Below are positions 1 to 64,000 of a DNA stretch of 64,000 nucleotides, in pieces. Origin of the DNA: Propionispira arboris (GTDB taxonomy: Bacteria > Bacillota > Negativicutes > Selenomonadales > Selenomonadaceae); the NCBI RefSeq assembly GCF_900109225.1, contig NZ_FNZK01000020.1, positions 1-64,000 on the forward strand, read 5' to 3'. The position numbers were made by a program, and so were the translations under genes. Position 1 is the stretch's first letter. Each line of letters opens with the position of its first letter. The notes beneath the pieces are model-generated. The model made no database searches and was not told where the DNA came from. It saw only the letters and a list, made by a program, of their open reading frames with translations.

Positions 1-191
1 GAGCGCTTCTTCGTATGAATCGCTCCATTCAATCCGAAGGTACTTTTGGCATCATGAAAAATAACCGCTGGTACAAAAGAATCGTTCGAAAAGGCATGGA
101 ACAAGTACGTTTAGAGATTTTCCTGGTTTCTATCGGGCATAATCTTTATAAATACCACAATAAAAGACTACGTTTGAAGAAAGCCGCATAA
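1..191 (+). mobile_element. 3' end of an IS1182-like DDE transposase (cut by window edge)
   Basis: The reading frame is open from base 3 to a TAA at 189-191. The roughly 62 visible residues contain NRSIQSEGTFGIMKNN followed by a basic stretch and an IGHNLYKYHNK-like tail. This matches the C-terminal part of IS1182/IS4-type transposases, where the Glu of the QSEGTFG stretch corresponds to the last acidic residue of the DDE triad. The rest of the element lies outside the window, so whether it is intact cannot be judged. The hairpin at 276-326 may be its terminal inverted repeat. Confidence 0.75.
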
Positions 192-275
192 ACTGTAGAA
201 AAACAGTTTTTATGGGGAAAGGGGTTGTGTACCCTTTTTAAGGTAATTGCCCGCTTGTTTACTCAATATGCATAG

Positions 276-326
276 AAAAAGAGGATGTGGACAAAATGAT
301 TTCTCATTTTGTCACATCCCCTTTTA
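276..326. terminator. Long hairpin: IS end and/or terminator of the LysR gene
   Basis: The arms GGATGTGGACAAAATGA and TCATTTTGTCACATCC form a nearly perfect stem flanked by A-rich and T-rich runs. It lies between the transposase remnant and the convergent LysR gene. It could work as a bidirectional terminator. Hairpins of this composition also occur at the ends of IS1182-type elements, so both readings are possible. Confidence 0.55.
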
Positions 327-327
327 T

Positions 328-1242
328 TTACATATATTCTTTTATTAGTTGCAAAAAAGCATCCGCCGCTTTTGACAAGCGTACTTTTTTAGGATACGCT
401 GCCACCATGTGGCGCGGTTCTATTTGCTCAATCAACGAAAAATAACATGGATTCGTAGCCAGTTTATTATAAAGAGCCAATGTATCTGTGACCAGCGTAG
501 CTCCAACACCAACAGCCACTAAGGACTGTGCTGAAACTAAACTATTCGACTGTAATATCACATTCGGATGCGTTTTTGTTTTTTCACATAAAGTTAAAAA
601 AGCTTCCCGCATTTTACGTTTATTTTTCATAACAATAAAAGGTTCATTTGCAAAGGCAGCAAAGGAAACTTTCGGAAAAGGGCTCGTTTGTTCCTGCGGC
701 GAAAATTTTTGACTAATCGGATGATTCGCGGGGAGTGCCAGCAAAATCTCTTCATCGACGATATGTTCATAAATAAGTTCTTCGTTTTTGAGTGGCAGAT
801 AAACAAAAGAAAGATCGGTCATGCCACTCGCTGCATACTCCTGCAATTCTGTTGTTGTACCTTCAACCAAACTGATGTCAATCCCCGGAAAACGGATACG
901 AAATTCCGGTAAGATCCTCGTCAACAAATAAGCCGTCCTTGAATACGAAGTTCCTATCTTAAGATGCCCCCGTTTTAAATCTGAAAGGTCTTCAATCTGA
1001 CTTAGCAAGTCTTGCTGAATTGTTTGAATCTGCTTTGCTTTTTTTATATATAGACTACCCGCAAACGTAAGGGTCAATGGGCTGGTTCGCCGATCAAACA
1101 ATTCCACCCCAATTTCCATTTCAACTTTTTTAATACATTGGCTCAACGATGGCTGACTGACATAAAGTTTTTTTGCTGCTTGTGAAAAACTTAATTCTTC
1201 CGCAACTTGTAAAATATATTTCATTTCCCGTTCATCGATCAT
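328..1242 (-). CDS. LysR-family transcriptional regulator
   Basis: This is a 304-residue protein, the usual LysR length. The N-terminal winged helix-turn-helix (residues about 7-65) contains the typical FSQAAKKLYVSQPSLSQCIKKVE recognition region, seen here as SFSQAAKKL and VSQPSLSQ. A periplasmic-binding-like effector domain follows from about residue 95. The ATG at 1242 is preceded by AAGGAAG at good spacing; Met7 is a second candidate. It lies directly downstream of a YjeH-type amino-acid exporter on the same strand, so it may regulate that gene, as ArgP/LysR-type regulators do for amino-acid exporters. The effector is unknown. Confidence 0.9.
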   Translation of the reverse strand: MIDEREMKYILQVAEELSFSQAAKKLYVSQPSLSQCIKKVEMEIGVELFDRRTSPLTLTFAGSLYIKKAKQIQTIQQDLLSQIEDLSDLKRGHLKIGTSYSRTAYLLTRILPEFRIRFPGIDISLVEGTTTELQEYAASGMTDLSFVYLPLKNEELIYEHIVDEEILLALPANHPISQKFSPQEQTSPFPKVSFAAFANEPFIVMKNKRKMREAFLTLCEKTKTHPNVILQSNSLVSAQSLVAVGVGATLVTDTLALYNKLATNPCYFSLIEQIEPRHMVAAYPKKVRLSKAADAFLQLIKEYM

Positions 1243-1346
1243 TCAGTTTCTTCCTTTTGCAATCATAATATTACGACCTTTACTTATTATTATATAATAT
1301 TCCGTAAATTCTAACAAACTCCTGCAAAAGAAAAGAAAGCCGTGTT

Positions 1347-2612
1347 TTAAGCTTGAATCATTCGTTGGTGGTGATACCAAATATAATCTATGATCATCAC
1401 GCCTATACATAAAAGGAGTACATAGATGCACTTAATCCCGAGTGATATAAATAAACAAGAACATAAAAGAGTCGACAAACAAGCCATCCCACGTTTAAGC
1501 CCCGATAATAAAACTACCCCGGCTAAAGAAGCCAGCAAATAGACAGCCATAAAAATAACATTGGCATATAAAATAAGTTCTTCAAGCTGAAAACCAATTA
1601 ATTGCCTCACCAACAAGGTAAGAAAAACAATACTATAACATAGCAGCATTGCCGGTATGGGAACACTCATTTTATTCAATTTCTGGAAACATTCTGGTAA
1701 CGCGCCAGTCATACTCATAGCATAAAGCATTTTTGAAAAACTCACCAAATATAAATTAACCGCAGCTAAACAAGTGCAAAAAGCCATCACAGCAACAAAT
1801 ATTTTACCGGCTGAGCCAAATAATATATTAAATAAAAAGACCATATAGTTAGCATTTAATACAGGATTTCCGTAGGCATGATATTTCAGGACAATGAGTC
1901 CCAACAAAATACACAGCCCCCCTACAATGCCAATACTGATCAAAATCGTCAAAGGAAAATCCCGCTTAACATTTTTGAAACTCCCCGCCAAATGAACGAC
2001 TGCTTCGATACCGACAAAACACCAAAAAATCAAACTGACTGCCGGGATGACTATTCCTAAATCAGACCAGGACATTGAAAGATCTATGGGACGTGCAAAA
2101 GCACCAGCAAGCCCCGCCTTGCCAATTAAGCAAGCTAAAACAGCTAGTGTCACCAGCGTGATAAAGGTGTTTAATTTACTCATAAAATTAATTCCATACC
2201 GATTGATTATAAACAATGCCAACAAAGAAAAACTCTCTGCTAAAAAAAGCTGGAATTCATTTAAATTCCATAATGCCCCTAAATAAGAAATACCGGTAAT
2301 TAAAATGATGGGAGGTGCGATCGGCATCGCTGCCAAAAAAAGCCACGACGTAAAACGCTCAAACTGACCATTAAATGCCTGACGAATAAAAAACGCTGTT
2401 CCACCTTCACTTGGATAAAGTGCTGCTAAATTACTAAAAGTAAAAGCTACTGGCAAAATACAAAGCAACGTTAAAAGCCATGCTATAATTGATTTCTCAC
2501 CTGCTAAGGAAGCCGCCATCGCTGGCACGATAAAAATACTAGACCCCAGCAGTGTCGAAACTAAAATCCCCACACCCTGATATACATTTAAACTTTTCGT
2601 TAAACTTGACAT
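1347..2612 (-). CDS. APC-superfamily amino-acid permease, YjeH-like exporter
   Basis: A 421-residue polytopic membrane protein with about twelve hydrophobic segments. The N-terminus (QGVGILVSTLLGSSIFIVPA), the YPSEGGTAFF stretch and the block FWCFVGIEAVVHLAGSFKN closely follow E. coli YjeH, an exporter of methionine and branched-chain amino acids. The start chosen is the ATG at 2612, because GGTGGAGG sits 5 bases upstream; an in-frame ATG at 2627 lacks this support. The LysR regulator downstream is probably functionally linked. The AT-rich upstream region carries a TATAAAT-like -10. Substrate assignment is by family only. Confidence 0.85.
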   Translation of the reverse strand: MSSLTKSLNVYQGVGILVSTLLGSSIFIVPAMAASLAGEKSIIAWLLTLLCILPVAFTFSNLAALYPSEGGTAFFIRQAFNGQFERFTSWLFLAAMPIAPPIILITGISYLGALWNLNEFQLFLAESFSLLALFIINRYGINFMSKLNTFITLVTLAVLACLIGKAGLAGAFARPIDLSMSWSDLGIVIPAVSLIFWCFVGIEAVVHLAGSFKNVKRDFPLTILISIGIVGGLCILLGLIVLKYHAYGNPVLNANYMVFLFNILFGSAGKIFVAVMAFCTCLAAVNLYLVSFSKMLYAMSMTGALPECFQKLNKMSVPIPAMLLCYSIVFLTLLVRQLIGFQLEELILYANVIFMAVYLLASLAGVVLLSGLKRGMACLSTLLCSCLFISLGIKCIYVLLLCIGVMIIDYIWYHHQRMIQA

Positions 2613-2742
2613 AATAACCTCCACCATTCATAATGCCTAAATTTATACTGTAATTCAGTAAATTACTATTTAAATCATTAGCATGAATAGTATACTACAT
2701 CGTTTTATAAAGTTCAACGTTTTATAAGGTGAAACTGCCTAC

Positions 2743-2787
2743 AATAAATAAAAGATTAGGTATTTTAACCATAATCTTTTATTTATT
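2743..2787. terminator. Hairpin between aminotransferase and permease genes
   Basis: The inverted repeat AATAAATAAAAGATTA ... TAATCTTTTATTTATT has a 13-base loop. It lies 44 bases past the aminotransferase stop codon on the minus strand. Being AT-only it is a weak stem, but its position fits transcription termination. Confidence 0.5.
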
Positions 2788-2830
2788 CCTATTTATATAT
2801 CATATTCTTTGTTTATTAAAGTCATTGATT

Positions 2831-4018
2831 TTATTTATTGTATTCTGCCGCTAATTTTTTAAATAAAGGCAAAGAACGACGAATTGTATCTGTATTTATA
2901 CAATAAGAAGCCCTAAAATGCCCCGGACAACCAAAATCACGGCCTGGTACCAATAACAGATCATATTTTTTTGCTCGTTCACAAAAAGCAACATCATCTG
3001 CTTCAAGTGATTGTGGAAAAAGATAAAAAGCTCCCTGCGGTTTTACACAATGAAAACCCGCTTCAAGTAACCCGTTATAAAGCAATGTACCATTTGTCAC
3101 ATACGTGCTGATATCAGAAGGTTTGCCCGCACAGCGTGCTACCACTTTTTGAAACAATGACGGTGCATTGACATGAGTCAAAACACGGCCAGCCCCAGCG
3201 ATAGCCGCATACATTCTGTTGAAATCAACAAGTTCGTCTGGAACGACTACATAACCAATTCTTTCGCCCGGCAAGGAAAAAGATTTGCTGTAGGAATAAC
3301 AAACCAATGTATTTTTATAATATTTCGTTAGATAAGGAACTTCTATGTTATCATACGCAATTTCACGGTATGGTTCATCCGAAATCAAGAAAATTGGCTG
3401 TCCATACTGTGCCGATTTTTCTTCTAAAATTGCCACCAGTTTTTGTATTGTAGCTTCGGAATATACAGCACCACTTGGATTATTCGGAGAATTGACAATA
3501 ACCGCTTTCGTATGACTGTTGATTCTTTTTTCAAATTCAGCAAAATTAATTTGAAAATCTTCAATCTGTGCAGGAACCACAACTAATTTAGCTCCGGTAG
3601 ATTCCACAAAGCATTCATATTCAGGAAAGAATGGCGCAAATGCAATAAATTCATCTGCCTTTTCGCTAAGAGCTTTAAATACAACCGTAATGGCGGCTGC
3701 CGCGCCAGCTGTCATAAAAAGATTTTTTCCCGTAAAGGTCGTAGAAAATCTTGCATTGATACTCTGCGCTAAAATTTCTCGAACTTGTGGATTCCCTGGT
3801 GCTATCGTATAACCATGAATTGCACAAGGTTCTTCTTCATTTAAAATGTCCAAGATTGCCTCTTTAATAAAATCAGGAGCTGGTACATTCGGATTACCCA
3901 AACTAAAGTCAAAAATATTTTCGGCCCCTACAGCGGCGGCTCTTTCTTGACCATATTCAAAAATCGTACGAATCGTCGATTTTTTACTGCCTAATTCATA
4001 CATTTTTTCTGCTATCAT
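2831..4018 (-). CDS. PLP-dependent aminotransferase, class I/II (aspartate-aminotransferase-like)
   Basis: This 395-residue fold-type I aminotransferase has the expected landmarks in order: FDFSLGNPNVPAP near the N-terminus, the NSPNNPSGAVYS stretch (cofactor and carboxylate contacts), ISDEPYREIAY (Asp and Tyr contacting the pyridine ring), and SYSKSFSLPGERIGY, where Lys forms the Schiff base. A late Arg in HFRASYC would bind the substrate carboxylate. The start is taken as the ATG at 4018 because AAGG lies 9 bases upstream; ATG 4027 overlaps that ribosome site. Likely amino donors are aspartate, alanine or aromatic amino acids; the sequence does not decide. It is monocistronic between two terminators. 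Confidence 0.88.
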   Translation of the reverse strand: MIAEKMYELGSKKSTIRTIFEYGQERAAAVGAENIFDFSLGNPNVPAPDFIKEAILDILNEEEPCAIHGYTIAPGNPQVREILAQSINARFSTTFTGKNLFMTAGAAAAITVVFKALSEKADEFIAFAPFFPEYECFVESTGAKLVVVPAQIEDFQINFAEFEKRINSHTKAVIVNSPNNPSGAVYSEATIQKLVAILEEKSAQYGQPIFLISDEPYREIAYDNIEVPYLTKYYKNTLVCYSYSKSFSLPGERIGYVVVPDELVDFNRMYAAIAGAGRVLTHVNAPSLFQKVVARCAGKPSDISTYVTNGTLLYNGLLEAGFHCVKPQGAFYLFPQSLEADDVAFCERAKKYDLLLVPGRDFGCPGHFRASYCINTDTIRRSLPLFKKLAAEYNK

Positions 4019-4121
4019 TTCCATCATCCTTCACTCTTTTTTAATGTTATGTATCGTATACCTTTACATAGTAACATTTATAAACACTTACAGGCAAGCA
4101 TCAACCATATCCTCCAGCGTA

Positions 4122-4156
4122 TAAAAAAAGAGATCACGCATGATCTCTTTTTTTAT
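4122..4156. terminator. Bidirectional-looking rho-independent terminator after ahbB
   Basis: A perfect stem AAAAAAAGAGATCA / TGATCTCTTTTTTT with a 4-base CGCA loop lies 26 bases beyond the ahbB stop codon on the minus strand. It ends the protease/ysxC/ahb gene run. Confidence 0.9.
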
Positions 4157-4181
4157 ACCGTAAACGGCTGTATAAATAATT

Positions 4182-4658
4182 TTATATTTCAGCTTCAGAA
4201 AAATAACGCATACTTGTTTTTTTCCATTCTTTCACACTAAACAGCATCACACGATCCACTATATGCGTTTTTTCAGCCAGCTCCTGAGCAATCGCATTGC
4301 ATTCCTCACGGCTGTGTCCATGGATCATTGTATAAACACTATAGGGCCAATCGGGCATCGTATTGCGATCATAACAATGAGAAACAGCCGTACTTTCCGA
4401 CATCTGCTGCGCTACAATTTCAATCTGCTGTTCTGGAACCGCCCACGCACACAGTACATTCGATGAAAAACCGACTTCACGATGGCGAAGCACAGCTCCC
4501 ATTTTGCGAATTTGTCCATCTCGTTTAAACACCTGTAAACGAGCTAAGAGTTCAGCTTCAGTAATACCAATCCGCCCAGCAATTTCTTCGTAAGGTTTTT
4601 CAACAACGGGAAACTCATCTTGCATGGCTTGAATAATTTTTTTATCTAATGCATCCAT
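4182..4658 (-). CDS. ahbB: Siroheme decarboxylase beta subunit, Lrp/AsnC fold
   Basis: A 158-residue protein with an N-terminal AsnC-type winged helix (residues about 1-55) and an Lrp-type ligand domain. The blocks IRKMGAVLRHREVGFSSN, SHCYDRN and WPYSVYTMIHG are characteristic of AhbB/NirD-H-type siroheme decarboxylases. With AhbA it converts siroheme to 12,18-didecarboxysiroheme in the alternative heme pathway. The Tyr and His residues in the SHCYDRN region lie where substrate-binding residues are found in the family. The start at 4658 has AGGTG upstream. It begins 8 bases after the ahbA stop codon, so the two are co-transcribed. Confidence 0.88.
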   Translation of the reverse strand: MDALDKKIIQAMQDEFPVVEKPYEEIAGRIGITEAELLARLQVFKRDGQIRKMGAVLRHREVGFSSNVLCAWAVPEQQIEIVAQQMSESTAVSHCYDRNTMPDWPYSVYTMIHGHSREECNAIAQELAEKTHIVDRVMLFSVKEWKKTSMRYFSEAEI

Positions 4659-4666
4659 GTTTTCAC

Positions 4667-5140
4667 CTACTTCAAATTAAACTGAACGTTAATTTTATAT
4701 TTTTTTCTCGCAATTAAGCTAATGAGTTTTTCTACACCTGGCAAGTTTCGCACCTCTTCCAATATCTGCTCACGCAGCTTGGTATCGGGAGTCAACAGCG
4801 TAAACCACAGGTTGTATAAACCATCCCGTTCATAATTATGGGTAGCTCCCGGATAACAGTTAATCGCCGTTGCAACAGATTCCATATATGCTGGATCGAC
4901 TTTTACGGCAATTAACGTTCCCTGGTAACCTAGTTTATCCGAATCAAAAAAAGGTCCTATACGCCGTACATATCCGGCTTCTTTTAAATCTTTAATACGA
5001 TTGATCACAATCGATTCCTCTGTATTTAGCATAGCTGCTAAATCAGCAAATGGCCGTTTACTGATTGGCAACTGGGTCTGTAAGACATTCAATAACTCTT
5101 TATCAAACACTGTCAAACGAACCGGTTCCTTTTTTATCAT
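4667..5140 (-). CDS. ahbA: Siroheme decarboxylase alpha subunit, Lrp/AsnC fold
   Basis: A 157-residue partner of AhbB with the same two-domain layout. YVRRIGPFFDSDKLGYQGT is the family block at the domain junction, and GATHNYERDGLYNLWFT carries the conserved HNYER motif expected around the siroheme site. The start is the ATG at 5140, with AAGGGGAGCG directly upstream; the frame stays open further upstream but without support. The gene follows ysxC by about 70 bases and may belong to the same transcript. The downstream radical-SAM enzymes AhbC and AhbD are not in this window. Confidence 0.87.
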   Translation of the reverse strand: MIKKEPVRLTVFDKELLNVLQTQLPISKRPFADLAAMLNTEESIVINRIKDLKEAGYVRRIGPFFDSDKLGYQGTLIAVKVDPAYMESVATAINCYPGATHNYERDGLYNLWFTLLTPDTKLREQILEEVRNLPGVEKLISLIARKKYKINVQFNLK

Positions 5141-5213
5141 TTTCGCTCCCCTTATATAACAAAAATTTACGCATAAACTTTTTACCATAAATCCCTCTTA
5201 TATATGTTTTCTT

Positions 5214-5843
5214 TTATTGTACCAAAACATCACCTATGACGTCAAGTAATTCTGAACGCCCTTCACTTTTAACTGCAGAATAAGGCAGCACCGCCAAATC
5301 TGGTACACCTAATGATTTTCTGATAACGGCCAAATTTTTTTGTAGAGCATTTTTTCCCAATTTATCTGCTTTCGTAGCAATAACCAAGACTGGAAGATTA
5401 TGTTTAACCAACCAATTAAACATGTCCACATCCGATGGCATTGGTGCATGACGGCTGTCAATTAACTGGCAAACAAATTGCAATTGTTGAGATTTCAGCA
5501 AATACTCATCAATAAATTTTGCCCAGCGTTTACGATTTTCCTGTCCGGTTTTTGCATATCCATACCCCGGCAAATCGACCAGATAAAAATCAATTCGATC
5601 TTCTCTGTCTTCTAACTTAGCACCTAATTCATAAAAGTTAATCGTCTGTGTCTTACCCGGATTCCCGCTCACTCTGGCCAACCCTTTAACTCTCGTAAGC
5701 GAATTGATCAACGACGACTTACCTACATTGGAGCGGCCCATAAAAACAATTTCTTTCATCTTGTCTTCTGGATACTGCTCCACTTGTACCGCTGAAGCAA
5801 TATATTTGCCTTGCGTTATAATTACTTTATCTTTTTCACTCAT
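5214..5843 (-). CDS. ysxC: Ribosome biogenesis GTPase EngB/YsxC
   Basis: A 209-residue small GTPase that helps assemble the 50S ribosomal subunit. It shows G1 GRSNVGKSSLIN (about residue 36), the switch region GKTQTINFYE, G3 DLPGYGYA, G4 ATKADK and a G5-like YSAVKSEG, all at YihA-family spacing. Its ATG overlaps the last 8 bases of lon, so translation is probably coupled. The lon-ysxC pairing is common in Firmicutes. Confidence 0.95.
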   Translation of the reverse strand: MSEKDKVIITQGKYIASAVQVEQYPEDKMKEIVFMGRSNVGKSSLINSLTRVKGLARVSGNPGKTQTINFYELGAKLEDREDRIDFYLVDLPGYGYAKTGQENRKRWAKFIDEYLLKSQQLQFVCQLIDSRHAPMPSDVDMFNWLVKHNLPVLVIATKADKLGKNALQKNLAVIRKSLGVPDLAVLPYSAVKSEGRSELLDVIGDVLVQ

Positions 5844-8154
5844 GTTCTTTCACCATTGCACACGCTAAAACTTGATCCATATGTTCAACTGGAACAAATT
5901 CTAATTCGCGCCTTATATTTTTTGGAATATCCTCAATATCTCGTTCATTTTCTTTTGGTAAAATAATCGTTTTGATACCTTCACGATATGCCGCTATTAC
6001 TTTTTCTTTTAGTCCACCGATCGGCAAAACTCTGCCACGTAAGGTAATTTCCCCAGTCATTGCCACATCCGAACGAACTTTTTGATCCGTTAAAGCAGAT
6101 ACCATAGCCGTAGCCATTGTAATACCAGCCGATGGACCATCTTTAGGAATCGCCCCTTCCGGCAGATGGATATGAATATCCTGCTTTTCATAAAATTCAG
6201 CATCAATATTCAATTCTTGGGTACGGCTGCGAATATAACTAAGTCCAGCCTGCGCTGATTCTTGCATCACATCACCTAATTGACCTGTCAGAATCAATTT
6301 CCCCTTGCCTTTGATGACAGTAACTTCAGTAGGTAAAATATCACCACCGACCTCAGTCCAGGCCATACCGGTACATACACCAACTTCGGCCTCTTTTTCC
6401 GCTTTGCTGTGTATAAATTTAGTTCTCCCTAAAAAAGCATGCAAATTTTGAGCTGTTACTTTTACCGTTTTTTTGTCCTTTTGGACAATTTGCAAAGCAA
6501 CCTTACGGCAGACTTTTGCAACAATACGTTCTAGTTCGCGCACACCCGATTCTCGTGTAAAGCCTGCAATCATTTTCTGCAGTGTTCCTTCTGAAAATTG
6601 AATTTGTGCCGATTTTAAGCCATTTTCTTTTATTTGTTTTTTCACTAAATAACGCTGAGCAATCTGCAATTTTTCTTCTTCCGTATAACTTGGCAAATGA
6701 ATGATTTCCATGCGGTCACGAAGCGGTCGCGGAATCGTATGTATTGCATTTGCTGTAACCACCCAGAGCACCTTTGAAAGATCAAATGGCAGTTCAATGT
6801 AGTGATCACTAAACGTATTGTTCTGTTCGGGATCAAGAACCTCTAGCAGAGCGGCCGATGGATCACCCTTAAAATCTGAATTCATTTTATCAATCTCATC
6901 CAACAAAAATACTGGATTGTATGATCCTGCTGTTTTTAGGCCTTGAATGATTCGCCCGGGAAGTGCTCCAACATACGTACGACGATGCCCGCGAATTTCC
7001 GCTTCATCCCGTACGCCACCCAAAGATGCTCTGACAAAAGTACGACCTAGTGAGCGGGCAATCGAACGTGCCAAAGATGTTTTACCAACCCCGGGAGGGC
7101 CAACTAAACACAGAATCGGTCCCTTAAGTGAATCGGATAATTTGCGAATTGCCAAATATTCTAAAATCCGTTCTTTTACCTTTTCTAACCCATAATGATC
7201 TTTATTTAATATTTTTTCAGCTTCTTTTATATCCAGCTGTTCCTTCGTTGCATTGTCCCATGGCAAAGACAGCAGCCAATCTAAATACGTACGAATCACA
7301 CCAGTTTCAGAAGATAGCGACGACATTTTTTCTAAACGACTAAGTTCTTTATTGATACGTTCAACAACATCGTCCGGATACTTTGTTTCTGCGAGTTTTT
7401 TCTGATACTCCTCAATTTCAGCTGATTTATCATCTTTGTCACCCAGCTCTTTTTGAATAGCTTTCATTTGTTCTCGTAGATAATAATCTTTTTGGATCTT
7501 TTCCATTTGCTTTCTAACACGACCACTTATCTTTCGTTCAATTTCAAGAACTTCCATTTCTCGCGCCAATATCTCATATAATTTTTCCAGCCGAACTTTA
7601 ACATCCGTTGCCGTAAGCAAGGCTTGTTTATCATCCAATTTAAGATTCAAATGACTGGCAATTAAATCACAAAGCCTGCCAGCATCTTCCACAATCACGA
7701 CAGAGACTAAAGTTTCCGGCGGAATTTTCTTGCTTAACTTCACCCACTGTTCAAATTCGTGCACAACAGCTCGAGTCAAAGCTTCTAATTCCAGTGACGG
7801 CTCCACTGTTTCATTAAACTCTTCTATTTCAACTTCATAATATTTTTCCAATTCATTATGTTTCACAATCTTAGCTCTATGTAATCCCTCAACCAAAACA
7901 CGAATTGTGCCACCTGGTAACTTTAAGAGCTGCTTTACTTCAGCAATCGTGCCAATTTCAAATATATCATCTTGTCCTGGTTTTTCAATGGCTGCATCTT
8001 TTTGGGCACTCAACATGATAATTCGATCATGCAGCATAGCCTCTTCCAAGGCTGCAATCGACTTTTCTCTGCCAACATCTAAATGGATGATCATATACGG
8101 AAAAACCATGATTCCTCGTAACGGTAATAAAGGCATTTTGCGATTCGTATCCAT
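5836..8154 (-). CDS. lon: ATP-dependent protease Lon
   Basis: A 772-residue LonA of standard length. The N-terminal substrate-binding domain begins with MPLLPLRGIMVFPYM. A coiled-coil stretch precedes the AAA+ module with Walker A GPPGVGKTS and Walker B PVFLLDEIDKM. The C-terminal protease domain has the Ser-Lys dyad: Ser675 in PKDGPSAGIT and about Lys718 in GGLKEKVI. The start at 8154 has a strong GAGGAGGT. It degrades misfolded and regulatory proteins in the cytosol. It is separated from clpX by a terminator, so it probably has its own promoter within 8155-8310; no clear heat-shock operator was identified there. Confidence 0.97.
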   Translation of the reverse strand: MDTNRKMPLLPLRGIMVFPYMIIHLDVGREKSIAALEEAMLHDRIIMLSAQKDAAIEKPGQDDIFEIGTIAEVKQLLKLPGGTIRVLVEGLHRAKIVKHNELEKYYEVEIEEFNETVEPSLELEALTRAVVHEFEQWVKLSKKIPPETLVSVVIVEDAGRLCDLIASHLNLKLDDKQALLTATDVKVRLEKLYEILAREMEVLEIERKISGRVRKQMEKIQKDYYLREQMKAIQKELGDKDDKSAEIEEYQKKLAETKYPDDVVERINKELSRLEKMSSLSSETGVIRTYLDWLLSLPWDNATKEQLDIKEAEKILNKDHYGLEKVKERILEYLAIRKLSDSLKGPILCLVGPPGVGKTSLARSIARSLGRTFVRASLGGVRDEAEIRGHRRTYVGALPGRIIQGLKTAGSYNPVFLLDEIDKMNSDFKGDPSAALLEVLDPEQNNTFSDHYIELPFDLSKVLWVVTANAIHTIPRPLRDRMEIIHLPSYTEEEKLQIAQRYLVKKQIKENGLKSAQIQFSEGTLQKMIAGFTRESGVRELERIVAKVCRKVALQIVQKDKKTVKVTAQNLHAFLGRTKFIHSKAEKEAEVGVCTGMAWTEVGGDILPTEVTVIKGKGKLILTGQLGDVMQESAQAGLSYIRSRTQELNIDAEFYEKQDIHIHLPEGAIPKDGPSAGITMATAMVSALTDQKVRSDVAMTGEITLRGRVLPIGGLKEKVIAAYREGIKTIILPKENERDIEDIPKNIRRELEFVPVEHMDQVLACAMVKEHE

Positions 8155-8314
8155 ATAAAAACCTCCTCATTATATTTTTTTATGTAATGCGCACTTTATT
8201 GTAAATCATCTTTTTATCGTGCATAAACTAGAATCTTTATTGATACCTAAATAATTGGTATTCTAAACCAAAACAGAAAAATCCTCTATAATATTGATTC
8301 ATAGAAAATAAACC

Positions 8315-8350
8315 AAAAAGAGACGCTGTAAAAATACAACGTCCCTTTTA
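8315..8350 (-). terminator. Terminator after clpX
   Basis: On the minus strand, GGGACGTTGTA and TACAGCGTCTC form a stem (with one G-T pair) closed by a T-rich loop and followed by TTTTTGG. It lies just past the clpX stop codon. Confidence 0.8.
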
Positions 8351-8362
8351 AAAACCTTTTGA

Positions 8363-9634
8363 CTAAGCCGATTCTTCATTGGTTAAAGGCTTTTTTGCCT
8401 TTTTCTCGTCTAATGTCAATATAGGATCTTTCTTATCTGTAACAACTTCCTTCGTCACAGTGCATTTCGCTACATCATCACGTGATGGAACTTCATACAT
8501 CACATTGCGCATAACCGACTCAATGATGGAACGTAATCCACGAGCACCAGTATTGCGTTTTAAAGCTTCTTTTGCAATGACTCTAAGCGCATCTTCTTCA
8601 AATTCCAATTTAACATTATCCATATCAAGGAACTTTTGATACTGTTTCACCAAGGCGTTTTTCGGTTTTGTCAATATGCTGACAAGGACATCTTCATCAA
8701 GTGCTTCCAATGTAACAACCACTGGTAAACGCCCAACAAATTCAGGAATCAAGCCTATCTTAAGTAAATCTTCTGGAAGAACAAATTTCAAAATCTCACC
8801 GACTTTACGTTCTTCTTTACTCTTAATTTCGGCACCAAAACCTAAGTTCTTTTTACCTGTACGAGAATCAATGATTTTTTCAATACCATCAAATGCACCG
8901 CCGCAGATAAATAAGATATTCGTCGTATCAATCTGTATAAGTTCCTGATGTGGATGTTTGCGTCCGCCTTGCGGTGGAACACTTGCAACCGTACCTTCAA
9001 GAATCTTTAATAAAGCTTGTTGCACTCCTTCGCCTGAAACATCGCGTGTAATCGAAGGATTTTCTGATTTCCGGGCAATTTTATCGATTTCATCAATATA
9101 AATAATCCCTTTTTCTGCTTTTTCAACATCGTAATCAGCTGCTTGAATCAGTTTCAATAAGATATTTTCAACATCTTCACCAACATACCCAGCTTCTGTT
9201 AAAGAAGTAGCATCTGCTATGGCAAACGGTACATTCAAAATTTTCGCTAAGGTCTGTGCCAGTAAAGTCTTACCGCTGCCGGTCGGACCAAGCATCAGAA
9301 TATTTGATTTTTGCAAATCAACATCATCAATTTTAGGTCCCATGTTGATTCTCTTATAATGATTGTATACAGCTACCGCTAAAGATTTCTTTGCTTCATC
9401 TTGACCAATTACATACTGATCTAAAATGCCCCTGATTTCTTTCGGTTTTGGAACATCCTTCAGTTCGACTTCAACATCATCACTGAATTCTTCCTCGATT
9501 ATCTCATTGCAAAGTTCAATACATTCATCACAAATGTATACACCAGGACCTGCAACCAACTTTCTTACCTGTTCCTGTGATTTACCACAAAACGAGCATT
9601 TCAGTTGACCTTTTTCATCCCCAAACTTTAACAT
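8363..9634 (-). CDS. clpX: ATP-dependent Clp protease unfoldase ClpX
   Basis: A 423-residue AAA+ unfoldase. The N-terminal zinc-binding domain has four cysteines, Cys13, Cys16, Cys35 and Cys38, in a C-x2-C ... C-x2-C pattern. Walker A is GPTGSGKT and Walker [12 protein letters not shown]. The pore-loop GYVGEDVE is present, as is an IGF-type ClpP-docking loop region (seen as LGFGAEI, where the canonical motif is IGF). It unfolds tagged proteins and feeds them to ClpP. It begins 12 bases after the clpP stop codon, in the conserved order tig-clpP-clpX. Confidence 0.97.
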
Positions 9635-9646
9635 GTTATCACCTCT

Positions 9647-10252
9647 CTATTCAGGGCTTTCGGTTTTTTTTACCGGACGAGTAATGACTTCATCAATCAG
9701 ACCATAAGTTTGTGCTTCCGCAGCTGACATAAAGCTGTCACGCTCCGTATCTAATACGACTTTATCACGAGTCTGACCTGTATGACGAACTAAAATATCA
9801 TTACCAACTTCTCTTAAGCGAAGAATTTCTCTTGCTTGAATCTGAATATCCGTAGACTGACCCTGCGCTCCGCCTGACGGTTGGTGAATCATAATACGCG
9901 CGTATGGAAGCGCATATCGTTTGCCTTTGGCACCTGCTGTTAAAAGTAATGAGCCCATACTTGCGGCCTGACCTAAACAAATCGTAGAAACATCAGGTTT
10001 GATATACTGCATCGTGTCATAAATTGCAAGACCCGCCGTTACAACACCACCTGGACTATTAATATATAAATGGATATCTTTATCCGGATCTTCTGACTCT
10101 AAAAACAGCAATTGTGCAATAACAACATTTGCTACATTATCATCTATTGGTCCACCAATAAAAACGATACGATCTTTAAGTAAACGAGAATAAATATCAT
10201 ATGCTCGTTCGCCTCGGCTTGATTGTTCTACTACCATCGGTACATAATTCAT
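9647..10252 (-). CDS. clpP: ATP-dependent Clp protease proteolytic subunit
   Basis: A 201-residue serine protease. With the start used here the catalytic residues are Ser98 (GQAASMGS) and His123 (MIHQPSGG), with an Asp near residue 172. The start is the ATG at 10252 ([10 protein letters not shown]), because GGGGTGAT lies 6-7 bases upstream and this matches ClpP N-termini elsewhere; an upstream in-frame ATG at 10282 is less likely. The processed protein forms the 14-subunit chamber that works with ClpX. Confidence 0.96.
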
Positions 10253-10285
10253 AAGATCACCCCAGTTATCTCTTAGCGGCAAAAC

Positions 10286-11572
10286 TTATTCTGCGATTTG
10301 ATCAACAATAAACTGTGCAGCTTTCTTGCGCATAATCGTTGCCATTAAATCACCAATACGCCCTTGTTCGCTAATAATTTTTTGTACTTGTGCAGCTGTT
10401 GCACCATAAGCTTTCGCCATCGCTTCCACTTCTACCTGCATATCAGCTGCTTCAATTTTAATTTCTTCTGCTTTTGCTACTGCTTCAAGCATCAAATCTG
10501 TTTTCACATTGACGACTGCCGTTTCACGATATGTTTCACGTAATTTTGCAATATCCGTGTTTGCATATTGTAAATACTGGTCTAATTTCATTCCGCGATT
10601 TTCAAGGCTGATTGAAAGTTCTTCCAGCATATGGCTAATACGGTTATCAATCATTTCATCTGGAATATCCACTGTCATATTTTCAGTTGCAATTTTAAGA
10701 GCTTCTGCTTTTCTATCATTTTCAGCTTTTACGACTGCATTTTTTTCCAGTTTATCTTTCATATCGGCTTTAAGCTCAGCCACCGTTTCAAATGAACTTG
10801 CTTTTTTAGCAAATGCATCATCAAGTTCCGGCAATTCTTTACGTTTAATATTATTTACTGTGCATTTGAACACAGCTGGTTTACCAGCTAAATTTGCTGC
10901 GTGATATTCTGCAGGGAATGTTACATGTACATCAAGTTCCTGACCTACTGTAGCACCAATCAACTGTTCTTCAAAACCAGGAATGAAGCTTCCCGAACCA
11001 ATTTGGAGTGGATAATCTTTACCTTCCCCACCATCAAAAGCAGCGTCATCAACAAAGCCCTTGAAATCAATCGTTGTAAAATCATCTTTTGCAACAATCG
11101 TATCTTCAACTGTAACCATTTTCGAATGATGATCCAGCATTTGTTTGATTTGTTCTTCTACTTGTTCGTCCTTAACTTCTACAGTTGTTTTTGCTACAGT
11201 TAAACCTTTATATTCACCAAGTGTAACTTCTGGTTTTGCAGTAATAGTTGCTTTAAACACAACATCTTTACCTTCTTCCAAAGTCACAACGTCAATTTTA
11301 GGACGGCTTACCGGTTCAATATTTTCCTGCGTAAGGGCATCATTAAATGCTTTAGGAGCAAGCAATTCAAAAGCTTCATCCAAAATTGCTTCTTTGCCGA
11401 TGCGTTGTTCCAAAATTTTACGTGGTGCTTTACCTTTACGGAACCCTGGGACATTCACTCTATTTGCAAGCTTAGTATAAGCTTTTTCAATTGCTTTGCT
11501 CAATTCCGCTTGTGGTACTTCCATCTCTAAAACAACTTGATGATTGTCTATTTTTTCTGCAGTAACTTTCAT
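10286..11572 (-). CDS. tig: Trigger factor, ribosome-associated chaperone and peptidyl-prolyl isomerase
   Basis: A 428-residue protein with the three trigger-factor domains: an N-terminal ribosome-binding domain with the signature GFRKGKAPRKI (about residues 44-54), a central FKBP-type PPIase domain (DDFTTIDFKGFVDD ... GSGSFIPGFEEQLIG), and a helical C-terminal chaperone domain. The ATG at 11572 has AGGAGGT 11 bases upstream; an in-frame extension to 11608 has no support. First gene of the tig-clpP-clpX run. Confidence 0.96.
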   Translation of the reverse strand: MKVTAEKIDNHQVVLEMEVPQAELSKAIEKAYTKLANRVNVPGFRKGKAPRKILEQRIGKEAILDEAFELLAPKAFNDALTQENIEPVSRPKIDVVTLEEGKDVVFKATITAKPEVTLGEYKGLTVAKTTVEVKDEQVEEQIKQMLDHHSKMVTVEDTIVAKDDFTTIDFKGFVDDAAFDGGEGKDYPLQIGSGSFIPGFEEQLIGATVGQELDVHVTFPAEYHAANLAGKPAVFKCTVNNIKRKELPELDDAFAKKASSFETVAELKADMKDKLEKNAVVKAENDRKAEALKIATENMTVDIPDEMIDNRISHMLEELSISLENRGMKLDQYLQYANTDIAKLRETYRETAVVNVKTDLMLEAVAKAEEIKIEAADMQVEVEAMAKAYGATAAQVQKIISEQGRIGDLMATIMRKKAAQFIVDQIAE

Positions 11573-11937
11573 TATATACAATGACCTCCTGTTTTTCCTA
11601 CAACTCATTATTTTTCTCTGGCTTACGTAAACTTTGCCGAACTACCAATTTATAGTCTAAAGCACAATACGCCATATAGTGCATCATATCATAATTATTA
11701 GCCAAAAACAAGTAAATTGCATGCATATAGTAAATGACAGACGCCACTCGGTCCTATACCCATTCCTGACGATTGACATATAGAATATTTAATGCAGCTT
11801 AACTTATAGTTTCATTTCAAATAATATCTAAACTATATCTTAAAAAATATGGTATAATAATACTTAATATCAAAAATTAAAAATTTTTTCTAATGTAAGT
11901 ATATAATTTTTAAATAAAAAAAGGATGTGGCTTTTTC
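11573..11937. other. Divergent intergenic region between tig and the CNNM gene
   Basis: This 365-base gap must contain promoters for both neighbours. On the plus strand there is an extended -10, TGGTATAAT, at about 11850-11858, with a weak -35. A roughly 50-base element at 11752-11802 is repeated at 61571-61620 (see that entry). No gene was found in the gap. Confidence 0.6.
11752..11802 (+). repeat. Upstream element, copy A (second copy at 61571)
   Basis: The core CATTCCTGACGATT, two variable bases, then CATATAGAATATTTAAT and CTTA is shared with 61571-61620 at about 90% identity over 50 bases. Both copies are in plus orientation, at similar distances before a TGGTATAAT promoter-like sequence and a plus-strand gene (11938 and 61695). 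It may be a shared regulatory element, a small-RNA fragment or a remnant of a short repeat. Confidence 0.6.
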
Positions 11938-13290
11938 TTGGACAGTCCCGAGACGAGTATTAAACTCGCATTAACTTTATGTTGTATTATTGCAAATGGC
12001 TTTTTTGTTCTGACCGAAACCGCGATACTAGAAACCCATAAAAGCAAGCTTGAAAAACTATCGAACAATGATGATCGTAAACTACAGCTGGCTAGCAAAA
12101 TCATGGATGATCCAGAACGATTTCTTTCGGCCATGCAAATTGGCATAACCTTAATGAGTATTTTAATTGGTACTTTAGCCGGCGCTGAACTTGCGCCAAT
12201 TTTATCAGGATTGTTATCAACTCTCTCGATTGATAATTTCTATGCTGATTTAATTGCTTTTATCTGCAGCGTTGTATTTATCACCTATTTAAATCTGATC
12301 ATCGGCGAACTCGTACCGAAAAAAATTGCTGGCAACAGCCCTGAAACCATTCTGCTTCATTTTGCTAAATTATTGAATAAAATGGAATTATCTACTAGAC
12401 CGTTTGTCCATTTTCTTTCCGCCTCCACGAATATGGTACTTGCTATTTGTGGCATTAATCCACGCGTTGAGGATGCTGTAACCGAAGATGAAGTGAAAAA
12501 CCTAATTGAACAAGGCACTGAAGATGGCACCTTTGAAAAAACAGAACAGGATATGGTGGATCGAATTTTCCATATGAGCGACCAGACGGCTTATGCTTTA
12601 ATGAGACCACGCACGCAGATGTTTTGGCTGGATCTTGCCGATTCACTCGAGCATAATTTAGAACTGATTAAAGAAAATCCTGATACGATCTTCCCTGTCG
12701 GCAAAGACAATCTCGATGACTTTGCTGGTGTACTCTATGCAAAAGATTTATTAAATGCTGCCATTAATAAACAGGATTTAAATTTGGCAAAATATCTTCG
12801 CAAACCGATGTTTATTCCTCGGTCTATGGAGTCTTTTCGTGTTTTAGAAAAATTTAAAGAAACGGGTACACATGAAGCGATTGTACTTGATGAATACGGC
12901 GGTGTCGTCGGTTTTATCACGATAAAAGATATCATTTCCGGAATTGTTGGTGATATCTCATTAAACAATGAACCAGAACCAATTCAGATCATTCGTCGTG
13001 ATGATCAATCCTGGCTGGTAGATGGTCTATATTCGATTGACGATTTCAAGGAACAGTTTGAACTAGATGAATTACCCGATGAGGACCCTGATCATTATCA
13101 AACCATGGGAGGCTTCATTACTTCCTATTTAGGTTATATTCCAAAAGAAGCAGAGAAATTCACGTGGAATAATTTTACGTTTGAAATTCTTGATATGGAT
13201 AGAGCCCGTATAGATAAAATCATGGTTATAAAAGAAGACACTGATAAAGAACCATCTGGTGAAAAAACAGAATCAGAGCTTCCCGTTTAA
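11938..13290 (+). CDS. CNNM/CorC-type (HlyC/CorC family) membrane protein with CBS pair
   Basis: A 450-residue protein with an N-terminal DUF21/CNNM transmembrane domain (about residues 1-190, including NGFFVLTETAI and YLNLIIGELVPKKIAG), a CBS pair (MRPRTQMFWLD ... EAIVLDEYGGVVGFITIKDII) and a C-terminal CorC/HlyC domain starting near PIQIIRRDDQSWLVDG. Family members are linked to Mg2+ or Co2+ homeostasis; transport is not proven here. The start is TTG at 11938, with AAAGGATGTG upstream. It is one of few plus-strand genes and ends at a strong hairpin. Confidence 0.9.
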   Translation: MDSPETSIKLALTLCCIIANGFFVLTETAILETHKSKLEKLSNNDDRKLQLASKIMDDPERFLSAMQIGITLMSILIGTLAGAELAPILSGLLSTLSIDNFYADLIAFICSVVFITYLNLIIGELVPKKIAGNSPETILLHFAKLLNKMELSTRPFVHFLSASTNMVLAICGINPRVEDAVTEDEVKNLIEQGTEDGTFEKTEQDMVDRIFHMSDQTAYALMRPRTQMFWLDLADSLEHNLELIKENPDTIFPVGKDNLDDFAGVLYAKDLLNAAINKQDLNLAKYLRKPMFIPRSMESFRVLEKFKETGTHEAIVLDEYGGVVGFITIKDIISGIVGDISLNNEPEPIQIIRRDDQSWLVDGLYSIDDFKEQFELDELPDEDPDHYQTMGGFITSYLGYIPKEAEKFTWNNFTFEILDMDRARIDKIMVIKEDTDKEPSGEKTESELPV

Positions 13291-13333
13291 AAAAAGCATC
13301 GTTCAAAATAAAATTTTGAACGATGCTTTTTTA
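13289..13333. terminator. Bidirectional terminator between CNNM gene and comFB-like gene
   Basis: AAAAAGCATCGTTCAAAAT pairs with ATTTTGAACGATGCTTTTT around a short AAA loop. It ends the plus-strand CNNM gene and also reaches the end of the convergent gene. Confidence 0.92.
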
Positions 13334-13334
13334 T

Positions 13335-13601
13335 TTATGAATGATGTGGATTCACACTAACAATCTCAACAGCTTTAGCAATTTCACGAATCATGTCCAC
13401 TTCATTTTCCGGTTGATATAGATTCAAGCGAGTTAGTGTATCTCCCTTGTCACTGCAAACATAATGCGGTGGCAAATGATTTAAAGCAAGCAAAGCAATA
13501 TCAGTCCTGCATTTCTCACATTTACAAACATCACCATACTCCGCCAATATTGCGTTTATTTTGGAAAAAACAAAATCTTCCATACTGTTTTTGATTTTCA
13601 C
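13335..13601 (-). CDS. ComFB-family protein
   Basis: An 88-residue protein with MEDFVFSKINAILAEY near the start and the Cys motif CKCEKCRTDIALLALN followed by LPPHYVCS, matching the late-competence ComFB family. The paired cysteines suggest a metal site. The start is taken as GTG at 13601, because GAGGAG lies 9 bases upstream; the ATG at 13583 is also possible. In other bacteria ComFB-type domains are linked to competence or c-di-nucleotide binding; here the role is unknown. No competence genes lie next to it. Confidence 0.75.
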   Translation of the reverse strand: MKIKNSMEDFVFSKINAILAEYGDVCKCEKCRTDIALLALNHLPPHYVCSDKGDTLTRLNLYQPENEVDMIREIAKAVEIVSVNPHHS

Positions 13602-13748
13602 AGCCCATATCTCCTCTACTATTTTATACAAACTTATTTTACTGCCAACAAGAATTTATTTTTATCGAGTAAGATATAATTCAATTTAAGCGTATACTAT
13701 CTGGCAAAGAAAATCAATTAAAAAATAATCTGCTTTTTGCCTCATGTC

Positions 13749-14594
13749 TCAACGAATAAAATACGGTTTTAACGCTAACGTAATAAAAAAGAGTCCTGCT
13801 GAAATAACTACAATCGTAGCACCGGTTGCCGTATTGGTATAATAGGAGGAAATGAGCCCTGCCAAACCGGCAGTCAAAGCAAAAAGCACCGACACTAGAT
13901 GATATTGTTTTACGTTATTTGTAATATTTCGAGCTGCTGCCGCTGGTAAAACCAACATCGAATTGATAATCAAAAGACCAACCCATTGAATGCTTATCGC
14001 CACAACAACTGCCAAAACAGCAGCAAATCCCATTTCAATCCACATCGTTTTGATACCGCGGCTTGCCGCAAATGATGTATTGATGCTGATCATCAAAAAT
14101 CGATTAAAGATGAGGACCCAAACAAACACCACCAACACAAAGACAAACAGCAGTGCTAAAAGTTCTTCTGTTTTTATGCTTAATAAATCACCAATCAAAT
14201 ACGATGAAAATTTATTAAATCCACCACCATACGACATCATCATTAACCCCATAGCAATCGCTGTCGAAGAAAAAACACCAATAATCGTATCGGTTGAGGC
14301 ACTACTTTTACTTTTGATATACGTAATGAGCAGGGAAAATAAAATGGAGAAAATAACCAATGACACCAATGGTTCCACGCCTCCCAGCAGCACGCCAATA
14401 GCAATCCCTGTAAATGCACCATGCCCCAGTGAATCCGAAAAAAAAGCCATGCGATTACTGACCACCATCGTACTTAAAAGACCAAACAGCGGCGTAATCA
14501 TAACCACTGCTAAAAAAGCATTTTTCATAAAGGTATGATCCATCCATTGAAAAGGAAATAAAGAATTTAGCAACATATAAATTGTATCTAACAT
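13749..14594 (-). CDS. znuB: Metal ABC transporter permease, ZnuB/MntB family
   Basis: A 281-residue permease with about eight hydrophobic segments. SDSLGHGAFTGIAIGVLLGG, SSTAIAMGLMMMSYG and INSMLVLPAAAARN are typical of the zinc/manganese ABC-3 family. Its ATG overlaps the znuC stop codon by one base. With the Fur-family gene upstream, zinc is the likely substrate. No solute-binding protein (ZnuA) is adjacent, so it must be encoded elsewhere or the substrate is delivered differently. Confidence 0.88.
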   Translation of the reverse strand: MLDTIYMLLNSLFPFQWMDHTFMKNAFLAVVMITPLFGLLSTMVVSNRMAFFSDSLGHGAFTGIAIGVLLGGVEPLVSLVIFSILFSLLITYIKSKSSASTDTIIGVFSSTAIAMGLMMMSYGGGFNKFSSYLIGDLLSIKTEELLALLFVFVLVVFVWVLIFNRFLMISINTSFAASRGIKTMWIEMGFAAVLAVVVAISIQWVGLLIINSMLVLPAAAARNITNNVKQYHLVSVLFALTAGLAGLISSYYTNTATGATIVVISAGLFFITLALKPYFIR

Positions 14595-15388
14595 TATGCC
14601 TCCACTCCTTTTTCTTCAGCTGGAGCAATCAGCATTCCAAAAATTTTTTTGGCTCGTTCATCTTTAAAAACCTCATGTGGTGTGCCTTGGCAAACCACTT
14701 TTTTATTGAGCAAAACCACTTGATCAGCATGTTTTGCTACCAGATTTAAATCATGTGAAATCAAAATAATTGCCATATCTTCCTTTTCGCGTAAATCCGC
14801 AACAATTTCATAAAAAAGTTCTAATCCGTTTTGATCAACGCCAGAAACAGGTTCATCTAAAAGTAATAAATCAGGAATCGGGTCCAGTGATAACGCCAAA
14901 AGGACACGCTGTAGTTCTCCCCCTGATAAAGCCCCTAAGCGCCGATCGATTAGATGCTCTGCTTTCACCCGTTTAAGACCAGCAAGGACACGTGGTCGCA
15001 ACTTTTTAGAACTGCATAACCACACAGGTCGACTCGTTAAACAAGCCATAAAAATATCCATAACACTCGTCGGTGAACTCACATCAAAATTCAAATACTG
15101 TGGCACATAGCCAATAACTGGATGGCCTGTATGCTGCCCTTTGGCATCCACATAATGAAGATCCCCTGTATGCCCGACCTCACCCAAAATCGCCTTGAGC
15201 AATGTACTTTTGCCCGCACCATTTGGTCCTATCAATGCCGTCAGCTGGCCACAATGAATATGAATATTTACCTGACTAAAAATATCGGTTTTACCGATTT
15301 TTACACCAAAATTTTTTATTTTAGTACAACATAATTTCGTACAATCTTCACCAGACGGCGCATTATGATGTATCATTTTATTGAACAC
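14594..15388 (-). CDS. znuC: Metal ABC transporter ATP-binding protein, ZnuC family
   Basis: An ABC ATPase of about 264 residues with Walker A GPNGAGKSTLLK, the Q-loop in VIGYVPQYLNFD, signature LSGGELQRV, Walker B LLLLDEPVSGVD and a switch His in ISHDLNL. Start assignment is uncertain: a GTG at 15388 has AGAAAGG 9 bases upstream, while TTG at 15397 overlaps that site and ATG at 15376 is too far from it. It energises ZnuB. Forms an operon with the Fur-like gene just upstream. Confidence 0.88.
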   Translation of the reverse strand: MFNKMIHHNAPSGEDCTKLCCTKIKNFGVKIGKTDIFSQVNIHIHCGQLTALIGPNGAGKSTLLKAILGEVGHTGDLHYVDAKGQHTGHPVIGYVPQYLNFDVSSPTSVMDIFMACLTSRPVWLCSSKKLRPRVLAGLKRVKAEHLIDRRLGALSGGELQRVLLALSLDPIPDLLLLDEPVSGVDQNGLELFYEIVADLREKEDMAIILISHDLNLVAKHADQVVLLNKKVVCQGTPHEVFKDERAKKIFGMLIAPAEEKGVEA

Positions 15389-15412
15389 AAACAACAACCT
15401 TTCTACTATTGG

Positions 15413-15838
15413 TTACTTTTTATTTCCAGTATTACAGTCGTGGCAAATTCCATAAAATTCAAAAGTATGCCCGGTAATCTGAAAACCTTTTTTTTCTGCC
15501 TCACGTACATAAGCGTCATTTACTGGACAAATATCGAGACATTCCGTTCTGCCGCACTCGGTACAAACTAAATGATGGTGATGATGTCCTGGGGTTACTA
15601 TTTCGTAAATATTGCCAGTATGACGATGGATTTCATGCACGATCCCTACTTCTGCCAGCAGCGTTAAATTTCGATAAATCGTGTCCAGTGACACATCCGG
15701 TTGTGTTTTTTTGACAGATTCCAGAATGTTCTGGGCTGTGGGAAACTTTCCGAACTCTTCTAACGCCGTAATAACAGCTCGACGCTGTGGAGTAATTTTA
15801 TAGCCTTTTTCGCGCAGGATAGAAAGCTTTTTTTCCAT
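15413..15838 (-). CDS. Fur-family metalloregulator, probably zinc-responsive (Zur-like)
   Basis: A 141-residue Fur-family repressor. The winged helix contains ITPQRRAVITAL and PDVSLDTIYRNLTLLAEVG. The dimerisation domain has GHHHHHLVCTECG, and with the C-terminal CHDC this gives the two CxxC pairs that bind structural zinc. The ATG at 15838 has AGGAAG at 7-base spacing. The order regulator-znuC-znuB suggests zinc control of the ABC pair, but PerR or Fur function cannot be excluded from sequence alone. Confidence 0.85.
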   Translation of the reverse strand: MEKKLSILREKGYKITPQRRAVITALEEFGKFPTAQNILESVKKTQPDVSLDTIYRNLTLLAEVGIVHEIHRHTGNIYEIVTPGHHHHHLVCTECGRTECLDICPVNDAYVREAEKKGFQITGHTFEFYGICHDCNTGNKK

Positions 15839-16049
15839 TTCCACACTTCCTAAATCGTAATTTTTGTATATAGTATTGTAACATATATAGCGATCTCTGT
15901 TAAGATAATTCTTTATGGACTCTGCCATAAAATCGATCAATAAATATTAATCATTGCATATTCTTGTAATTTTCTCTATACTTTAAATGAATATACGTGA
16001 AACGGTAAGAAAAATTTTATCTTGATCAACAAAAGGAGTTGCTTCATTC

Positions 16050-16469
16050 ATGTCAGAAAGCTTCAAAGAAAATTATTTAACATTTAGCGGTCGTTTAAAC
16101 CGAAAGAAATACTTCATGCAAATCTTCACAGTCGGCGTAGTATTTGGTCTTGCAGCGGCAATTTTATCTTTTGTTGTCAGTACTTATCTATCCGCTACTG
16201 GCGCTAATGACAGCCTAACTACTGTAAATGAAGCGTGCATCACATTTTTGGCCATACTCAGTTTACCTTTTATTGCATCTCTTTATATTAGACGTTTACA
16301 TGATTTCAATTTTAAAGGCTGGTGGATGATCATCGGACTTATCCTTTATTTTCCAATCCCTGTTATTTTTTCCCTATGCTTATTATCAATCAAAGGAACA
16401 AAAGGGGAAAATCGCTTTGGCAAAGACCCATTAGCCAAACAACAACGAATTATGACAACCAATTCATAA
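16050..16469 (+). CDS. DUF805-family membrane protein
   Basis: A 139-residue protein beginning with FKENYLTFSGRLNRKKYFMQ, the usual DUF805 opening (a W/F-x-R-x-xR-x-xYW motif before the first helix). Three to four transmembrane segments follow, with YIRRLHDFNFKGWWM between them. The start has AAAGGAGTT upstream. Function is unknown for the family. It is isolated on the plus strand between the Fur-like gene and a terminator. Confidence 0.82.
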   Translation: MSESFKENYLTFSGRLNRKKYFMQIFTVGVVFGLAAAILSFVVSTYLSATGANDSLTTVNEACITFLAILSLPFIASLYIRRLHDFNFKGWWMIIGLILYFPIPVIFSLCLLSIKGTKGENRFGKDPLAKQQRIMTTNS

Positions 16470-16513
16470 AAAACGACTGAGTAAAGATGAAAATCTTTAC
16501 CCAGTCGTTTTTT
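16470..16513. terminator. Bidirectional terminator between DUF805 gene and ABC-2 permease
   Basis: AAAAAACGACTGAGTAAAGAT pairs with ATCTTTACCCAGTCGTTTTTT around a short loop. The two genes converge on it. Confidence 0.92.
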
Positions 16514-17256
16514 TATTCCTTAATTTTACGCATAGCCCAAATGCAAACCAATAAACCTACGCACATATATAGAGCTAACACAAAAGCAGATAGCAAAGAA
16601 AAATCATGTCCTGCACCAATATTGCGTAATAAATAACTGGTATGTGTAAGCGGCAGCAGCTCCACAAAATATTTAGCTGCAAGCGGCAGTTTATCGGTCG
16701 CAAAGAATGTTCCACATAAAAAAGACATTGGGAGCAGAATATATGTATTAAAGCGTCCCATATCTTCATAAGAATGAATCGTCATCGCCGCACCAAAGCC
16801 AATTTCAGCAAAAATAATACAATTAAATATTAATACTAAAACAAAAAGCGGTGTAATCATAAAATTTGCCCCAAACAGATAGGCCAGCACAACAATAATA
16901 ACGGAAGAAATAAGTCCACGCAGAACCGCCGCCAAAATTTTGCCGATAATAAACGCCAGCGGACGAATTGGTGCTACCAAATATTCCTCTAAACTTTTAT
17001 GATAAATGCGTTCTGAATGTACAGGCGTAATACTATTGAAACTGATATTCATCGAATTCAGGGCCAAGATACCCGGTACCAGAAAATCAATATACGACCC
17101 ACCACCAATCGGCGGCATACTGCGGCCAAGTCCCCACCCAAACGCAACAAGGTAAAGCATAGGCGCTACCATACGACTTAAGATAAATTTAATCATGCGA
17201 TGTTTCAAGACAACCCAGTCCCGCCAAAACACCGTCCAAACATCATACAGCATCAA
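16513..17256 (-). CDS. ABC-2 type exporter permease
   Basis: A 247-residue integral membrane protein with six hydrophobic stretches and the ABC-2 landmark around residues 80-100 (YHKSLEEYLVAPIRPLAFIIGKI). Its ATG overlaps the ATPase stop codon, so the two are translationally coupled. The pair resembles NodJ/DrrB-type exporters. The cargo is not known. The gene cluster upstream handles corrinoids, but no sequence feature ties the exporter to them. Confidence 0.85.
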   Translation of the reverse strand: MMLYDVWTVFWRDWVVLKHRMIKFILSRMVAPMLYLVAFGWGLGRSMPPIGGGSYIDFLVPGILALNSMNISFNSITPVHSERIYHKSLEEYLVAPIRPLAFIIGKILAAVLRGLISSVIIVVLAYLFGANFMITPLFVLVLIFNCIIFAEIGFGAAMTIHSYEDMGRFNTYILLPMSFLCGTFFATDKLPLAAKYFVELLPLTHTSYLLRNIGAGHDFSLLSAFVLALYMCVGLLVCIWAMRKIKE

Positions 17257-18119
17257 ACATTCACCTTCCTGCCGGTAAGCTCAACAAACACATCCTCTAA
17301 ATTCGAACGTCGAATTGTTGTAGCTGCATCCACTGTTGCAGCAAATTCAGCAGCAGCTTCTCTTGTCATAAAAAATCGAAAATCCCGTTCATCCAGTGCA
17401 TCCCATTCCACAACATAACGGCCTACCCGTTCACACAAAGCCTTCGGTGAATCCAATGCAATTAATTTTCCTTTATTCAAAATCGCCACACGATTGCAAA
17501 GATGTTCCGCCTCTTCGATGTAATGTGTTGTTAATAAAACCGTAACATCTTCACGATGCATCCGGCGAATCAAGTCCCAAATGCGGCGCCGCACCTGAGG
17601 ATCAAGCGCCACCGTTGGTTCATCCAAAAATAAAATTTTTGGATTATGTATGAGGGCCCTGGCAATCAAAAGCCGGCGTTTCATTCCTCCCGATAACAAA
17701 CGTACATTATCATTCACACGATCGGAAAGTTCAACATATTCTAAAAGTTCAGCAATCCTTTGCCTTCTATTTTCTTTTCCCATATGATGCAGCCGAGCAT
17801 GTAGTTCCATATTTTCACCAACTGTCAGATCCTGATCAAAATTAATCTGCTGCGGCACAACTCCGATCAGGGCTTTCATTGCCTCCTGATCGTGTTTTAC
17901 ATTGAGACCATTGTACATAATCTCGCCGGATGTTGCCTGGGTGAGCATCGTAAGCATACGAATCGTCGTTGTTTTTCCTGCACCATTTGGACCTAACAGA
18001 CCAAAGATTTCCCCCGGCTCAATATGTAAATTCAAATCATTTACAACTGTTTTCCATTCATTCTTATTTTGAGCATTTTTATGCTGGTATTTTTTTACCA
18101 ATCCTTCTATTTTGATCAA
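17253..18119 (-). CDS. ABC-2 exporter ATP-binding protein, NodI/DrrA type
   Basis: About 288 residues with Walker A GPNGAGKTTTIR, Q-loop VVPQQINFDQ, signature LLSGGMKRRLLIA, Walker B ILFLDEPTVALDPQ and switch His in TTHYIEEAE. The tail SNLEDVFVELTGRKV is typical of the DrrA/NatA group. The start chosen is TTG at 18119, which has GAGGTG 6 bases upstream; the GTG at 18128 lies inside that ribosome site. It partners the permease downstream. Confidence 0.88.
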   Translation of the reverse strand: MIKIEGLVKKYQHKNAQNKNEWKTVVNDLNLHIEPGEIFGLLGPNGAGKTTTIRMLTMLTQATSGEIMYNGLNVKHDQEAMKALIGVVPQQINFDQDLTVGENMELHARLHHMGKENRRQRIAELLEYVELSDRVNDNVRLLSGGMKRRLLIARALIHNPKILFLDEPTVALDPQVRRRIWDLIRRMHREDVTVLLTTHYIEEAEHLCNRVAILNKGKLIALDSPKALCERVGRYVVEWDALDERDFRFFMTREAAAEFAATVDAATTIRRSNLEDVFVELTGRKVNV

Positions 18120-18150
18120 CCACTTCACCTCGATTTTTCTCTAAACTTCA

Positions 18151-18429
18151 TTATCCCTGACTAACGACGCGCACTTTGCTCACATTAAAACAAGCTTTCA
18201 ATACAGGAATGAATTTTTGTTCAATAATTGAATAATACATCGTTTTTCCGGTGATAAGCAATAGAAGATCACCGCTCTTTTTGAGGCTGATCAATGAATT
18301 AATATATTTATCAAAATCGGCTTCACCAATTCGTTCCCTCACTTGATCCAACCCCACCAACAGCTCTGGCTGATCTATTGCAATTCGTTCGCGAAGCGGT
18401 GTAAACGGTATGCTTGTAAAATTTGACAT
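18151..18429 (-). CDS. Small protein resembling the DnaA N-terminal domain
   Basis: A 92-residue protein. The part from about residue 26 (LDQVRERIGEADFDKYINSL ... GDLLLLITGKTMYYSIIEQKFIPVL) follows the pattern of the DnaA N-terminal domain, which has a conserved hydrophobic core and mediates protein contacts. No AAA+ or DNA-binding part follows. The ATG at 18429 has a strong GGAGGGG. It sits 22-31 bases before the ABC exporter ATPase and is probably co-transcribed with it. The DnaA-N resemblance is a visual match and not certain. Confidence 0.55.
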   Translation of the reverse strand: MSNFTSIPFTPLRERIAIDQPELLVGLDQVRERIGEADFDKYINSLISLKKSGDLLLLITGKTMYYSIIEQKFIPVLKACFNVSKVRVVSQG

Positions 18430-18479
18430 AAAATCCCCTCCAGTACTTTTTATTTTACCATGTTGAAGCATATTATTTA

Positions 18480-19415
18480 TCATTTTTCATAGACTGCTTC
18501 AAAAATATTTTTTACTGCAAAAACTACATATTGTGATGTCGAATAGGTATATTTATCATTAACTTGAATTAAATGATGATTCATAACCGCTGGAATATGC
18601 TGTAAGGCCGGGTCCGTCAATATAGAATTTCTAAACTGCGCAATGTCCTCCCCTGCATAATCCCATGTTGGAATCATCAAAATATCAGGTTTCATTGCCA
18701 CGATCTGTTCTTTCGCTAACACATCATTTTTCTCAAGTCCGGCCAAAGCCGCTCCATTGATGACACCCGCGTTTTTATAAATATCATCCAGCATACTGCC
18801 TTTTCCGCCATAACACCCCATAAAAGACAGGGCCATGACCATCTTTTTTTGATTTTCAGGAATCAACTGAACTTTATTCGTTATTTGAGTTAATACAGCA
18901 TCCATATCTGCAACAATTTTTTTACTTTTTTCAGTTTCACCAACAATAATCCCCATATCCAAAACCAAAGTTCTGACCTCAGCAATGGTTTGCGGCGTTT
19001 TATATACATACACTGGCACATTTAATTCACGCAGACTCACAATAAAATCGTCTGGCAGCCAGTCACCCACAATAATCAAATCTGGATTTTTAGCCAAAAT
19101 CGCCTCAATACTTTTATTTTCAAGCATAGGCAAGCCTTCTGCCTGCACAGCGACATTTGAAATAGACGGGTTTGCCGCGAGTGATGATACCGACGCTAAA
19201 CAGTCTTTATCAACTAAGGAAAGTAAAATTTCATCACTGCATAAAGTCAAAGAAACAATATGCTGCGGCTTATGCAACATTTCCACAACCTGCTCATGTG
19301 AGTCGACTGCCTTATAGCCAGTATTTTGTTCAAGTTTAACTGCATTATTGCCACAACCACTAAAAAACAGCCCTACAATGCTAAATAACAGTACCATTAT
19401 AATCTTGCACTTCAT
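18480..19415 (-). CDS. BtuF/FecB-type substrate-binding lipoprotein, paralogue of the one at 35510
   Basis: A roughly 311-residue periplasmic binding protein of the class III (BtuF/FhuD) fold. The signal peptide ends in a lipobox, LFFSGC. QHIVSLTLCSDEILLSL, the INGAALAG stretch and KPDILMIPTWD follow BtuF-like proteins, and it aligns along its length with the protein at 35510-36535 (for example YGGKGSMLDD versus YGGSGCTFDD). The ATG at 19415 follows the upstream gene's stop codon. No FecCD permease is adjacent, so it may serve the BtuCD pair at 33.5-35.4 kb. The likely ligand is a corrinoid; heme is an alternative. Confidence 0.8.
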   Translation of the reverse strand: MKCKIIMVLLFSIVGLFFSGCGNNAVKLEQNTGYKAVDSHEQVVEMLHKPQHIVSLTLCSDEILLSLVDKDCLASVSSLAANPSISNVAVQAEGLPMLENKSIEAILAKNPDLIIVGDWLPDDFIVSLRELNVPVYVYKTPQTIAEVRTLVLDMGIIVGETEKSKKIVADMDAVLTQITNKVQLIPENQKKMVMALSFMGCYGGKGSMLDDIYKNAGVINGAALAGLEKNDVLAKEQIVAMKPDILMIPTWDYAGEDIAQFRNSILTDPALQHIPAVMNHHLIQVNDKYTYSTSQYVVFAVKNIFEAVYEK

Positions 19416-19417
19416 TA

Positions 19418-20413
19418 TTATACACCTGCCATCGTAGATTTTTGTATGGTTATTTTCTGCTGCCAATCCACGCTGGAACGTTGAACAAATTCATGAATTA
19501 AATAATCAGGACACACCATTTGAACAATTTTTTTGGCCGATGAATCTGTAAACGGCAGATGCTGATCAATCTGCAAAATATGATTCATCAACTGAACTGG
19601 ATCCGTAGGATCATCCGTACAAAATTGTTTTTTCTGTTTCACATATCTTCCTGATAAAGAATAATGCAAATGAATACCATGAATTTTCGTTTTGTATTCC
19701 CCTAAATCCTCTACCGTTTTTAAAACGTAATCAACGGCCTCCGCCTGCGTGTTTAAATCTAAATTGGTATTCATCAAATGCCCCGTATCGAGCATTATAC
19801 CGCTATTTTTGTGCTCGATATTCTGAAAAAGATATTCGACTAAATCTTTATCTAAAAGCGTCAAACCAGGCCACCATAAATTTTCAAATAACAACAATCG
19901 ATCATTAGGCAATTCGCGCGTAATTTCATTAATCACCTCAACAGCAGCCGTCACAACTTCACGACTCGTGGCCGAAAAGCAATACTTAAAAACTTCGCTT
20001 GAACGAACTTGTGCGATATGAAAGACCATGTATTCGGCGGGTGTCGCTGCTGCTTGCACAATATTTTCCCGGTATACATCTAGCCAAGCTTGACGCGTTA
20101 AGCCACCATAACAGGCCGAAATCGAATCGGCATTTCCTATTTCTTTGTGTAAAATCGTATAATCCTGCCGCCAAAAATCAAACCAATTAAACCAAAAACG
20201 CAGATGGATGCCCTTAATCCACTCTGGCCTGTGCAAATTTTCCTGCCATGGCTTACAAAGCATCAGCTCAATGCCGTCCAAATGATATGTATTTAAAAAA
20301 TGCTCCAGACAACAAGCTTGATTCATAATCAAATCTTTCGTATCAGTGGGATAATTGGATAAATTTACTAATTCTAAAATAAGACACCCTCCCTTATACG
20401 TTTCAAGTTCCAT
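19418..20413 (-). CDS. cbiR: TIM-barrel protein of the AP endonuclease 2 superfamily, candidate cobamide hydrolase CbiR
   Basis: A 331-residue protein with xylose-isomerase-like TIM-barrel landmarks: LDGIELMLC near the N-terminus, RLLLFENLWWPG (a metal-ligand Glu on a strand), GIMLDTGHLMNT (Asp and His ligands) and KIHGIHLHYSL late in the fold. CbiR of Akkermansia, which hydrolyses the phosphoribosyl bond of cobamides to start lower-ligand remodelling, belongs to this superfamily. The gene lies between a BtuB-like receptor (stop 48 bases upstream) and a BtuF-like lipoprotein, which supports that role. The start at 20413 has AAGGGTG upstream; ATG 20458 lacks one. A sugar isomerase is the main alternative. 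Confidence 0.62.
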   Translation of the reverse strand: MELETYKGGCLILELVNLSNYPTDTKDLIMNQACCLEHFLNTYHLDGIELMLCKPWQENLHRPEWIKGIHLRFWFNWFDFWRQDYTILHKEIGNADSISACYGGLTRQAWLDVYRENIVQAAATPAEYMVFHIAQVRSSEVFKYCFSATSREVVTAAVEVINEITRELPNDRLLLFENLWWPGLTLLDKDLVEYLFQNIEHKNSGIMLDTGHLMNTNLDLNTQAEAVDYVLKTVEDLGEYKTKIHGIHLHYSLSGRYVKQKKQFCTDDPTDPVQLMNHILQIDQHLPFTDSSAKKIVQMVCPDYLIHEFVQRSSVDWQQKITIQKSTMAGV

Positions 20414-20461
20414 AACTGAAAAGCACCCTTTTATTGTCTCACCGATTCTATAATACATTAC

Positions 20462-22435
20462 TTAAAAAGTATATTTAACGCCAACTTCCATAAAGCGACC
20501 GGCCATCGGATAAGCACCAACGGCTTTATTGCCAGTAATTTCATATGCTTTATTTGTAATATTATCAATTTTAATATACGCCGTCATGGCATTCGTAATC
20601 TTGTAATTGGCATTGGCATTCCAAATCCAGTAATTGCTGGCAGTGAAATATTGTAAGCTCCGACCGCTGCCGCCACTCACATTTACTGCATTATCCCATT
20701 TTGCATCATGATAATGTACCCCAAAATTATAGCCATTCGGACTGCTGTTATTTTGATCCCAGTTGTAGTTATCGGAAGATTTTGTTTCTGTTTTTATATA
20801 AGAGTAAGCTGCATCTACACTCCATTTATCACTCCATTTATGATTGACAGTAAATTCAATGCCGCGTTTTTTTTGTTCATCGGCATTAAGGGCTTCGTAA
20901 ATGTAATTGGTCGGATCGATCTCTACCCATCCAATCGCATTATGAATTTTGCTTTCAAAAGCACTTAACGAAACTGCTGTTTTTTCATCAAACTGCCTGT
21001 TTATACCAAACGTGGTTTTATAACCGGTTTCCGGCTGCAAATCAGGATTGCCAAGCATATATCCATAAGGATCATGCCAAAACAAATCATCCGCATTCGG
21101 TGCATTAAAGATTCTACCCCAAGATGCATACATATTCGTTTTAGGATCAATTTTATAATTCAGTGCCGCTTTTGGTGTAGTCTGACCGCCAAACATACTA
21201 TGATCATCATAGCGAACTCCTGGTACAAACGTTAAACGATCTGTCAATTGGATGGTATCTTCTAAATAAACAGCTTTATTGGTTATTTTTTTATCGAGAT
21301 AATCCCCGCCGGATAATGCACCATTATTAATTTTTGTCTGATGCCATTCTGTGCCAGCAACAAAATGATTCTGACCAATTAACCAATTGTCCTGCCAGTC
21401 AAATCCTGTCATTTTATTACTATAACGGGAATAGCCAGCACCACCATCTATATCATTAAATCCTTGTGTTGTATAATTTTGATAATAGCGAAAATAACTT
21501 GAAGCATCTGTATTTTCTTTATAATGATATGTAAAAGCAGCATTATTGACTAATTTATCCATGCGATCGTGTAAGTAATTCGCTGACATGCCATACTTAC
21601 TATACCCGAAGGCTTCATTCCATTGACCAGAATCATCTGTCATATGCTCATAATTAAATGTCAAAGAAGAAGCATCATTTATTTTTTTATCGAGACGCAC
21701 CGTTCCATTTTTTTTCGCATAATCGCTGTTTCCCATTCTGGTAGTAGTATCATTTTTCCAATTGTTATATTTCATATAGTCTTGATTTTGCAGTCCAGCT
21801 GTAACAAACCAGCTCCAATCAGCCTGGCTGCCCTGATTGGTCAAATCATAATTTTGCGTTTTCCAAGATCCGATACTCATATCCAACGTCGATTCTGATT
21901 TAACATTTTTTCCTTTTTTCGTTATGATGTTAATCACACCGCCGACTGCATCAGAACCATATAAGGTTGATCCAGCCCCTTTTATGATTTCAATTCGCTC
22001 GATGTTTTGCATACTGGCAATTGTCTTTAAATCAATACTGGCACGATTACTTGATGCACCTTTATCCATATTCATACGACGACCATCGATCATTACCAAA
22101 ACGCGGTCATCCCCGTCAATTCTCACTAAATCCTGCCTTGTCATCGAAGCTTCTGTCACTACAATACCATTTACCTGCCGTAAAACTTCTGCAAGAGATG
22201 CATAATGATTCGCTGCTATCTGGTCAGAGCTAATCACCGTAACATTGGCCGCGGTATCAGAACGTTTGGTTGGAATCCGGTTGGCGGTCACTACAACTGG
22301 ATCAAGAACTGTATCTTGAATGGGTTCCGTCATATCCTCTGCATGTACCGTAGTAAAAGATGTCCCTAAAAGCAGTGTTATTCCCATTATTAGCATATGA
22401 TATTGTTTTCTATTTCTTTTTGTTTTCAATCGCAT
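20462..22435 (-). CDS. btuB: TonB-dependent outer-membrane receptor, BtuB-like
   Basis: A 657-residue receptor with a signal peptide (cut near VHAED), a TonB box within LDPVVVTANR, a plug domain (about residues 60-175, with RVLVMIDGRRMN, IERIEIIKGAGSTLYGSDAVGGVINIIT) and a 22-strand barrel ending in aromatic residue Phe (EVGVKYTF). The plug resembles BtuB. The start has AAAGGGAG upstream. It is the first gene of receptor-cbiR-btuF, after the meaB terminator. There is no riboswitch in the 100-base leader, unlike the second receptor operon. Corrinoid is the probable ligand. Confidence 0.85.
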   Translation of the reverse strand: MRLKTKRNRKQYHMLIMGITLLLGTSFTTVHAEDMTEPIQDTVLDPVVVTANRIPTKRSDTAANVTVISSDQIAANHYASLAEVLRQVNGIVVTEASMTRQDLVRIDGDDRVLVMIDGRRMNMDKGASSNRASIDLKTIASMQNIERIEIIKGAGSTLYGSDAVGGVINIITKKGKNVKSESTLDMSIGSWKTQNYDLTNQGSQADWSWFVTAGLQNQDYMKYNNWKNDTTTRMGNSDYAKKNGTVRLDKKINDASSLTFNYEHMTDDSGQWNEAFGYSKYGMSANYLHDRMDKLVNNAAFTYHYKENTDASSYFRYYQNYTTQGFNDIDGGAGYSRYSNKMTGFDWQDNWLIGQNHFVAGTEWHQTKINNGALSGGDYLDKKITNKAVYLEDTIQLTDRLTFVPGVRYDDHSMFGGQTTPKAALNYKIDPKTNMYASWGRIFNAPNADDLFWHDPYGYMLGNPDLQPETGYKTTFGINRQFDEKTAVSLSAFESKIHNAIGWVEIDPTNYIYEALNADEQKKRGIEFTVNHKWSDKWSVDAAYSYIKTETKSSDNYNWDQNNSSPNGYNFGVHYHDAKWDNAVNVSGGSGRSLQYFTASNYWIWNANANYKITNAMTAYIKIDNITNKAYEITGNKAVGAYPMAGRFMEVGVKYTF

Positions 22436-22475
22436 AACTGCAAAATCTCCCTTTATTTTTTAAATAACATGACTA

Positions 22476-22526
22476 AAACAAACCAGTGATGCAGTTCTCT
22501 CCCTGCATCACCGGCACTTGTTTTTA
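22476..22526 (-). terminator. Terminator after meaB
   Basis: AAACAAACCAGTGATGCAG pairs (with small bulges) with CTGCATCACCGGCACTTGTTT around a short loop. It separates the mutase operon from the downstream BtuB-like receptor gene. Confidence 0.8.
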
Positions 22527-22536
22527 AATTTTATTT

Positions 22537-23667
22537 TCAAGATTTTTCAAACGCATCAATAAGTTTTTGTGCGGCCATGGTTGCCGATAACTGATCTGCC
22601 GCCACCTGGTTTTCGATAAAGAGACGATTCGCTTTAACATTCGCATTTTGATAAAAAACACTGCGTAAATGATCTTCAACCATAGCATAAACCCACTCCA
22701 GCGTTTGAACTTTCCGGCGGTTAAGAAAAGCATGATTTTCCATCATTTTATCCCGAAATGTATGAATCACCTGCCAAATCTCGGCTATACCTGCTCCTGT
22801 TACAGCTGAGCAGGTATAGGCTTTGGTCTGCCACCCTTCCGTTGCTGGCCTCAGATAATGAAGCATTCGTTCATAATCGACTTTCACCATCTCGGCCTTT
22901 TGTTTATTATCACCATCGGCTTTATTTACCAAAATTGCATCGGCAATTTCCATAACGCCTTTTTTCATGCCTTGCAGTTCATCACCGGCACCTGTTAAAA
23001 CAACCAATAAAAAGAAATCCACCATGGAGCGTACCGTAATTTCACTTTGTCCTACACCAACCGTTTCCACCAAAATGATATCATACCCGGCTGCCTCACA
23101 TAAAAGCAGAGTTTCACGACTTTTTCGAGTTACACCTCCCAAGGTACCACCCGAGGGCGATGGTCGGATAAAAGCATTTTTTTCACGCGATAAATTCTCC
23201 ATACGCGTTTTATCACCTAAGATACTGCCCCGAGTAATACTACTGCTCGGATCAACCGCTAAAACAGCTAATTTATGCCCCTTTTGACAGAGGATGCAAC
23301 CTACAGCCTCAATAAAGGTACTTTTCCCGGCACCGGGAACGCCCGTAATTCCGACTCGAATGGAATTTCCCGAATAAGGTAAAATTCTCTGTAATACAGC
23401 TTGTGCCAGCTCCATGTGTTTCGGTGAATTACTTTCAATCAAAGTGATTGCTCTAGCTAGCAGCATCCGATCTCCCGCTAAAATGCCTTGTACATAATCG
23501 TCTACCGTAAGTTTGTCACGCTTGGTTACAGAAACAGATTTTCTTACCGTTGTCGCAGCAAAATTTGTCATTCCATCGTGACTACTTTGAACCCCTTTCA
23601 TAACATCACAAGCAAATTCTTTGCCTGCATTGGCTGGGGTCCAATCCGGCTTATATACATCATTCAT
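22537..23667 (-). CDS. meaB: Methylmalonyl-CoA mutase-associated GTPase MeaB
   Basis: A 376-residue G3E-family GTPase that protects and reloads the B12 cofactor of methylmalonyl-CoA mutase. It shows Walker [10 protein letters not shown] (about residues 107-115), the [18 protein letters not shown] block, the [10 protein letters not shown]3-type motif and NKADGDN as G4. An N-terminal extension of some 50 residues precedes the MeaB core; the ATG at 23667 has AAGGAAC upstream but overlaps the mutB end by 8 bases, and later starts are possible. Last gene of dehydrogenase-mutA-mutB-meaB. Confidence 0.92.
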
Positions 23668-25846
23668 TCCAATGCAGTTGTTCCTTCAATTTTTCAAGAA
23701 TATTTCCGGCTGCGATCGGAAGCACTGTACCTGGTCCAAAAATTGCGGCGGCTCCACTTTTGTATAAAAATTCGTAGTCCTGCGCTGGAATAACGCCACC
23801 TATACAAACCATAATATCTTCGCGACCGCGTTTTTTTAATTCTTCAATGAGTTGTGGCAGCAGTGTCTTATGTCCAGCAGCTAAGGAACTCATCCCCACT
23901 ACATGGACATCATTATCAACAGCATCCTGTGCTGTTTCCTCTGGTGTCTGAAATAAAGGACCAATATCAACATCAAATCCTAAGTCAGCAAATGCCGTGG
24001 AGATTACTTTTGCTCCTCGATCATGTCCGTCTTGTCCCATTTTAGCAATCATAATACGTGGCCGACGCCCCTCATGCTCTTCAAATTCATCCGTCATTTT
24101 GCGAACTCTTTGAAATTCATTACTATCAGCAAACTCGCTGCTGTATACACCTGATATAGATCGAATGACCGCTTTATGCCTTCCACTGACTTTTTCAATT
24201 GCATCCGAAATTTCGCCCAAACTGGCTCTGGCTCTAGCAGCCTCCACAGCCAATTCCAAAAGATTTCCCCGACCAGTTTCCATTGAATTTGTGATAGCTT
24301 CTAAACAAGACTGTACTGTATCATTGTCCCGATTTGCTCTGAGCTTTTCGAGACGTTTAATTTGTGACAATCGTACAGCTACATTGTCAACCGCCAAAAT
24401 ATCAAGTGGATCTTCATGTTCTAAACGATATTTATTAATACCAACAATCATTTCATCACGCGAATCAATATGTGCCTGCCGACGAGCTGCAGCCTCTTCA
24501 ATACGCATTTTGGGCAAACCAGTTTCAATAGCCTTTGCCATTCCACCCAATTTTTCAACTTCCTGAATATGTGCCCAGGCACTTCTAACAAGTTCTTGGG
24601 TTAAAGCTTCCACATAATAGGATCCGCCCCATGGATCAACAACCTTACATATTTTCGTTTCATCTTGCAGATAAAGCTGTGTATTACGCGCAATACGAGC
24701 AGAAAAATCCGTTGGCAGTGCAATCGCTTCATCTAATGCATTGGTATGCAAAGACTGTGTATGGCCTAAAGCAGCAGCCATAGCTTCTACACAAGTTCTT
24801 ACAATATTGTTATAAGGATCTTGCTCCGTAAGGCTCCAGCCTGAAGTCTGACAATGTGTACGAAGTGCCATTGACTTGGCTTTTTGCGGATTAAATTGTT
24901 TGATAATTTTGGCCCATAACAACCGACCCGCCCTCATTTTGGCAACTTCCATAAAATAATTTTTACCCATAGCCCAAAAAAAGGACAGACGTGGGGCAAA
25001 CGCATCAACATTAAGACCAGAATTCACGCCAGTTCGAATATATTCCAGACCATCGGCGAGCGTATAGCCGAGTTCAATATCAGCCGTAGCACCTGCTTCT
25101 TGCATATGGTATCCGGAAATACTAATACTATTAAATTTCGGCATATTCTGTGATGTGTAAGCAAAAATGTCGCCAATAATACGCATGGATGGAATTGGCG
25201 GATAAATATATGTATTACGTACCATAAATTCCTTAAGAATATCATTTTGAATCGTTCCGGCTAACACTTCTTTTTTAACACCCTGCTCTTCAGCTGCAAC
25301 GATATAAAAAGCTAAAACTGGCAAAACCGCACCATTCATCGTCATTGATACAGACATTTTATCCAGTGGAATTCCTGAAAAAAGAATTTCCATATCCAAA
25401 ATTGAATCAACTGCCACGCCAGCTTTACCAACATCACCAACAACCCTTGGATGATCGGAATCATAACCGCGATGTGTCGCCAGGTCAAAGGCTATCGAAA
25501 GTCCTTTTTGCCCGGCGGCAAGATTGCGGCGATAAAAAGCATTTGATTCTTCTGCCGTAGAAAAACCAGCGTATTGACGTACTGTCCAAGGACGAGTTAC
25601 ATACATACTAGGGTATGGTCCACGCAGAAATGGTGGAATGCCTGCCATATAATGCAAATGATGCATACCTGCCAAATCAAAGCCTGTATAAAGCGGTTTC
25701 AAATCAATCTGTTCCATAGTTCGTTGATACAATTCTTTAAAACTCTTGCCGGTTTGTGCCTCCAAACGATCTTTCCATTCAGCAAAACTTTCCTTTTCAA
25801 CTTTCTGATTCAAAGAAATTTTTGTAAAATCAGGATTTTTCTGCAT
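23660..25846 (-). CDS. mutB: Methylmalonyl-CoA mutase, catalytic large subunit
   Basis: A 728-residue adenosylcobalamin-dependent mutase that interconverts succinyl-CoA and R-methylmalonyl-CoA. The TIM-barrel domain carries [18 protein letters not shown], with Tyr and Arg residues of the substrate site. The C-terminal B12 domain has the DxHxxG motif at residues 606-611 ([10 protein letters not shown]), where His608 replaces the dimethylbenzimidazole ligand of cobalt, then SSLAAGH and GGVIPAQD. It starts immediately at the mutA stop codon. It serves the succinate-propionate route. Confidence 0.97.
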
Positions 25847-27999
25847 TATTTAATGCCCCCTTTCATTTGCATCCAGGTCAGAACCTGCAAACAATTTGCT
25901 CGTACATGAATAAATTCCTCTACACCAGAATCTTTGTATGACTGCACAAATTCTGGTGCAGGCATTCCCGCAACCATAACAACCATATCTGGTTTTGCAG
26001 CTTTAATTTGTTTTGTCGTTGGTGGCACAAGCTCAGGATATGTATCATCGGTTGAACAGATGATTGCAGCAAAAGCTCCCGAATCCACGGCTGCCTTGGC
26101 AGCTTCCTGGGTTGTCATAAAACCATCATTTTTCAAAACTTCAAAACCACCGACTTCAAAAAATCCTGTACTAAATTCAGCCCTCGGTTTATGCTGCGGA
26201 ATATTTCCCATATTACATAAGAAAACTTTTAATTTTTCGCCGTGTTCACTTTCATAAATCCTCGCTTTATTACGCAATGCTTCAAACTGTTCACTAAAAC
26301 GATGTTTTTCAACAACTTGCTCGATCTTTATCCCTGTATTTTTTCGGTTAAGTACGGCTGTAACTTCAGCTAAAGTCGCTCCTGCGGCAAAAGCCTGCTC
26401 CAGCATCGGCATGAAATTTGCATTTTCCCTTGCATTGGTTAATTCACTTAAACTGATATTTTTGTATGTTTCATCGATATCTGCTAAAAATGACTTTACC
26501 GATTGAGCCCTTGTTTGATAAATTTCTTCCACATTGATTTTCCGTTTCTCAATCACTGGTTCCATTGCATTCGCATACATATTGACACCAACGACCCGGT
26601 CTGCACGCTGCGCCAGCTTTTTAAAACGCTGTGACAATACGTCCTGAATGTCTTTTTGCACAAAACCATTTTGCAAGGCTAGCACCATACCGCCTTTATT
26701 TTCAATATCTTGTAAGACCTGCCATGCTTTATCTGCAACTTGCTGCGTCAAGGTTTCGACATACCACGAACCGCCAGCCGGATCAATTGGCTGCCGCAAA
26801 TTACATTCATTTTGTAAAATCAATTGCGCATTACGGGCAATACGACGAGAAAATTCATCGGGCAGCTGCATACAAGCATCAAAAGGTGTTGTTTCCAAAC
26901 TATCAATGCCACCAATTGCTGCCGAAAAAGCTTCCGTTGTCGTACGTAGCATATTCACATAAGGGTCATATGTCGTCTTATTAAACAGCCCTGTTTTAGC
27001 ATGAATTACCATTTTTTGAGATTCTGCATCACCGCCAAAGCTCTGCACAATTTGAGCCCATAGAACTTTCGCTGCCCGTAATTTAGCAATTTCCATAAAG
27101 AAATTCGATCCCAAAGCAAAACTAAACGCAATATTTTTAGCAATACGATTAATATCGAGTCCCTGTTCTTGCAGTTTACGAATATAAACAATTGCGGTCG
27201 CCAGCATAAAGCCAAGTTCTTGCACTGCAGATGCGCCGCCATTATTATAAACCTGCCCTTGAATAAGTATCGTGCGAAGGTTCATTTTATTTTTGTCGGT
27301 CCATTTTATAAGCTCCGCCATTTCAGAATAAAGTACATCCCCTGAAATTGATAAACAGCCTTTTTCGGCCAATACACCAATCGGATCTGCACCAATGATT
27401 CCATGAAGCTTATCTTTTGTTTCGCCATTTGCCTGCATCATGGCACAAATCATAGCAACGATTGAAGCACTGGATTCTCCGGTATGAATATAAACACCAT
27501 GAGCAGCAAGATCAATTCCAGATAAAGCTTCATAAACATCTTGCAATGTTGTTAAAGATACTCCGCCTTTTTTTATGGACTCCTTTGTAATAGCTTCTGC
27601 ATTTTTCCCCTGGCGCGTACTATCATCCAGAGCAATGTTAAGGACCGTTGAGCCTTTATCTAATTCATGTTTCAATAGTTCGTTTAATTTATTTGGCAAA
27701 ATCTCATCACTTTGCTGTGAAATTCCCCATGCTTGCGTTATATAACCACCGACTTTGGTACCACGCAAGTAATTTTCAGTTCCTGGAAAATTGGATATAT
27801 CACCTGAATTTGGTGCCATTTCCATTGTATAAATTGGTGCTAAAGTAATTCCTTCATAAGTTTTTGTAAAAAGTTTTTTTTCAAAACTTCCGCCTTTGAG
27901 CAGTGCTGTGGCTTCTTCTTTCCAACTTTCATACGTTGGTGGATCAAATTCATCAAACAGGACCTCGGGGTTTTCTATTTTGTTTTTTTCTGCTGTCAT
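25846..27999 (-). CDS. mutA: Methylmalonyl-CoA mutase, small subunit
   Basis: A 717-residue non-catalytic partner of MutB. It has the same architecture, with the domain sequence [22 protein letters not shown], but the C-terminal B12-like domain has lost the DxHxxG cobalt-ligand motif: the equivalent stretch reads [17 protein letters not shown]. That loss is typical for heterodimeric mutases. The ATG at 27999 (AAAGGATT upstream) is preferred over an in-frame start at 28056 that would overlap the dehydrogenase gene. Confidence 0.94.
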
Positions 28000-28034
28000 T
28001 TTCCACAATCCTTTCTGACTTAGCTTCTTCTCTT

Positions 28035-28997
28035 TTACGAATCTAAACGTGTGCAACTATCAAGAGCTAAACGAACACTCTTCGCTGAAGCATGTAAAAG
28101 CTGTAGTTCCGTATTGGCCAAACGAATTTCAAAAGAACGAACAATTCCTGTTGAACAAAGCATGCGTGGTATACTGAGGGCCACATTTTTTATACCATAT
28201 TCACCTTCCAAAACAGCTGACATCGGTAAAATCGTGTGTTCATCATAAATAATTGCCTTCACAAAACGACAAGCTGCCATCGCAATCCCTGTATTCGTAA
28301 ACCCTTTCCAATTAATTACATCATAAGCGACTTGAACGATTTCCTTTTCCACTGCTGTGCGATCCAACTTTTCGGTAAGATGAAAATATTCATCCAAATG
28401 TTCCAGACCAAGACCTGCAACATCTACTGTACTCCAAGCCGGAAAAGCAGAATTTCCATGTTCTCCCAGAACATACCCATGAATATTTTTCGTATCCACA
28501 TGATATTTATTCGCTAAAATCCTTCTAAATCGGAACGTTTCCAATAAGGTACCTGTTCCAATTATTTTTTCACGAGGATAGTCAAAGGTTGTTGATATAT
28601 GATAGGTGGCAACATCCAATGGATTCGTAATAATGAGCAGCATTGCATCTTTGGTATATTTTACGATTTCCGTCATGACACTGCTCATTATTTTTGTATT
28701 CACATAAGCAAGGCGAAGTCGATCCGGTTCTTCTCCCGGACGAATACTTGGACCAGCCGTAATGATAATGATACCCGCATCCTTACACTCGGCATATGAA
28801 CCAGCACGAATATTGATATTTGTACTATATATACAAGATGTCGAATGACTGGCATCCAACGCTTCGCCTTTTGCTTTTTCTTCATTTAAATCAATTAAGA
28901 CAATCTCTGAAGCCAATTGAAAATCCATTAATTTGTTTAATACTGCTGACCCTACATTACTCGTTCCAATAATCACTATTTTCCCTTTATTTACCAT
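28035..28997 (-). CDS. Divergent lactate/malate dehydrogenase-family enzyme
   Basis: A 320-residue NAD-dependent 2-hydroxyacid dehydrogenase of the LDH/MDH fold. The Rossmann motif is GTSNVG (residues 11-16), with Ser where the middle Gly is usual; Asp36 should select NAD. Arg156 and the catalytic His180 (GEHGNS) are present. Three usual residues differ: Ile85 at the LDH Gln102/MDH Arg102 substrate position, Glu153 in place of the relay Asp, and Asn182 for Asp in GEHGDS. The substrate may therefore not be pyruvate or oxaloacetate. First gene of the mutase operon and directly behind a cobalamin riboswitch. Confidence 0.8.
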   Translation of the reverse strand: MVNKGKIVIIGTSNVGSAVLNKLMDFQLASEIVLIDLNEEKAKGEALDASHSTSCIYSTNINIRAGSYAECKDAGIIIITAGPSIRPGEEPDRLRLAYVNTKIMSSVMTEIVKYTKDAMLLIITNPLDVATYHISTTFDYPREKIIGTGTLLETFRFRRILANKYHVDTKNIHGYVLGEHGNSAFPAWSTVDVAGLGLEHLDEYFHLTEKLDRTAVEKEIVQVAYDVINWKGFTNTGIAMAACRFVKAIIYDEHTILPMSAVLEGEYGIKNVALSIPRMLCSTGIVRSFEIRLANTELQLLHASAKSVRLALDSCTRLDS

Positions 28998-29049
28998 AAA
29001 TATTCGTTTCCTCCCATTTTAAACTAATTTCATCGCTATTTCCGCAAAC

Positions 29050-29092
29050 AAAAGACCTCTTTTTCACATGCGCAAAAAAGAGGTCTTTTTTC
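29050..29092 (-). terminator. Second hairpin behind riboswitch 1
   Basis: The arms AAAAGACCTCTTTTT and AAAAAGAGGTCTTTT form a stem followed by T-rich sequence on the minus strand. The same hairpin occurs behind the riboswitch at 38345-38538 (copy at 38222-38266). Confidence 0.8.
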
Positions 29093-29113
29093 AATAAACA
29101 AAAACACTTAACT

Positions 29114-29140
29114 AAAAAAATCTCGACAATTGCCGAGATT
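29114..29140 (-). terminator. Terminator immediately behind riboswitch 1
   Basis: On the minus strand AATCTCGGCAATTGTCGAGATT is followed by seven T residues. It is a compact rho-independent terminator 30 bases past the riboswitch and is the likely expression platform. An almost identical copy is at 38287-38312. Confidence 0.88.
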
Positions 29141-29170
29141 CATAGGTACTTAAAAGTATTTCTATAAATC

Positions 29171-29367
29171 CCCTTCCCATCGCTCGCGGGTCTAACGGTG
29201 ATTGCTAAACAGGCAGTTCTCCTGGCTCTAGATCATTGCTCCTCCACGCCTTCCCAAAGCTTATGCTTCAGTGACATTTTGTGGATTCACTCCCTAATAC
29301 AGTGGCGGGACCGCGTTGGCATTTTATCCAACTTCCCTATTAAGTCCTTTCGGACACCTGTTTCAAC
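29171..29367 (-). promoter_or_regulatory. Cobalamin riboswitch 1, before the dehydrogenase-mutA-mutB-meaB operon
   Basis: Read on the minus strand it begins with AACAGGTGTCC, then has GGGAAGTT, the GCCACTGT core and the B12 box AGCCAGGAGAACTGCCTGTT, and ends in GACCCGCGAGCGATGGGAAGGGG. These are the hallmarks of the RF00174-type riboswitch. AACAGG at the 5' end pairs with CCTGTT in the B12 box region. It has its own promoter at 29416-29444 and two terminator hairpins behind it. The operon it leads encodes a B12-dependent enzyme, which is unusual. Confidence 0.93.
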
Positions 29368-29415
29368 ATTATTCAATTGTTAAATTATGAACTTATTGTT
29401 TCATAACTCAAATCT

Positions 29416-29444
29416 ATCCTATCACTTCACTAAATGCTTGTCAA
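29416..29444 (-). promoter_or_regulatory. Promoter of riboswitch 1 and the mutase operon
   Basis: On the minus strand there is a perfect -35 TTGACA (29439-29444), a 17-base spacer and a -10 TAGGAT (29416-29421). The -35 lies within an inverted repeat GCTTGTCA-N7-TGACAAGC (29436-29458), a possible operator. Confidence 0.75.
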
Positions 29445-29534
29445 CAACTCTGACAAGCAAAATTTTATCATGTGTGATCGTTATATGATAGTGTCTTAGT
29501 CTGCAATGTATATTATAAGACCTCTTAAATTTTT

Positions 29535-31535
29535 TTAAAATTTATACGTATATTTCAACATATAGTTAATGGGAGCACTATAATAAGTAGAACTCGAATG
29601 TGAGAGATTGTCTTCACGATTCAAAACGTTATCAATTGTAAACGTAATCTCATTTGCTGCATCTGGACTGTATGTTGTGTTTAATGTTGTAAGAAAATAC
29701 GGTTTTGTCGCAAATGAATGTTCACTTGATGGCGTCTGTACACGTCCGCTCAGATAAGAGCCTGTAATAGATGACAGCCATTTTTCTTTTTTATAGGTAA
29801 CTCCACCGGTAAGCTGTAATCGTCCGAACATTCGATCCCAATAGTCTTTTTTTGTGCTTTTACTCTGTGGATCCTGCCAGGTCACACCCCAATTATAGGA
29901 AAAACCTTTTTCCCCTGTGATATCACAAGAAAGTTCTACACCCGTATTCTTAAAATCTTCATTTGAATAGGTATATGCAGCCTTATTTTTATTCCAGATT
30001 GCGGAAATATTATCCTTGATATCAGTATGAAAAAGGGCTGCCTTCCAATTATGTCGATCGGCATTTTTCTTCCAGCCAATTTCGTAATTTACGCCAGTTT
30101 GCGGTTTAAGTCCTGGATTTGGAATTGCAGTATCACTGGCACCGTACATTTGCGCAAACGTCGGCATAATAAAAGACTGACCGATACTCATATAAACACT
30201 ATTACTTTTATCCAGCTTATGAATGAACTGCCCAGCCATACTAAAATTATTGTAATTATTATCACCCGCTGCTGCGGATGTCCATGTTTCTCTGGCACTG
30301 AATATACCCGTATTGTTCTTATCAAAGGCTTGCTCCCACTGACCAAATATACCCCAGTTGTTGCGGAAATAGTCTTTATACATGGTGTTTTGAGGTGTAT
30401 AAAGATACTGATAACTCTCACGCTGCAAATCCATTCCAAAAATTGCGGTGACTTTATCACTAACATGCCAGCTCTTTTGCGCATCAACTCCATAGGTTAT
30501 ATTTTTTTCACGCGTATTATACCATCCATTTGGCGTCTTTGCTCCTGTGCTGCTAATATAAGTAGGACCATAGGATTCGACCGTTCCTGTATTAAAATAC
30601 CCACTGGCTTTCCAATCACCGTCATGAAAATGAATCTGACTCACATGCTGATCTGTTGTATATGTTCTGCCATTAAACATATCACCATTGCTAATACCTG
30701 AAGTTGTATGATCTACACGATCAACATAACGATTATATGTAGCTTTTGTTTGGTAATTGTTATACAGTACATCCCAATGATCATTAATTTTCCAGTTAAA
30801 CCCGATATTTTCTTTTTCAATATCCTTTATATCGGTGCGTGTACTTCCATTAAACTTTACAGAATCCACATCCGCTTCGCTAATTCCATCAAGTTTGCGC
30901 CATTTATCAAGATTATAATTTACACTGAAGTTCTCATCACCAACATTCATGTTATACGCTTGCTGACCGTAGTTGCCAAACCCGGTGCTCACCTGATTCA
31001 GTGCCACACCTTTTTTTGTAATGATATTCACAGTTCCCCCCATTGCATCACTGCCATAAAGTACGGAACCACCACCTTTGACAATTTCGATACGCTCAAT
31101 GCTTTCCGCTGGAATTGCATCAATATTATACTTGCCACGCCATGAAACCGGATTTCCATTAATAAGTACCAATGTACCATTCCCGTTTCCGCGAATATTG
31201 ATTTCATTGATCATAGACCCCATTGATGCAGCCATTGGTCCAAATGATTTATACACCAAACCATTAACCTTTGAAAGTGCTTCCGCTGCATTTTTTGCTC
31301 CGCTCGCTTTAATCTGTTTTGCGGTAATTACAATTGTAGCCGCTGGAACATCTGTATCTTTTTTCTCACTGCGTGTTGCCGTAACAACAACCTCATCGAG
31401 TGCATACTCATCAATCGTATCCTTCGTCTTTTGCTCTGCCGTTATTTTTTGTTGTGCCTTTGCCGCAAAGCCAGTCGTTGCCCCCGCTGCCAAAGCACAG
31501 GCAATGACCATACACAAATATTTTTTCTTTTTCAT
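29535..31535 (-). CDS. btuB: TonB-dependent outer-membrane receptor, BtuB-like (second)
   Basis: A 666-residue receptor with a signal peptide (MKKKKYLCMVIACALAAG..., cut near GFAAKA), a TonB box in YALDEVVVTATR, a plug with LVLINGNPVSWRG and IERIEIVKGGGSVLYGSDAMGG, and a barrel that ends MLKYTYKF, with terminal Phe. The ATG at 31535 has GAGAGGGG upstream. Last gene of the btuF-btuD-btuC-exbB-exbD-tonB-btuB run behind riboswitch 2, which points to corrinoid as the ligand. Confidence 0.88.
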   Translation of the reverse strand: MKKKKYLCMVIACALAAGATTGFAAKAQQKITAEQKTKDTIDEYALDEVVVTATRSEKKDTDVPAATIVITAKQIKASGAKNAAEALSKVNGLVYKSFGPMAASMGSMINEINIRGNGNGTLVLINGNPVSWRGKYNIDAIPAESIERIEIVKGGGSVLYGSDAMGGTVNIITKKGVALNQVSTGFGNYGQQAYNMNVGDENFSVNYNLDKWRKLDGISEADVDSVKFNGSTRTDIKDIEKENIGFNWKINDHWDVLYNNYQTKATYNRYVDRVDHTTSGISNGDMFNGRTYTTDQHVSQIHFHDGDWKASGYFNTGTVESYGPTYISSTGAKTPNGWYNTREKNITYGVDAQKSWHVSDKVTAIFGMDLQRESYQYLYTPQNTMYKDYFRNNWGIFGQWEQAFDKNNTGIFSARETWTSAAAGDNNYNNFSMAGQFIHKLDKSNSVYMSIGQSFIMPTFAQMYGASDTAIPNPGLKPQTGVNYEIGWKKNADRHNWKAALFHTDIKDNISAIWNKNKAAYTYSNEDFKNTGVELSCDITGEKGFSYNWGVTWQDPQSKSTKKDYWDRMFGRLQLTGGVTYKKEKWLSSITGSYLSGRVQTPSSEHSFATKPYFLTTLNTTYSPDAANEITFTIDNVLNREDNLSHSSSTYYSAPINYMLKYTYKF

Positions 31536-31642
31536 CTTTAAACCCCTCTCTTTCCTCATACAGCAGACTCTTTTTTATATAATGCCGTATTCGTTAATAC
31601 ATTCACAATTTATAAAATGTTTTACTTCCATATATATAATTT

Positions 31643-32416
31643 TCAATTCAAGTTGAATTGAAATGTACGTTTTACCCCACAACGCACCGGATCGCCAGCG
31701 CTATTTTCTGCCGGTGAAAAACGATACTGATACGCAGCCGCTTCAGCGGCATGATCCATCTCATCGTAACCCGAAGAAGCTATAAGTGACACACTCTCAA
31801 CGCTGCCATCTGTACCCACAATCATTTTGAGCACAACCTGCCCTTCAATACCTTCACTACGCAAATTTCTCGGATAGGAAACCGCTGCAGCAGTTATAAG
31901 CTGTGGTGGAATTTGGGGCCTCAAAGCATTTGCATTGTCATCACCGTTTCCGGTACCGCTCCCTGATCCGTTTTCATTTCCTGTACCCTTATTCCCATTC
32001 CCTGTTTTGTTACCCTCACCTTTTCCAATACCTTGCCCACTCGCCTTATCAGAAGAACCACTTCCTGCATCATTGTGGCTGGACACTGCCTGAGAATTGC
32101 CTTTTTGTTGTTCTTCCTGCTGTTCGGATTTTTGTGCTTTTTCCGTATAATATTCAGAAATAGATGGCTTCTTCGTATCTGCGTTCATTACAATTTCCGA
32201 ATTTGAGACCGTTCCAGAGGCCTCTGATTCCGGTGATCCGCTCCCTGATGATCCACTTTTTTCTTCGGCATCATAGATTGCTACATCCATCACCTGTTTT
32301 TGCGGCTGTCCTACATACAAAAAAAAACCCGTCGAAGCAATAAGTATAAACACAATACTATGAAGTAAAAGTGATACACTTATGGCAATCCGCTCGTTTT
32401 TACAATTATCTTGCAT
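31643..32416 (-). CDS. tonB: TonB energy-transducing protein
   Basis: A 257-residue periplasm-spanning protein: a short cytoplasmic N-terminus, one transmembrane helix (about residues 12-36, starting SVSLLLHSIVF, with the Ser-His pair that contacts ExbBD), a long linker, and a C-terminal TonB domain (YPRNLRSEGIEGQVVLKMIV ... YRFSPAENSAGDPV). The linker is rich in Gly, Ser, Asn and Lys and not in the usual Pro-Glu/Pro-Lys repeats. It couples ExbB/ExbD to the receptors. GGGAGG precedes the ATG. Confidence 0.9.
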   Translation of the reverse strand: MQDNCKNERIAISVSLLLHSIVFILIASTGFFLYVGQPQKQVMDVAIYDAEEKSGSSGSGSPESEASGTVSNSEIVMNADTKKPSISEYYTEKAQKSEQQEEQQKGNSQAVSSHNDAGSGSSDKASGQGIGKGEGNKTGNGNKGTGNENGSGSGTGNGDDNANALRPQIPPQLITAAAVSYPRNLRSEGIEGQVVLKMIVGTDGSVESVSLIASSGYDEMDHAAEAAAYQYRFSPAENSAGDPVRCGVKRTFQFNLN

Positions 32417-32421
32417 TATTC

Positions 32422-32829
32422 TTACCTCCCGGAATCTGCTGCCAAACCAAAGTGCAGGATTCCTTGTGCCTTTAAATGATCAAGAAAAACGACAATTTTA
32501 CCATAATCAAGTTGTTGGTCTGCCCGCAGCACCAGTGCAAACTTTGGATTTTTTTTATTTTCGTTTTTTGCTTGTACAAGCAAAGTCTTTTCATCTATTT
32601 CTTTATCTTCGAGCCACAGTGAACCATCCTTTTTCATTGTAACGAGATACGTTACACTCGTCTGCATCTCCGCGTGATCGGCTTTTGGCATATCAACAGG
32701 AATGGTCTTCAGATTCACCATATAGAGTGTACTCAACATAAAAAATACCAATAGAAAAAACATAATATCAATCATCGGAATAATCATGACTTCTGGCTTT
32801 ATAAAGATACGACGATCACGCAGTCTCAT
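32422..32829 (-). CDS. exbD: ExbD-type motor protein
   Basis: A 135-residue ExbD/TolR-family protein with one N-terminal transmembrane helix containing the proton-carrying Asp in PMIDIMFFLLVFFM, then a periplasmic domain (VPVDMPKADH-like segment, LVLRADQQLDYGKIV). It overlaps the exbB end by 14 bases and is followed at once by tonB. With ExbB it forms the proton-driven motor for TonB. Confidence 0.92.
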   Translation of the reverse strand: MRLRDRRIFIKPEVMIIPMIDIMFFLLVFFMLSTLYMVNLKTIPVDMPKADHAEMQTSVTYLVTMKKDGSLWLEDKEIDEKTLLVQAKNENKKNPKFALVLRADQQLDYGKIVVFLDHLKAQGILHFGLAADSGR

Positions 32830-33448
32830 AGTCTTTCACCTGCTCTTTTTGATTTTCCAGCATAGAAAAGCACTGTTCCATATCCGTTATAATAAGTTCA
32901 ATGCGCTGCATGAAATACGCATGTACTGCTAATGAAATCATTGCTACACACAACCCCATTGCCGTAGCAATAAGGGCTTCACCAATACCACCCGTAATCG
33001 CCATTGCCTGTCCCGACGCCAAATTAAATATGCTAAAAGCCGAAATCATCCCGCTAATCGTTCCAAGTAGTCCGAGCAATGGTGCCATCGTTACAATCAC
33101 ACTTAAATAGTAAAGTCGGCTACGCAATTTTGACAGTGCAATACCCGACTGTATTTCCATATAAGCAGAAACATGCCGTGTATTTTTCTCCATTTTTATC
33201 ATCGTACTGTACAAGATCCCTGCTAAAGTACCTGGTGCTGTATGTGCCATATTTTTAGCTTCGTCGACCTTTCCATTCGCCAATAACAAATAAAATTCTC
33301 GTGAAAATTTTCGTCCAGAGTCAGCCTTTTGAAAATATAAACTCCGTTCTACTGCGATTGTTACAACAAAAATCGAACACAACAGCAATATATACATAAC
33401 AAATCCACCCTTGTGAAAAAATTCCACGCCCTGCATTATAAAATCCAT
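32816..33448 (-). CDS. exbB: ExbB-type motor protein (MotA/TolQ/ExbB family)
   Basis: About 210 residues with an N-terminal helix (GGFVMYILLLCSIFVVTIAVERSLYF), a cytoplasmic loop, and two helices containing APLLGLLGTISGMISAF and GIGEALIATAMGLCVAM, the conserved MotA/TolQ/ExbB regions. The ATG at 33448 has AAGGAG 10 bases upstream; a TTG at 33457 lies next to that site. It is part of the corrinoid uptake operon. Confidence 0.92.
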   Translation of the reverse strand: MDFIMQGVEFFHKGGFVMYILLLCSIFVVTIAVERSLYFQKADSGRKFSREFYLLLANGKVDEAKNMAHTAPGTLAGILYSTMIKMEKNTRHVSAYMEIQSGIALSKLRSRLYYLSVIVTMAPLLGLLGTISGMISAFSIFNLASGQAMAITGGIGEALIATAMGLCVAMISLAVHAYFMQRIELIITDMEQCFSMLENQKEQVKDYETA

Positions 33449-33538
33449 CTCTACCAAACTCCTTCTCCTCTATAGATCCTGTTAAACTCTTATATGCTTG
33501 TATTCGTCAATGTTTTTCTTTGGTTTCATTTTATCTGC

Positions 33539-34564
33539 TCAACGGCTCATATTTCTTGTTCGCCGCAACAAGTAGAGAAAATACGGTGTTCCTAAAACAG
33601 CTGTCATGACCCCTACACGTATCTCAATGGGCGGCATTATAATCCGCCCGATCGTATCACACAACACGAGAAATGTACCTCCGGCAATAATACTCGCTGG
33701 CAGGAGACGACGATGATCCGGCCCAACCAGCATACGCATCATATGCGGCACAACAAGACCGACAAAGCCAATATTACCACTCACACAAACCCCCGTCGCT
33801 GTTGTTAGTGAAGCTATAATCAGCAAAAACAATCGAAAAGGCATCACTGGCATGCCAACAGCTTTGGCCTCCACATCACCAAGCACAAGGATATTTAAGT
33901 GACGTGCCATAAGAAGCATTACACCAATCCCACCACAGATAGGCCCCACCGCCAAAAATACATGTTCCCATCGTCTATAGTCAAGGCCACCAATTGTCCA
34001 AAATAAATACTGCTGCATTTTCTGTTCATTCATCATTGTCAATATCCCTGATGTCATGGCCCCAAGCAGCATGCCAACGACAACACCAGACAAAAGTAAG
34101 GTCATAACTGGTATACGTCCATGACGCATTGCTAAAAACACCGTAAGTGTCACAGCTAAAAGTGCGCCGGCAAAGGCAAAAAGCGGCATGTAGAACATGC
34201 TGAGCTCCGTAAGTCCTAACGCAATTGCAATAACGGCACCAACAGATGCCCCACTCGAAACGCCAATTATTCCTGGATCCGCCAGTGGATTGCTAAAAAT
34301 CCCCTGCATAACCGCTCCGGATGCCCCCAGTCCAGCCCCAACCAGAAGGCCGACAAGCGTACGCGGCATACGAATATGATACAGCACTGCCTGCTGTTCT
34401 GGTGTAAAGGGAACATCTGCAAAAAGCGGAATATGCAATTCATGGCATAGCATTGCTAAAATATTTTCAAACGGAATATCTATTTGCCCCCAGGATAATG
34501 AAATAAGAGAAATTATAAAGAAACACACAAATAAGAGAGGAAAAAAAACTGTCATTTTTTTCAT
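33539..34564 (-). CDS. btuC: Cobalamin-type ABC permease, BtuC/FecCD family
   Basis: A 341-residue permease with about ten membrane helices. RMPRTLVGLLVGAGLGASGAVMQGIFSNPLADPGIIGVSSGAS and GFVGLVVPHMMRMLVGPDHR are family hallmarks; the second contains the loop that meets the ATPase. It overlaps the ATPase gene by 4 bases. Located between btuF/btuD and exbB behind a cobalamin riboswitch, it most probably imports corrinoids across the inner membrane. Confidence 0.9.
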   Translation of the reverse strand: MKKMTVFFPLLFVCFFIISLISLSWGQIDIPFENILAMLCHELHIPLFADVPFTPEQQAVLYHIRMPRTLVGLLVGAGLGASGAVMQGIFSNPLADPGIIGVSSGASVGAVIAIALGLTELSMFYMPLFAFAGALLAVTLTVFLAMRHGRIPVMTLLLSGVVVGMLLGAMTSGILTMMNEQKMQQYLFWTIGGLDYRRWEHVFLAVGPICGGIGVMLLMARHLNILVLGDVEAKAVGMPVMPFRLFLLIIASLTTATGVCVSGNIGFVGLVVPHMMRMLVGPDHRRLLPASIIAGGTFLVLCDTIGRIIMPPIEIRVGVMTAVLGTPYFLYLLRRTRNMSR

Positions 34565-35436
34565 CTAAATTGCTCCTCGCTTTGGCATTCATTCGTAACT
34601 GTATTCACCGCATCAATTCTATATAAAAGTCTTTCCATGGAAATATCTCTATCCGCATGAACCGTAAACACCTCAATATTGCCTGTTAACGGATTCTTGA
34701 CGACTTTTACGGTCACACCATAGGCCTGACTCAGATGTTCCTCCGTGAGAACCTCATCAGCCGAACCATTGGCGATCACACCGCCGTTCCCCACAAGTAT
34801 GATTCGAGAACAAAATCGGGCAGCAAGTGCCAATTCGTGTACAACCATTATCACAGTTTTACCAGCCCGGCACATATTTTGACAAAACCAAAAAATTTCT
34901 TCCTGATAAAAAACATCCAGTCCGGTTGTCGGTTCATCAAGGAAAAGAATTGGTGTCTGCTGCGCGAGAACCTTCGCCAAAAGTACACGTTGACGCTGCC
35001 CGCCTGAGATCGCATGCATCGTCTTATCGGCAAGATCCAACACACCTGTATATTCCATACAAGCACGAACAATTTTCCAATCCTTTGCACTTTCTTTCTG
35101 CCACCATTTTAAATGTGGATAGCGCCCTGCAAGAACAATCTCTTTTGCCGTATAACCAAAAGCAATCTCTGCATACTGTTGTAAATAGCCAACCTGACAG
35201 GCAAAATCATGTGCAGTAAGCTCCTGTACTTTTCGTCCATTTATTTCCACTAAACCTGTTAGCACAGGCAAAAATCCCCTCATTGTCTTTAAAAGGGTGC
35301 TTTTGCCTGCGCCATTCGGCCCAATCAAGCCAACCATTTCACCTTTATTAATAGCAAAAGAAACCTTATCTAATACAGGCTGTTTCATATACCCGGCACT
35401 TATATCTTTAACCTTTACAACCACCTCTGTAGCCAT
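34561..35436 (-). CDS. btuD: Cobalamin-type ABC ATP-binding protein
   Basis: A 291-residue ATPase with Walker A GPNGAGKSTLLK, Q-loop YLQQYAEI, signature ISGGQRQRV, Walker B PILFLDEPTTGLD and switch His in VVHELAL. A C-terminal extension of about 40 residues follows the FhuC/BtuD core. It partners the FecCD permease just downstream. Regulation comes from the riboswitch at 36688-36887. Confidence 0.9.
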   Translation of the reverse strand: MATEVVVKVKDISAGYMKQPVLDKVSFAINKGEMVGLIGPNGAGKSTLLKTMRGFLPVLTGLVEINGRKVQELTAHDFACQVGYLQQYAEIAFGYTAKEIVLAGRYPHLKWWQKESAKDWKIVRACMEYTGVLDLADKTMHAISGGQRQRVLLAKVLAQQTPILFLDEPTTGLDVFYQEEIFWFCQNMCRAGKTVIMVVHELALAARFCSRIILVGNGGVIANGSADEVLTEEHLSQAYGVTVKVVKNPLTGNIEVFTVHADRDISMERLLYRIDAVNTVTNECQSEEQFR

Positions 35437-35509
35437 GTTTTTTCAACCACCAATCTCAGCTATTATTCTCGCAAATGAATCCTTTATCTTATAAATTTTG
35501 GCACTTTAC

Positions 35510-36535
35510 TTAATGGCTGCCCTCTTCTACCGCAGAAATATGGCATGTATGCGGCTGCTTAAAATCATCGCCATACAAAACATAGGCCGTCTCTTGTATA
35601 CCAAATACCATATTCTGAGATACATTATAAATATAACGGGCCCATGGCCGACAAAGATGCTTTTCCCTCACTGCCGTCATCGTTTGCAGGGAAGGATCTC
35701 TTACATATTCCTGCCCAAAATCATCTTCACGAGAAGATCCCCCCGGATATGACGGCAAAAACAAGAAATCGGGATTGAGTGCTACAAGCTGTTCCTTACT
35801 CATAGATTGCCCGTTTTTATTGCCTGCAAGCGCCTTGCCATTAACCGCTTCGGCATATTTACACATATCATCAAACGTACACCCACTGCCACCATACGAT
35901 GCCATAATGGATATGAGTACTGCTTTTTTGTTTTTTTGTTCGCTTGGAACCCGTGCTACTTTTTCTTCAATCTCCACAATCTTTGCATCCATTTGTGCTA
36001 AAATATTTTCCCCACGCTCCGGTTCCCCGATTGCCTGTGCAATAAGTTTTACGGAAGCGCGTACATCCTTGATTCCTTTTGGGGTTTTACAAACAAGTAC
36101 AGGAATTTCAAGATCGCGCAAGGCCGCTATATTTTCCAATGGTATCCAGTTTGGAACAATCACAAGATCAGGTCGCAAAGCTGCCGTTGCTTCAACAGAC
36201 GGATTACGTGGTATCTTTTGTGGTATTTGTTTGGCAAGATTTACAACATTTGAAGACTGAGGGTCGTCCAGATTTTCATTAATCGCCGCCATGCGTTTGG
36301 GGTGTACAAGTCCCAACACAATTTCATCGGTTCCAATTGAAAATGTTACAATTCGCTGTGGTTTTGCCTTTAACTTTACGACAGTTCCCTGCGCATCCAC
36401 AACTTCATAAGATGTATCCAAAGCTTCTTTGCTTACAATCATAGACGAGTTATCACTTTGACATCCGCCCGCAATCATACACAAAAACAATACAAATAGA
36501 ATTCTTCCATATTTCTGCTTAACTTTTTTGATCAT
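35510..36535 (-). CDS. btuF: Corrinoid-binding lipoprotein, BtuF-like
   Basis: About 341 residues, with a lipoprotein signal (LFLCMIAGGC). The class III binding-protein fold is shown by QRIVTFSIGTDEIVLGL and LNPDFLFLPSYPGG. The ATG at 36535 has GGAGGA 8 bases upstream; an in-frame ATG at 36550 overlaps that site. Paralogous to the lipoprotein at 18480-19415. First gene of the btuFDC-exbBD-tonB-btuB run, directly behind riboswitch 2 and its terminator. Confidence 0.87.
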   Translation of the reverse strand: MIKKVKQKYGRILFVLFLCMIAGGCQSDNSSMIVSKEALDTSYEVVDAQGTVVKLKAKPQRIVTFSIGTDEIVLGLVHPKRMAAINENLDDPQSSNVVNLAKQIPQKIPRNPSVEATAALRPDLVIVPNWIPLENIAALRDLEIPVLVCKTPKGIKDVRASVKLIAQAIGEPERGENILAQMDAKIVEIEEKVARVPSEQKNKKAVLISIMASYGGSGCTFDDMCKYAEAVNGKALAGNKNGQSMSKEQLVALNPDFLFLPSYPGGSSREDDFGQEYVRDPSLQTMTAVREKHLCRPWARYIYNVSQNMVFGIQETAYVLYGDDFKQPHTCHISAVEEGSH

Positions 36536-36624
36536 TTGACATTCCTCCATTTTATAGAAACAACACGCTCTTTACACGACTAGAGGAAAATGCCCTACTG
36601 TTTTCTTCATACTAGGAATAAAAT

Positions 36625-36654
36625 AAAAAAATCCTGACACTATGTCAGGATTTT
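36625..36654 (-). terminator. Riboswitch-2 terminator
   Basis: On the minus strand AATCCTGACATAGTGTCAGGATT is followed by a long T-run. It lies between riboswitch 2 and btuF and is the presumed expression platform. Confidence 0.9.
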
Positions 36655-36687
36655 CATACGTAAATAAATAGAAATATTTCGTGCAAA

Positions 36688-36887
36688 ATCCCCATCCCTA
36701 TCGCTCGCAGGTCAAATGGTGATTGTTAAACAGGCAGTTCTCCTGGCTCTAGATCATCATTCCTCCACGCCTTCCCAAAGTTTGTGCTTTAGTGACATTT
36801 TGTGGATTCACTCCCTAATACAGTGGCGGGACCGCGTTGGCTTTACACCAAACTTCCCTATTAAGTCTTTGCAGACACCTGTTTCCA
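36688..36887 (-). promoter_or_regulatory. Cobalamin riboswitch 2, before btuFDC-exbBD-tonB-btuB
   Basis: Minus-strand RNA with the 5' AACAGGTGTC strand, the GCCACTGT core and the B12 box AGCCAGGAGAACTGCCTGTT, ending near GGGATGGGGAT. Its 5' boundary lies only about 25 bases after the cbiK stop codon, and no convincing promoter is seen in that gap, so at least part of its transcription probably comes from the cbiK promoter. Confidence 0.93.
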
Positions 36888-36912
36888 TGTTATTAAATTT
36901 AAAATTTAATTC

Positions 36913-37947
36913 TTATTTTTTCTGCATATGATGAACTACAGGTTTAACTGTTTCATTTTCTAGTGCATTCCATGATTCATTCGCACGATCAACGAAAAGC
37001 TTCCGAACATTTTCATTTTCGCCTGCACCATGAATATATGTATCTACTTTAAAGCCTTCTTTTTCTAAAATAGATTTATGTGAATCTGGTTCTGCACCCG
37101 CCATGTCATTATTCGCATGATCACCGGCAACCATCATACCAGGAATCAATGTAACATGATTAATTCCTTTGGCTTTTAATTTTGGAATAATCGTTTCTAA
37201 ACTTGGCCAGCCTTCGACCGTATACAGCAGCACATTATTCATTCCCATTTCATCAATGCGAGCCTGTATAACTGAATAATACGCATTACCTGGATGCGGT
37301 GTACCATGCTGCATTATTAATACAGCATCTTTTTTCCCTGTTTTAGGAAATTCTGTTTTGAATGCATTTAAGAATTCTGTAACATCATCTCTTTGTTTTT
37401 CCTGTCCGGTCCAATACATCAAAGATGTTCCCAATGTCATTTTTTTAAATTCTGTTTTGTATAAGTCAAAAATTGCACTATCATATGCATATTCCATTCC
37501 CGGAATCAGATCCAGTGACGTAAGAGCTACACGAGTATAACCATCTTGTTTTAAAGCAGTTAAAGCTTCTTCTGGTGTTTGAATTTTAATACCTTCTTTA
37601 GCCTGAATGCGATCAACAATAATGTGAGAAGTAAAAGCTAAGACCACTTTCGTATCAGGATGTGCTGCTTGAATATCTGCAACTGTTTTTTCAATGGTTG
37701 CCTTACGCGATTCTTTAAAGGTTGTACCAAAGCTCATGACAACGATGGCATCTTTGTTTGCTAAATTTTTCATTTCGGGATTTTCAAAAACACGAACCCC
37801 AATTTCTGCTGCCTGTTTTAACGCTGGTGTTGCATCTTTAACCTCTGGATTCAGTTCATAACTTGCATAACTCGTTGTCATTCCCACACCCACAAAAGCT
37901 GCACAAGCCAGAGATGTGATAAGCACTTTTTTCCAATTTTGTTTCAT
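36913..37947 (-). CDS. cbiK: Exported sirohydrochlorin cobaltochelatase-like protein (CbiK family)
   Basis: A 344-residue class II chelatase with an N-terminal signal peptide (MKQNWKKVLITSLACAAF..., cut near SYASYE) that cytosolic CbiK lacks. The two metal-binding histidine regions are intact: MQHGTPHPGNAY and PGMMVAGDHANNDMAG, the latter followed by EPDSHKS. The start at 37947 has AGGAGG. A periplasmic CbiK is known from Desulfovibrio, where a heme or metal delivery role has been suggested. Here it precedes the corrinoid uptake operon and follows a cobalamin riboswitch and a promoter with a Fur-like site. A second, cytosolic copy is at 54771. Confidence 0.9.
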   Translation of the reverse strand: MKQNWKKVLITSLACAAFVGVGMTTSYASYELNPEVKDATPALKQAAEIGVRVFENPEMKNLANKDAIVVMSFGTTFKESRKATIEKTVADIQAAHPDTKVVLAFTSHIIVDRIQAKEGIKIQTPEEALTALKQDGYTRVALTSLDLIPGMEYAYDSAIFDLYKTEFKKMTLGTSLMYWTGQEKQRDDVTEFLNAFKTEFPKTGKKDAVLIMQHGTPHPGNAYYSVIQARIDEMGMNNVLLYTVEGWPSLETIIPKLKAKGINHVTLIPGMMVAGDHANNDMAGAEPDSHKSILEKEGFKVDTYIHGAGENENVRKLFVDRANESWNALENETVKPVVHHMQKK

Positions 37948-38221
37948 TATTTTTCCTCCTAAAATAAATAAATACATGCTATTAAAGTTATTGCTCTAGT
38001 AACATCAAATAAAGCTATCTTGGTTATACAGTTCACCTCCATATAGTCTAAACCATTACATTTGCGAAATATCTGAAAGCTGCATCTGCAACTCTTCTTG
38101 AAAAAGGCATGTTCCAAAAAAATTGGAACATGTAAGTACTTCAAGGCATAAAATATATGAGTAATATTCTCCTGTAAAAGCTACTAAACAGGAAAAACTT
38201 TTCGACAAGTATTAAGCTGAC
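37948..38221 (-). other. Leader between riboswitch 3 and the exported cbiK
   Basis: This 274-base stretch holds a perfect 10-base hairpin CATGTTCCAA-N7-TTGGAACATG at about 38108-38134. A short hydrophobic frame of about 27 codons ends at the TAG that overlaps the cbiK ribosome site (MEVNCITKIAL ... ITLIACIYLF). The frame has no clear ribosome site of its own. No other gene is seen. Confidence 0.4.
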
Positions 38222-38266
38222 AAAAAGACCTCTTTTTGCGCAAACAAAAAGAGGTCTTTATTTTTC
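38222..38266 (-). terminator. Second hairpin behind riboswitch 3
   Basis: AAAAAGACCTCTTTTTG pairs with CAAAAAGAGGTCTTT around a GCGCAAA-type loop. It is the counterpart of the hairpin at 29050-29092. Confidence 0.8.
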
Positions 38267-38286
38267 ATAAATAAAAACACAAACAT

Positions 38287-38312
38287 AAAAAAATCTCGAC
38301 AATTGTCGAGAC
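38287..38312 (-). terminator. Terminator immediately behind riboswitch 3
   Basis: On the minus strand, the palindrome TCTCGACAATTGTCGAGA is followed by a run of T. It is nearly identical to the terminator behind riboswitch 1. Confidence 0.88.
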
Positions 38313-38344
38313 TCATAGGCTTAATATGTTGTATTCCTATAAAT

Positions 38345-38538
38345 CCCCTTCCCATCGCTCGCGGGTCTAACGGTGACTGTTAATTGGGCAGTTCTCCTGG
38401 CTCTAGATCATTGTTCCTCCACGTCTTCCCAAAGTTTCTACTTCAGTGACATTTTGTGGATTCACTCCCTAATACAGTGGCGGGACCGCGTTGGCATTTC
38501 TCCAACTTCCCTATTAAGTCCTTTCGGACACCCAATTC
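38345..38538 (-). promoter_or_regulatory. Cobalamin riboswitch 3, before the exported cbiK
   Basis: Same core as riboswitches 1 and 2 (GCCACTGT, AGCCAGGAGAACTGCC). The closing stem has changed on both sides: the 5' strand reads AATTGGGTGTCC and the 3' side reads CTGCCCAATTA, where the other copies have AACAGGTGTCC and CTGCCTGTTTA. This compensatory change preserves pairing and indicates selection on the RNA structure. Confidence 0.93.
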
Positions 38539-38577
38539 AATCGATATGAAATTATCGGTAAATCAATTTCTCTATTT

Positions 38578-38606
38578 ATACTATCATTATCATTCTATAT
38601 TGTCAA
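38578..38606 (-). promoter_or_regulatory. cbiK/riboswitch-3 promoter with an embedded Fur-box-like sequence
   Basis: On the minus strand: -35 TTGACA (38601-38606), 17-base spacer, -10 TAGTAT (38578-38583). The spacer and -10 read AGAATGATAATGATAGTA, which contains the TGATAATGAT core of Fur boxes. Repressor bound here would block RNA polymerase, so iron (through Fur) and B12 (through the riboswitch) may both control cbiK. Confidence 0.65.
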
Positions 38607-38783
38607 GAATTGTATAATAATAAAATTTCAATTAGTTTTATACATAATATGCAAAAATATTAACGTTTTTTGCGTAAATAAACAACAAAAATTAAAAAAT
38701 GATCTGATTTCACCTTTCATCGCAAGCAGTTTCATGTATTTAAACACTTGCTACCAAAGAAGGTTTTTGTTTTCCTTATTTTT

Positions 38784-39109
38784 TTATTTCATAAACCGAT
38801 CAATGGCCTTGTTTAAATTTTCCAATACTTCTCTATCGTCTGTTTTGACCGCATCAACAATACAGTGTTCAATATGATCCTTTAAAATTACTTTACTTAC
38901 ACCATGTAAAGCAGAACTAACTGCCGATAATTGTATCAAAACTTCACTGCAGTCACGACCATTTTCAACCATTTTTTTATAGATTCCATATGTCCGATTA
39001 AACGAGACATTCTATTTAAAACAGCTTTTGTCTGAGTATGCGTATGCGCATGTGTATGTATAACAATGGTTCCATCTTCCCCTATATGTTGATGTTCCTG
39101 TTTTTCCAT
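38784..39109 (-). pseudogene. CsoR/RcnR-type (DUF156) metal-sensing repressor, split by a one-base frameshift
   Basis: Two adjacent frames together encode one DUF156 repressor. The first starts at 39109 (GAAGGTG upstream) with a His-rich tail (HTHAHTHTQ) and ends its homology at MSRLIGHMESIKK (46 residues). The second, from 38972, continues with MVENGRDCSEVLIQLSAV to the stop at 38784 (62 residues). They join at a run of seven A (38972-38978, minus strand); an eighth A would restore one frame of 108 residues. The metal triad Cys54-His79-Cys83 (joined numbering) is intact and resembles CsoR. It could be a real mutation, a sequencing error, or a gene read by slippage. It lies 100 bases behind nikE. 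Confidence 0.85.
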
Positions 39110-39209
39110 TTAGACACCTTCTACTATTTAAAAATAATAATGCATAGAATTACAAACCATAATGTATCATAAGAATCATTTTATTATATCACATGTTGCC
39201 AGCCTGGCC

Positions 39210-39974
39210 TTAATCAAAAGGCAGGACAGAAGCAAGCAGTTTTTTTGCATAGGGAGTTTGGACTTGTGAAATCTTCTGCACTTCAATTTTCTCAACAATC
39301 TTACCTTTAGATAAGAATAACAATTTATTACAAAGGCTTGTAATTGTTGGTAAATCATGCGCAATAAACAAATAGGACATATTCATTTCTTGTTTCAACT
39401 GTTTAAGCAACAATAAAGTTTGCGTTTGAGCCGATACATCCAATGAACTAAGAGCTTCATCAAATACAACAAAACGAGGTTGTGTGGCAATCGCTCTAGC
39501 TATACATACCCGTTGTAATTGCCCACCACTTAATTCATGTGGATGACGCATCAGCAGTCGACTGGACAATTGTACTTTCTCTAGTAAATGCAAAACCATT
39601 GCAGCAACGACTTGTTTGTCATATTTACATTTAGACCTGCGTATTGGTTCAGCAACACTCTCCTCAATTGTGAAAAAAGGATTAATCGATGTTGTATAAT
39701 CTTGAAAAACAACACTCATTTCACCACGATGGCTTTCTAGCCAATTTTGTATTGGCTGTCCCTCCATTGTAATTTTACCAAAATCTGGTCTTTCAAGATT
39801 CAAAATCAATCGACTCAGTGTACTTTTTCCACTACCACTTTCGCCAATTAAACCTAGACATTCACCACACTGAAGCTGAAATGAAATGTCGTGTAAAATC
39901 TCCTGTTTTTTACTAGAAAAGATTGAACAATTTTGTTTTTTATAAGATTTATACACCGATTCTACTTTTAACAT
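39210..39974 (-). CDS. nikE: Nickel ABC transporter ATP-binding protein NikE
   Basis: A 254-residue ATPase of the OppF/NikE type: Walker A GESGSGKSTLSR, Q-loop VFQDYTTSINPFF, signature LSGGQLQRV, Walker B FVVFDEALSSLDV and switch His FIAHDLPT. In Walker B the usual Asp-Glu pair reads DEALS, as in NikE/OppF proteins. It overlaps nikD by 7 bases and ends the nik operon. Confidence 0.88.
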   Translation of the reverse strand: MLKVESVYKSYKKQNCSIFSSKKQEILHDISFQLQCGECLGLIGESGSGKSTLSRLILNLERPDFGKITMEGQPIQNWLESHRGEMSVVFQDYTTSINPFFTIEESVAEPIRRSKCKYDKQVVAAMVLHLLEKVQLSSRLLMRHPHELSGGQLQRVCIARAIATQPRFVVFDEALSSLDVSAQTQTLLLLKQLKQEMNMSYLFIAHDLPTITSLCNKLLFLSKGKIVEKIEVQKISQVQTPYAKKLLASVLPFD

Positions 39975-40786
39975 GACGTCGCTGCCCCTTTATTGATCAA
40001 TTCTCCAAAGACTTTCGTCAAGCTTTTACGAGTATCAACCAAATATTTGCTGTAAGGCTGATCAGGGTTAGTAAACACCTTTGCTGCTTCACCATATTCG
40101 ATACACTGACCATGTCGCATAACCAATACATCATCTGCTAAATACCTTACTACGCCAAGATCATGGGAAATAAAAATCAAAGTCATGCCTTCTTCACGCA
40201 AACGTTTAAACTCAGCTAATACATTTCGCTGATTAATCGAATCTAATCCTGTTGTGGGCTCATCCGCGATAATAATTTCTGGCTTTAACGCCATTGCCAA
40301 CCCAATCATGCAGCGTTGTAACATTCCTCCAGATAATTGATGCGGATAACTTTGCATGATTAAAAGCGGATCATGAATCATCATTTTGTTTAAAACTTCC
40401 AGAGTGACTTTCTTCGCCTCACATGACGTATAGTTCATGTTTTCGCAAAAGGTTTCTATTATTTGTTCCCCCATTGTCGAAAGTGGGTCAAACGCTGTCA
40501 TCGCATCTTGTAAAATCAGACAAATATGTTTACTGCGAATTTTACGCAATGTTTCTTGCTTTGCCGCAATCATTTCAATATCGCCAAAACGAACACAGCC
40601 TGTTGTTTTAAGGGAAGATGGCAATAAGCCTAAAATCGCCTTCATACTCATAGATTTACCACTACCGCTTTCCCCAACAATACCAAGACAAGTGTGCCTT
40701 TTTATATGGAAACTAAGATTTTCCACAATGAGTTCACCCGTTAGGCTATTCGATATACTAAGATTATAAGCTTCAATTAAATTCAT
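39968..40786 (-). CDS. nikD: Nickel ABC transporter ATP-binding protein NikD
   Basis: A 272-residue OppD/NikD-type ATPase: Walker A GESGSGKSMSMK, Q-loop LILQDAMTAFDPLS, signature LSGGMLQRCMIG, Walker B IIIADEPTTGLD, switch His FISHDLGV. The start overlaps the nikC end by 4 bases. With NikE it powers the NikBC pore. Confidence 0.88.
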   Translation of the reverse strand: MNLIEAYNLSISNSLTGELIVENLSFHIKRHTCLGIVGESGSGKSMSMKAILGLLPSSLKTTGCVRFGDIEMIAAKQETLRKIRSKHICLILQDAMTAFDPLSTMGEQIIETFCENMNYTSCEAKKVTLEVLNKMMIHDPLLIMQSYPHQLSGGMLQRCMIGLAMALKPEIIIADEPTTGLDSINQRNVLAEFKRLREEGMTLIFISHDLGVVRYLADDVLVMRHGQCIEYGEAAKVFTNPDQPYSKYLVDTRKSLTKVFGELINKGAATSC

Positions 40787-41637
40787 AACTTCATCCCTTT
40801 TATTTGGTTATGCTTCGGGTCAAGTGCATCACGCAGACTATCACCGAGAAAATTGCAGGCCGCAACAACAATTAAAATTGCAAGACCTGGTGCTAACATC
40901 AAAGAAGGACGAATTGTCATAATATTTTTTGCCTCATTTAGCATCATACCCCATTCAGGCGTAGGAGCTTGTACTCCTAATCCAAGAAAAGAAAGTGCTG
41001 AAATATTCAAAATAACCCAGCCTGTATCTAATGTTGCAAGAACCAAAACTTTGCCCAAAATCGTCGGAAATAAATGTTTACAAAGAATATAACGCTTACT
41101 ATATCCTGCTACTTTTGCAAAACGAATATAATTTTCATCAGAATATTCGAGAACAAGCGATCGAATCATCCTTGTATACCAGGCCCATTTAGAGGCTACA
41201 TTTGCCATTACTACATTTCCGATTCCAGGCCCAAGCATACCAACAATAGCTAAAATCATGATTTCACTGGGAAAAGAAAGCAGTACATCACAGAGGCGCA
41301 GAATTCCTTCACCAACAATTCCTCGCAAATAACCGGCCATCAGTCCAAGCAATACACCAATTGTAATGGTCAGAAGCATCGTAACAATTGACAAAAATAC
41401 CGTTGTTTGAATACCATATATTAAGCGAGATAAAATACAACGGCCTAACTGATCAGTCCCAAACGGATATGATAAACTGACTTTTGCAAACTTTATTTTT
41501 ATATTTGCTGCCAGCGGATCATGGGGTGCTAAAAAGGGTGCAAAGATACCAATGAATACTATGCTAACTATAATGCCTAATGATAGCAATGCCATTTTAT
41601 CTTTCTTTAACTTTTGCCACACATTCATATTATCCAT
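40783..41637 (-). CDS. nikC: Nickel ABC transporter permease NikC
   Basis: A 284-residue OppC/NikC-type permease with the N-terminal helix before FLAPHDP, the FGTDQLGRCILSRLIYG entry block and the EAA motif region around YIRFAKVAGYSKRYILCKHLFP. Overlaps nikB by 8 bases. ATG 41637 and ATG 41628 are both possible starts. Confidence 0.88.
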   Translation of the reverse strand: MDNMNVWQKLKKDKMALLSLGIIVSIVFIGIFAPFLAPHDPLAANIKIKFAKVSLSYPFGTDQLGRCILSRLIYGIQTTVFLSIVTMLLTITIGVLLGLMAGYLRGIVGEGILRLCDVLLSFPSEIMILAIVGMLGPGIGNVVMANVASKWAWYTRMIRSLVLEYSDENYIRFAKVAGYSKRYILCKHLFPTILGKVLVLATLDTGWVILNISALSFLGLGVQAPTPEWGMMLNEAKNIMTIRPSLMLAPGLAILIVVAACNFLGDSLRDALDPKHNQIKGMKL

Positions 41638-42559
41638 CCTGACTTATCCGCGGATCTAGCGAAGCACTTAAAATATCCACTATAAGATTGCATATAACAA
41701 AAAGTACTGCCATCATTAAAACATAAGCCTGAATAATGGGAAAGTCGCGATTAAAAATCGCCGATACACATAAGCGGCCTACCCCCGGCCAGGCAAAAAT
41801 ATTCTCTACAATCACACTTCCGGCAATTAATTTAGGAATAGACATTCCAAGTGCTGTTAAGACCTCATTTAAAGAATTTTTAAAAATATGCCGGTAGATT
41901 ATGCTCTCTTTTAATCCTCGTGCTTTTGCATAAGTCACATAATTTTCTTGCTTGTTTTCAATCATATTATTACGAATCAACCGTATATAGGTTGCAATAT
42001 ACGTTAGTGCTAGAGTAAACGCTGGCAAAACAACAGAATTTGCTGCTTGCATACCACTTGTTGGGAATAAGCCTAATTGAACCGAAAACAACCAAATCAA
42101 CAGTAAGCCCACCCAAAACCCAGGCATTGCTGTTGCTAAAAAAATAAAAACTCGAACAAATATATCTCCCATACTACCTTCATAAACAGCACACAATACG
42201 CCAATCGGGACACTGATAAAAATGATAAAAATGAGTGCAACTGCCGACAAATAAAGCGTTGCCGGCAGTGCCATGATAAATTCCTGAAAAACCGATTTAT
42301 TATTGACATAGCTGTTACCAAAATCACCTTGAACCACAGCCAACAGCCACTCCACATATCGTGTGAAAAACGGTTTATCGAGTCCTAACTGCTCCCGCAT
42401 TAATGCAATCGCTTCAGGTGTGGGTACGATTTCATTCACACGAAGCGCAACCTCTGCCGGATCACCAGGACTCAACGTAATAAGTACAAAGGCAAAAAAT
42501 GAAATTCCTACCAGCATTGGCAAAATCCATAGAATGCGCTTTATCATATAATTTCGCAT
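41630..42559 (-). CDS. nikB: Nickel ABC transporter permease NikB
   Basis: A 309-residue OppB/NikB-type permease. The N-terminal MIKRILWILPMLVGISFFAFVLI helix, the LSPGDPAE periplasmic stretch and the EAA-like YVTYAKARGLKESIIYRHIFKNSL block are typical. The start at 42559 has GAGGTG upstream; an in-frame extension to 42604 would run almost to nikA and has no ribosome site. Second structural gene after nikA. Confidence 0.88.
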   Translation of the reverse strand: MRNYMIKRILWILPMLVGISFFAFVLITLSPGDPAEVALRVNEIVPTPEAIALMREQLGLDKPFFTRYVEWLLAVVQGDFGNSYVNNKSVFQEFIMALPATLYLSAVALIFIIFISVPIGVLCAVYEGSMGDIFVRVFIFLATAMPGFWVGLLLIWLFSVQLGLFPTSGMQAANSVVLPAFTLALTYIATYIRLIRNNMIENKQENYVTYAKARGLKESIIYRHIFKNSLNEVLTALGMSIPKLIAGSVIVENIFAWPGVGRLCVSAIFNRDFPIIQAYVLMMAVLFVICNLIVDILSASLDPRISQDG

Positions 42560-42607
42560 AAATGCACCTCGCTGCATATCATCACAATTTCGGCCAAAAC
42601 CCATACT

Positions 42608-44191
42608 TTATTTCTCAAAATACATCTTTTCAAAAGGTATTTCATATTGTGATAGATTAAATCCAACACCTTTTAGTTTAGGCATGTAAACTGCCTTGGT
42701 ACGAGAATACGTCAAAGGTAAATATACACATTCATGATGTATATAGGTTAGTATTTCATTATATCTCAACTGCCGTTTATCCTTATCAGGTTCCACTAAT
42801 GTAAGCCCTATTTCATCATCAAGCCATTTTTTCTTTTCCAGTCCCAATTGCGCTTGATAATCTCCATGGGCTGGAATCCGCCATGAAGATAGATATGACT
42901 GTGGATCATATGGTGTTCCCCACGATAAAGAATATTGTAAATCAAAATCACCATTTTTTTGTCTATCTAAAAATGCCTGTTTTTCTTCGCCAATAATTTT
43001 AAGTTCAACACCAGCTGCTTTCATATCACTTTGAATATACTCACTAATGGTTCGTTCTTGCGCGTTATTAGAATTAAAATATAAGGTAACAACCATTTTT
43101 TTGCCATTTTTATAACGATACCCATCCTCATTCATACTCCAACCTGCTACATTCAATAGTTGTTTTGCCTTATCCAGATCGTAATTTCTAGCTTTTAGAG
43201 GTACATTGCAATATGGAACAGTTGGTGACAATAGTGTATCCGCAACGGTTTCTGTTCCATTTAATACACCATTTGCGATCCCTTCTTTATTGACAACATA
43301 TTGAAAAGCTTCTCGCACTTGACGATCAGAAGTAATCGGACGATGTGCATTGATTAAAATTGCCCGCGATGCAACTGGCTCACTCAACATAGCAGCATAT
43401 TTTCCTTCTTTTTGTAATGCTGTAAAAGAATCTAAATCTACCATATCTCCATCTGCGCCAAATAATAAATCGATTTCACCCTTTTTTAAAGCCAATAAAA
43501 TGGTTTGAGGATCTGGCATAACCTGCCATTTAATCGTTTCAAATTTTGCTTGATCTCCCCAATAATCTTTGTTTTTCGTAAAAATAGCATATTGCTTGTC
43601 TTTATGTTCCGTTAATATATAAGGACCCGTACCAGCATAACCATTAACTCCATTTTTCGTATCACCATCTTTAAAACACTTTGGCGATATCATACGAAAT
43701 GGACGGGACAAAGCTAATTCTTTTAACGTAGGATAATATGGTTTTTTCAAAACGAGTCTATATGTATATGCATCCATAACTTCTCCATGATCAATTTGAT
43801 TAACCATATCCAGCCACGCATGTCGCTCTTTGTTTTTACAAACAGCATCAATGTTCAGTTTAATTGCCTCTGCGTTCACATCTTCTCCGTCCGTGAATTT
43901 TACCCCCTGACGAATATGAAATGTATAACTAAGACCATCTGCTGATACTCCCCAGCTTTCAGCTAACCCCGGTTTTATTCCATCTTTTGTATCATATACC
44001 AATGGCTCAAACACCATAGCTTGTGCTGCCATTTCACCGCCATATAAATGTGGATTAATATCCCGAATGTCTTTGGTACTAGCATACACTAATTCATTTT
44101 TTGACAATCTATCATTTTCACTGCCACACCCACAAACGGCAAAAGTTAAGCACAATAATATAACGCAAAAAACTACACTTCTTATTTTCAT
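42608..44191 (-). CDS. nikA: Nickel-binding lipoprotein NikA
   Basis: A 527-residue class C (DppA/OppA-type) solute-binding protein with a lipobox near CGCGS. Long stretches follow E. coli NikA: DINPHLYGGEMAAQAMVFEPLVY, RHAWLDMVNQI, ELALSRPFRMISP, WGTPYDPQSYLSSWRIPAHGD. These include residues around the NikA metal-chelate pocket. E. coli NikA binds Ni with a small organic chelator. It has AGGAGG upstream and follows a methyltransferase gene by 49 bases. Confidence 0.9.
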   Translation of the reverse strand: MKIRSVVFCVILLCLTFAVCGCGSENDRLSKNELVYASTKDIRDINPHLYGGEMAAQAMVFEPLVYDTKDGIKPGLAESWGVSADGLSYTFHIRQGVKFTDGEDVNAEAIKLNIDAVCKNKERHAWLDMVNQIDHGEVMDAYTYRLVLKKPYYPTLKELALSRPFRMISPKCFKDGDTKNGVNGYAGTGPYILTEHKDKQYAIFTKNKDYWGDQAKFETIKWQVMPDPQTILLALKKGEIDLLFGADGDMVDLDSFTALQKEGKYAAMLSEPVASRAILINAHRPITSDRQVREAFQYVVNKEGIANGVLNGTETVADTLLSPTVPYCNVPLKARNYDLDKAKQLLNVAGWSMNEDGYRYKNGKKMVVTLYFNSNNAQERTISEYIQSDMKAAGVELKIIGEEKQAFLDRQKNGDFDLQYSLSWGTPYDPQSYLSSWRIPAHGDYQAQLGLEKKKWLDDEIGLTLVEPDKDKRQLRYNEILTYIHHECVYLPLTYSRTKAVYMPKLKGVGFNLSQYEIPFEKMYFEK

Positions 44192-44240
44192 AAAATTCCT
44201 CCTAAAAAATACTACTGCTGCCTGCTAAAATGGCCTTGCA

Positions 44241-44999
44241 TCATTTTTCGGCAGCAATCATAAACATAGGTGTTGATGCATAATTTATTTTTTCGATCGT
44301 ATTCCAAACTCTCTCACCAATACCCTTGTCTATGATGATCTTTTTAAAGCCAATTTTTTTAAGTTCTTGTACATCCCACTCTGGTCGTAATTTCTTACTG
44401 AGCGGTAATTTTTTTGCAATATTCTCCATGCGTCTGGTATCGGTGTTCGTATAATGATCTGGCAGATTTTTATTACGAGTCATAACACGATCATTCTCAT
44501 ATTCTTTTCTCTTTTCACTATTATGTACGTGCAAATACCAATTTGCATCAAAATTTAATAAACGCCCGTTCTTACCTAACACTCTGTACCATTCTTGATA
44601 AGCCTGCTCTGGCTCTTCAAGATTCCATGTCAGATTTCTGGAAACAATTAAATCAAAGCAATTATCAGCAAACAATAATTTATGTGCTTCCATTTTTTCA
44701 AAATGAATATTACAATGATATCGCTTTGCATTGGCTTGCGCTTTTTTTAACATTGCTTCCGTATAATCCACCGCAGTGACATCATGTCCAGCGCCTGCCA
44801 TAATAATTGCAAAAAAACCAGGACCAGTACCGATATCCAATACTTTCAATTTTCGATCTTGTACAGCTGAACCTTGTTGCTGTATCAATTCAAGCCAAGC
44901 TTCTTTTTTAAAAGTTTCTAGTTCTTCTAAATTTGTTTCGCAATACCCGGAAGCTCGTTGATCCCAATAATTTTCTATTTCTTCTAAAAGTTCTTGCAT
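44241..44999 (-). CDS. Class I SAM-dependent methyltransferase, first gene of the nik operon
   Basis: A 252-residue methyltransferase with motif I VLDIGTGPGFFAIIMA, the acidic residue in VTAVDYTEAML, and FDLIVSRNLTWNLEEPEQAYQEWYRVL. The substrate is unknown. It is the promoter-proximal gene of the nik operon (49 bases before nikA), so it may modify a nickel-chelating metabolite, but this is inferred only from position. The ATG at 44999 has GAGAGGT. Confidence 0.8.
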   Translation of the reverse strand: MQELLEEIENYWDQRASGYCETNLEELETFKKEAWLELIQQQGSAVQDRKLKVLDIGTGPGFFAIIMAGAGHDVTAVDYTEAMLKKAQANAKRYHCNIHFEKMEAHKLLFADNCFDLIVSRNLTWNLEEPEQAYQEWYRVLGKNGRLLNFDANWYLHVHNSEKRKEYENDRVMTRNKNLPDHYTNTDTRRMENIAKKLPLSKKLRPEWDVQELKKIGFKKIIIDKGIGERVWNTIEKINYASTPMFMIAAEK

Positions 45000-45074
45000 A
45001 AAGTACCTCTCAATCCCGTAATCTTAAATTTTTCATACGACTTATAAAAGTATTAAAAATACTACTATATATAT

Positions 45075-45119
45075 ATAGTATAGACAGTTCTTCTACTCCA
45101 CAACCCACCCTAGGGGTTA
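45075..45119 (-). promoter_or_regulatory. nik operon promoter with an adjacent G-tract palindrome
   Basis: On the minus strand: -35 TTGTGG (45098-45103), 17-base spacer, -10 TACTAT (45075-45080). Directly upstream of the -35 is AACCCCTAGGGTGGGTT (45103-45119), a CG-rich palindrome in otherwise very AT-rich DNA. CsoR/RcnR-family repressors bind sites with such G/C tracts, and a gene of that family ends this operon. Confidence 0.5.
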
Positions 45120-45162
45120 TTTAAAGAAGTTTTCTTTTTATACTACAAAGCTTTGACAAATA

Positions 45163-45222
45163 ACAAAAAAACAGCCCAGCCAACACCATTTTAATAAGTA
45201 GATGTTAGTCGCACTGTTTTTC
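45163..45222 (-). terminator. Terminator after the flavodoxin gene
   Basis: On the minus strand AAAAACAG and a bulged inner stem (CTAACATC / GGTGTTGG region) pair back to CTGTTTTTTT. It lies just past the stop codon at 45228. Confidence 0.65.
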
Positions 45223-45227
45223 TATTA

Positions 45228-45746
45228 CTATCGATCCAATTTACGCTGCATTTTTTTTATAAAATCTCGTGCCATCGCAAAATCTGCTTCATTGGGGTGC
45301 TTTTCCGCTTCTGCCCAACGTTTTTTATTTTCTTCACTCGGTGCATGCGGATCATTTGCCGCCGTTTCAACGCGCCTAGCTAAAAGAGCTGGATTTATCC
45401 TTCCCTGGCAGGTAAATGTACCTAAAATACTACAACCTTCACCCAATAAATAAGCCGCTCTGGCCAAACTTGTCACAGCGTGTTCACTGCCAGGCAAAGC
45501 ACCATGCGTCGCAAATAAAACAACTTTTTTACCCTTCAGTTTCGGCAAAAACTCCATAGTTTTTGGATCAGGACCACCACGCGTAAGCCAATAGCCAACT
45601 ATAATTACATCATATGCAGCAAAATCAACTACCTCTCCATTAAGTGGCTGCAATTTTGACCCATCTGGTAAAATTTCAAACATAGCCTCACCAACTTGTT
45701 TCGTATTCCCTGTCACCGAAGAATATACCAATAACCATTTTGTCAT
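45228..45746 (-). CDS. Flavodoxin-family protein
   Basis: A 172-residue flavodoxin-like protein. The phosphate loop is YSSVTGNTKQVGEAM (residues about 8-22), and the later loops YWLTRGGPDPKTMEF and FATHGALPGSEHA fit FMN binding. Length and the C-terminal helix region resemble flavodoxins annotated next to radical-SAM or bilirubin reductase systems, but no such partner is nearby. It lies between the feo and nik operons with its own ribosome site. Probably an electron carrier. Confidence 0.8.
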   Translation of the reverse strand: MTKWLLVYSSVTGNTKQVGEAMFEILPDGSKLQPLNGEVVDFAAYDVIIVGYWLTRGGPDPKTMEFLPKLKGKKVVLFATHGALPGSEHAVTSLARAAYLLGEGCSILGTFTCQGRINPALLARRVETAANDPHAPSEENKKRWAEAEKHPNEADFAMARDFIKKMQRKLDR

Positions 45747-45842
45747 AAAAATTCGTCCTCACCTTCACTCAAATATAAACGACGATACACATCGCTTGCA
45801 AGTATAAACCAAAAGGCAAGACAATGCTGTGATAAAAAGCAC

Positions 45843-45877
45843 AAAAAGCAGCAAATATTATAATTTGCTGCTTTTTG
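45843..45877. terminator. Terminator after the feo operon
   Basis: AAAAAGCAGCAAAT and ATTTGCTGCTTTTT form a perfect stem around TTATA. It lies 17 bases beyond the stop codon of the Cys-rich protein. Confidence 0.9.
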
Positions 45878-45893
45878 CATTCAACCCATATTT

Positions 45894-46091
45894 TTATTTT
45901 ACAATCAGTTTTGCATCGGTCGATTGAGTTTTAGAAGAACATTGACAGCATGATGAACATCCATCACCACTAGAGCCACAGCACTCACTTTCTCCTTTGA
46001 AAAAGCTTCTATACATTTTCCATAAACCAAACCCAAAACATCCAGCGACTATTAAGCCAATCACAAATGTAGCCAGTGTACCTGTTGACAT
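45894..46091 (-). CDS. FeoB-associated Cys-rich membrane protein
   Basis: A 65-residue protein with one N-terminal transmembrane helix (TLATFVIGLIVAGCFGFGLW) and a cytoplasmic or periplasmic tail with eight Cys (ECCGSSGDGCSSCCQC). This matches the small Cys-rich proteins found next to FeoB in Firmicutes, thought to help iron delivery. The ATG at 46091 has AAAGGGG; the same frame remains open upstream into feoB, which is coincidental. It begins 48 bases after the feoB stop codon. Confidence 0.88.
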   Translation of the reverse strand: MSTGTLATFVIGLIVAGCFGFGLWKMYRSFFKGESECCGSSGDGCSSCCQCSSKTQSTDAKLIVK

Positions 46092-46138
46092 AAAACCAAC
46101 CCCTTTCCATTCGAAACCAAACTTCTTGATAGTGACAA

Positions 46139-48037
46139 TTAAGCAAACCCTAACAGACTGCCAATTTGATATACAAGCAAGGAAACAACCCAAGCAGCAG
46201 CAAACGTATAGATCGCAGCAAAGGCAACCCACTTCCACTTACCCGTTTCTTTCTTGATTGTTCCCAAAGCTGTCACACAAGGTGTATATAACTGGGAAAA
46301 TACCATGAAAGATAATGCGGACAATGCCGTAAAGGATCCCCCCATCGACCCCATGAGCTGTGAGGCTGTATCCACTGCATCTTGAGCATCCGACGATATA
46401 TCAGCTACACCATAGAGTATCCCCATCGTAGAAATAACAGCTTCTTTTGCTAAAATTCCTGTCACAATGGCAGCTCCTGATTCCCAGGCAGCGAAACCAT
46501 GAAAAGCAAAGATTGTCGACATCGCCGCACCAATCGAGGCTAAAAAGCTTTCACTCATTTCCTCTGTTGGTCCATCAAAATTATAATTACTCAAAAACCA
46601 AATTAAAACAGACATGGCAAATATAATTGTACCCGCTTTAATCAAGTACCCTTTTCCTTTATCCCATGTTTCGAGTAAAACAGTCTTCATATCCGGCATT
46701 CTGTATGGCGGAAGTTCCAATAAAAAGGTGCTTTCTTCATCTTTAAAAGTTGTAATATTTAAAACTTTAGCCATAATAATCGCCATAACTACACCCACAA
46801 GATACATACAAAAAACAACATTTGTTGCATTGTCAGGAAAAAACATGGCGGCAAACAGAGCCATAATCGGTAATTTTGCTCCGCAAGTCAAAAATGGTGT
46901 AATCAGTATAGAAATCATACGATCTTTTTCTGAATCCAGTGCTCTGGCACCCATAATCGCCGGAACACCACAGCCAAACCCCATAATCAGCGGCATAACA
47001 CCTTTACCGGTCAAACCTGCACGACGCATGATTGGATCCATAATAAAAGCAACCCGCGCCATATAACCAGTCCCATCTAAAAAGCTTAAACAAAAAAATA
47101 GGGTAAAGATAAGTGGCACAAATGTGAGGACACTGCCCACCCCGGCAACAACACCATCAACAACCAAAGATTTAAGCCAATCTGCAACACCTAACGACAC
47201 TAAAGAATCTTCAATCCATGGTGAAATATCATCACCAATCAATCCATCAAGACCGTCAGCCAAAGGTTGGCCAATCCAAGTAAATGTAATTTCAAATACT
47301 GCATAAATCAAAAGTAATAAGAGCGGTAACGCTAGAAAACCATTGGCGAAAACACGATCGATTTTTTCTGAAGTGCTGGCTCCCACATCCGTAGTTGTAA
47401 CAGCTTGTGCCATAATTTGATCAATCAACGCATAACGAAGAGCAATAATTTCTTCTTCGACTTGTTCTTTGTTTTTGTTATTTGCCGTAAGTTCTTGCAC
47501 TTTAGCAATATGATCTTCAATTATCGAGCTATTATGATAGTTACTCATTACCGTATCCGTAAATACGCCTAATAAATTTTTAATGCTTTTGCTGCTTCTG
47601 CCTACTGTTTCCACAACCGGCATACCAAACTGCTGCTCAAGAATTTTGGTATTAATTTTAAAGCCGCGCTTTTTCGCTTCATCCATCATATTTAAATCAA
47701 TAATAACGGGAATACCATATTCAAGAAATTGAATGGTTAAAAATAAATTACGAGATAAGTTCGATGCATCCACAACATCAACTACAACATCCGGTTTTTC
47801 TTCTAATAAATAATCTATGACGATCTTTTCTTCCGGTGATCTTGCATTAATACTATACGTTCCCGGTAAATCAATAACCGAAATAGCCCGATCATTGTGT
47901 CTTACATACCCGACTTTTTTATCAACCGTAACCCCCGGCCAATTTCCTATTTTCTGTCTTGCACCTGTTAATTCATTAAAAATTGTTGATTTACCCGTGT
48001 TAGGATTACCTGTTAACGCAACGGATAGTGTTGCCAT
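46139..48037 (-). CDS. feoB: Ferrous iron transporter FeoB
   Basis: A 632-residue Fe(II) transporter. The N-terminal G domain has G1 GNPNTGKST, G3 DLPGTYS and a G4-position NMMDEA; the last differs from the classical NKxD, as in other FeoB proteins with NxxD. After a helical GDI-like spacer come about nine membrane helices with the Gate motif PLIMGFGCGVPAIMGAR and a second Gate, TPCVTALGTIKKE. The start at 48037 has GAGGAGTG. Forms an operon with feoA and the Cys-rich gene behind a Fur box. Confidence 0.95.
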   Translation of the reverse strand: MATLSVALTGNPNTGKSTIFNELTGARQKIGNWPGVTVDKKVGYVRHNDRAISVIDLPGTYSINARSPEEKIVIDYLLEEKPDVVVDVVDASNLSRNLFLTIQFLEYGIPVIIDLNMMDEAKKRGFKINTKILEQQFGMPVVETVGRSSKSIKNLLGVFTDTVMSNYHNSSIIEDHIAKVQELTANNKNKEQVEEEIIALRYALIDQIMAQAVTTTDVGASTSEKIDRVFANGFLALPLLLLLIYAVFEITFTWIGQPLADGLDGLIGDDISPWIEDSLVSLGVADWLKSLVVDGVVAGVGSVLTFVPLIFTLFFCLSFLDGTGYMARVAFIMDPIMRRAGLTGKGVMPLIMGFGCGVPAIMGARALDSEKDRMISILITPFLTCGAKLPIMALFAAMFFPDNATNVVFCMYLVGVVMAIIMAKVLNITTFKDEESTFLLELPPYRMPDMKTVLLETWDKGKGYLIKAGTIIFAMSVLIWFLSNYNFDGPTEEMSESFLASIGAAMSTIFAFHGFAAWESGAAIVTGILAKEAVISTMGILYGVADISSDAQDAVDTASQLMGSMGGSFTALSALSFMVFSQLYTPCVTALGTIKKETGKWKWVAFAAIYTFAAAWVVSLLVYQIGSLLGFA

Positions 48038-48068
48038 TCGCACCCACTCCTCATGTTTTGATTTTTTA

Positions 48069-48290
48069 TTACAAAGCACTTACTTGAATTTTTTCTGCAT
48101 CGGCAAGCCGCAGCGATAAATTATAAGACCGAATCGATATAGCCATCGGATCACCCAAGGGAGCCGACGGTAATATTTTAACCGTAGTTCCTTTTATTAA
48201 GCCCATACTCATCAGTCTCTGTTTTAAGGATGAGTGTTCTAAACTCTCTATTTTCACCGTCATACCCGGTGTGGCATCTTTTAATGTCAT
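48069..48290 (-). CDS. feoA: FeoA, SH3-like iron transport accessory protein
   Basis: A 73-residue FeoA: an SH3-like fold with PGMTVKIESLE, LKQRLMSMGLIKGTTVKILPSAPLGDP and RSYNLSLRLADAEKI. The ATG at 48290 has GGAGG at 8 bases; the ATG at 48305 overlaps that site. It regulates or assembles FeoB. First gene of the feo operon. Confidence 0.93.
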   Translation of the reverse strand: MTLKDATPGMTVKIESLEHSSLKQRLMSMGLIKGTTVKILPSAPLGDPMAISIRSYNLSLRLADAEKIQVSAL

Positions 48291-48310
48291 TTTTCTAGCC
48301 TCCATTTAAG

Positions 48311-48328
48311 TGATAATGATTATGATAG
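48311..48328 (-). promoter_or_regulatory. Fur box upstream of feoA
   Basis: TGATAATGATTATGATAG matches the GATAATGATAATCATTATC consensus in most of its positions and lies about 20 bases before the feoA start. Iron-dependent repression of feoAB is the expected role. Confidence 0.8.
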
Positions 48329-48403
48329 CCTTTATCATGTAATTAATATTAAAACGAATCGGCTTTTTTGTCAAGTCAATTGATAAAGATTTTCAATCAT
48401 TTG

Positions 48404-48466
48404 CAAAAAAAGCAAAGATTTAGTAAAATACTGCTTTTAAAGTACTCCACTAAATCTTTGCTTTTT
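48404..48466. terminator. Terminator after btuD (cbiL-btuFCD operon)
   Basis: AAAGCAAAGATTTAGT pairs with ACTAAATCTTTGCTTT; an inner weaker pairing AGTA/TACT occupies the loop. T-runs flank both sides, and it lies 36 bases past the stop codon at 48502. Confidence 0.85.
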
Positions 48467-48501
48467 AGAATTTTTTTCAAAAGAAGCCATTAATTTTCAC
48501 T

Positions 48502-49284
48502 TTATTTCACTAAAGAAATCGGCACTAAAACCTTGTTTCCGTCACGATTGATAAAAAAATCAGCTGTAACACCAAAAACCTTTTCCAACAGGTTCGCGCT
48601 TACTATTTTTTGCGGAGAACCTTGCGCAAAAACACTTTGGTTTTTGATAACTACAAGATCATTCGCATACTGCAGTGCCTGATTCATATCATGCAGAACC
48701 ATGATAATGGTAATATTATATTTTTGCGTCAAACGATCGATAATCTGCATCACTTCAAGTTGATGGGCGATATCCAGATATGTCGTTGGTTCATCTAAAA
48801 GCAAAACTTTTGGTTTTTGTGCTAAAGCCATAGCAATCCAGGTTCGCTGCCGTTCTCCACCCGATAAGGTTGTTACGAACCGATTTTTAAATTCCTCTAT
48901 TTGAGTCTGCTGCATAGCCCATTTGACACATTGCTGATCTTCCTTGTCATTTCTAGAAAACCACCGTTGATAAGGGAAGCGACCATATTGAACCAGCTCT
49001 CCTACCGTCAAATCAGCTGGTACTGACGGATCCTGCGGTAAAATCGCCAGATTGCGCGCCAAATTTTTTTTGCTAAAATCTTTAATATCCTTATTTTCAA
49101 ATAAAACCTGTCCGGTAATATTGTTATTAAGTCCGGACAATGCCTTTAAAAGGGTCGATTTACCAGAGCCGTTCGGCCCGATAATAGCAGTTGTCTTACC
49201 TGTCAAAAAAGAGAGATTGATCTTTGTTAAAATATCTTTATTTTGGATTTTAATTGTTAAATCTCGCGTTTGCATAATCCCCAT
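48502..49284 (-). CDS. btuD: Cobalamin/iron-chelate ABC ATP-binding protein
   Basis: A 260-residue FecE/BtuD-type ATPase: Walker A GPNGSGKSTLLK, Q-loop LPQDPSVPAD, signature LSGGERQRTWIA, Walker B VLLLDEPTTYLD, switch His VLHDMNQ. It starts over the stop codon of the permease gene. The class alone would allow siderophore import, but the operon starts with cbiL behind a cobalamin riboswitch, so a corrinoid or cobalt-related substrate is more likely. Confidence 0.88.
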   Translation of the reverse strand: MGIMQTRDLTIKIQNKDILTKINLSFLTGKTTAIIGPNGSGKSTLLKALSGLNNNITGQVLFENKDIKDFSKKNLARNLAILPQDPSVPADLTVGELVQYGRFPYQRWFSRNDKEDQQCVKWAMQQTQIEEFKNRFVTTLSGGERQRTWIAMALAQKPKVLLLDEPTTYLDIAHQLEVMQIIDRLTQKYNITIIMVLHDMNQALQYANDLVVIKNQSVFAQGSPQKIVSANLLEKVFGVTADFFINRDGNKVLVPISLVK

Positions 49285-50309
49285 TAGAGTTCCCTCCGCA
49301 GTAAAAACAGAAAAAATGGAGCACCAATAAAAGCCATTATAATGCCAACCGGTAACTCAATCGGGGCAAAAGCAATACGGGCAAACGTATCACTGATTGT
49401 CACAACGCTCATTCCAAGTAGAGCTGCCGCTGGCAATAAAAATCGATAATCTGTGCCAATAATGAGGCGCGCGGCGTGCGGTACAATGAGTCCTACAAAA
49501 CCTAAAAGACCAACCACCGCTACAGCGCTTGCTGCCAAAAGTGCCGCAACTGCCGTCATCACAATACGGGTCAGTTCCACATGCAGCCCTAAACCTTTTG
49601 CAAGTTCATCGCCTAATTGTAAAACATTAAGCTGCCGTGAACCTAAAAAGGCAAAAATCATACCGGCAATCGCGTAGGGCAAAATGATTTCGACATGCGG
49701 CCAGCTGCGGGCGGAAAGTCCGCCGACAAGCCACATTAAAGCACCACTTACGCGATCACTATAAAAAATCATCAAGGCAGAAATACCCGAACCTAAAAAG
49801 GCTGACACAGCCACACCAGCCAAAATGACTCGTATGGGACGAATCCCGCCTTTCCAAGCTAAAATATAGATGCAGACTGCCGCTCCCATCGCACCAACAA
49901 AAGCGGCTGGTGTAATGAGATATTCCATATGCGGATATAGTATCATGATAAGAACACCCGTAAGCCCTGCACCAGATGAGATTCCAATAATATGCGGATC
50001 TGCTAAAGGATTTTTCATTACAGCTTGTAATATGGCCCCCGATAATGATAAATTCATCCCGACCAAAGATGCTACAATCGTTCTCGGCAGGCGAATATTC
50101 CAGATAATCTGATCATGTATCCCCACACTTTGTCCAAATAAGGCTTGTAGAATTTCCTGCCAGGAAATAGCAACGGAGCCCAGCATGAGGCTAAGTACCA
50201 CGGCACCGACAGCAAAAAGGGCAAATACCACTAAAACGAGTATTCGCCACATATTTATGCTCATGCCAAATTTTCTATTTTTTTCTTTGCCACTTTTCTT
50301 ATTTTGCAT
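49284..50309 (-). CDS. btuC: Cobalamin-type ABC permease, BtuC/FecCD family (second set)
   Basis: A 341-residue FecCD permease with NIRLPRTIVASLVGMNLSLSGAILQAVMKNPLADPHIIGISSGAG and GLLGFVGLIVPHAARLIIGTDYR. The ATG at 50309 (AGAGG upstream) overlaps the btuF end by 11 bases; a longer frame to 50372 runs inside btuF and is unsupported. Functions with the flanking lipoprotein and ATPase. Confidence 0.9.
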   Translation of the reverse strand: MQNKKSGKEKNRKFGMSINMWRILVLVVFALFAVGAVVLSLMLGSVAISWQEILQALFGQSVGIHDQIIWNIRLPRTIVASLVGMNLSLSGAILQAVMKNPLADPHIIGISSGAGLTGVLIMILYPHMEYLITPAAFVGAMGAAVCIYILAWKGGIRPIRVILAGVAVSAFLGSGISALMIFYSDRVSGALMWLVGGLSARSWPHVEIILPYAIAGMIFAFLGSRQLNVLQLGDELAKGLGLHVELTRIVMTAVAALLAASAVAVVGLLGFVGLIVPHAARLIIGTDYRFLLPAAALLGMSVVTISDTFARIAFAPIELPVGIIMAFIGAPFFLFLLRREL

Positions 50310-51255
50310 CTTTAAATACCTCTGGGTAAACCAATTTTGCCATAGTCTCAACAGCGTTTGGATAATCAACACCTGGGTTTAACAAGAACAAATTTTGTGG
50401 TAAAAAGTAAAGTTGTTTATTTTTTACCGCTCGTAATGAACTCCATGCCGGATTGTTTTCAACATTAGCAGACATGCTTTTTTTGATTTCATCCATTTTA
50501 CCCATACTGGTAACAAAAATAATATCTGGATCTTGCTCAACTAATGTTTCCAAACTATAAGGCGTAGCATCCGGGTCTTTTTCTAACGGCTGCCCCGTTG
50601 CTGCTACATTCATAAACCCTAATGATTTTGCAATACTGCCCGCAATACTACCGTCCAGTTCCACGGTTACATTTTGCGCTGTACTATGTAAAATAGCCAC
50701 TTTTTTATGTTCAGATGGCATTTTCGCCTTAATAGCTTCCACCGAATCATCCATTGATTTTATTAAATCGTCACCTTTTTGTACTTCTCCTGTAATCGAA
50801 GCAAAAAGTTTAATTTTCGCTTTAACATCTTCATATGTTTTCATTTGCAATACAATCACAGGAATATGATTGCTCTCTAAAATCGGCACAAACTTATCAT
50901 TAACGCCTTTAAAGGCAATTACCAGATCTGGCTGTAACGCAATCACTTTTTCGATATTAACTTGATAAAATGCACCAACTTCTTCAATCGGTTCAGCAAA
51001 TTCTGGAACCCCGGTTTTGGAGCTCACCCGACCAACAATATTAGCCTTAACAGCCCCCAATGGTTCAAGAAAAGAAGTTGATAATGCTACAATACGTTCT
51101 GGTTTCTTAGTAAGAACCACAGTCCGGTTTACATCATCTTGGATCGTCAGATATTGTGCTGAAGCTTCTGGCGATGTCTTAGTTGACGTACAAGCCGCTG
51201 CCAGTAAACAAACACACAAGCTCAATAAAACCATTAACCATTTATATTTTGACAT
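50299..51255 (-). CDS. btuF: Periplasmic binding lipoprotein, BtuF/FecB type (third)
   Basis: A 318-residue lipoprotein (lipobox LLAAAC) with the class III fold: KPERIVALSTSFLEPLGAV, QPDLVIAFKG, and EQDPDIIFVTSMG. It is less similar to the two other BtuF-like proteins in the window than those are to each other. It sits 24 bases behind cbiL. The likely ligand is a corrinoid, judged from the riboswitch; a metal chelate is an alternative. Confidence 0.83.
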   Translation of the reverse strand: MSKYKWLMVLLSLCVCLLAAACTSTKTSPEASAQYLTIQDDVNRTVVLTKKPERIVALSTSFLEPLGAVKANIVGRVSSKTGVPEFAEPIEEVGAFYQVNIEKVIALQPDLVIAFKGVNDKFVPILESNHIPVIVLQMKTYEDVKAKIKLFASITGEVQKGDDLIKSMDDSVEAIKAKMPSEHKKVAILHSTAQNVTVELDGSIAGSIAKSLGFMNVAATGQPLEKDPDATPYSLETLVEQDPDIIFVTSMGKMDEIKKSMSANVENNPAWSSLRAVKNKQLYFLPQNLFLLNPGVDYPNAVETMAKLVYPEVFKDAK

Positions 51256-51279
51256 GCTTTTACCTCACCATAAATTTTT

Positions 51280-51978
51280 CTATTTGCGTCTTGCCAAAAT
51301 CGTTGAAAGATAATTAACTTTTTTATCTTTTTCGGCTACAAGATCACTGATTCTGACTTCATCCGGCAAACCGCAGCGACTAAGCATAACAGCATTATCA
51401 ATCATTTCATTTTCAACTAAAGTGTCGACAATCGAAGAAAAATTCTTATATACTTTCATCAAAACTACATTATCGGTTACAGCCATAACTTGTTTAATTT
51501 TTTCTGGATCAGCTGTAGCGGGAATTACACTTAATATATCATTTCCCTCAACTAATGGATACCCAAGTTTACTGCCGATTGCACAAAAAGCTGGAATACC
51601 CGGTATCGTCTCAATAGGGAATCCTTCATGTTCAAGCAAACGATATACATAAATATACGTACTATAAAACATCGGATCACCCAATGTTAAAAATGCAATT
51701 TTTTTGCCAGCTTTTAAAAGCGCGAGAATTTCGTTTTTATTGGTCTCCCAAGCTGCTGTTGACTCTTCAAACTTCACTACCATCGGAAAAACCTGATAAA
51801 CGATTTCAATATCTTTTTTTAGATAAGGACGCGCAATCGATAAAGCAACGCTGCCATCTTTCTTCTCCGTTTTCGGGGCAATAATAATATCGACTTCCTT
51901 CATAATATTGATTGCCTTGACTGTTAATAGTTCCGGATCTCCCGGACCAACACCTATACCATAAAAAATGCCCGACAT
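51280..51978 (-). CDS. cbiL: Cobalt-factor II / precorrin-2 C20-methyltransferase
   Basis: A 232-residue uroporphyrinogen-III methylase-type enzyme: GIGVGPGDPELLTVKA at the N-terminus, LTLGDPMFYSTYIYVY, and ETIPGIPAFCAIGSKLG, all CbiL/CobI hallmarks. It methylates C20 with SAM in anaerobic corrin synthesis. It has AGGAGG and is the first gene behind riboswitch 4. It is the only corrin-ring enzyme besides the CbiK proteins in this window. Confidence 0.92.
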   Translation of the reverse strand: MSGIFYGIGVGPGDPELLTVKAINIMKEVDIIIAPKTEKKDGSVALSIARPYLKKDIEIVYQVFPMVVKFEESTAAWETNKNEILALLKAGKKIAFLTLGDPMFYSTYIYVYRLLEHEGFPIETIPGIPAFCAIGSKLGYPLVEGNDILSVIPATADPEKIKQVMAVTDNVVLMKVYKNFSSIVDTLVENEMIDNAVMLSRCGLPDEVRISDLVAEKDKKVNYLSTILARRK

Positions 51979-52060
51979 AACGTCCTCCTAAAATATAAAG
52001 CATATGTAAATATACTTCGTTTTATTATACAAAATCAACTGCATGATTTATAAATTCATG

Positions 52061-52096
52061 CAAAAAAACGAGCCTTTTTCGCGAAGAAAAAGGCTC
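52061..52096 (-). terminator. Riboswitch-4 terminator
   Basis: On the minus strand GAGCCTTTTTC and GAAAAAGGCTC pair around TTCGC, followed by GTTTTTTTG. It lies between riboswitch 4 and cbiL. Confidence 0.9.
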
Positions 52097-52121
52097 ACCT
52101 AATATAATCAATGAACAAAAT

Positions 52122-52317
52122 CCCCTCCCCATCTCTCGCGGGTACAACGGTGATCGCTAAACAGGCAGTTCTCCTGACTTTGGATCATCACGACTTCAAG
52201 CCTTCCCAAAACAATTTGTTTCAGTGACATTTTATGAAGCTATTCCCCATTACAGTGGCGGGACCGCGTTGGCATTAAACCAAACTTCCCTATTAAGCCC
52301 TCACGGGCACCTGTTCC
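52122..52317 (-). promoter_or_regulatory. Cobalamin riboswitch 4, before cbiL-btuF-btuC-btuD
   Basis: Same architecture as the other three: 5' AACAGGTGCCC, the GCCACTGT core, B12 box GTCAGGAGAACTGCCTGTT and a 3' end near GGGGAGGGGA. It is the most diverged of the four, with changes in the peripheral P6-like region. It controls corrin synthesis and uptake, the classical use. Confidence 0.92.
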
Positions 52318-52361
52318 AATACAATATAATTGTCTGTAAACATTGAATCATTTACTCGTTT

Positions 52362-52390
52362 ATAGTACACCGATTTGAGAAATGTGTCAA
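52362..52390 (-). promoter_or_regulatory. Promoter of riboswitch 4
   Basis: On the minus strand: -35 TTGACA (52385-52390), 17-base spacer, -10 TACTAT (52362-52367), about 45 bases before the riboswitch 5' strand. Confidence 0.75.
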
Positions 52391-52444
52391 TAAAAAAAGA
52401 GATTTGTATGTTATATAGGAATAATCAAATTTTATGCATAAGCA

Positions 52445-54409
52445 TTAATGAATCGAAAATTTATTGATTTCTTCTCTAAGTTCTACAGCCATTTGTGCTA
52501 ATGCTCCAGCTGCCGTTTTAATTTCCTGTACGGATGCTCCTTGGGATTCATTCTTTGAAGCAATTTGTTCAATCCCATCAACATTTGTATGAAGGAAGGT
52601 CGATATATCCTGTACAGCTTTTTCCATTTTCACACTGCCTGTTTTTTGTTTTATTGCCAGTTGTAAAATATGGTTAACTTGTTCATTCAAGCTTTCCACC
52701 GATGCATAAATTTCTTTAAATGCATCACCAGCTTGACGAACCGACAAAACTCCTTTATCAACTTCTGAGCGACTTTTTTCCATGGTAACTACCGCTGTTA
52801 ATGTTTCCTGTTTCACTTCGTTAATAATGGTCGCAATTTCATTGGCAGCAAGTTCTGATTGCGCCGCCAGCTTACTTACTTCTTCCGCAACGACTGAGAA
52901 CCCTCTACCGTGTTCACCAGCTCTGGCTGCTTCAATAGCCGCATTGAGTGCCAACAAATTAGTCTGCCCGGCAATACCGGCAATCGTATCGACAATCTGT
53001 CCAATTTTTTTTGATTTTTCTCCAAGTGAATCAATAACTTGTGCCGTTGCATTCACGTCGGTTTGAATATGAGTAATCTTATCAATCGCATCTTCCGACT
53101 GGCGGGCACCATGGCTCGCGGTCTCTTTGCTGCTGGTCGCTGATCTTACTACTTCTTCAGCTGAAAGCACTGACGCTTCAATGTGCCCGACAATTTCTTG
53201 AATGACAGCAACCGATTGTTCAGATATCAGCACTTTTTCTTTTGTGTCTGTCACAACACGGTTTACAGTCGTTAATACATCATCACTCAGATGTCCCACC
53301 GAATCAATGGAGGCCGACAATTCTTCTGATGAGGCGGATACCGTTTCAGAAGCTTCCGATGTTTTTAGAATCAGTGTCTTAAGATGCTTAACCATTAAAT
53401 TAAACTGCGCTGTAAGTTCATTGATTTCAGTTGCACCCTGTATTTCGATGGCATGCGATAAATCGCCCTGTGAAATTCGTTTTGCCGCTTCCATTAAAGA
53501 ATGAATCGGATCAACAATTCCTTTCGCCACCCGAAAAGCAACAAATATACTAATCAGTACAGCTAAAATTAAAATCACCAACATCACTAAAGCATTTTTT
53601 AATGCTGCTTCGTATACTTCACGCGTTGGTTCATAGGTAATAACACCCCAATGATAGGATTCAACTGGTGCATATGTAATCAAACTGTCGATCCCAGTCG
53701 TAGACTGTCCTTCAGCCGATCCCGCTGTTCCGGCAATAACTTTGCTGACATAATCATATTTAGAAAAATTTTCTTTATTTTCTATTTTATCTTTATCCGG
53801 ATGTGCCATAACTGTACCTTTATCATCAACGATATCCATATAGCCAGCCGCACCTATTTTGGTATTATCCGTAATATCCCATAAAGATTTAAGCGATACG
53901 TCCGATGCCACAACACCAATAACGTTGCCCGTATTATTAAGGATTGGCGCCGCCATCGTTACGCAAAGGCCTTTTGTACTAGCTGAGATGTATGCAGGTG
54001 TCGCAAAAGACTTGCCTTGCATCGCTGCCTGAAAATAATCACGATCCGCACGATTGCTATTGCTGCCGCTTGTTCTGGCAATTTGCTGCCCAGATGCATC
54101 CAAAACGGCAATCAATTCAAACTGAGAATTTTTCTTTTGAATATCCACCAATGCCTGTTTTAATGTCGCAGAATCCATACTCTGTGCCATTGGCATCGCT
54201 GCCACCGCGGCGTTTACGCCTTCTGCATTATCCATTGAACGCTTAATGCCCGCAGCAATTTCTCGGTTTAAATTTAAATTTGCTGTCAGTGTGCTTTCAC
54301 GCAAATTTGTCATACTCACATACCCGTTGATAATCGTTCCAGCCAATACAGGAATACAAGCAAATAAGGCTAAAAGTACAATCAATCTTGTTTTTAAACT
54401 ACCTTGCAA
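52445..54409 (-). CDS. Methyl-accepting chemotaxis protein with periplasmic dCache-type sensor
   Basis: A 654-residue receptor: N-terminal transmembrane helix (residues about 8-30), a periplasmic Cache-type domain (RADRDYFQAAMQGKSFATPAYIS, VGVVASDVSLKSLWD), a second helix (ALVMLVILILAVLISIFVAF), HAMP, and a cytoplasmic signalling domain with the conserved hairpin tip EISKLAAQSE-type sequence and [31 protein letters not shown]. The start is TTG at 54409 with AGGAGGAG upstream. The Cache form suggests small organic ligands such as amino or carboxylic acids. Confidence 0.93.
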   Translation of the reverse strand: MQGSLKTRLIVLLALFACIPVLAGTIINGYVSMTNLRESTLTANLNLNREIAAGIKRSMDNAEGVNAAVAAMPMAQSMDSATLKQALVDIQKKNSQFELIAVLDASGQQIARTSGSNSNRADRDYFQAAMQGKSFATPAYISASTKGLCVTMAAPILNNTGNVIGVVASDVSLKSLWDITDNTKIGAAGYMDIVDDKGTVMAHPDKDKIENKENFSKYDYVSKVIAGTAGSAEGQSTTGIDSLITYAPVESYHWGVITYEPTREVYEAALKNALVMLVILILAVLISIFVAFRVAKGIVDPIHSLMEAAKRISQGDLSHAIEIQGATEINELTAQFNLMVKHLKTLILKTSEASETVSASSEELSASIDSVGHLSDDVLTTVNRVVTDTKEKVLISEQSVAVIQEIVGHIEASVLSAEEVVRSATSSKETASHGARQSEDAIDKITHIQTDVNATAQVIDSLGEKSKKIGQIVDTIAGIAGQTNLLALNAAIEAARAGEHGRGFSVVAEEVSKLAAQSELAANEIATIINEVKQETLTAVVTMEKSRSEVDKGVLSVRQAGDAFKEIYASVESLNEQVNHILQLAIKQKTGSVKMEKAVQDISTFLHTNVDGIEQIASKNESQGASVQEIKTAAGALAQMAVELREEINKFSIH

Positions 54410-54770
54410 AGTTTTCTCCTCCTAGTTGAATCTTAAGAATATAATACTATGATGTACAAGCTCAATATACTAATAGGTCTATAGAATCCGACAAGAAACT
54501 AAGTAAAAGTTTTCTGACTATTTTAATATAATATCTTATCATTAATACAAAATATGATTAATACATGTAATAAATATAGTATAGGTCACAAAAATCAGCC
54601 GCTTGTTTCTTGGCTTTCGTACATATAGATGTATTTCTATTTTGCTGGAATAATGAATTTTCAAGGACAATAAATTCATCAATACACCCTAATAAGTATA
54701 CCACTAATTCAAAAAAATTTCACATTTCAAGTTGTTTCGTTATGCATCGAAAGAATCGACTGGTATTCCA
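54410..54770. other. AT-rich gap between the chemotaxis gene and cytosolic cbiK
   Basis: This 361-base gap should contain the chemotaxis gene promoter on the minus strand. I see no tRNA, hairpin terminator, clear sigma-28-type promoter or open frame in it. Confidence 0.5.
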
Positions 54771-55577
54771 CTAATTCTTCAATTCTAAAGCAGCCTGAAT
54801 ATGTTGTATGTAAATGTCTTGAAATGCCTCATTTTCACCCAAACCTTTTGTATAAATACGAACGCTAAAACCAGCATGTTTTAATTTATTCAGCCATGAA
54901 TCCGGCGATTCACCTGCCATATCCTGCATAATATGCATGCCTCCAGCTAAAAGCAGTGGCATTAAATATATATTTTTTTTATTTTTATTTTTTAACCTGG
55001 CAATTACATCCTCAAGTCCAGGATAATCAGTAGGTTCAAGAACTCCAATCGTAATCGGAAGGTTCAGTTCATCTGCTTTTCGCTGCAAAATTTCATAAAT
55101 AGGATTATGCTGGTGCGGTGAACCATGTCCCATAAGTACAACTTCTTCTGTTTTCGCCAACGATACGATTTGCTGTAAAATACATTTTAGCCCGATCCTG
55201 TAATCATCTTTGTCAGGTATTTCATCTTCAACCGAAAACACGGGACTGCCTACCTTGAGCTTTGGAAAGACTGTTTTATAGACTTCACTCACGGCGATTA
55301 TTTTATTTTCATATTCCTCACCAGGCGTCAAATGAGTTGGCTGTATCACGACTTCCTCATATTGTTCCTGCTGCAATTTAGTTAAAACTTCCGGCAGGGA
55401 ATCAATGTGTATATTTTGCTTTCTAAGTTTCTTTAAAATAAACATGGATGTAAATGCTGTGCAAACTGTGTAATCGGGAAAAAACTGTTTTATTTTTAAA
55501 ACAATAGAGTCAAGGCATTTTAGGCGAATGTGCTCATCCACGACGCCAAAGCTTACCAGTATAATTGCTTTTTTCAT
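54771..55577 (-). CDS. cbiK: Sirohydrochlorin cobaltochelatase CbiK, cytosolic
   Basis: A 268-residue class II chelatase without a signal peptide, starting directly with KKAIILVSFGVVDEH. The first metal His is in VVLMGHGSPHQHNPIYE, and the second in LLLAGGMHIMQDMAGE followed by SPDSW. It inserts Co into sirohydrochlorin in the cytosol for anaerobic cobalamin synthesis. It is only distantly similar to the exported copy at 36913. It follows the tRNA pair; no riboswitch is seen upstream. Confidence 0.92.
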   Translation of the reverse strand: MKKAIILVSFGVVDEHIRLKCLDSIVLKIKQFFPDYTVCTAFTSMFILKKLRKQNIHIDSLPEVLTKLQQEQYEEVVIQPTHLTPGEEYENKIIAVSEVYKTVFPKLKVGSPVFSVEDEIPDKDDYRIGLKCILQQIVSLAKTEEVVLMGHGSPHQHNPIYEILQRKADELNLPITIGVLEPTDYPGLEDVIARLKNKNKKNIYLMPLLLAGGMHIMQDMAGESPDSWLNKLKHAGFSVRIYTKGLGENEAFQDIYIQHIQAALELKN

Positions 55578-55599
55578 TTGTGACCACCTTTCTTATATA

Positions 55600-55635
55600 A
55601 AAAAAAGAATTAGAAACGAATCGTCTCTAATTCTA
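55600..55635 (-). terminator. Terminator after the tRNA pair
   Basis: On the minus strand GAATTAGAGACGA pairs with TCGTTTCTAATTC, followed by eight T. It ends the tRNA-Arg/tRNA-His transcript. Confidence 0.9.
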
Positions 55636-55690
55636 CTACAATTTCATTTTATTTGCTAAAAAAAAATTTCGGACAAAATACAAGAATAAA

Positions 55691-55767
55691 TGGGGTGACT
55701 GGAGGGAATCGAACCCTCGAATACCGGAGCCACAATCCGGCGTGTTAACCACTTCACCACAACCACC
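55691..55767 (-). tRNA. tRNA-His (GTG)
   Basis: Cloverleaf on the minus strand with acceptor stem GTGGTTG/CAGTCAC, T-arm GGTTCGATTCC and anticodon loop ATTGTGGC (GTG). The extra G at -1, a histidine tRNA identity mark, faces a C discriminator. CCA is encoded. Confidence 0.96.
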
Positions 55768-55794
55768 ATATTTAAAATCCATAACGAAGAAAAT

Positions 55795-55871
55795 TGGTGA
55801 CCCTGGCAGGAGTCGAACCTGCGACCCTTTGATTCGTAGTCAAATACTCTATCCAGCTGAGCTACAGAGTC
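55795..55871 (-). tRNA. tRNA-Arg (ACG)
   Basis: Cloverleaf on the minus strand with acceptor stem GACTCTG/CAGGGTC (one G-T pair), D-loop AGCTGGATAGAG, anticodon loop CTACGAA (ACG, read as ICG) and T-arm GGTTCGACTCC; encoded CCA. It lies 27 bases before tRNA-His in the same transcript. Confidence 0.96.
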
Positions 55872-55938
55872 ACTTTGTCTCGCGTTACTTTTAATATTAT
55901 ATTGATTTATCCCTTACTTGTCAAGCTGTTTTTGTTTT

Positions 55939-56373
55939 TTATTGATTGGATTTAGCAAAACGCCCCCCGTACGTTTCGCAAATTTGCTCCTGTGCCGCCT
56001 CTGGTTTTTCATTAACCATCAAACCTTCTTCAAATAAATGTGCTCCCGCCATGACAACCCGCTTTTCCCAATCGCGCATCCATTCACCGTCACCCCAGCC
56101 ATAAGAACCAAACAATCCGATCTGTTTTTCTTTAAGATCGCCTTCAATGCCTGTAAAAAAAGGTTCAAATTCAGATTCCTCGAGTACTTCCGCTCCCATT
56201 GCTGGACAACCAAACAAAATAGCATCATATTTTTTGATTTGCCCCGCATCGACTGAATCCACACGAAATACATCAACGGATTGACCCGCACTTTCTATAC
56301 CACGTTGAATCGCCTGCGCCATAATTTCCGTATTTCCTGATCCACTCCAATAAACCAATACAATTTTTTTCAT
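55939..56373 (-). CDS. Flavodoxin
   Basis: A 144-residue short-chain flavodoxin. The FMN phosphate loop is YWSGSGNTEIMAQAI (residues 8-22), with the isoalloxazine loops around GCPAMGAEVLEES and GSYGWGDGEWM. The C-terminus has Asp/Glu patches typical of electron carriers. It follows the DUF3793 gene on the same strand and the pair shares a Fur-box promoter, which fits replacement of ferredoxin when iron is scarce. Confidence 0.92.
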   Translation of the reverse strand: MKKIVLVYWSGSGNTEIMAQAIQRGIESAGQSVDVFRVDSVDAGQIKKYDAILFGCPAMGAEVLEESEFEPFFTGIEGDLKEKQIGLFGSYGWGDGEWMRDWEKRVVMAGAHLFEEGLMVNEKPEAAQEQICETYGGRFAKSNQ

Positions 56374-56422
56374 TGTTATCGCTCCTCATTTTTATTTTTC
56401 TAATATTATGTAATGACTTGCT

Positions 56423-56992
56423 TTACACGGCTCTTGCTAACTCGATAATGGATGTTCCATTATTCAACCGTCGGCAAAAAACATCACTACATTTTGTATA
56501 ACGTTCAAAAAGTTTTTCAGCTGCATGGATATCCGAATAAACTTTCCAGTAGCCACAAAGTTTAAATTTTTGCCCTTTATTTTCAATAAACCCAATAACA
56601 TCTGCATATGGATAGCCCAAAAACAAACCAATTTCATGGGGAAATGTTTTTTTCAGCTGCATCCTAATTTTAAGATATATAAGACATTCTTCGACACCAT
56701 CGGATTGTCGATAACCTAAAGATAAAAGCAAATCTCTATTTGGGGGCTGTGTTAAAATTTGCGCTAAAGCAGTTTTACGATAAACAAGAACAAGAAAATA
56801 ATGTGGACTTTCTGAAAGAACCTCAAAAAAAATGCCTTTGCAGTTTAAACATTTTTCATATTCCTGTAATAAACTGAAAAAATCATTCATTTTTCGTTTT
56901 TGTACGGTAATCAAATTGCCAACTTTAATGCCAGCAAGAGTTGGTGCACAATGCAGGGCCAGTAATTGTTCAAATTTCCTGTTTTCAACCAT
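56423..56992 (-). CDS. DUF3793-family protein
   Basis: A 189-residue protein with LLALHCAPTLAGIKVGNLI at the N-terminus and HEIGLFLGYPYADVIGFI, GYWKVYSD in the second half, matching the DUF3793 family. No function is established. Members often sit beside a flavodoxin, as here (50 bases apart). The start has GAGGAG. A Fur-like palindrome lies about 75 bases upstream, which suggests an iron-limitation role. Confidence 0.82.
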   Translation of the reverse strand: MVENRKFEQLLALHCAPTLAGIKVGNLITVQKRKMNDFFSLLQEYEKCLNCKGIFFEVLSESPHYFLVLVYRKTALAQILTQPPNRDLLLSLGYRQSDGVEECLIYLKIRMQLKKTFPHEIGLFLGYPYADVIGFIENKGQKFKLCGYWKVYSDIHAAEKLFERYTKCSDVFCRRLNNGTSIIELARAV

Positions 56993-57066
56993 AAGTTGCT
57001 CCTCATATAATAAAATTTATCAATAACTCGTCTATTTATTGATTTGTCTTTTTCTATTATAGTTTA

Positions 57067-57092
57067 TTTGATAATGATTTTCAATATCAAAT
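57067..57092 (-). promoter_or_regulatory. Fur-box-like palindrome before DUF3793-flavodoxin
   Basis: TTTGATAATGATTTTCAATATCAAA contains TGATAATGATT followed by the matching inverted half-site, close to the Fur consensus and symmetric over 25 bases. Confidence 0.72.
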
Positions 57093-57110
57093 TTGAATTA
57101 TTTATATTTT

Positions 57111-57156
57111 AGCGAAAAAAAAACTGTTCATCATTATGATGAACAGTTTTCCGCTA
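57111..57156. terminator. Terminator after map
   Basis: AAACTGTTCATCA pairs with TGATGAACAGTTT around a TTA loop. The outer AGCG/CGCT extends the stem across A/T bulges. It lies 13 bases beyond the map stop codon. Confidence 0.88.
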
Positions 57157-57168
57157 AAGAAAAAATTC

Positions 57169-58041
57169 TTATTCTGATAAAGCTTCGACGCCGTCTTCGG
57201 TAATCAAAAGTGTTTTTTCCCATTGTGCTGACAAGGAATGGTCTTTTGTATAAACCGTCCAATTGTCTTTTCTATCAACAATCACTTTGTATTTACCAAT
57301 ATTAATCATCGGTTCAACCGTTAATACCATCCCAGGTACTAACAACATACCTGTGTTTTTTTCACCAGTATGGGGAACAAACGGTTCTTCATGGAATTGT
57401 TTTCCAACACCGTGTCCGCCCAGTTCCGTTACAACAGAGTAGCCATGCGCATGCGCATGCGCTTCAACGGCTGCACCAATATCGCCTAAAAATCCCCAAG
57501 GTTTAATCGCTGCAATACCAAGTTCCATACATTCTTTGGCTACTCGCACTAAGGTTTCGGCCTCTACAGAAGCCTTTCCAACAATAAACATCCTTGATGC
57601 ATCGGCATAATAACCATCTAGTATCGTTGTGATATCAACATTAACAATATCACCATCTTTGAGAATGGTTTTTTTTGATGGAATTCCATGACACACTACA
57701 TCATTAATCGAAATACAAATACTCTTTGGATATCCTTCAAAATTCAGACACGCTGGAATACCACCCTGTTCAATAATAAAATTATGGGCGAGCTGATTGA
57801 GCGTTTCTGTATCAATTCCAACTTTTATATTGGCGCCTACTAAATCCAAAGCCGCATTATTGATCGTCGAACTCTTGCGAATTCCTTCAATGTCTATATC
57901 ATTTTTAATTATACTTTTAGGTGGTCGAACCTGACCTTTTAATATATCCAAAGGAATATTTTTTATCTTTTCATCAAAACTCAAATGGCATTTCTTATAT
58001 TTACGACCGCTGCCGCACCAACACAAATCATTTCTTGTCAT
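57169..58041 (-). CDS. map: Methionine aminopeptidase type I with N-terminal SEC-C zinc motif
   Basis: A 290-residue enzyme that removes the initiator Met. The N-terminus carries a SEC-C motif, CWCGSGRKYKKCH (residues 7-19), which in other proteins binds zinc and contacts ribosomal or SecA partners. The pita-bread core supplies the metal ligands in NVDITTILDGYYADASRMF (two Asp), GGHGVGKQFHEEPF (His), LTVEPMI (Glu) and a last Glu near QWEKTLLIT. The linker before GYSVVTELGGHG is His-Ala rich (HAHAHG). The ATG at 58041 has GAGAGG. The map/SEC-C fusion is known in Firmicutes. Confidence 0.94.
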   Translation of the reverse strand: MTRNDLCWCGSGRKYKKCHLSFDEKIKNIPLDILKGQVRPPKSIIKNDIDIEGIRKSSTINNAALDLVGANIKVGIDTETLNQLAHNFIIEQGGIPACLNFEGYPKSICISINDVVCHGIPSKKTILKDGDIVNVDITTILDGYYADASRMFIVGKASVEAETLVRVAKECMELGIAAIKPWGFLGDIGAAVEAHAHAHGYSVVTELGGHGVGKQFHEEPFVPHTGEKNTGMLLVPGMVLTVEPMINIGKYKVIVDRKDNWTVYTKDHSLSAQWEKTLLITEDGVEALSE

Positions 58042-58259
58042 AATTATAACCTCTCTTTTTTCTTTCTAATAATATTATATGACCTTTTGTCAAGTGATAC
58101 GATTATAAATTTTTCTAAAAACAAATTTTTTGCAATCCATATTGTGTTCTGTATTGCAAAAATGTATACTAGAAGTAAATAATTGAATACGGTTTTTCTT
58201 CGCTATCCGTTCGTACTTATCTTTCATTTTGTTACATTACATAGCAAAGGAGAAACTCT

Positions 58260-58673
58260 ATGAATATTGCCTTTTTTTTAATTCCCAAAAAAGATGTCGT
58301 TTGGCTAAATTCAAATGCCAGTATGCGACAAGCACTCGAAAAAATGGAATATCACCGGTATACAGCGATTCCACTGATTGATGATGATGGAAAATATGCC
58401 GGTACTTTGACTGAAGGGGACCTGCTCTGGAAACTAAAAAATGCCTCCGGCTTCTCATTTCATGATACGGAACAAATTAAGATTAAAAAAATCCCGCATC
58501 AAATAACGAATCAAGTCGTGCAAATCAGTGCCGAAATGGAAGACTTATTATCTCTGGCAATCGCGCAAAATTTTGTTCCGGTAGTGGATGATCAAAATAT
58601 TTTCATTGGCATGATTCGCCGCCGTGAGATTATCGAATATTACGCGAATTTTTCAAAACGCAAAGTCATCTAA
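58260..58673 (+). CDS. Stand-alone CBS-domain protein
   Basis: A 137-residue protein made of two CBS motifs: one with IPKKDVVWLNSNASMRQALEKMEYHRYTAIPLIDDDGKYAGTLTEGDLL (residues about 8-60) and one with FVPVVDDQNIFIGMIRRREII (about 100-128). Such pairs bind adenine nucleotides and may sense energy status. AAAGGAG precedes the ATG. There is no partner domain; a strong terminator follows. Confidence 0.88.
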   Translation: MNIAFFLIPKKDVVWLNSNASMRQALEKMEYHRYTAIPLIDDDGKYAGTLTEGDLLWKLKNASGFSFHDTEQIKIKKIPHQITNQVVQISAEMEDLLSLAIAQNFVPVVDDQNIFIGMIRRREIIEYYANFSKRKVI

Positions 58674-58692
58674 ATCTTATCAGTAGGACATC

Positions 58693-58735
58693 AAATACCT
58701 TTCGCTTTAGAACAAAACTAAAGCGAAAGGTATTT
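58693..58735 (+). terminator. Terminator after the CBS gene
   Basis: ATACCTTTCGCTTTAG and CTAAAGCGAAAGGTAT form a perfect 16-base stem with a 7-base AACAAAA loop. Confidence 0.88.
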
Positions 58736-58823
58736 ATCTATATCCCCCCCTATCGTCTTTTGCTGATAGACTTATAGTCCAAGCTGGATTCTTTAATTCA
58801 TTATATATTTTGAGGTGTACCCT

Positions 58824-59393
58824 ATGAAAAATTTTTTATATCTTATGTCGTTCTTGTTTTGTATATGTGGTACTATATTGTTTTTTACAAATGCAAAATT
58901 GATCCAAAACACTTTTTCTAGTGAAATAACACCCGCTACACAAGCTGCAAATGAGAAAGCCTCGGTCATGCGAAATGCCTTGTATCCAACCCTGCCGCCA
59001 GAAGCGAACGGTAACATTATAATAAAACCACTTACTTCAAATCCAAATCAATATATCATATTATGTAAATTTACATTAAATGATACATCCGCTGATGCGA
59101 AATTACGAATGCAGACGATCTGCCGTGATTTTATATTTATGACATATAAAACCGCGTTGGAAAATCAAATTGATATTGCTGCTTCAACCGTTTTCATTCG
59201 CTGCCCGGATGATCGTATCGGTTTAACCGTCGGTTTAGGTCAACAAATTGCCGCCAAATTTGAAACGACCTACTGGTCTCAGCCAAATGACAGCCCAGCG
59301 GATTTTATGTTATGGTTACAGGAAAACAAACATAATGCAGTCGACGCTTTTCATAAATGCACCTATGGCGGGATCTATGCAAAAAAAGAATAA
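58824..59393 (+). CDS. Unknown secreted or membrane-anchored protein
   Basis: A 189-residue protein I do not recognise. It has a hydrophobic N-terminus (residues about 4-22, FLYLMSFLFCICGTILFF), likely an uncleaved signal anchor, and a soluble domain with PTLPPEANGNIIIKPL, MQTICRDFIFMTYKTALENQID and FETTYWSQPNDSPADFMLWL. The start is the ATG at 58824, with GAGGTG upstream; a GTG at 58815 overlaps it. Base composition is like the neighbours. No terminator is seen between it and the convergent carbonic anhydrase gene. Confidence 0.75.
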   Translation: MKNFLYLMSFLFCICGTILFFTNAKLIQNTFSSEITPATQAANEKASVMRNALYPTLPPEANGNIIIKPLTSNPNQYIILCKFTLNDTSADAKLRMQTICRDFIFMTYKTALENQIDIAASTVFIRCPDDRIGLTVGLGQQIAAKFETTYWSQPNDSPADFMLWLQENKHNAVDAFHKCTYGGIYAKKE

Positions 59394-59425
59394 AAGAAAC
59401 CTCTAGTAGATCTTACTGCTTCAAT

Positions 59426-60055
59426 TTACGCATTCCCCAGCAAAAATTCACCTGTTTCTTTATCATGAATAAAAATTTCGCCCGTTTCGATAATATAATG
59501 CCAGCCACTCAGTTTCAATTTTCCTTGCATTACTCTTTCATAAATATAGGGATATGTCATCAAATGAGTCAACTGTTCAACAACATTGGCCTGCTCCATC
59601 ATCCATTGCCGCGCTGCTAAATCCGTTTCTGGAATCCGTTTCATAACACGATCTTTCACCGGCTCCATCAGTTCAAGCCACTTTTTGATATGAGGCAGCG
59701 TATCATCCAATGGATCTTTCTCAGCCAAAACAGCGCCGCAACCACCACAATTAGAATGCCCGCAAACAATTATGTCGCTGACATTTAAATAAAGTACTGC
59801 GTATTCAACAGCTGACGTCGTTGCCAAGTATTCAGTTGATTCACGATAAGGCGGTGCAATATTGCCAATATTACGAATAATAAACAATTCACCGGGCAAA
59901 CTGCCCGTAATCATATTCGGATCAATACGAGAATCGGAGCATGTAATAAACAAAGTTTGTGGTTTTTGTTGTGATTTCAATTTTTGAAATAACTCTCTAT
60001 GTGTTTCAAAATCTCCACGTCTAAATTTCATGATTCCATCTAAAAGTCTCTGCAT
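59426..60055 (-). CDS. Beta-class carbonic anhydrase
   Basis: A 209-residue zinc enzyme interconverting CO2 and bicarbonate. The zinc ligands are Cys39 (ITCSDSRIDP, with Asp41-Arg43 dyad), His100 and Cys103 (VCGHSNCGGC). The stretch RNIGNIAPPY is characteristic of the family. GGAAGGGG precedes the ATG. Bicarbonate supply would support carboxylation reactions in propionate metabolism, but no genomic link is visible. Confidence 0.95.
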   Translation of the reverse strand: MQRLLDGIMKFRRGDFETHRELFQKLKSQQKPQTLFITCSDSRIDPNMITGSLPGELFIIRNIGNIAPPYRESTEYLATTSAVEYAVLYLNVSDIIVCGHSNCGGCGAVLAEKDPLDDTLPHIKKWLELMEPVKDRVMKRIPETDLAARQWMMEQANVVEQLTHLMTYPYIYERVMQGKLKLSGWHYIIETGEIFIHDKETGEFLLGNA

Positions 60056-60212
60056 AATAACGCCCCTTCCTTTGTATGTGAAAATTAAAACAAGCTTTTA
60101 TTGTATATACTACCATAAATTCTATATTTCCTACAGAAAAATCAAGAAATTTCGAACATAACCAGGAAAAACAATTTAAAATTTTCGTCGTAAAATTCAA
60201 TTTATACACAAA

Positions 60213-60254
60213 TAAAAAGAAGTATAGCTTCCTATACGCCTATACTTCCTTTTA
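60213..60254 (-). terminator. Terminator after the BASS transporter
   Basis: On the minus strand GGAAGTATAG pairs with CTATACTTC and is followed by TTTTTATTT. It lies just past the stop codon at 60266. Confidence 0.85.
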
Positions 60255-60265
60255 TTTTATGTTTT

Positions 60266-61231
60266 TTAAACTTTTGAATCCAGATCCACAGTTTCAGCCA
60301 TCGTAGGTTCTATTTCATCTTTTGCTCCCCAGTAACCAGCCAGCAATGAACCTGTGAAATTGTGCCAAACGCTAAAAATCACCCCTGGAATTGCTGCGAC
60401 TGGATCTAAATGCGCAATTGCCAGAGCTACAGCCAGGCCTGAATTTTCCATACCAATTTCAAAGGAAACTGCTTTTGCTTTTTTGTGCGGCATCCCAACC
60501 AACCGGGAAATACCATAACCAAGACTAAGGCCAAATCCATTATGCAATGCAACCGCCACGAAAGCAATCGCCGCAATCGTCACCAGTTTAGCAGCGCTTA
60601 GTGCCACAACAATCGTAATAATTGCAATAATCGCCACGACCGAAATCAGTGGAATCAACGTCATAATTTGCTTCACAAACGAATAACAAAAAGTTCGCAG
60701 CAGTAAACCTAAAACGATCGGGAATAAAACTATTTTTAAAATATCAATCAATAATGCATCGGCTTGAATTGGAATCAAAGTACCAGCCAGCCATAAAAAA
60801 ATAAAAGGCGTAACAATCGGAGCCAGCAAAGTATTAACACTGGAAATCGTAACAGAAAGTGCAGTATCGCCTTTCGCAATAAACGTCATAACATTTGAAG
60901 CCGTACCACTTGGACAGGCACCCACCAAAATAAGTCCCGCCGCCAGCAAAGGTGGTAAATCCAAGACCTTTGCCACACAAAAAGCCACCGTCGGCATAAC
61001 AAGGTAACGCAAGAGCACACCATACGCAACATCTTTAGGACGCGTAAGAACTAATTTAAAATCGCCCAATGTCATTGTAAGTCCCATGCCAAGCATAATT
61101 AGCCCCAACAGATATGAAATTGATCCGGCAAAAGGTTTAAATGGTTCTGGAAACAAAAAAGCCGCTACAGCAAAAACGATCACCCATAAAGGAAAAAGTC
61201 TTGTAATTATTCCAGCAATATTATTTATCAT
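60266..61231 (-). CDS. BASS-family sodium-dependent transporter
   Basis: A 321-residue protein of the bile acid:sodium symporter family with ten helices. LGLIMLGMGLTMTLGDFK, LVGACPSGTASNVMTFIAKGD and FEIGMENSGLAVALAIAHLDP are the family's Na+-site and crossover motifs. The bacterial members carry 2-keto acids, pantoate-type compounds or bile acids; the substrate here cannot be told. The start at 61231 follows GGGAG. It is a single-gene unit. Confidence 0.9.
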   Translation of the reverse strand: MINNIAGIITRLFPLWVIVFAVAAFLFPEPFKPFAGSISYLLGLIMLGMGLTMTLGDFKLVLTRPKDVAYGVLLRYLVMPTVAFCVAKVLDLPPLLAAGLILVGACPSGTASNVMTFIAKGDTALSVTISSVNTLLAPIVTPFIFLWLAGTLIPIQADALLIDILKIVLFPIVLGLLLRTFCYSFVKQIMTLIPLISVVAIIAIITIVVALSAAKLVTIAAIAFVAVALHNGFGLSLGYGISRLVGMPHKKAKAVSFEIGMENSGLAVALAIAHLDPVAAIPGVIFSVWHNFTGSLLAGYWGAKDEIEPTMAETVDLDSKV

Positions 61232-61694
61232 AATTCAGCACTCCCGTATAAAACGACTTTTGTATATTACCAAAAGTCACTTAATTAAAATTTTAAAATT
61301 AATTATATAATACTGTTACAATAAAAACAAGCAGGAATATAAAAACTCAAGAAAATGAAAGTTTAAATGAACCATGAATTAACAATGAAAATCTAATAAA
61401 CAAAGCGAAAATACGATAAGTAACACAATAAGCAAAACCAAGCCCTCCTGCTAAATCAATTTATTTTATTTTACTACTAAAATATGACAAAATTGTGAAA
61501 TTTCAACCTGTGCGCAAATAAGTATCTGATATACTATTTTTAATAATATATAATGCATGAAAGAAATTTAGCCTATGCCTCATTCCTGACGATTACCATA
61601 TAGAATATTTAATACAACTTACTATAGATGATTTAAAACAGTGCGAATATATGGTATAATTTAAAAATAATTCGTACAAATGAGGAGTTTTCCA
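61232..61694. other. Divergent gap between the BASS gene and the 61695 gene
   Basis: This 463-base AT-rich gap carries copy B of the upstream repeat (61571-61620) and an extended -10, TGGTATAAT (61652-61660), for the plus-strand gene. Nothing else was recognised. Confidence 0.55.
61571..61620 (+). repeat. Upstream element, copy B (first copy at 11752)
   Basis: Shares CATTCCTGACGATT, CATATAGAATATTTAAT and CTTA in the same order as 11752-11802. It lies 75 bases before the plus-strand gene at 61695 and 32 bases before a TGGTATAAT sequence. Confidence 0.6.
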
Positions 61695-62237
61695 ATGGAT
61701 ATTCGGCAATTATTTGTTTTAGAACAAAAAAAAGAAGAAAAAATTCTCTTATTAGATAAATGGGACCAAAAATTCAATGAACAGATTACCGCTTTCAAAA
61801 AAACGATCTTCGCTGAATTCGATGCGTTTTTTGAAAACAATAATTTTCCATTTACTTTAACTGAAGAAACCCCGACAAAACACATTATGAGCTATAAAGA
61901 ACATACTATTATTTTAGAAAATACAGCCAACAAATATAATAACCTGCAATTCCACCTTTCCTTGCGATTTGCTTTTGATATCAAGGAAAATATTATCAAA
62001 ATAAACTACATTCCACAGCACTCACCCTCTTGGCAAAATGAAATCGCCCATACTGAAAATGCATCTGATTTAGAAAAAATAATCGTTTCTGATTTAAATA
62101 AAATCAACAAAGAAATTTTTCTTATTGAACACCAACTAAATAATCTTGACACCTTAAGCTGGCGTTTTAATTATCCAAAGCCCTATTATACGAGTATCTC
62201 AAACCTATTAAAATATCTCTTATTAGAAAATAACTAA
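61695..62237 (+). CDS. Unknown soluble protein
   Basis: A 180-residue protein I do not recognise. It is rich in charged residues with a helical N-terminal part (DIRQLFVLEQKKEEKILLLDKW) and a probable beta-strand section (HTIILENTANKYNNLQFHLSL, IIKINYIPQHSP). There is no signal peptide or membrane segment. The start is the ATG at 61695 with GAGGAG upstream; an earlier in-frame ATG at 61680 overlaps that site. It has a promoter-like extended -10 and shares an upstream element with the CNNM gene. Confidence 0.75.
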   Translation: MDIRQLFVLEQKKEEKILLLDKWDQKFNEQITAFKKTIFAEFDAFFENNNFPFTLTEETPTKHIMSYKEHTIILENTANKYNNLQFHLSLRFAFDIKENIIKINYIPQHSPSWQNEIAHTENASDLEKIIVSDLNKINKEIFLIEHQLNNLDTLSWRFNYPKPYYTSISNLLKYLLLENN

Positions 62238-62262
62238 ATCATCTACAGGACTTTTACAAATA

Positions 62263-62311
62263 AAAAACACATCAGGTCCCATCTGAAAATGGGAACTGAT
62301 GTGTTTTTTGC
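62263..62311. terminator. Bidirectional terminator between the unknown gene and the second chemotaxis gene
   Basis: AAAAAACACATCAGGTCCCAT pairs with ATGGGAACTGATGTGTTTTTT with one internal mismatch and a CTGAAA loop. The flanking genes converge on it. Confidence 0.92.
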
Positions 62312-62365
62312 TATTTATTGCTAAAGTACTATTTTTTCTATACGAACTTATAATTTCCCTTTGGT

Positions 62366-64000
62366 TTAAAAACGGAATCGGTGAACTGCTTTTTGCATGT
62401 TCCGGGCCATTTCCGCTAAGGCATTGCTGGAAGCTGCAATCTCTTGCGCGGAAGCAGATTGTTCTTCCGTAACAGCAGCTACATGCTCCGATTCAGCAGC
62501 TACAACTTTACTTTTACGATCAATTTCACCAACTGCTACAACAATCTGCTGGCTTCCTTCGGCCATATGATCGATAACCGTCGACATTTCCTTCATCTGA
62601 TCGGCTACACGAAAAACAATACTCTTGATATGTTCAAAAGCCGTCCCTGTAACCTGAACCACATCCACTCCTATGGCAACTTCTTTCGTACCATTTTCCA
62701 TAGCAGTTACTGCATCGGCTGTATCGGTTTGGATACCATCGATCAATATTGTAATCTGTTTCGCCGCGCCCTGCGATTGTTCTGCCAATTTACGAACTTC
62801 CTCTGCGACGACAGCAAAGCCGCGGCCTTGTTCACCGGCTCTGGCAGCCTCAATAGCCGCATTGAGTGCCAAAAGATTTGTCTGTGCCGCAATCCCTGAA
62901 ATCGTTTCTATAATCTGACCAATTTCCTTTGAACTTTCACCAAGTTTACTGACTACCTTTGAAGAAAAAGTTACCGTTTCTTCAATATATTTCATTTGCG
63001 TTACGGCTTTTGTAACCGCCTGAGCTCCATCGACTGCCGCTTGCGAAGCTTGTGAAGACTGTTCGGTTACTTCATTGACACTGGCAGCAGCCTCTTCGAG
63101 TCCAGCCGAAAGAGTCTGCACAACCGCTGATGTATGGTCGATCGACTTTAGTTGATGGGTCGCACTTTCTGCAACAGCCGTTATCGCCTGTGCCCCCTGT
63201 TCAGAAGCACGCGCTGACTGTTCTGCACTTGATGTCAGTTCTTCCGATGAAGCAGCCACCTGCTCAGCTGTATTGGCTACCGTTCGCATTACTTCAGACA
63301 AGTTCTTCTTCATTTGATTAAATGAACGCCCCAGCTCACCAATTTCATCATTCGTATCCACTAAAACATCAGGCTGCGATAAATTTCCGTCCGCAATAGC
63401 CGCTGCGGCCCTGCTGACCGCCTGTGCCGGACGAGAAATCTTCCGACTGATGTATTGCCCAATACCTAATGCGATGAATGCAACAAAAATATTAACAATT
63501 AGCAGCATCCGCTGAATCGAAACAACCTGCTCATTTGTAAGCTGTTCATCAGCTTTTACAAAATCATCGACATTGCTTATCATTTGTATGGAAGCTTCCA
63601 TGGCTGCCTTGTAAGGACGTCCCGCCTCTGACATATAACGGCTTACTTCATTTATATTATTTTCTTTTTTAGCAATAAAAGACTTTTCCGCAATACTTTC
63701 ATATTCTGCTTTGCCTTGATGTATCCTCTCAACAATTATTTTATTTTTTTCCACAGATAAAATACTTTCTAACTGTTTCAATTTATCCTCAGACTGCGTG
63801 CGATATGTATTGAATACCGTAATATCATTTGTATCACCCGTGAAATTAAAACGCCGCATCGCAACCGCTTCATTCGCAATATCAGCACTGATCCCTTGCG
63901 CTAAAGACATTTTTTCCATATGGCTTCGAGCCGCTTGGATATGCATCTGATTGAGCTGCCCTACCTCATAATAGGTAAATGCACTCATAACCGCTACAAT
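62366..64000 (-). CDS. Methyl-accepting chemotaxis protein, 4-helix-bundle type (N-terminus beyond the window)
   Basis: At least 544 residues are visible. The first transmembrane helix is cut by the window edge (codons before the ATG at 63988 read IVAV and continue the hydrophobic segment). It is followed by a helical periplasmic domain of 4HB type, a second helix ([20 protein letters not shown]), HAMP, and the signalling domain with [40 protein letters not shown]. The ATG at 63988 is therefore probably not the true start. Ligand unknown. Confidence 0.92.

Follow-up and report, generated by a model that had tools for sequence, protein, structure and literature searches.

According to the accessible part of PMC7733943, the characterised enzymes of cobamide remodelling are CbiZ, certain CobS homologues and CbiR, and the algal enzyme is unknown. 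The same part describes that CbiR hydrolyses cobamides anaerobically to cobinamide-phosphate (Cbi-P) and alpha-riboside. CbiZ (PF01955) also opens the corrinoid nucleotide loop for remodelling, but it belongs to another sequence family and, being an amidohydrolase, acts on a different bond (PMC6461909, accessible part). In the CblST system of alpha-ribazole salvage, the kinase CblS and the transporter CblT, neither of them a hydrolase, handle alpha-riboside, the product expected from an enzyme of the CbiR type. As far as the accessible parts of the respective papers go, arsAB hardly occurs outside Negativicutes (PMC6461909), the affinity of VpMCM for its native cresolyl cobamide is higher than for cobalamin (PMC6759758), and one set of tested riboswitches includes a Veillonella mutA and a Sporomusa btuB2 riboswitch (PMC9600662).

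Here we analysed 64,000 nucleotides of contig NZ_FNZK01000020.1 from Propionispira arboris (class Negativicutes), in the following called the window and the host. It encodes a TIM-barrel protein between a TonB-dependent receptor and a BtuF-like lipoprotein. For the family of this protein we found no described function in the openly accessible literature, which was surveyed short of full text.

Genetic organisation of the locus

The three genes of the unit and the features surrounding it are as follows:

18480..19415, minus strand: BtuF-like substrate-binding lipoprotein (Peripla_BP_2; profile match and lipobox-like start)
19418..20413, minus strand: TIM barrel of the AP-endonuclease-2 superfamily, candidate cobamide nucleotide-loop hydrolase (profile matches, predicted structure)
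20462..22435, minus strand: TonB-dependent outer-membrane receptor, BtuB-like (ORF and domain matches; below the B12 receptor cut-off)
22482..22515, minus strand: terminator-like hairpin between MeaB and receptor (sequence)
22537..23667, minus strand: MeaB, mutase-associated GTPase (profile match)
23660..25846, minus strand: methylmalonyl-CoA mutase (MCM) large subunit with B12-binding domain (profile matches)
25846..28056, minus strand: methylmalonyl-CoA mutase small subunit (433 bits to its best-matching model, whose cut-off is 617)
28035..28997, minus strand: L-lactate dehydrogenase (LDH), first gene behind the riboswitch (profile matches)
29195..29376, minus strand: cobalamin riboswitch, first element of the directon (RF00174, 110.7 bits)
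31643..33457, minus strand: TonB, small ORF in ExbD position and ExbB/TolQ-like protein
33539..36550, minus strand: BtuC-, BtuD- and BtuF-like import genes behind a riboswitch at 36716-36897

The receptor, TIM-barrel and lipoprotein genes adjoin each other on the minus strand, just as the first-pass annotation had placed them, and the unit lacks a permease, as stated there, too. The coding region of the TIM barrel ends at 19418 and the ATG of the lipoprotein follows at 19415, 2 bases past the stop codon; the TIM-barrel start may lie about 45 bases further downstream, at an ATT codon. Reading of its sequence revealed no signal peptide. The lipoprotein reached 89.6 bits against Peripla_BP_2 and begins with a lipobox-like sequence; we assign it as a putative BtuF-like substrate-binding lipoprotein, predicted to bind B12. 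The receptor matches TonB barrel and plug domains. Among NCBIfam models, that of the B12 receptor fits it best, but with 209.5 bits the match stays far under the cut-off of 599.7, and the haem receptor model is nearly level (202.4 bits). "BtuB-like" is therefore a fair name, whereas identity with BtuB is not established.

BtuCD-like genes are located at 33539-35436, together with a BtuF paralogue (35510-36550) with 36% identity to the lipoprotein of the unit. These genes are the likely inner-membrane partner, and the earlier suggestion that the unit relies on the BtuCD pair at 33.5-35.4 kb is plausible from the gene content. The TonB/ExbB group likely energises the receptors; its small ORF in ExbD position (32422-32829) had no match listed in a strict scan at E 1e-30.

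The directon runs in the order riboswitch, LDH, MCM small subunit, MCM large subunit, MeaB, receptor, TIM barrel and lipoprotein. Neither the riboswitch at 29195-29376 nor the hairpin at 22515-22482 had appeared in the first-pass annotation. The hairpin may separate the three-gene unit from the riboswitch, and because of its position read-through into the unit is not proved. At the RF00174 gathering score, cobalamin riboswitches were found four times in the window and six times in the genome.

Fold and metal site of the TIM-barrel protein

The TIM barrel does belong to the AP-endonuclease-2 superfamily. Its match to AP_endonuc_2 (PF01261, with the Pfam name "xylose isomerase-like") reached E 2.1e-6 and 28.1 bits, just below the gathering score of 31.1, and all 24 aligned relatives matched at E 0.1 or better (best 1.4e-15). 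Membership follows from the AlphaFold model (a TIM barrel, pLDDT 93.2), from a conserved Glu/His/Asp site at the strand ends and from the NCBIfam models, of which only those for endonuclease IV (the most successful one matching 9 members) and CbiR (matching 6) were matched by more than one of the 24 members, all weakly. The likeness to the CbiR site is at the level of residue kinds (His, Asp and Glu). The full set of ten site residues is present in 57 of 63 family members and in 14 of 14 members outside the class. Members with changed sites include L075 and L078, located in corrin/ECF clusters that contain CobN, and L050 behind a riboswitch.

The best Foldseek matches of the model are to endonuclease IV (Nfo), a phosphodiesterase. 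In VIA-align, xylose isomerase, IolE and AP endonuclease were level (Z about 18), and the fold by itself therefore gives no preference for a phosphodiesterase. A phmmer search of the window protein against PDB sequences returned just two chance-level matches. Endonuclease IV has a three-zinc site, to whose ligands the family residues at positions 70, 132, 177 (Glu), 209 (Asp), 212, 248, 283, 285 and 308 may correspond, and shares with the family a metal-dependent phosphodiesterase fold. The window protein itself did not match the Nfo model at E <=0.1, and 9 of the 24 relatives did so weakly (best 1.4e-6). As judged by reading, the family differs from endonuclease IV by a long insert after strand 7; its context is cobamide genes instead of DNA repair, and elsewhere the host carries an Nfo-like gene (L010), assigned by inspection of the sequence.

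Relation to CbiR

The family resembles CbiR of Akkermansia muciniphila (Amuc_1679) in its superfamily, in the conserved Glu, His and Asp residues and in a cobamide gene neighbourhood, consisting partly of transport genes. It differs by its length (about 330 residues compared to 249 positions of the CbiR model) and by motifs of its own (ENLWWPGLT, LDTGHLMNTN, IDxHxPF). The identification of the window protein as CbiR, proposed in the first-pass annotation, had to be abandoned: it scored 16.3 bits against an equivalog cut-off of 105 (NF041277), and the host genome encodes four further proteins with higher scores on this model (24-33 bits). Six of the 24 relatives matched the CbiR model at all, with a best E of 5.8e-4.

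In trees with 25 and 77 family rows, calculated without the Akkermansia CbiR itself and without rows longer than 420 residues (L105, 107 bits on the CbiR model, and L115), the family formed one clade each time, excluding all 32 other superfamily rows; the latter score 24-154 bits on the CbiR model and include L104 (154), L106 and L107-L109 (95-100). With a stem of 2.22 the clade is distant from all of them. In profile comparisons, the family was closest to set A4 (E 5.8e-9), whose members reach 64-100 bits on the CbiR model and thus stay under its cut-off, followed by L104 alone (1.7e-5), the CbiR-like set A3 (4.2e-5) and the endonuclease-IV-like L010 (3.7e-4). No one relative stands out.

Gene neighbourhood and distribution

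The link of the family to cobamides is strong. For comparison, we searched 20 control regions, taken from the genomes of the loci, with identical HMMs. BtuF was found near the TIM gene in 43 of 63 loci (controls 1/20; Fisher 6e-7), receptor set A in 39 (1/20), CbiZ in 15 (0/20), a cobalamin riboswitch anywhere in the locus in 37 (0/20) and any gene of the uptake/corrin set in 55 (2/20), all gene counts leaning upward since the neighbour HMMs derive from these very loci. Eight loci contained no uptake/corrin-set gene. The loci of the class span 22 families; one scan of genome contigs yielded three loci. Of the original reading, cobamide salvage is well supported, with riboswitches, BtuF, TonB, CbiZ and lower-ligand genes recurring around the family, and the CbiR identity is not.

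A same-strand riboswitch up to 8 kb upstream of the TIM gene was detected in 27 of 60 loci (nhmmer, E 1e-5) compared to 0.74 expected from genome densities, which rest on Infernal counts with stricter filters. These 27 include L080 with a partial match (28 bits) as well as L045 and L077, where opposite-strand ORFs intervene. Of the 26 RF00174 matches underlying the nhmmer profile, 22 came from TIM loci and the other four were those of the window, whose recovery by this profile is therefore no independent test. In L072, L055, L058 and L049 the riboswitch directly precedes the TIM gene. L062 shows the order riboswitch, MCM, MCM, MeaB, TIM and BtuC; L166, from outside the class, has riboswitch, TIM, riboswitch, BtuF, BtuC, BtuD and CbiZ.

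In family f73, also outside the class, the TIM gene is preceded in 5 of 5 loci, from five genomes, by two BzaB-like genes, CobT, an ECF S component and an AIRS protein, the last two being presumed CblST-type genes. This gene string is a lower-ligand operon. Two other outside loci (L167, L168) lack cobamide genes. A protein common to both kinds of operon would be in keeping with an enzyme that works on the nucleotide loop. Uptake genes are much commoner around the TIM gene than lower-ligand genes. Nitrilase, CobN/ChlI/ChlD, nitrogenase-like, radical SAM and CbiZ genes were each found near it in 6-15 of 63 loci; their combinations varied, and L183/L184 of genome G183 contain all of them.

Of 300 genomes sampled from the class, 125 carry the TIM gene, two of them as fragments alone. 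The genome of the host, which probably forms propionate, contains two CobS, a fused CobT-type pair plus CobT, CobU and CobC; CobS, CobT and CobC had been named beforehand as genes to look for. Neither CbiZ nor CobN gave a match in it. CobS and CobT were equally common in 60 of the 125 gene-positive genomes (59/60) and in 20 of the 175 gene-negative ones (20/20), the latter all from the host's family, and being near universal in this sample they are uninformative as support for a role of the TIM barrel. CbiZ occurs in 36 and is absent from 24 of the 60 gene-positive genomes; CobN is absent from 24, too. Within the host's family, CobN is present in 11 of 18 genomes with the TIM gene and in 1 of 20 without. 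G183 has two TIM copies and no CobS, CobT or riboswitch match, perhaps due to an assembly gap.

Proposed function and alternatives

Co-location points to the pathway, not to the reaction, and cleavage of cobamides by the TIM barrel is what we infer. On balance, we consider it somewhat more likely than not that the family is a metal-dependent hydrolase, separate from CbiR, which acts on cobamides after their import and opens their nucleotide loop, so that the lower ligand can be replaced by the one preferred by the host. Judged from the analyses above, its most likely function would be loop opening as performed by CbiR, although the two would represent distinct branches of the superfamily. Cobamides would enter via the receptor, TonB/ExbB, the BtuF-like protein and BtuCD. 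The TIM barrel, presumably cytoplasmic and metal-dependent, would cleave them at the phosphate-ribose end to cobinamide-phosphate and alpha-riboside, as CbiR does. Rebuilding of the loop is predicted to involve CobU, CobS and CobC together with either an ArsAB-like protein or CobT, for all of which the host has genes, and the remodelled cobamide would be delivered to the methylmalonyl-CoA mutase encoded just upstream. Given the riboswitches near many relatives, expression would be expected to increase under corrinoid scarcity; within the window this would apply solely if read-through passes the hairpin at 22482-22515.

The enzyme might instead act on the released alpha-riboside (nucleoside or nucleotide), e.g. 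by freeing or rearranging base or sugar, with CbiZ or another enzyme opening the loop. The position behind BzaB, CobT and CblST-like genes in f73, the frequency of CbiZ and the equal scores of sugar-isomerase folds would suit this, but uptake genes prevail over lower-ligand genes, and the host would then have no known loop-opening enzyme; we regard it as unlikely. Corrinoid dismantling or re-metallation, e.g. for cobalt recovery, by the TIM hydrolase, CbiZ, nitrilase, CobN/ChlI/ChlD, nitrogenase-like and radical SAM proteins appears quite unlikely. It would explain the recurring partner genes, the full set in G183 beside missing CobS and CobT, and the tracking of CobN in the host's family, and the CobN homologue HmuS takes iron out of haem (PMC12583661, accessible part). 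However, the host has neither CobN nor CbiZ, many gene-positive genomes lack one or the other, riboswitch control suits acquisition more than destruction, and two members in CobN clusters have lost site residues. Just as doubtful is the full scheme, in which anaerobic Negativicutes dismantle imported cobamides, the TIM barrel removing the nucleotide, CbiZ the linker and nitrilase the amides, nitrogenase-like and radical SAM proteins acting on the ring and CobN/ChlI/ChlD removing or swapping cobalt as HmuS does iron, while the host retains the first, remodelling step alone.

We give little credence to a binding or trafficking protein, its barrel serving for binding, that passes the imported cobamide uncleaved to BtuR or methylmalonyl-CoA mutase. 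The tie to uptake genes, in some loci to MCM/MeaB, and the retention of changed-site members in corrin/ECF clusters or behind a riboswitch are compatible with it, but nearly all members keep the metal site, as expected for an enzyme. An ordinary sugar-phosphate isomerase or epimerase, located near uptake genes by chance, would share fold, Z score and Pfam name; it is very improbable and already hard to hold in view of the association compared to controls, the spread over 22 families, the riboswitch directly upstream in four loci and the distance of the clade from the other superfamily rows.

If loop opening by the TIM family is true, it would be the second AP-endonuclease-2 family in remodelling and thus another origin of this role. 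It would also suggest how phenolyl-cobamide makers use cobalamin from their neighbours. Given its frequency in the genomes sampled, the TIM gene could come to serve as a marker of cobamide exchange.

The receptor/TIM barrel/lipoprotein locus

The receptor, TIM barrel protein and lipoprotein placed in one unit by the first-pass annotation were confirmed in the genome of P. arboris (97% complete, 40 contigs):

29195-29376 (-), cobalamin riboswitch, heading a run of same-strand genes down to the receptor/TIM/lipoprotein unit
28035-28997 (-), L-lactate dehydrogenase, first gene after the riboswitch
22515-22482 (-), hairpin followed by a T-rich run, between MeaB and the receptor
20462-22435 (-), TonB-dependent receptor
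19418-20413 (-), AP-endonuclease-2-type TIM barrel
18480-19415 (-), Peripla_BP_2 lipoprotein

MeaB, both methylmalonyl-CoA mutase subunits and L-lactate dehydrogenase are encoded on the same strand upstream of the receptor. The hairpin suggests that transcription may stop after MeaB; it is suggestive only, because the scanned region contains 14 terminator-like sites compared to 9.8 expected. The best named match of the TIM barrel is a protein of Propionispira raffinosivorans (88% identity).

A 110-residue protein with weak DnaA_N likeness (E 0.024) follows the lipoprotein (18151-18483, -), and a relative of it directly precedes the TIM gene in another locus (L085). The window also contains two CbiK-like cobaltochelatase genes (36913-37977 and 54771-55577, -; 197 and 202 bits, cut-off 400), the first of which is located behind a riboswitch (38370-38550) near a nickel/cobalt ABC importer (39210-44191).

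Relation to CbiR

The first-pass annotation had proposed that the TIM barrel is the cobamide hydrolase CbiR. This identity was not borne out, as the protein reached 16.3 bits on the CbiR model (cut-off 105) and was outscored by four other host proteins (24 to 33 bits). A careful 57-row tree placed the 25 TIM-family rows in a single group (support 100/100, stem 2.22), apart from 32 other superfamily rows. In a wider quick tree 77 TIM-family rows held together (local support 0.91), excluding all 32 other superfamily rows, and L104 formed a separate group with L107-L109. On the CbiR model L104 and L105 scored 154 and 107 bits, L106 100 bits and L107-L109 95-98 bits, the latter four just under the cut-off. 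Compared as profiles, the TIM family matched set A3 (L104, L105, L107-L109) with an E-value of 4.2e-5 and set A4 (L106 plus seven others scoring 64-84 bits) with 5.8e-9, and the two sets matched each other at 2e-12. The best CbiR sequences are therefore not closer to the TIM family than other branches are, CbiR being represented in trees and profiles by CbiR-model matches rather than by the Akkermansia sequence. A CbiR-like function of the TIM barrel is likely.

Gene neighbourhoods within the Negativicutes

Of 300 Negativicutes genomes, 125 carried the TIM gene, two of these (G023, G151) as fragments only. We compared 63 loci, namely the window, L041, L042 and 60 class loci (14 to 20 kb each, taken from 55 genomes), with 20 control regions at a distance of roughly 0.6 Mb, drawn from 20 sampled genomes. 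BtuF was found near 43 of the 63 TIM genes but in only 1/20 controls; receptor set A (39/63) and a permease (35/63) likewise had one control hit each, and TonB (31/63), CbiZ (15/63), CobN (12/63) and BtuR (9/63) had none in the 20 controls. At least one gene of an uptake/corrin set occurred in 55/63 loci compared to 2/20 controls. A same-strand riboswitch within 8 kb upstream was detected in 27/60 loci, including a weak partial match in L080, where genome densities predict 0.74; in four loci (L072, L055, L058, L049) it lay within 0.5 kb of the TIM gene (0.05 predicted). Gene orders include riboswitch-TIM-ExbB-ExbD-TonB (L072) and riboswitch-MCM-MCM-MeaB-TIM-BtuC (L062). These neighbourhood counts and riboswitches support the cobamide reading of the first-pass annotation, and there are strong comparative grounds that the TIM family concerns cobamides.

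None of the uptake/corrin set was found in eight of the 63 loci (L042, L050, L051, L061, L072, L081, L085, L097), of which L050 and L072 still have a riboswitch upstream. Another misfit is genome G183 (98% complete), which carries two TIM copies, CbiZ, CobN and B12-binding proteins and gave no match for CobS, CobT or the riboswitch. In its congener G207 CobS adjoins CobT, so that a single missing contig could account for the absence of both.

CobN, ChlI, ChlD, NifH/D/K-like proteins, a SPASM radical SAM protein and a nitrilase were each encoded near the TIM gene in 6 to 12 of the 63 loci, in varying combinations. In the host's family, CobN was present in 11/18 genomes with the TIM gene compared to 1/20 without it. 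The module is fullest in L183 and L184 (G183:C14:12000-51800), with nitrogenase-like NifH/D/K, CobN, ChlI, ChlD, SPASM radical SAM, nitrilase, CbiZ, MerR and BtuF/receptor genes; parts of this set occur in L047, L049, L073, L075, L078, L084 and L090. Such clusters in anaerobes may encode an unknown tetrapyrrole or corrinoid pathway.

Occurrence outside the class

When 398 genomes of the phylum were searched with a profile, 18 had a TIM match; 14 of these genomes lie outside the class, with one match each. L166 (G597) shows the order riboswitch-TIM-riboswitch-BtuF-BtuC-BtuD-CbiZ, CbiZ and BtuC being named by HMMs built in this analysis. In all five TIM-positive genomes of family f73 (L175-L179; models run on L177, the other four loci read from translations) two ThiC/BzaB-like genes, CobT, an ECF S component and an AIRS-domain protein precede the TIM gene, with one additional ORF in L175. 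Weak riboswitch matches (32-44 bits) lie directly before the first bza gene in 4/5 of these loci. CblT is described as an alpha-ribazole transporter and CblS as an alpha-ribazole kinase (PMC6461909, PMC6167548). By position, we infer that the f73 S component and AIRS protein correspond to CblT and CblS.

In family f131 (models covered L174 and a single protein of L171) the TIM gene accompanies ECF transporter genes in 5/6 loci. The operon at L174:5374-8784, similar in L170-L173, places an alpha-alpha toroid protein and a DUF4430 protein around the TIM gene (models for L174 only), together with a CbiQ-like EcfT and a fused ECF ATPase/S component. DUF4430 resembles the C-terminal part of transcobalamin, and these operons may encode a bacterial transcobalamin-like B12 importer. 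No cobamide gene was seen near the TIM gene in the f101 loci L167 and L168.

Fold, site residues and start codon

Structure prediction, as proposed at first pass, gave a TIM barrel with conserved Glu/His/Asp site residues (AlphaFold model from 24 relatives, mean pLDDT 93.2, pTM 0.91). Numbered on the 331-residue form, the conserved E49, H70, H132, E177, D209, H248 and E308 are predicted in or at the ends of barrel strands 2 to 8, and the conserved D283 and H285 after the helix following strand 7. With H212, these ten residues are complete in 57/63 members from the loci compared above and in 14/14 members outside the class. The top Foldseek chains were endonuclease IV and next ketose 3-epimerases; VIA-align gave Z of about 18 alike for xylose isomerase, IolE and the ASFV AP endonuclease. 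The fold is thus secure, but since several superfamily enzymes are equal in fold scores, it does not pick out the reaction. Among NCBIfam models, only those for endonuclease IV and CbiR were matched by two or more of the 24 members, all weakly.

Four members have lost site residues (L050, L051, L075, L078), all with H132P and E308H and three with E177A or V, and because of this loss they could be binding proteins that no longer catalyse. Of the four, L075 and L078 are found within CobN/ECF clusters, L050 behind a riboswitch and L051 by neither.

Translation may start elsewhere than at the ATG at 20413. Many relatives begin with MLxLxNLSN or similar, and in the region 20365-20413 (-) a strong ribosome-binding site lies 7 bases ahead of an ATT codon aligned with this family start, possibly indicating a rare AUU start. 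The P. raffinosivorans protein reads similarly around the ATT codon.

Proposed reaction and host pathway

A reaction at the nucleotide loop would best account for the presence of the TIM family in both uptake and lower-ligand operons. CbiR, the known superfamily example, is reported to yield cobinamide-phosphate and alpha-ribazole (PMC7733943). From gene company and fold we infer that the candidate TIM hydrolase would likewise open the nucleotide loop of imported cobamides.

The cobS, cobT and cobC genes, which the first-pass annotation had suggested looking for, were all found in the host genome: a cobalamin operon headed by a riboswitch encodes CobU and CobS (L182), and CobT, a second CobS and CobC are encoded directly behind the ethanolamine ammonia-lyase genes EutA, EutB and EutC (L181, G000:C19:104000-118000). 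CbiZ and CobN had no match in this genome. A fused pair of CobT domains on C28 (L180) is read as ArsAB; the L181 genes are perhaps a separate, dedicated lower-ligand set for ethanolamine ammonia-lyase.

L-lactate dehydrogenase precedes methylmalonyl-CoA mutase in the window, both behind the cobalamin riboswitch, and corrinoid supply may thus tune lactate-to-propionate fermentation. Phenolyl cobamides are, according to PMC6461909, reported from Negativicutes only, and a Veillonella mutase is described as binding its native cresolyl cobamide with higher affinity than cobalamin (PMC6759758). It would therefore make physiological sense for a remodelling enzyme to be encoded behind the mutase.
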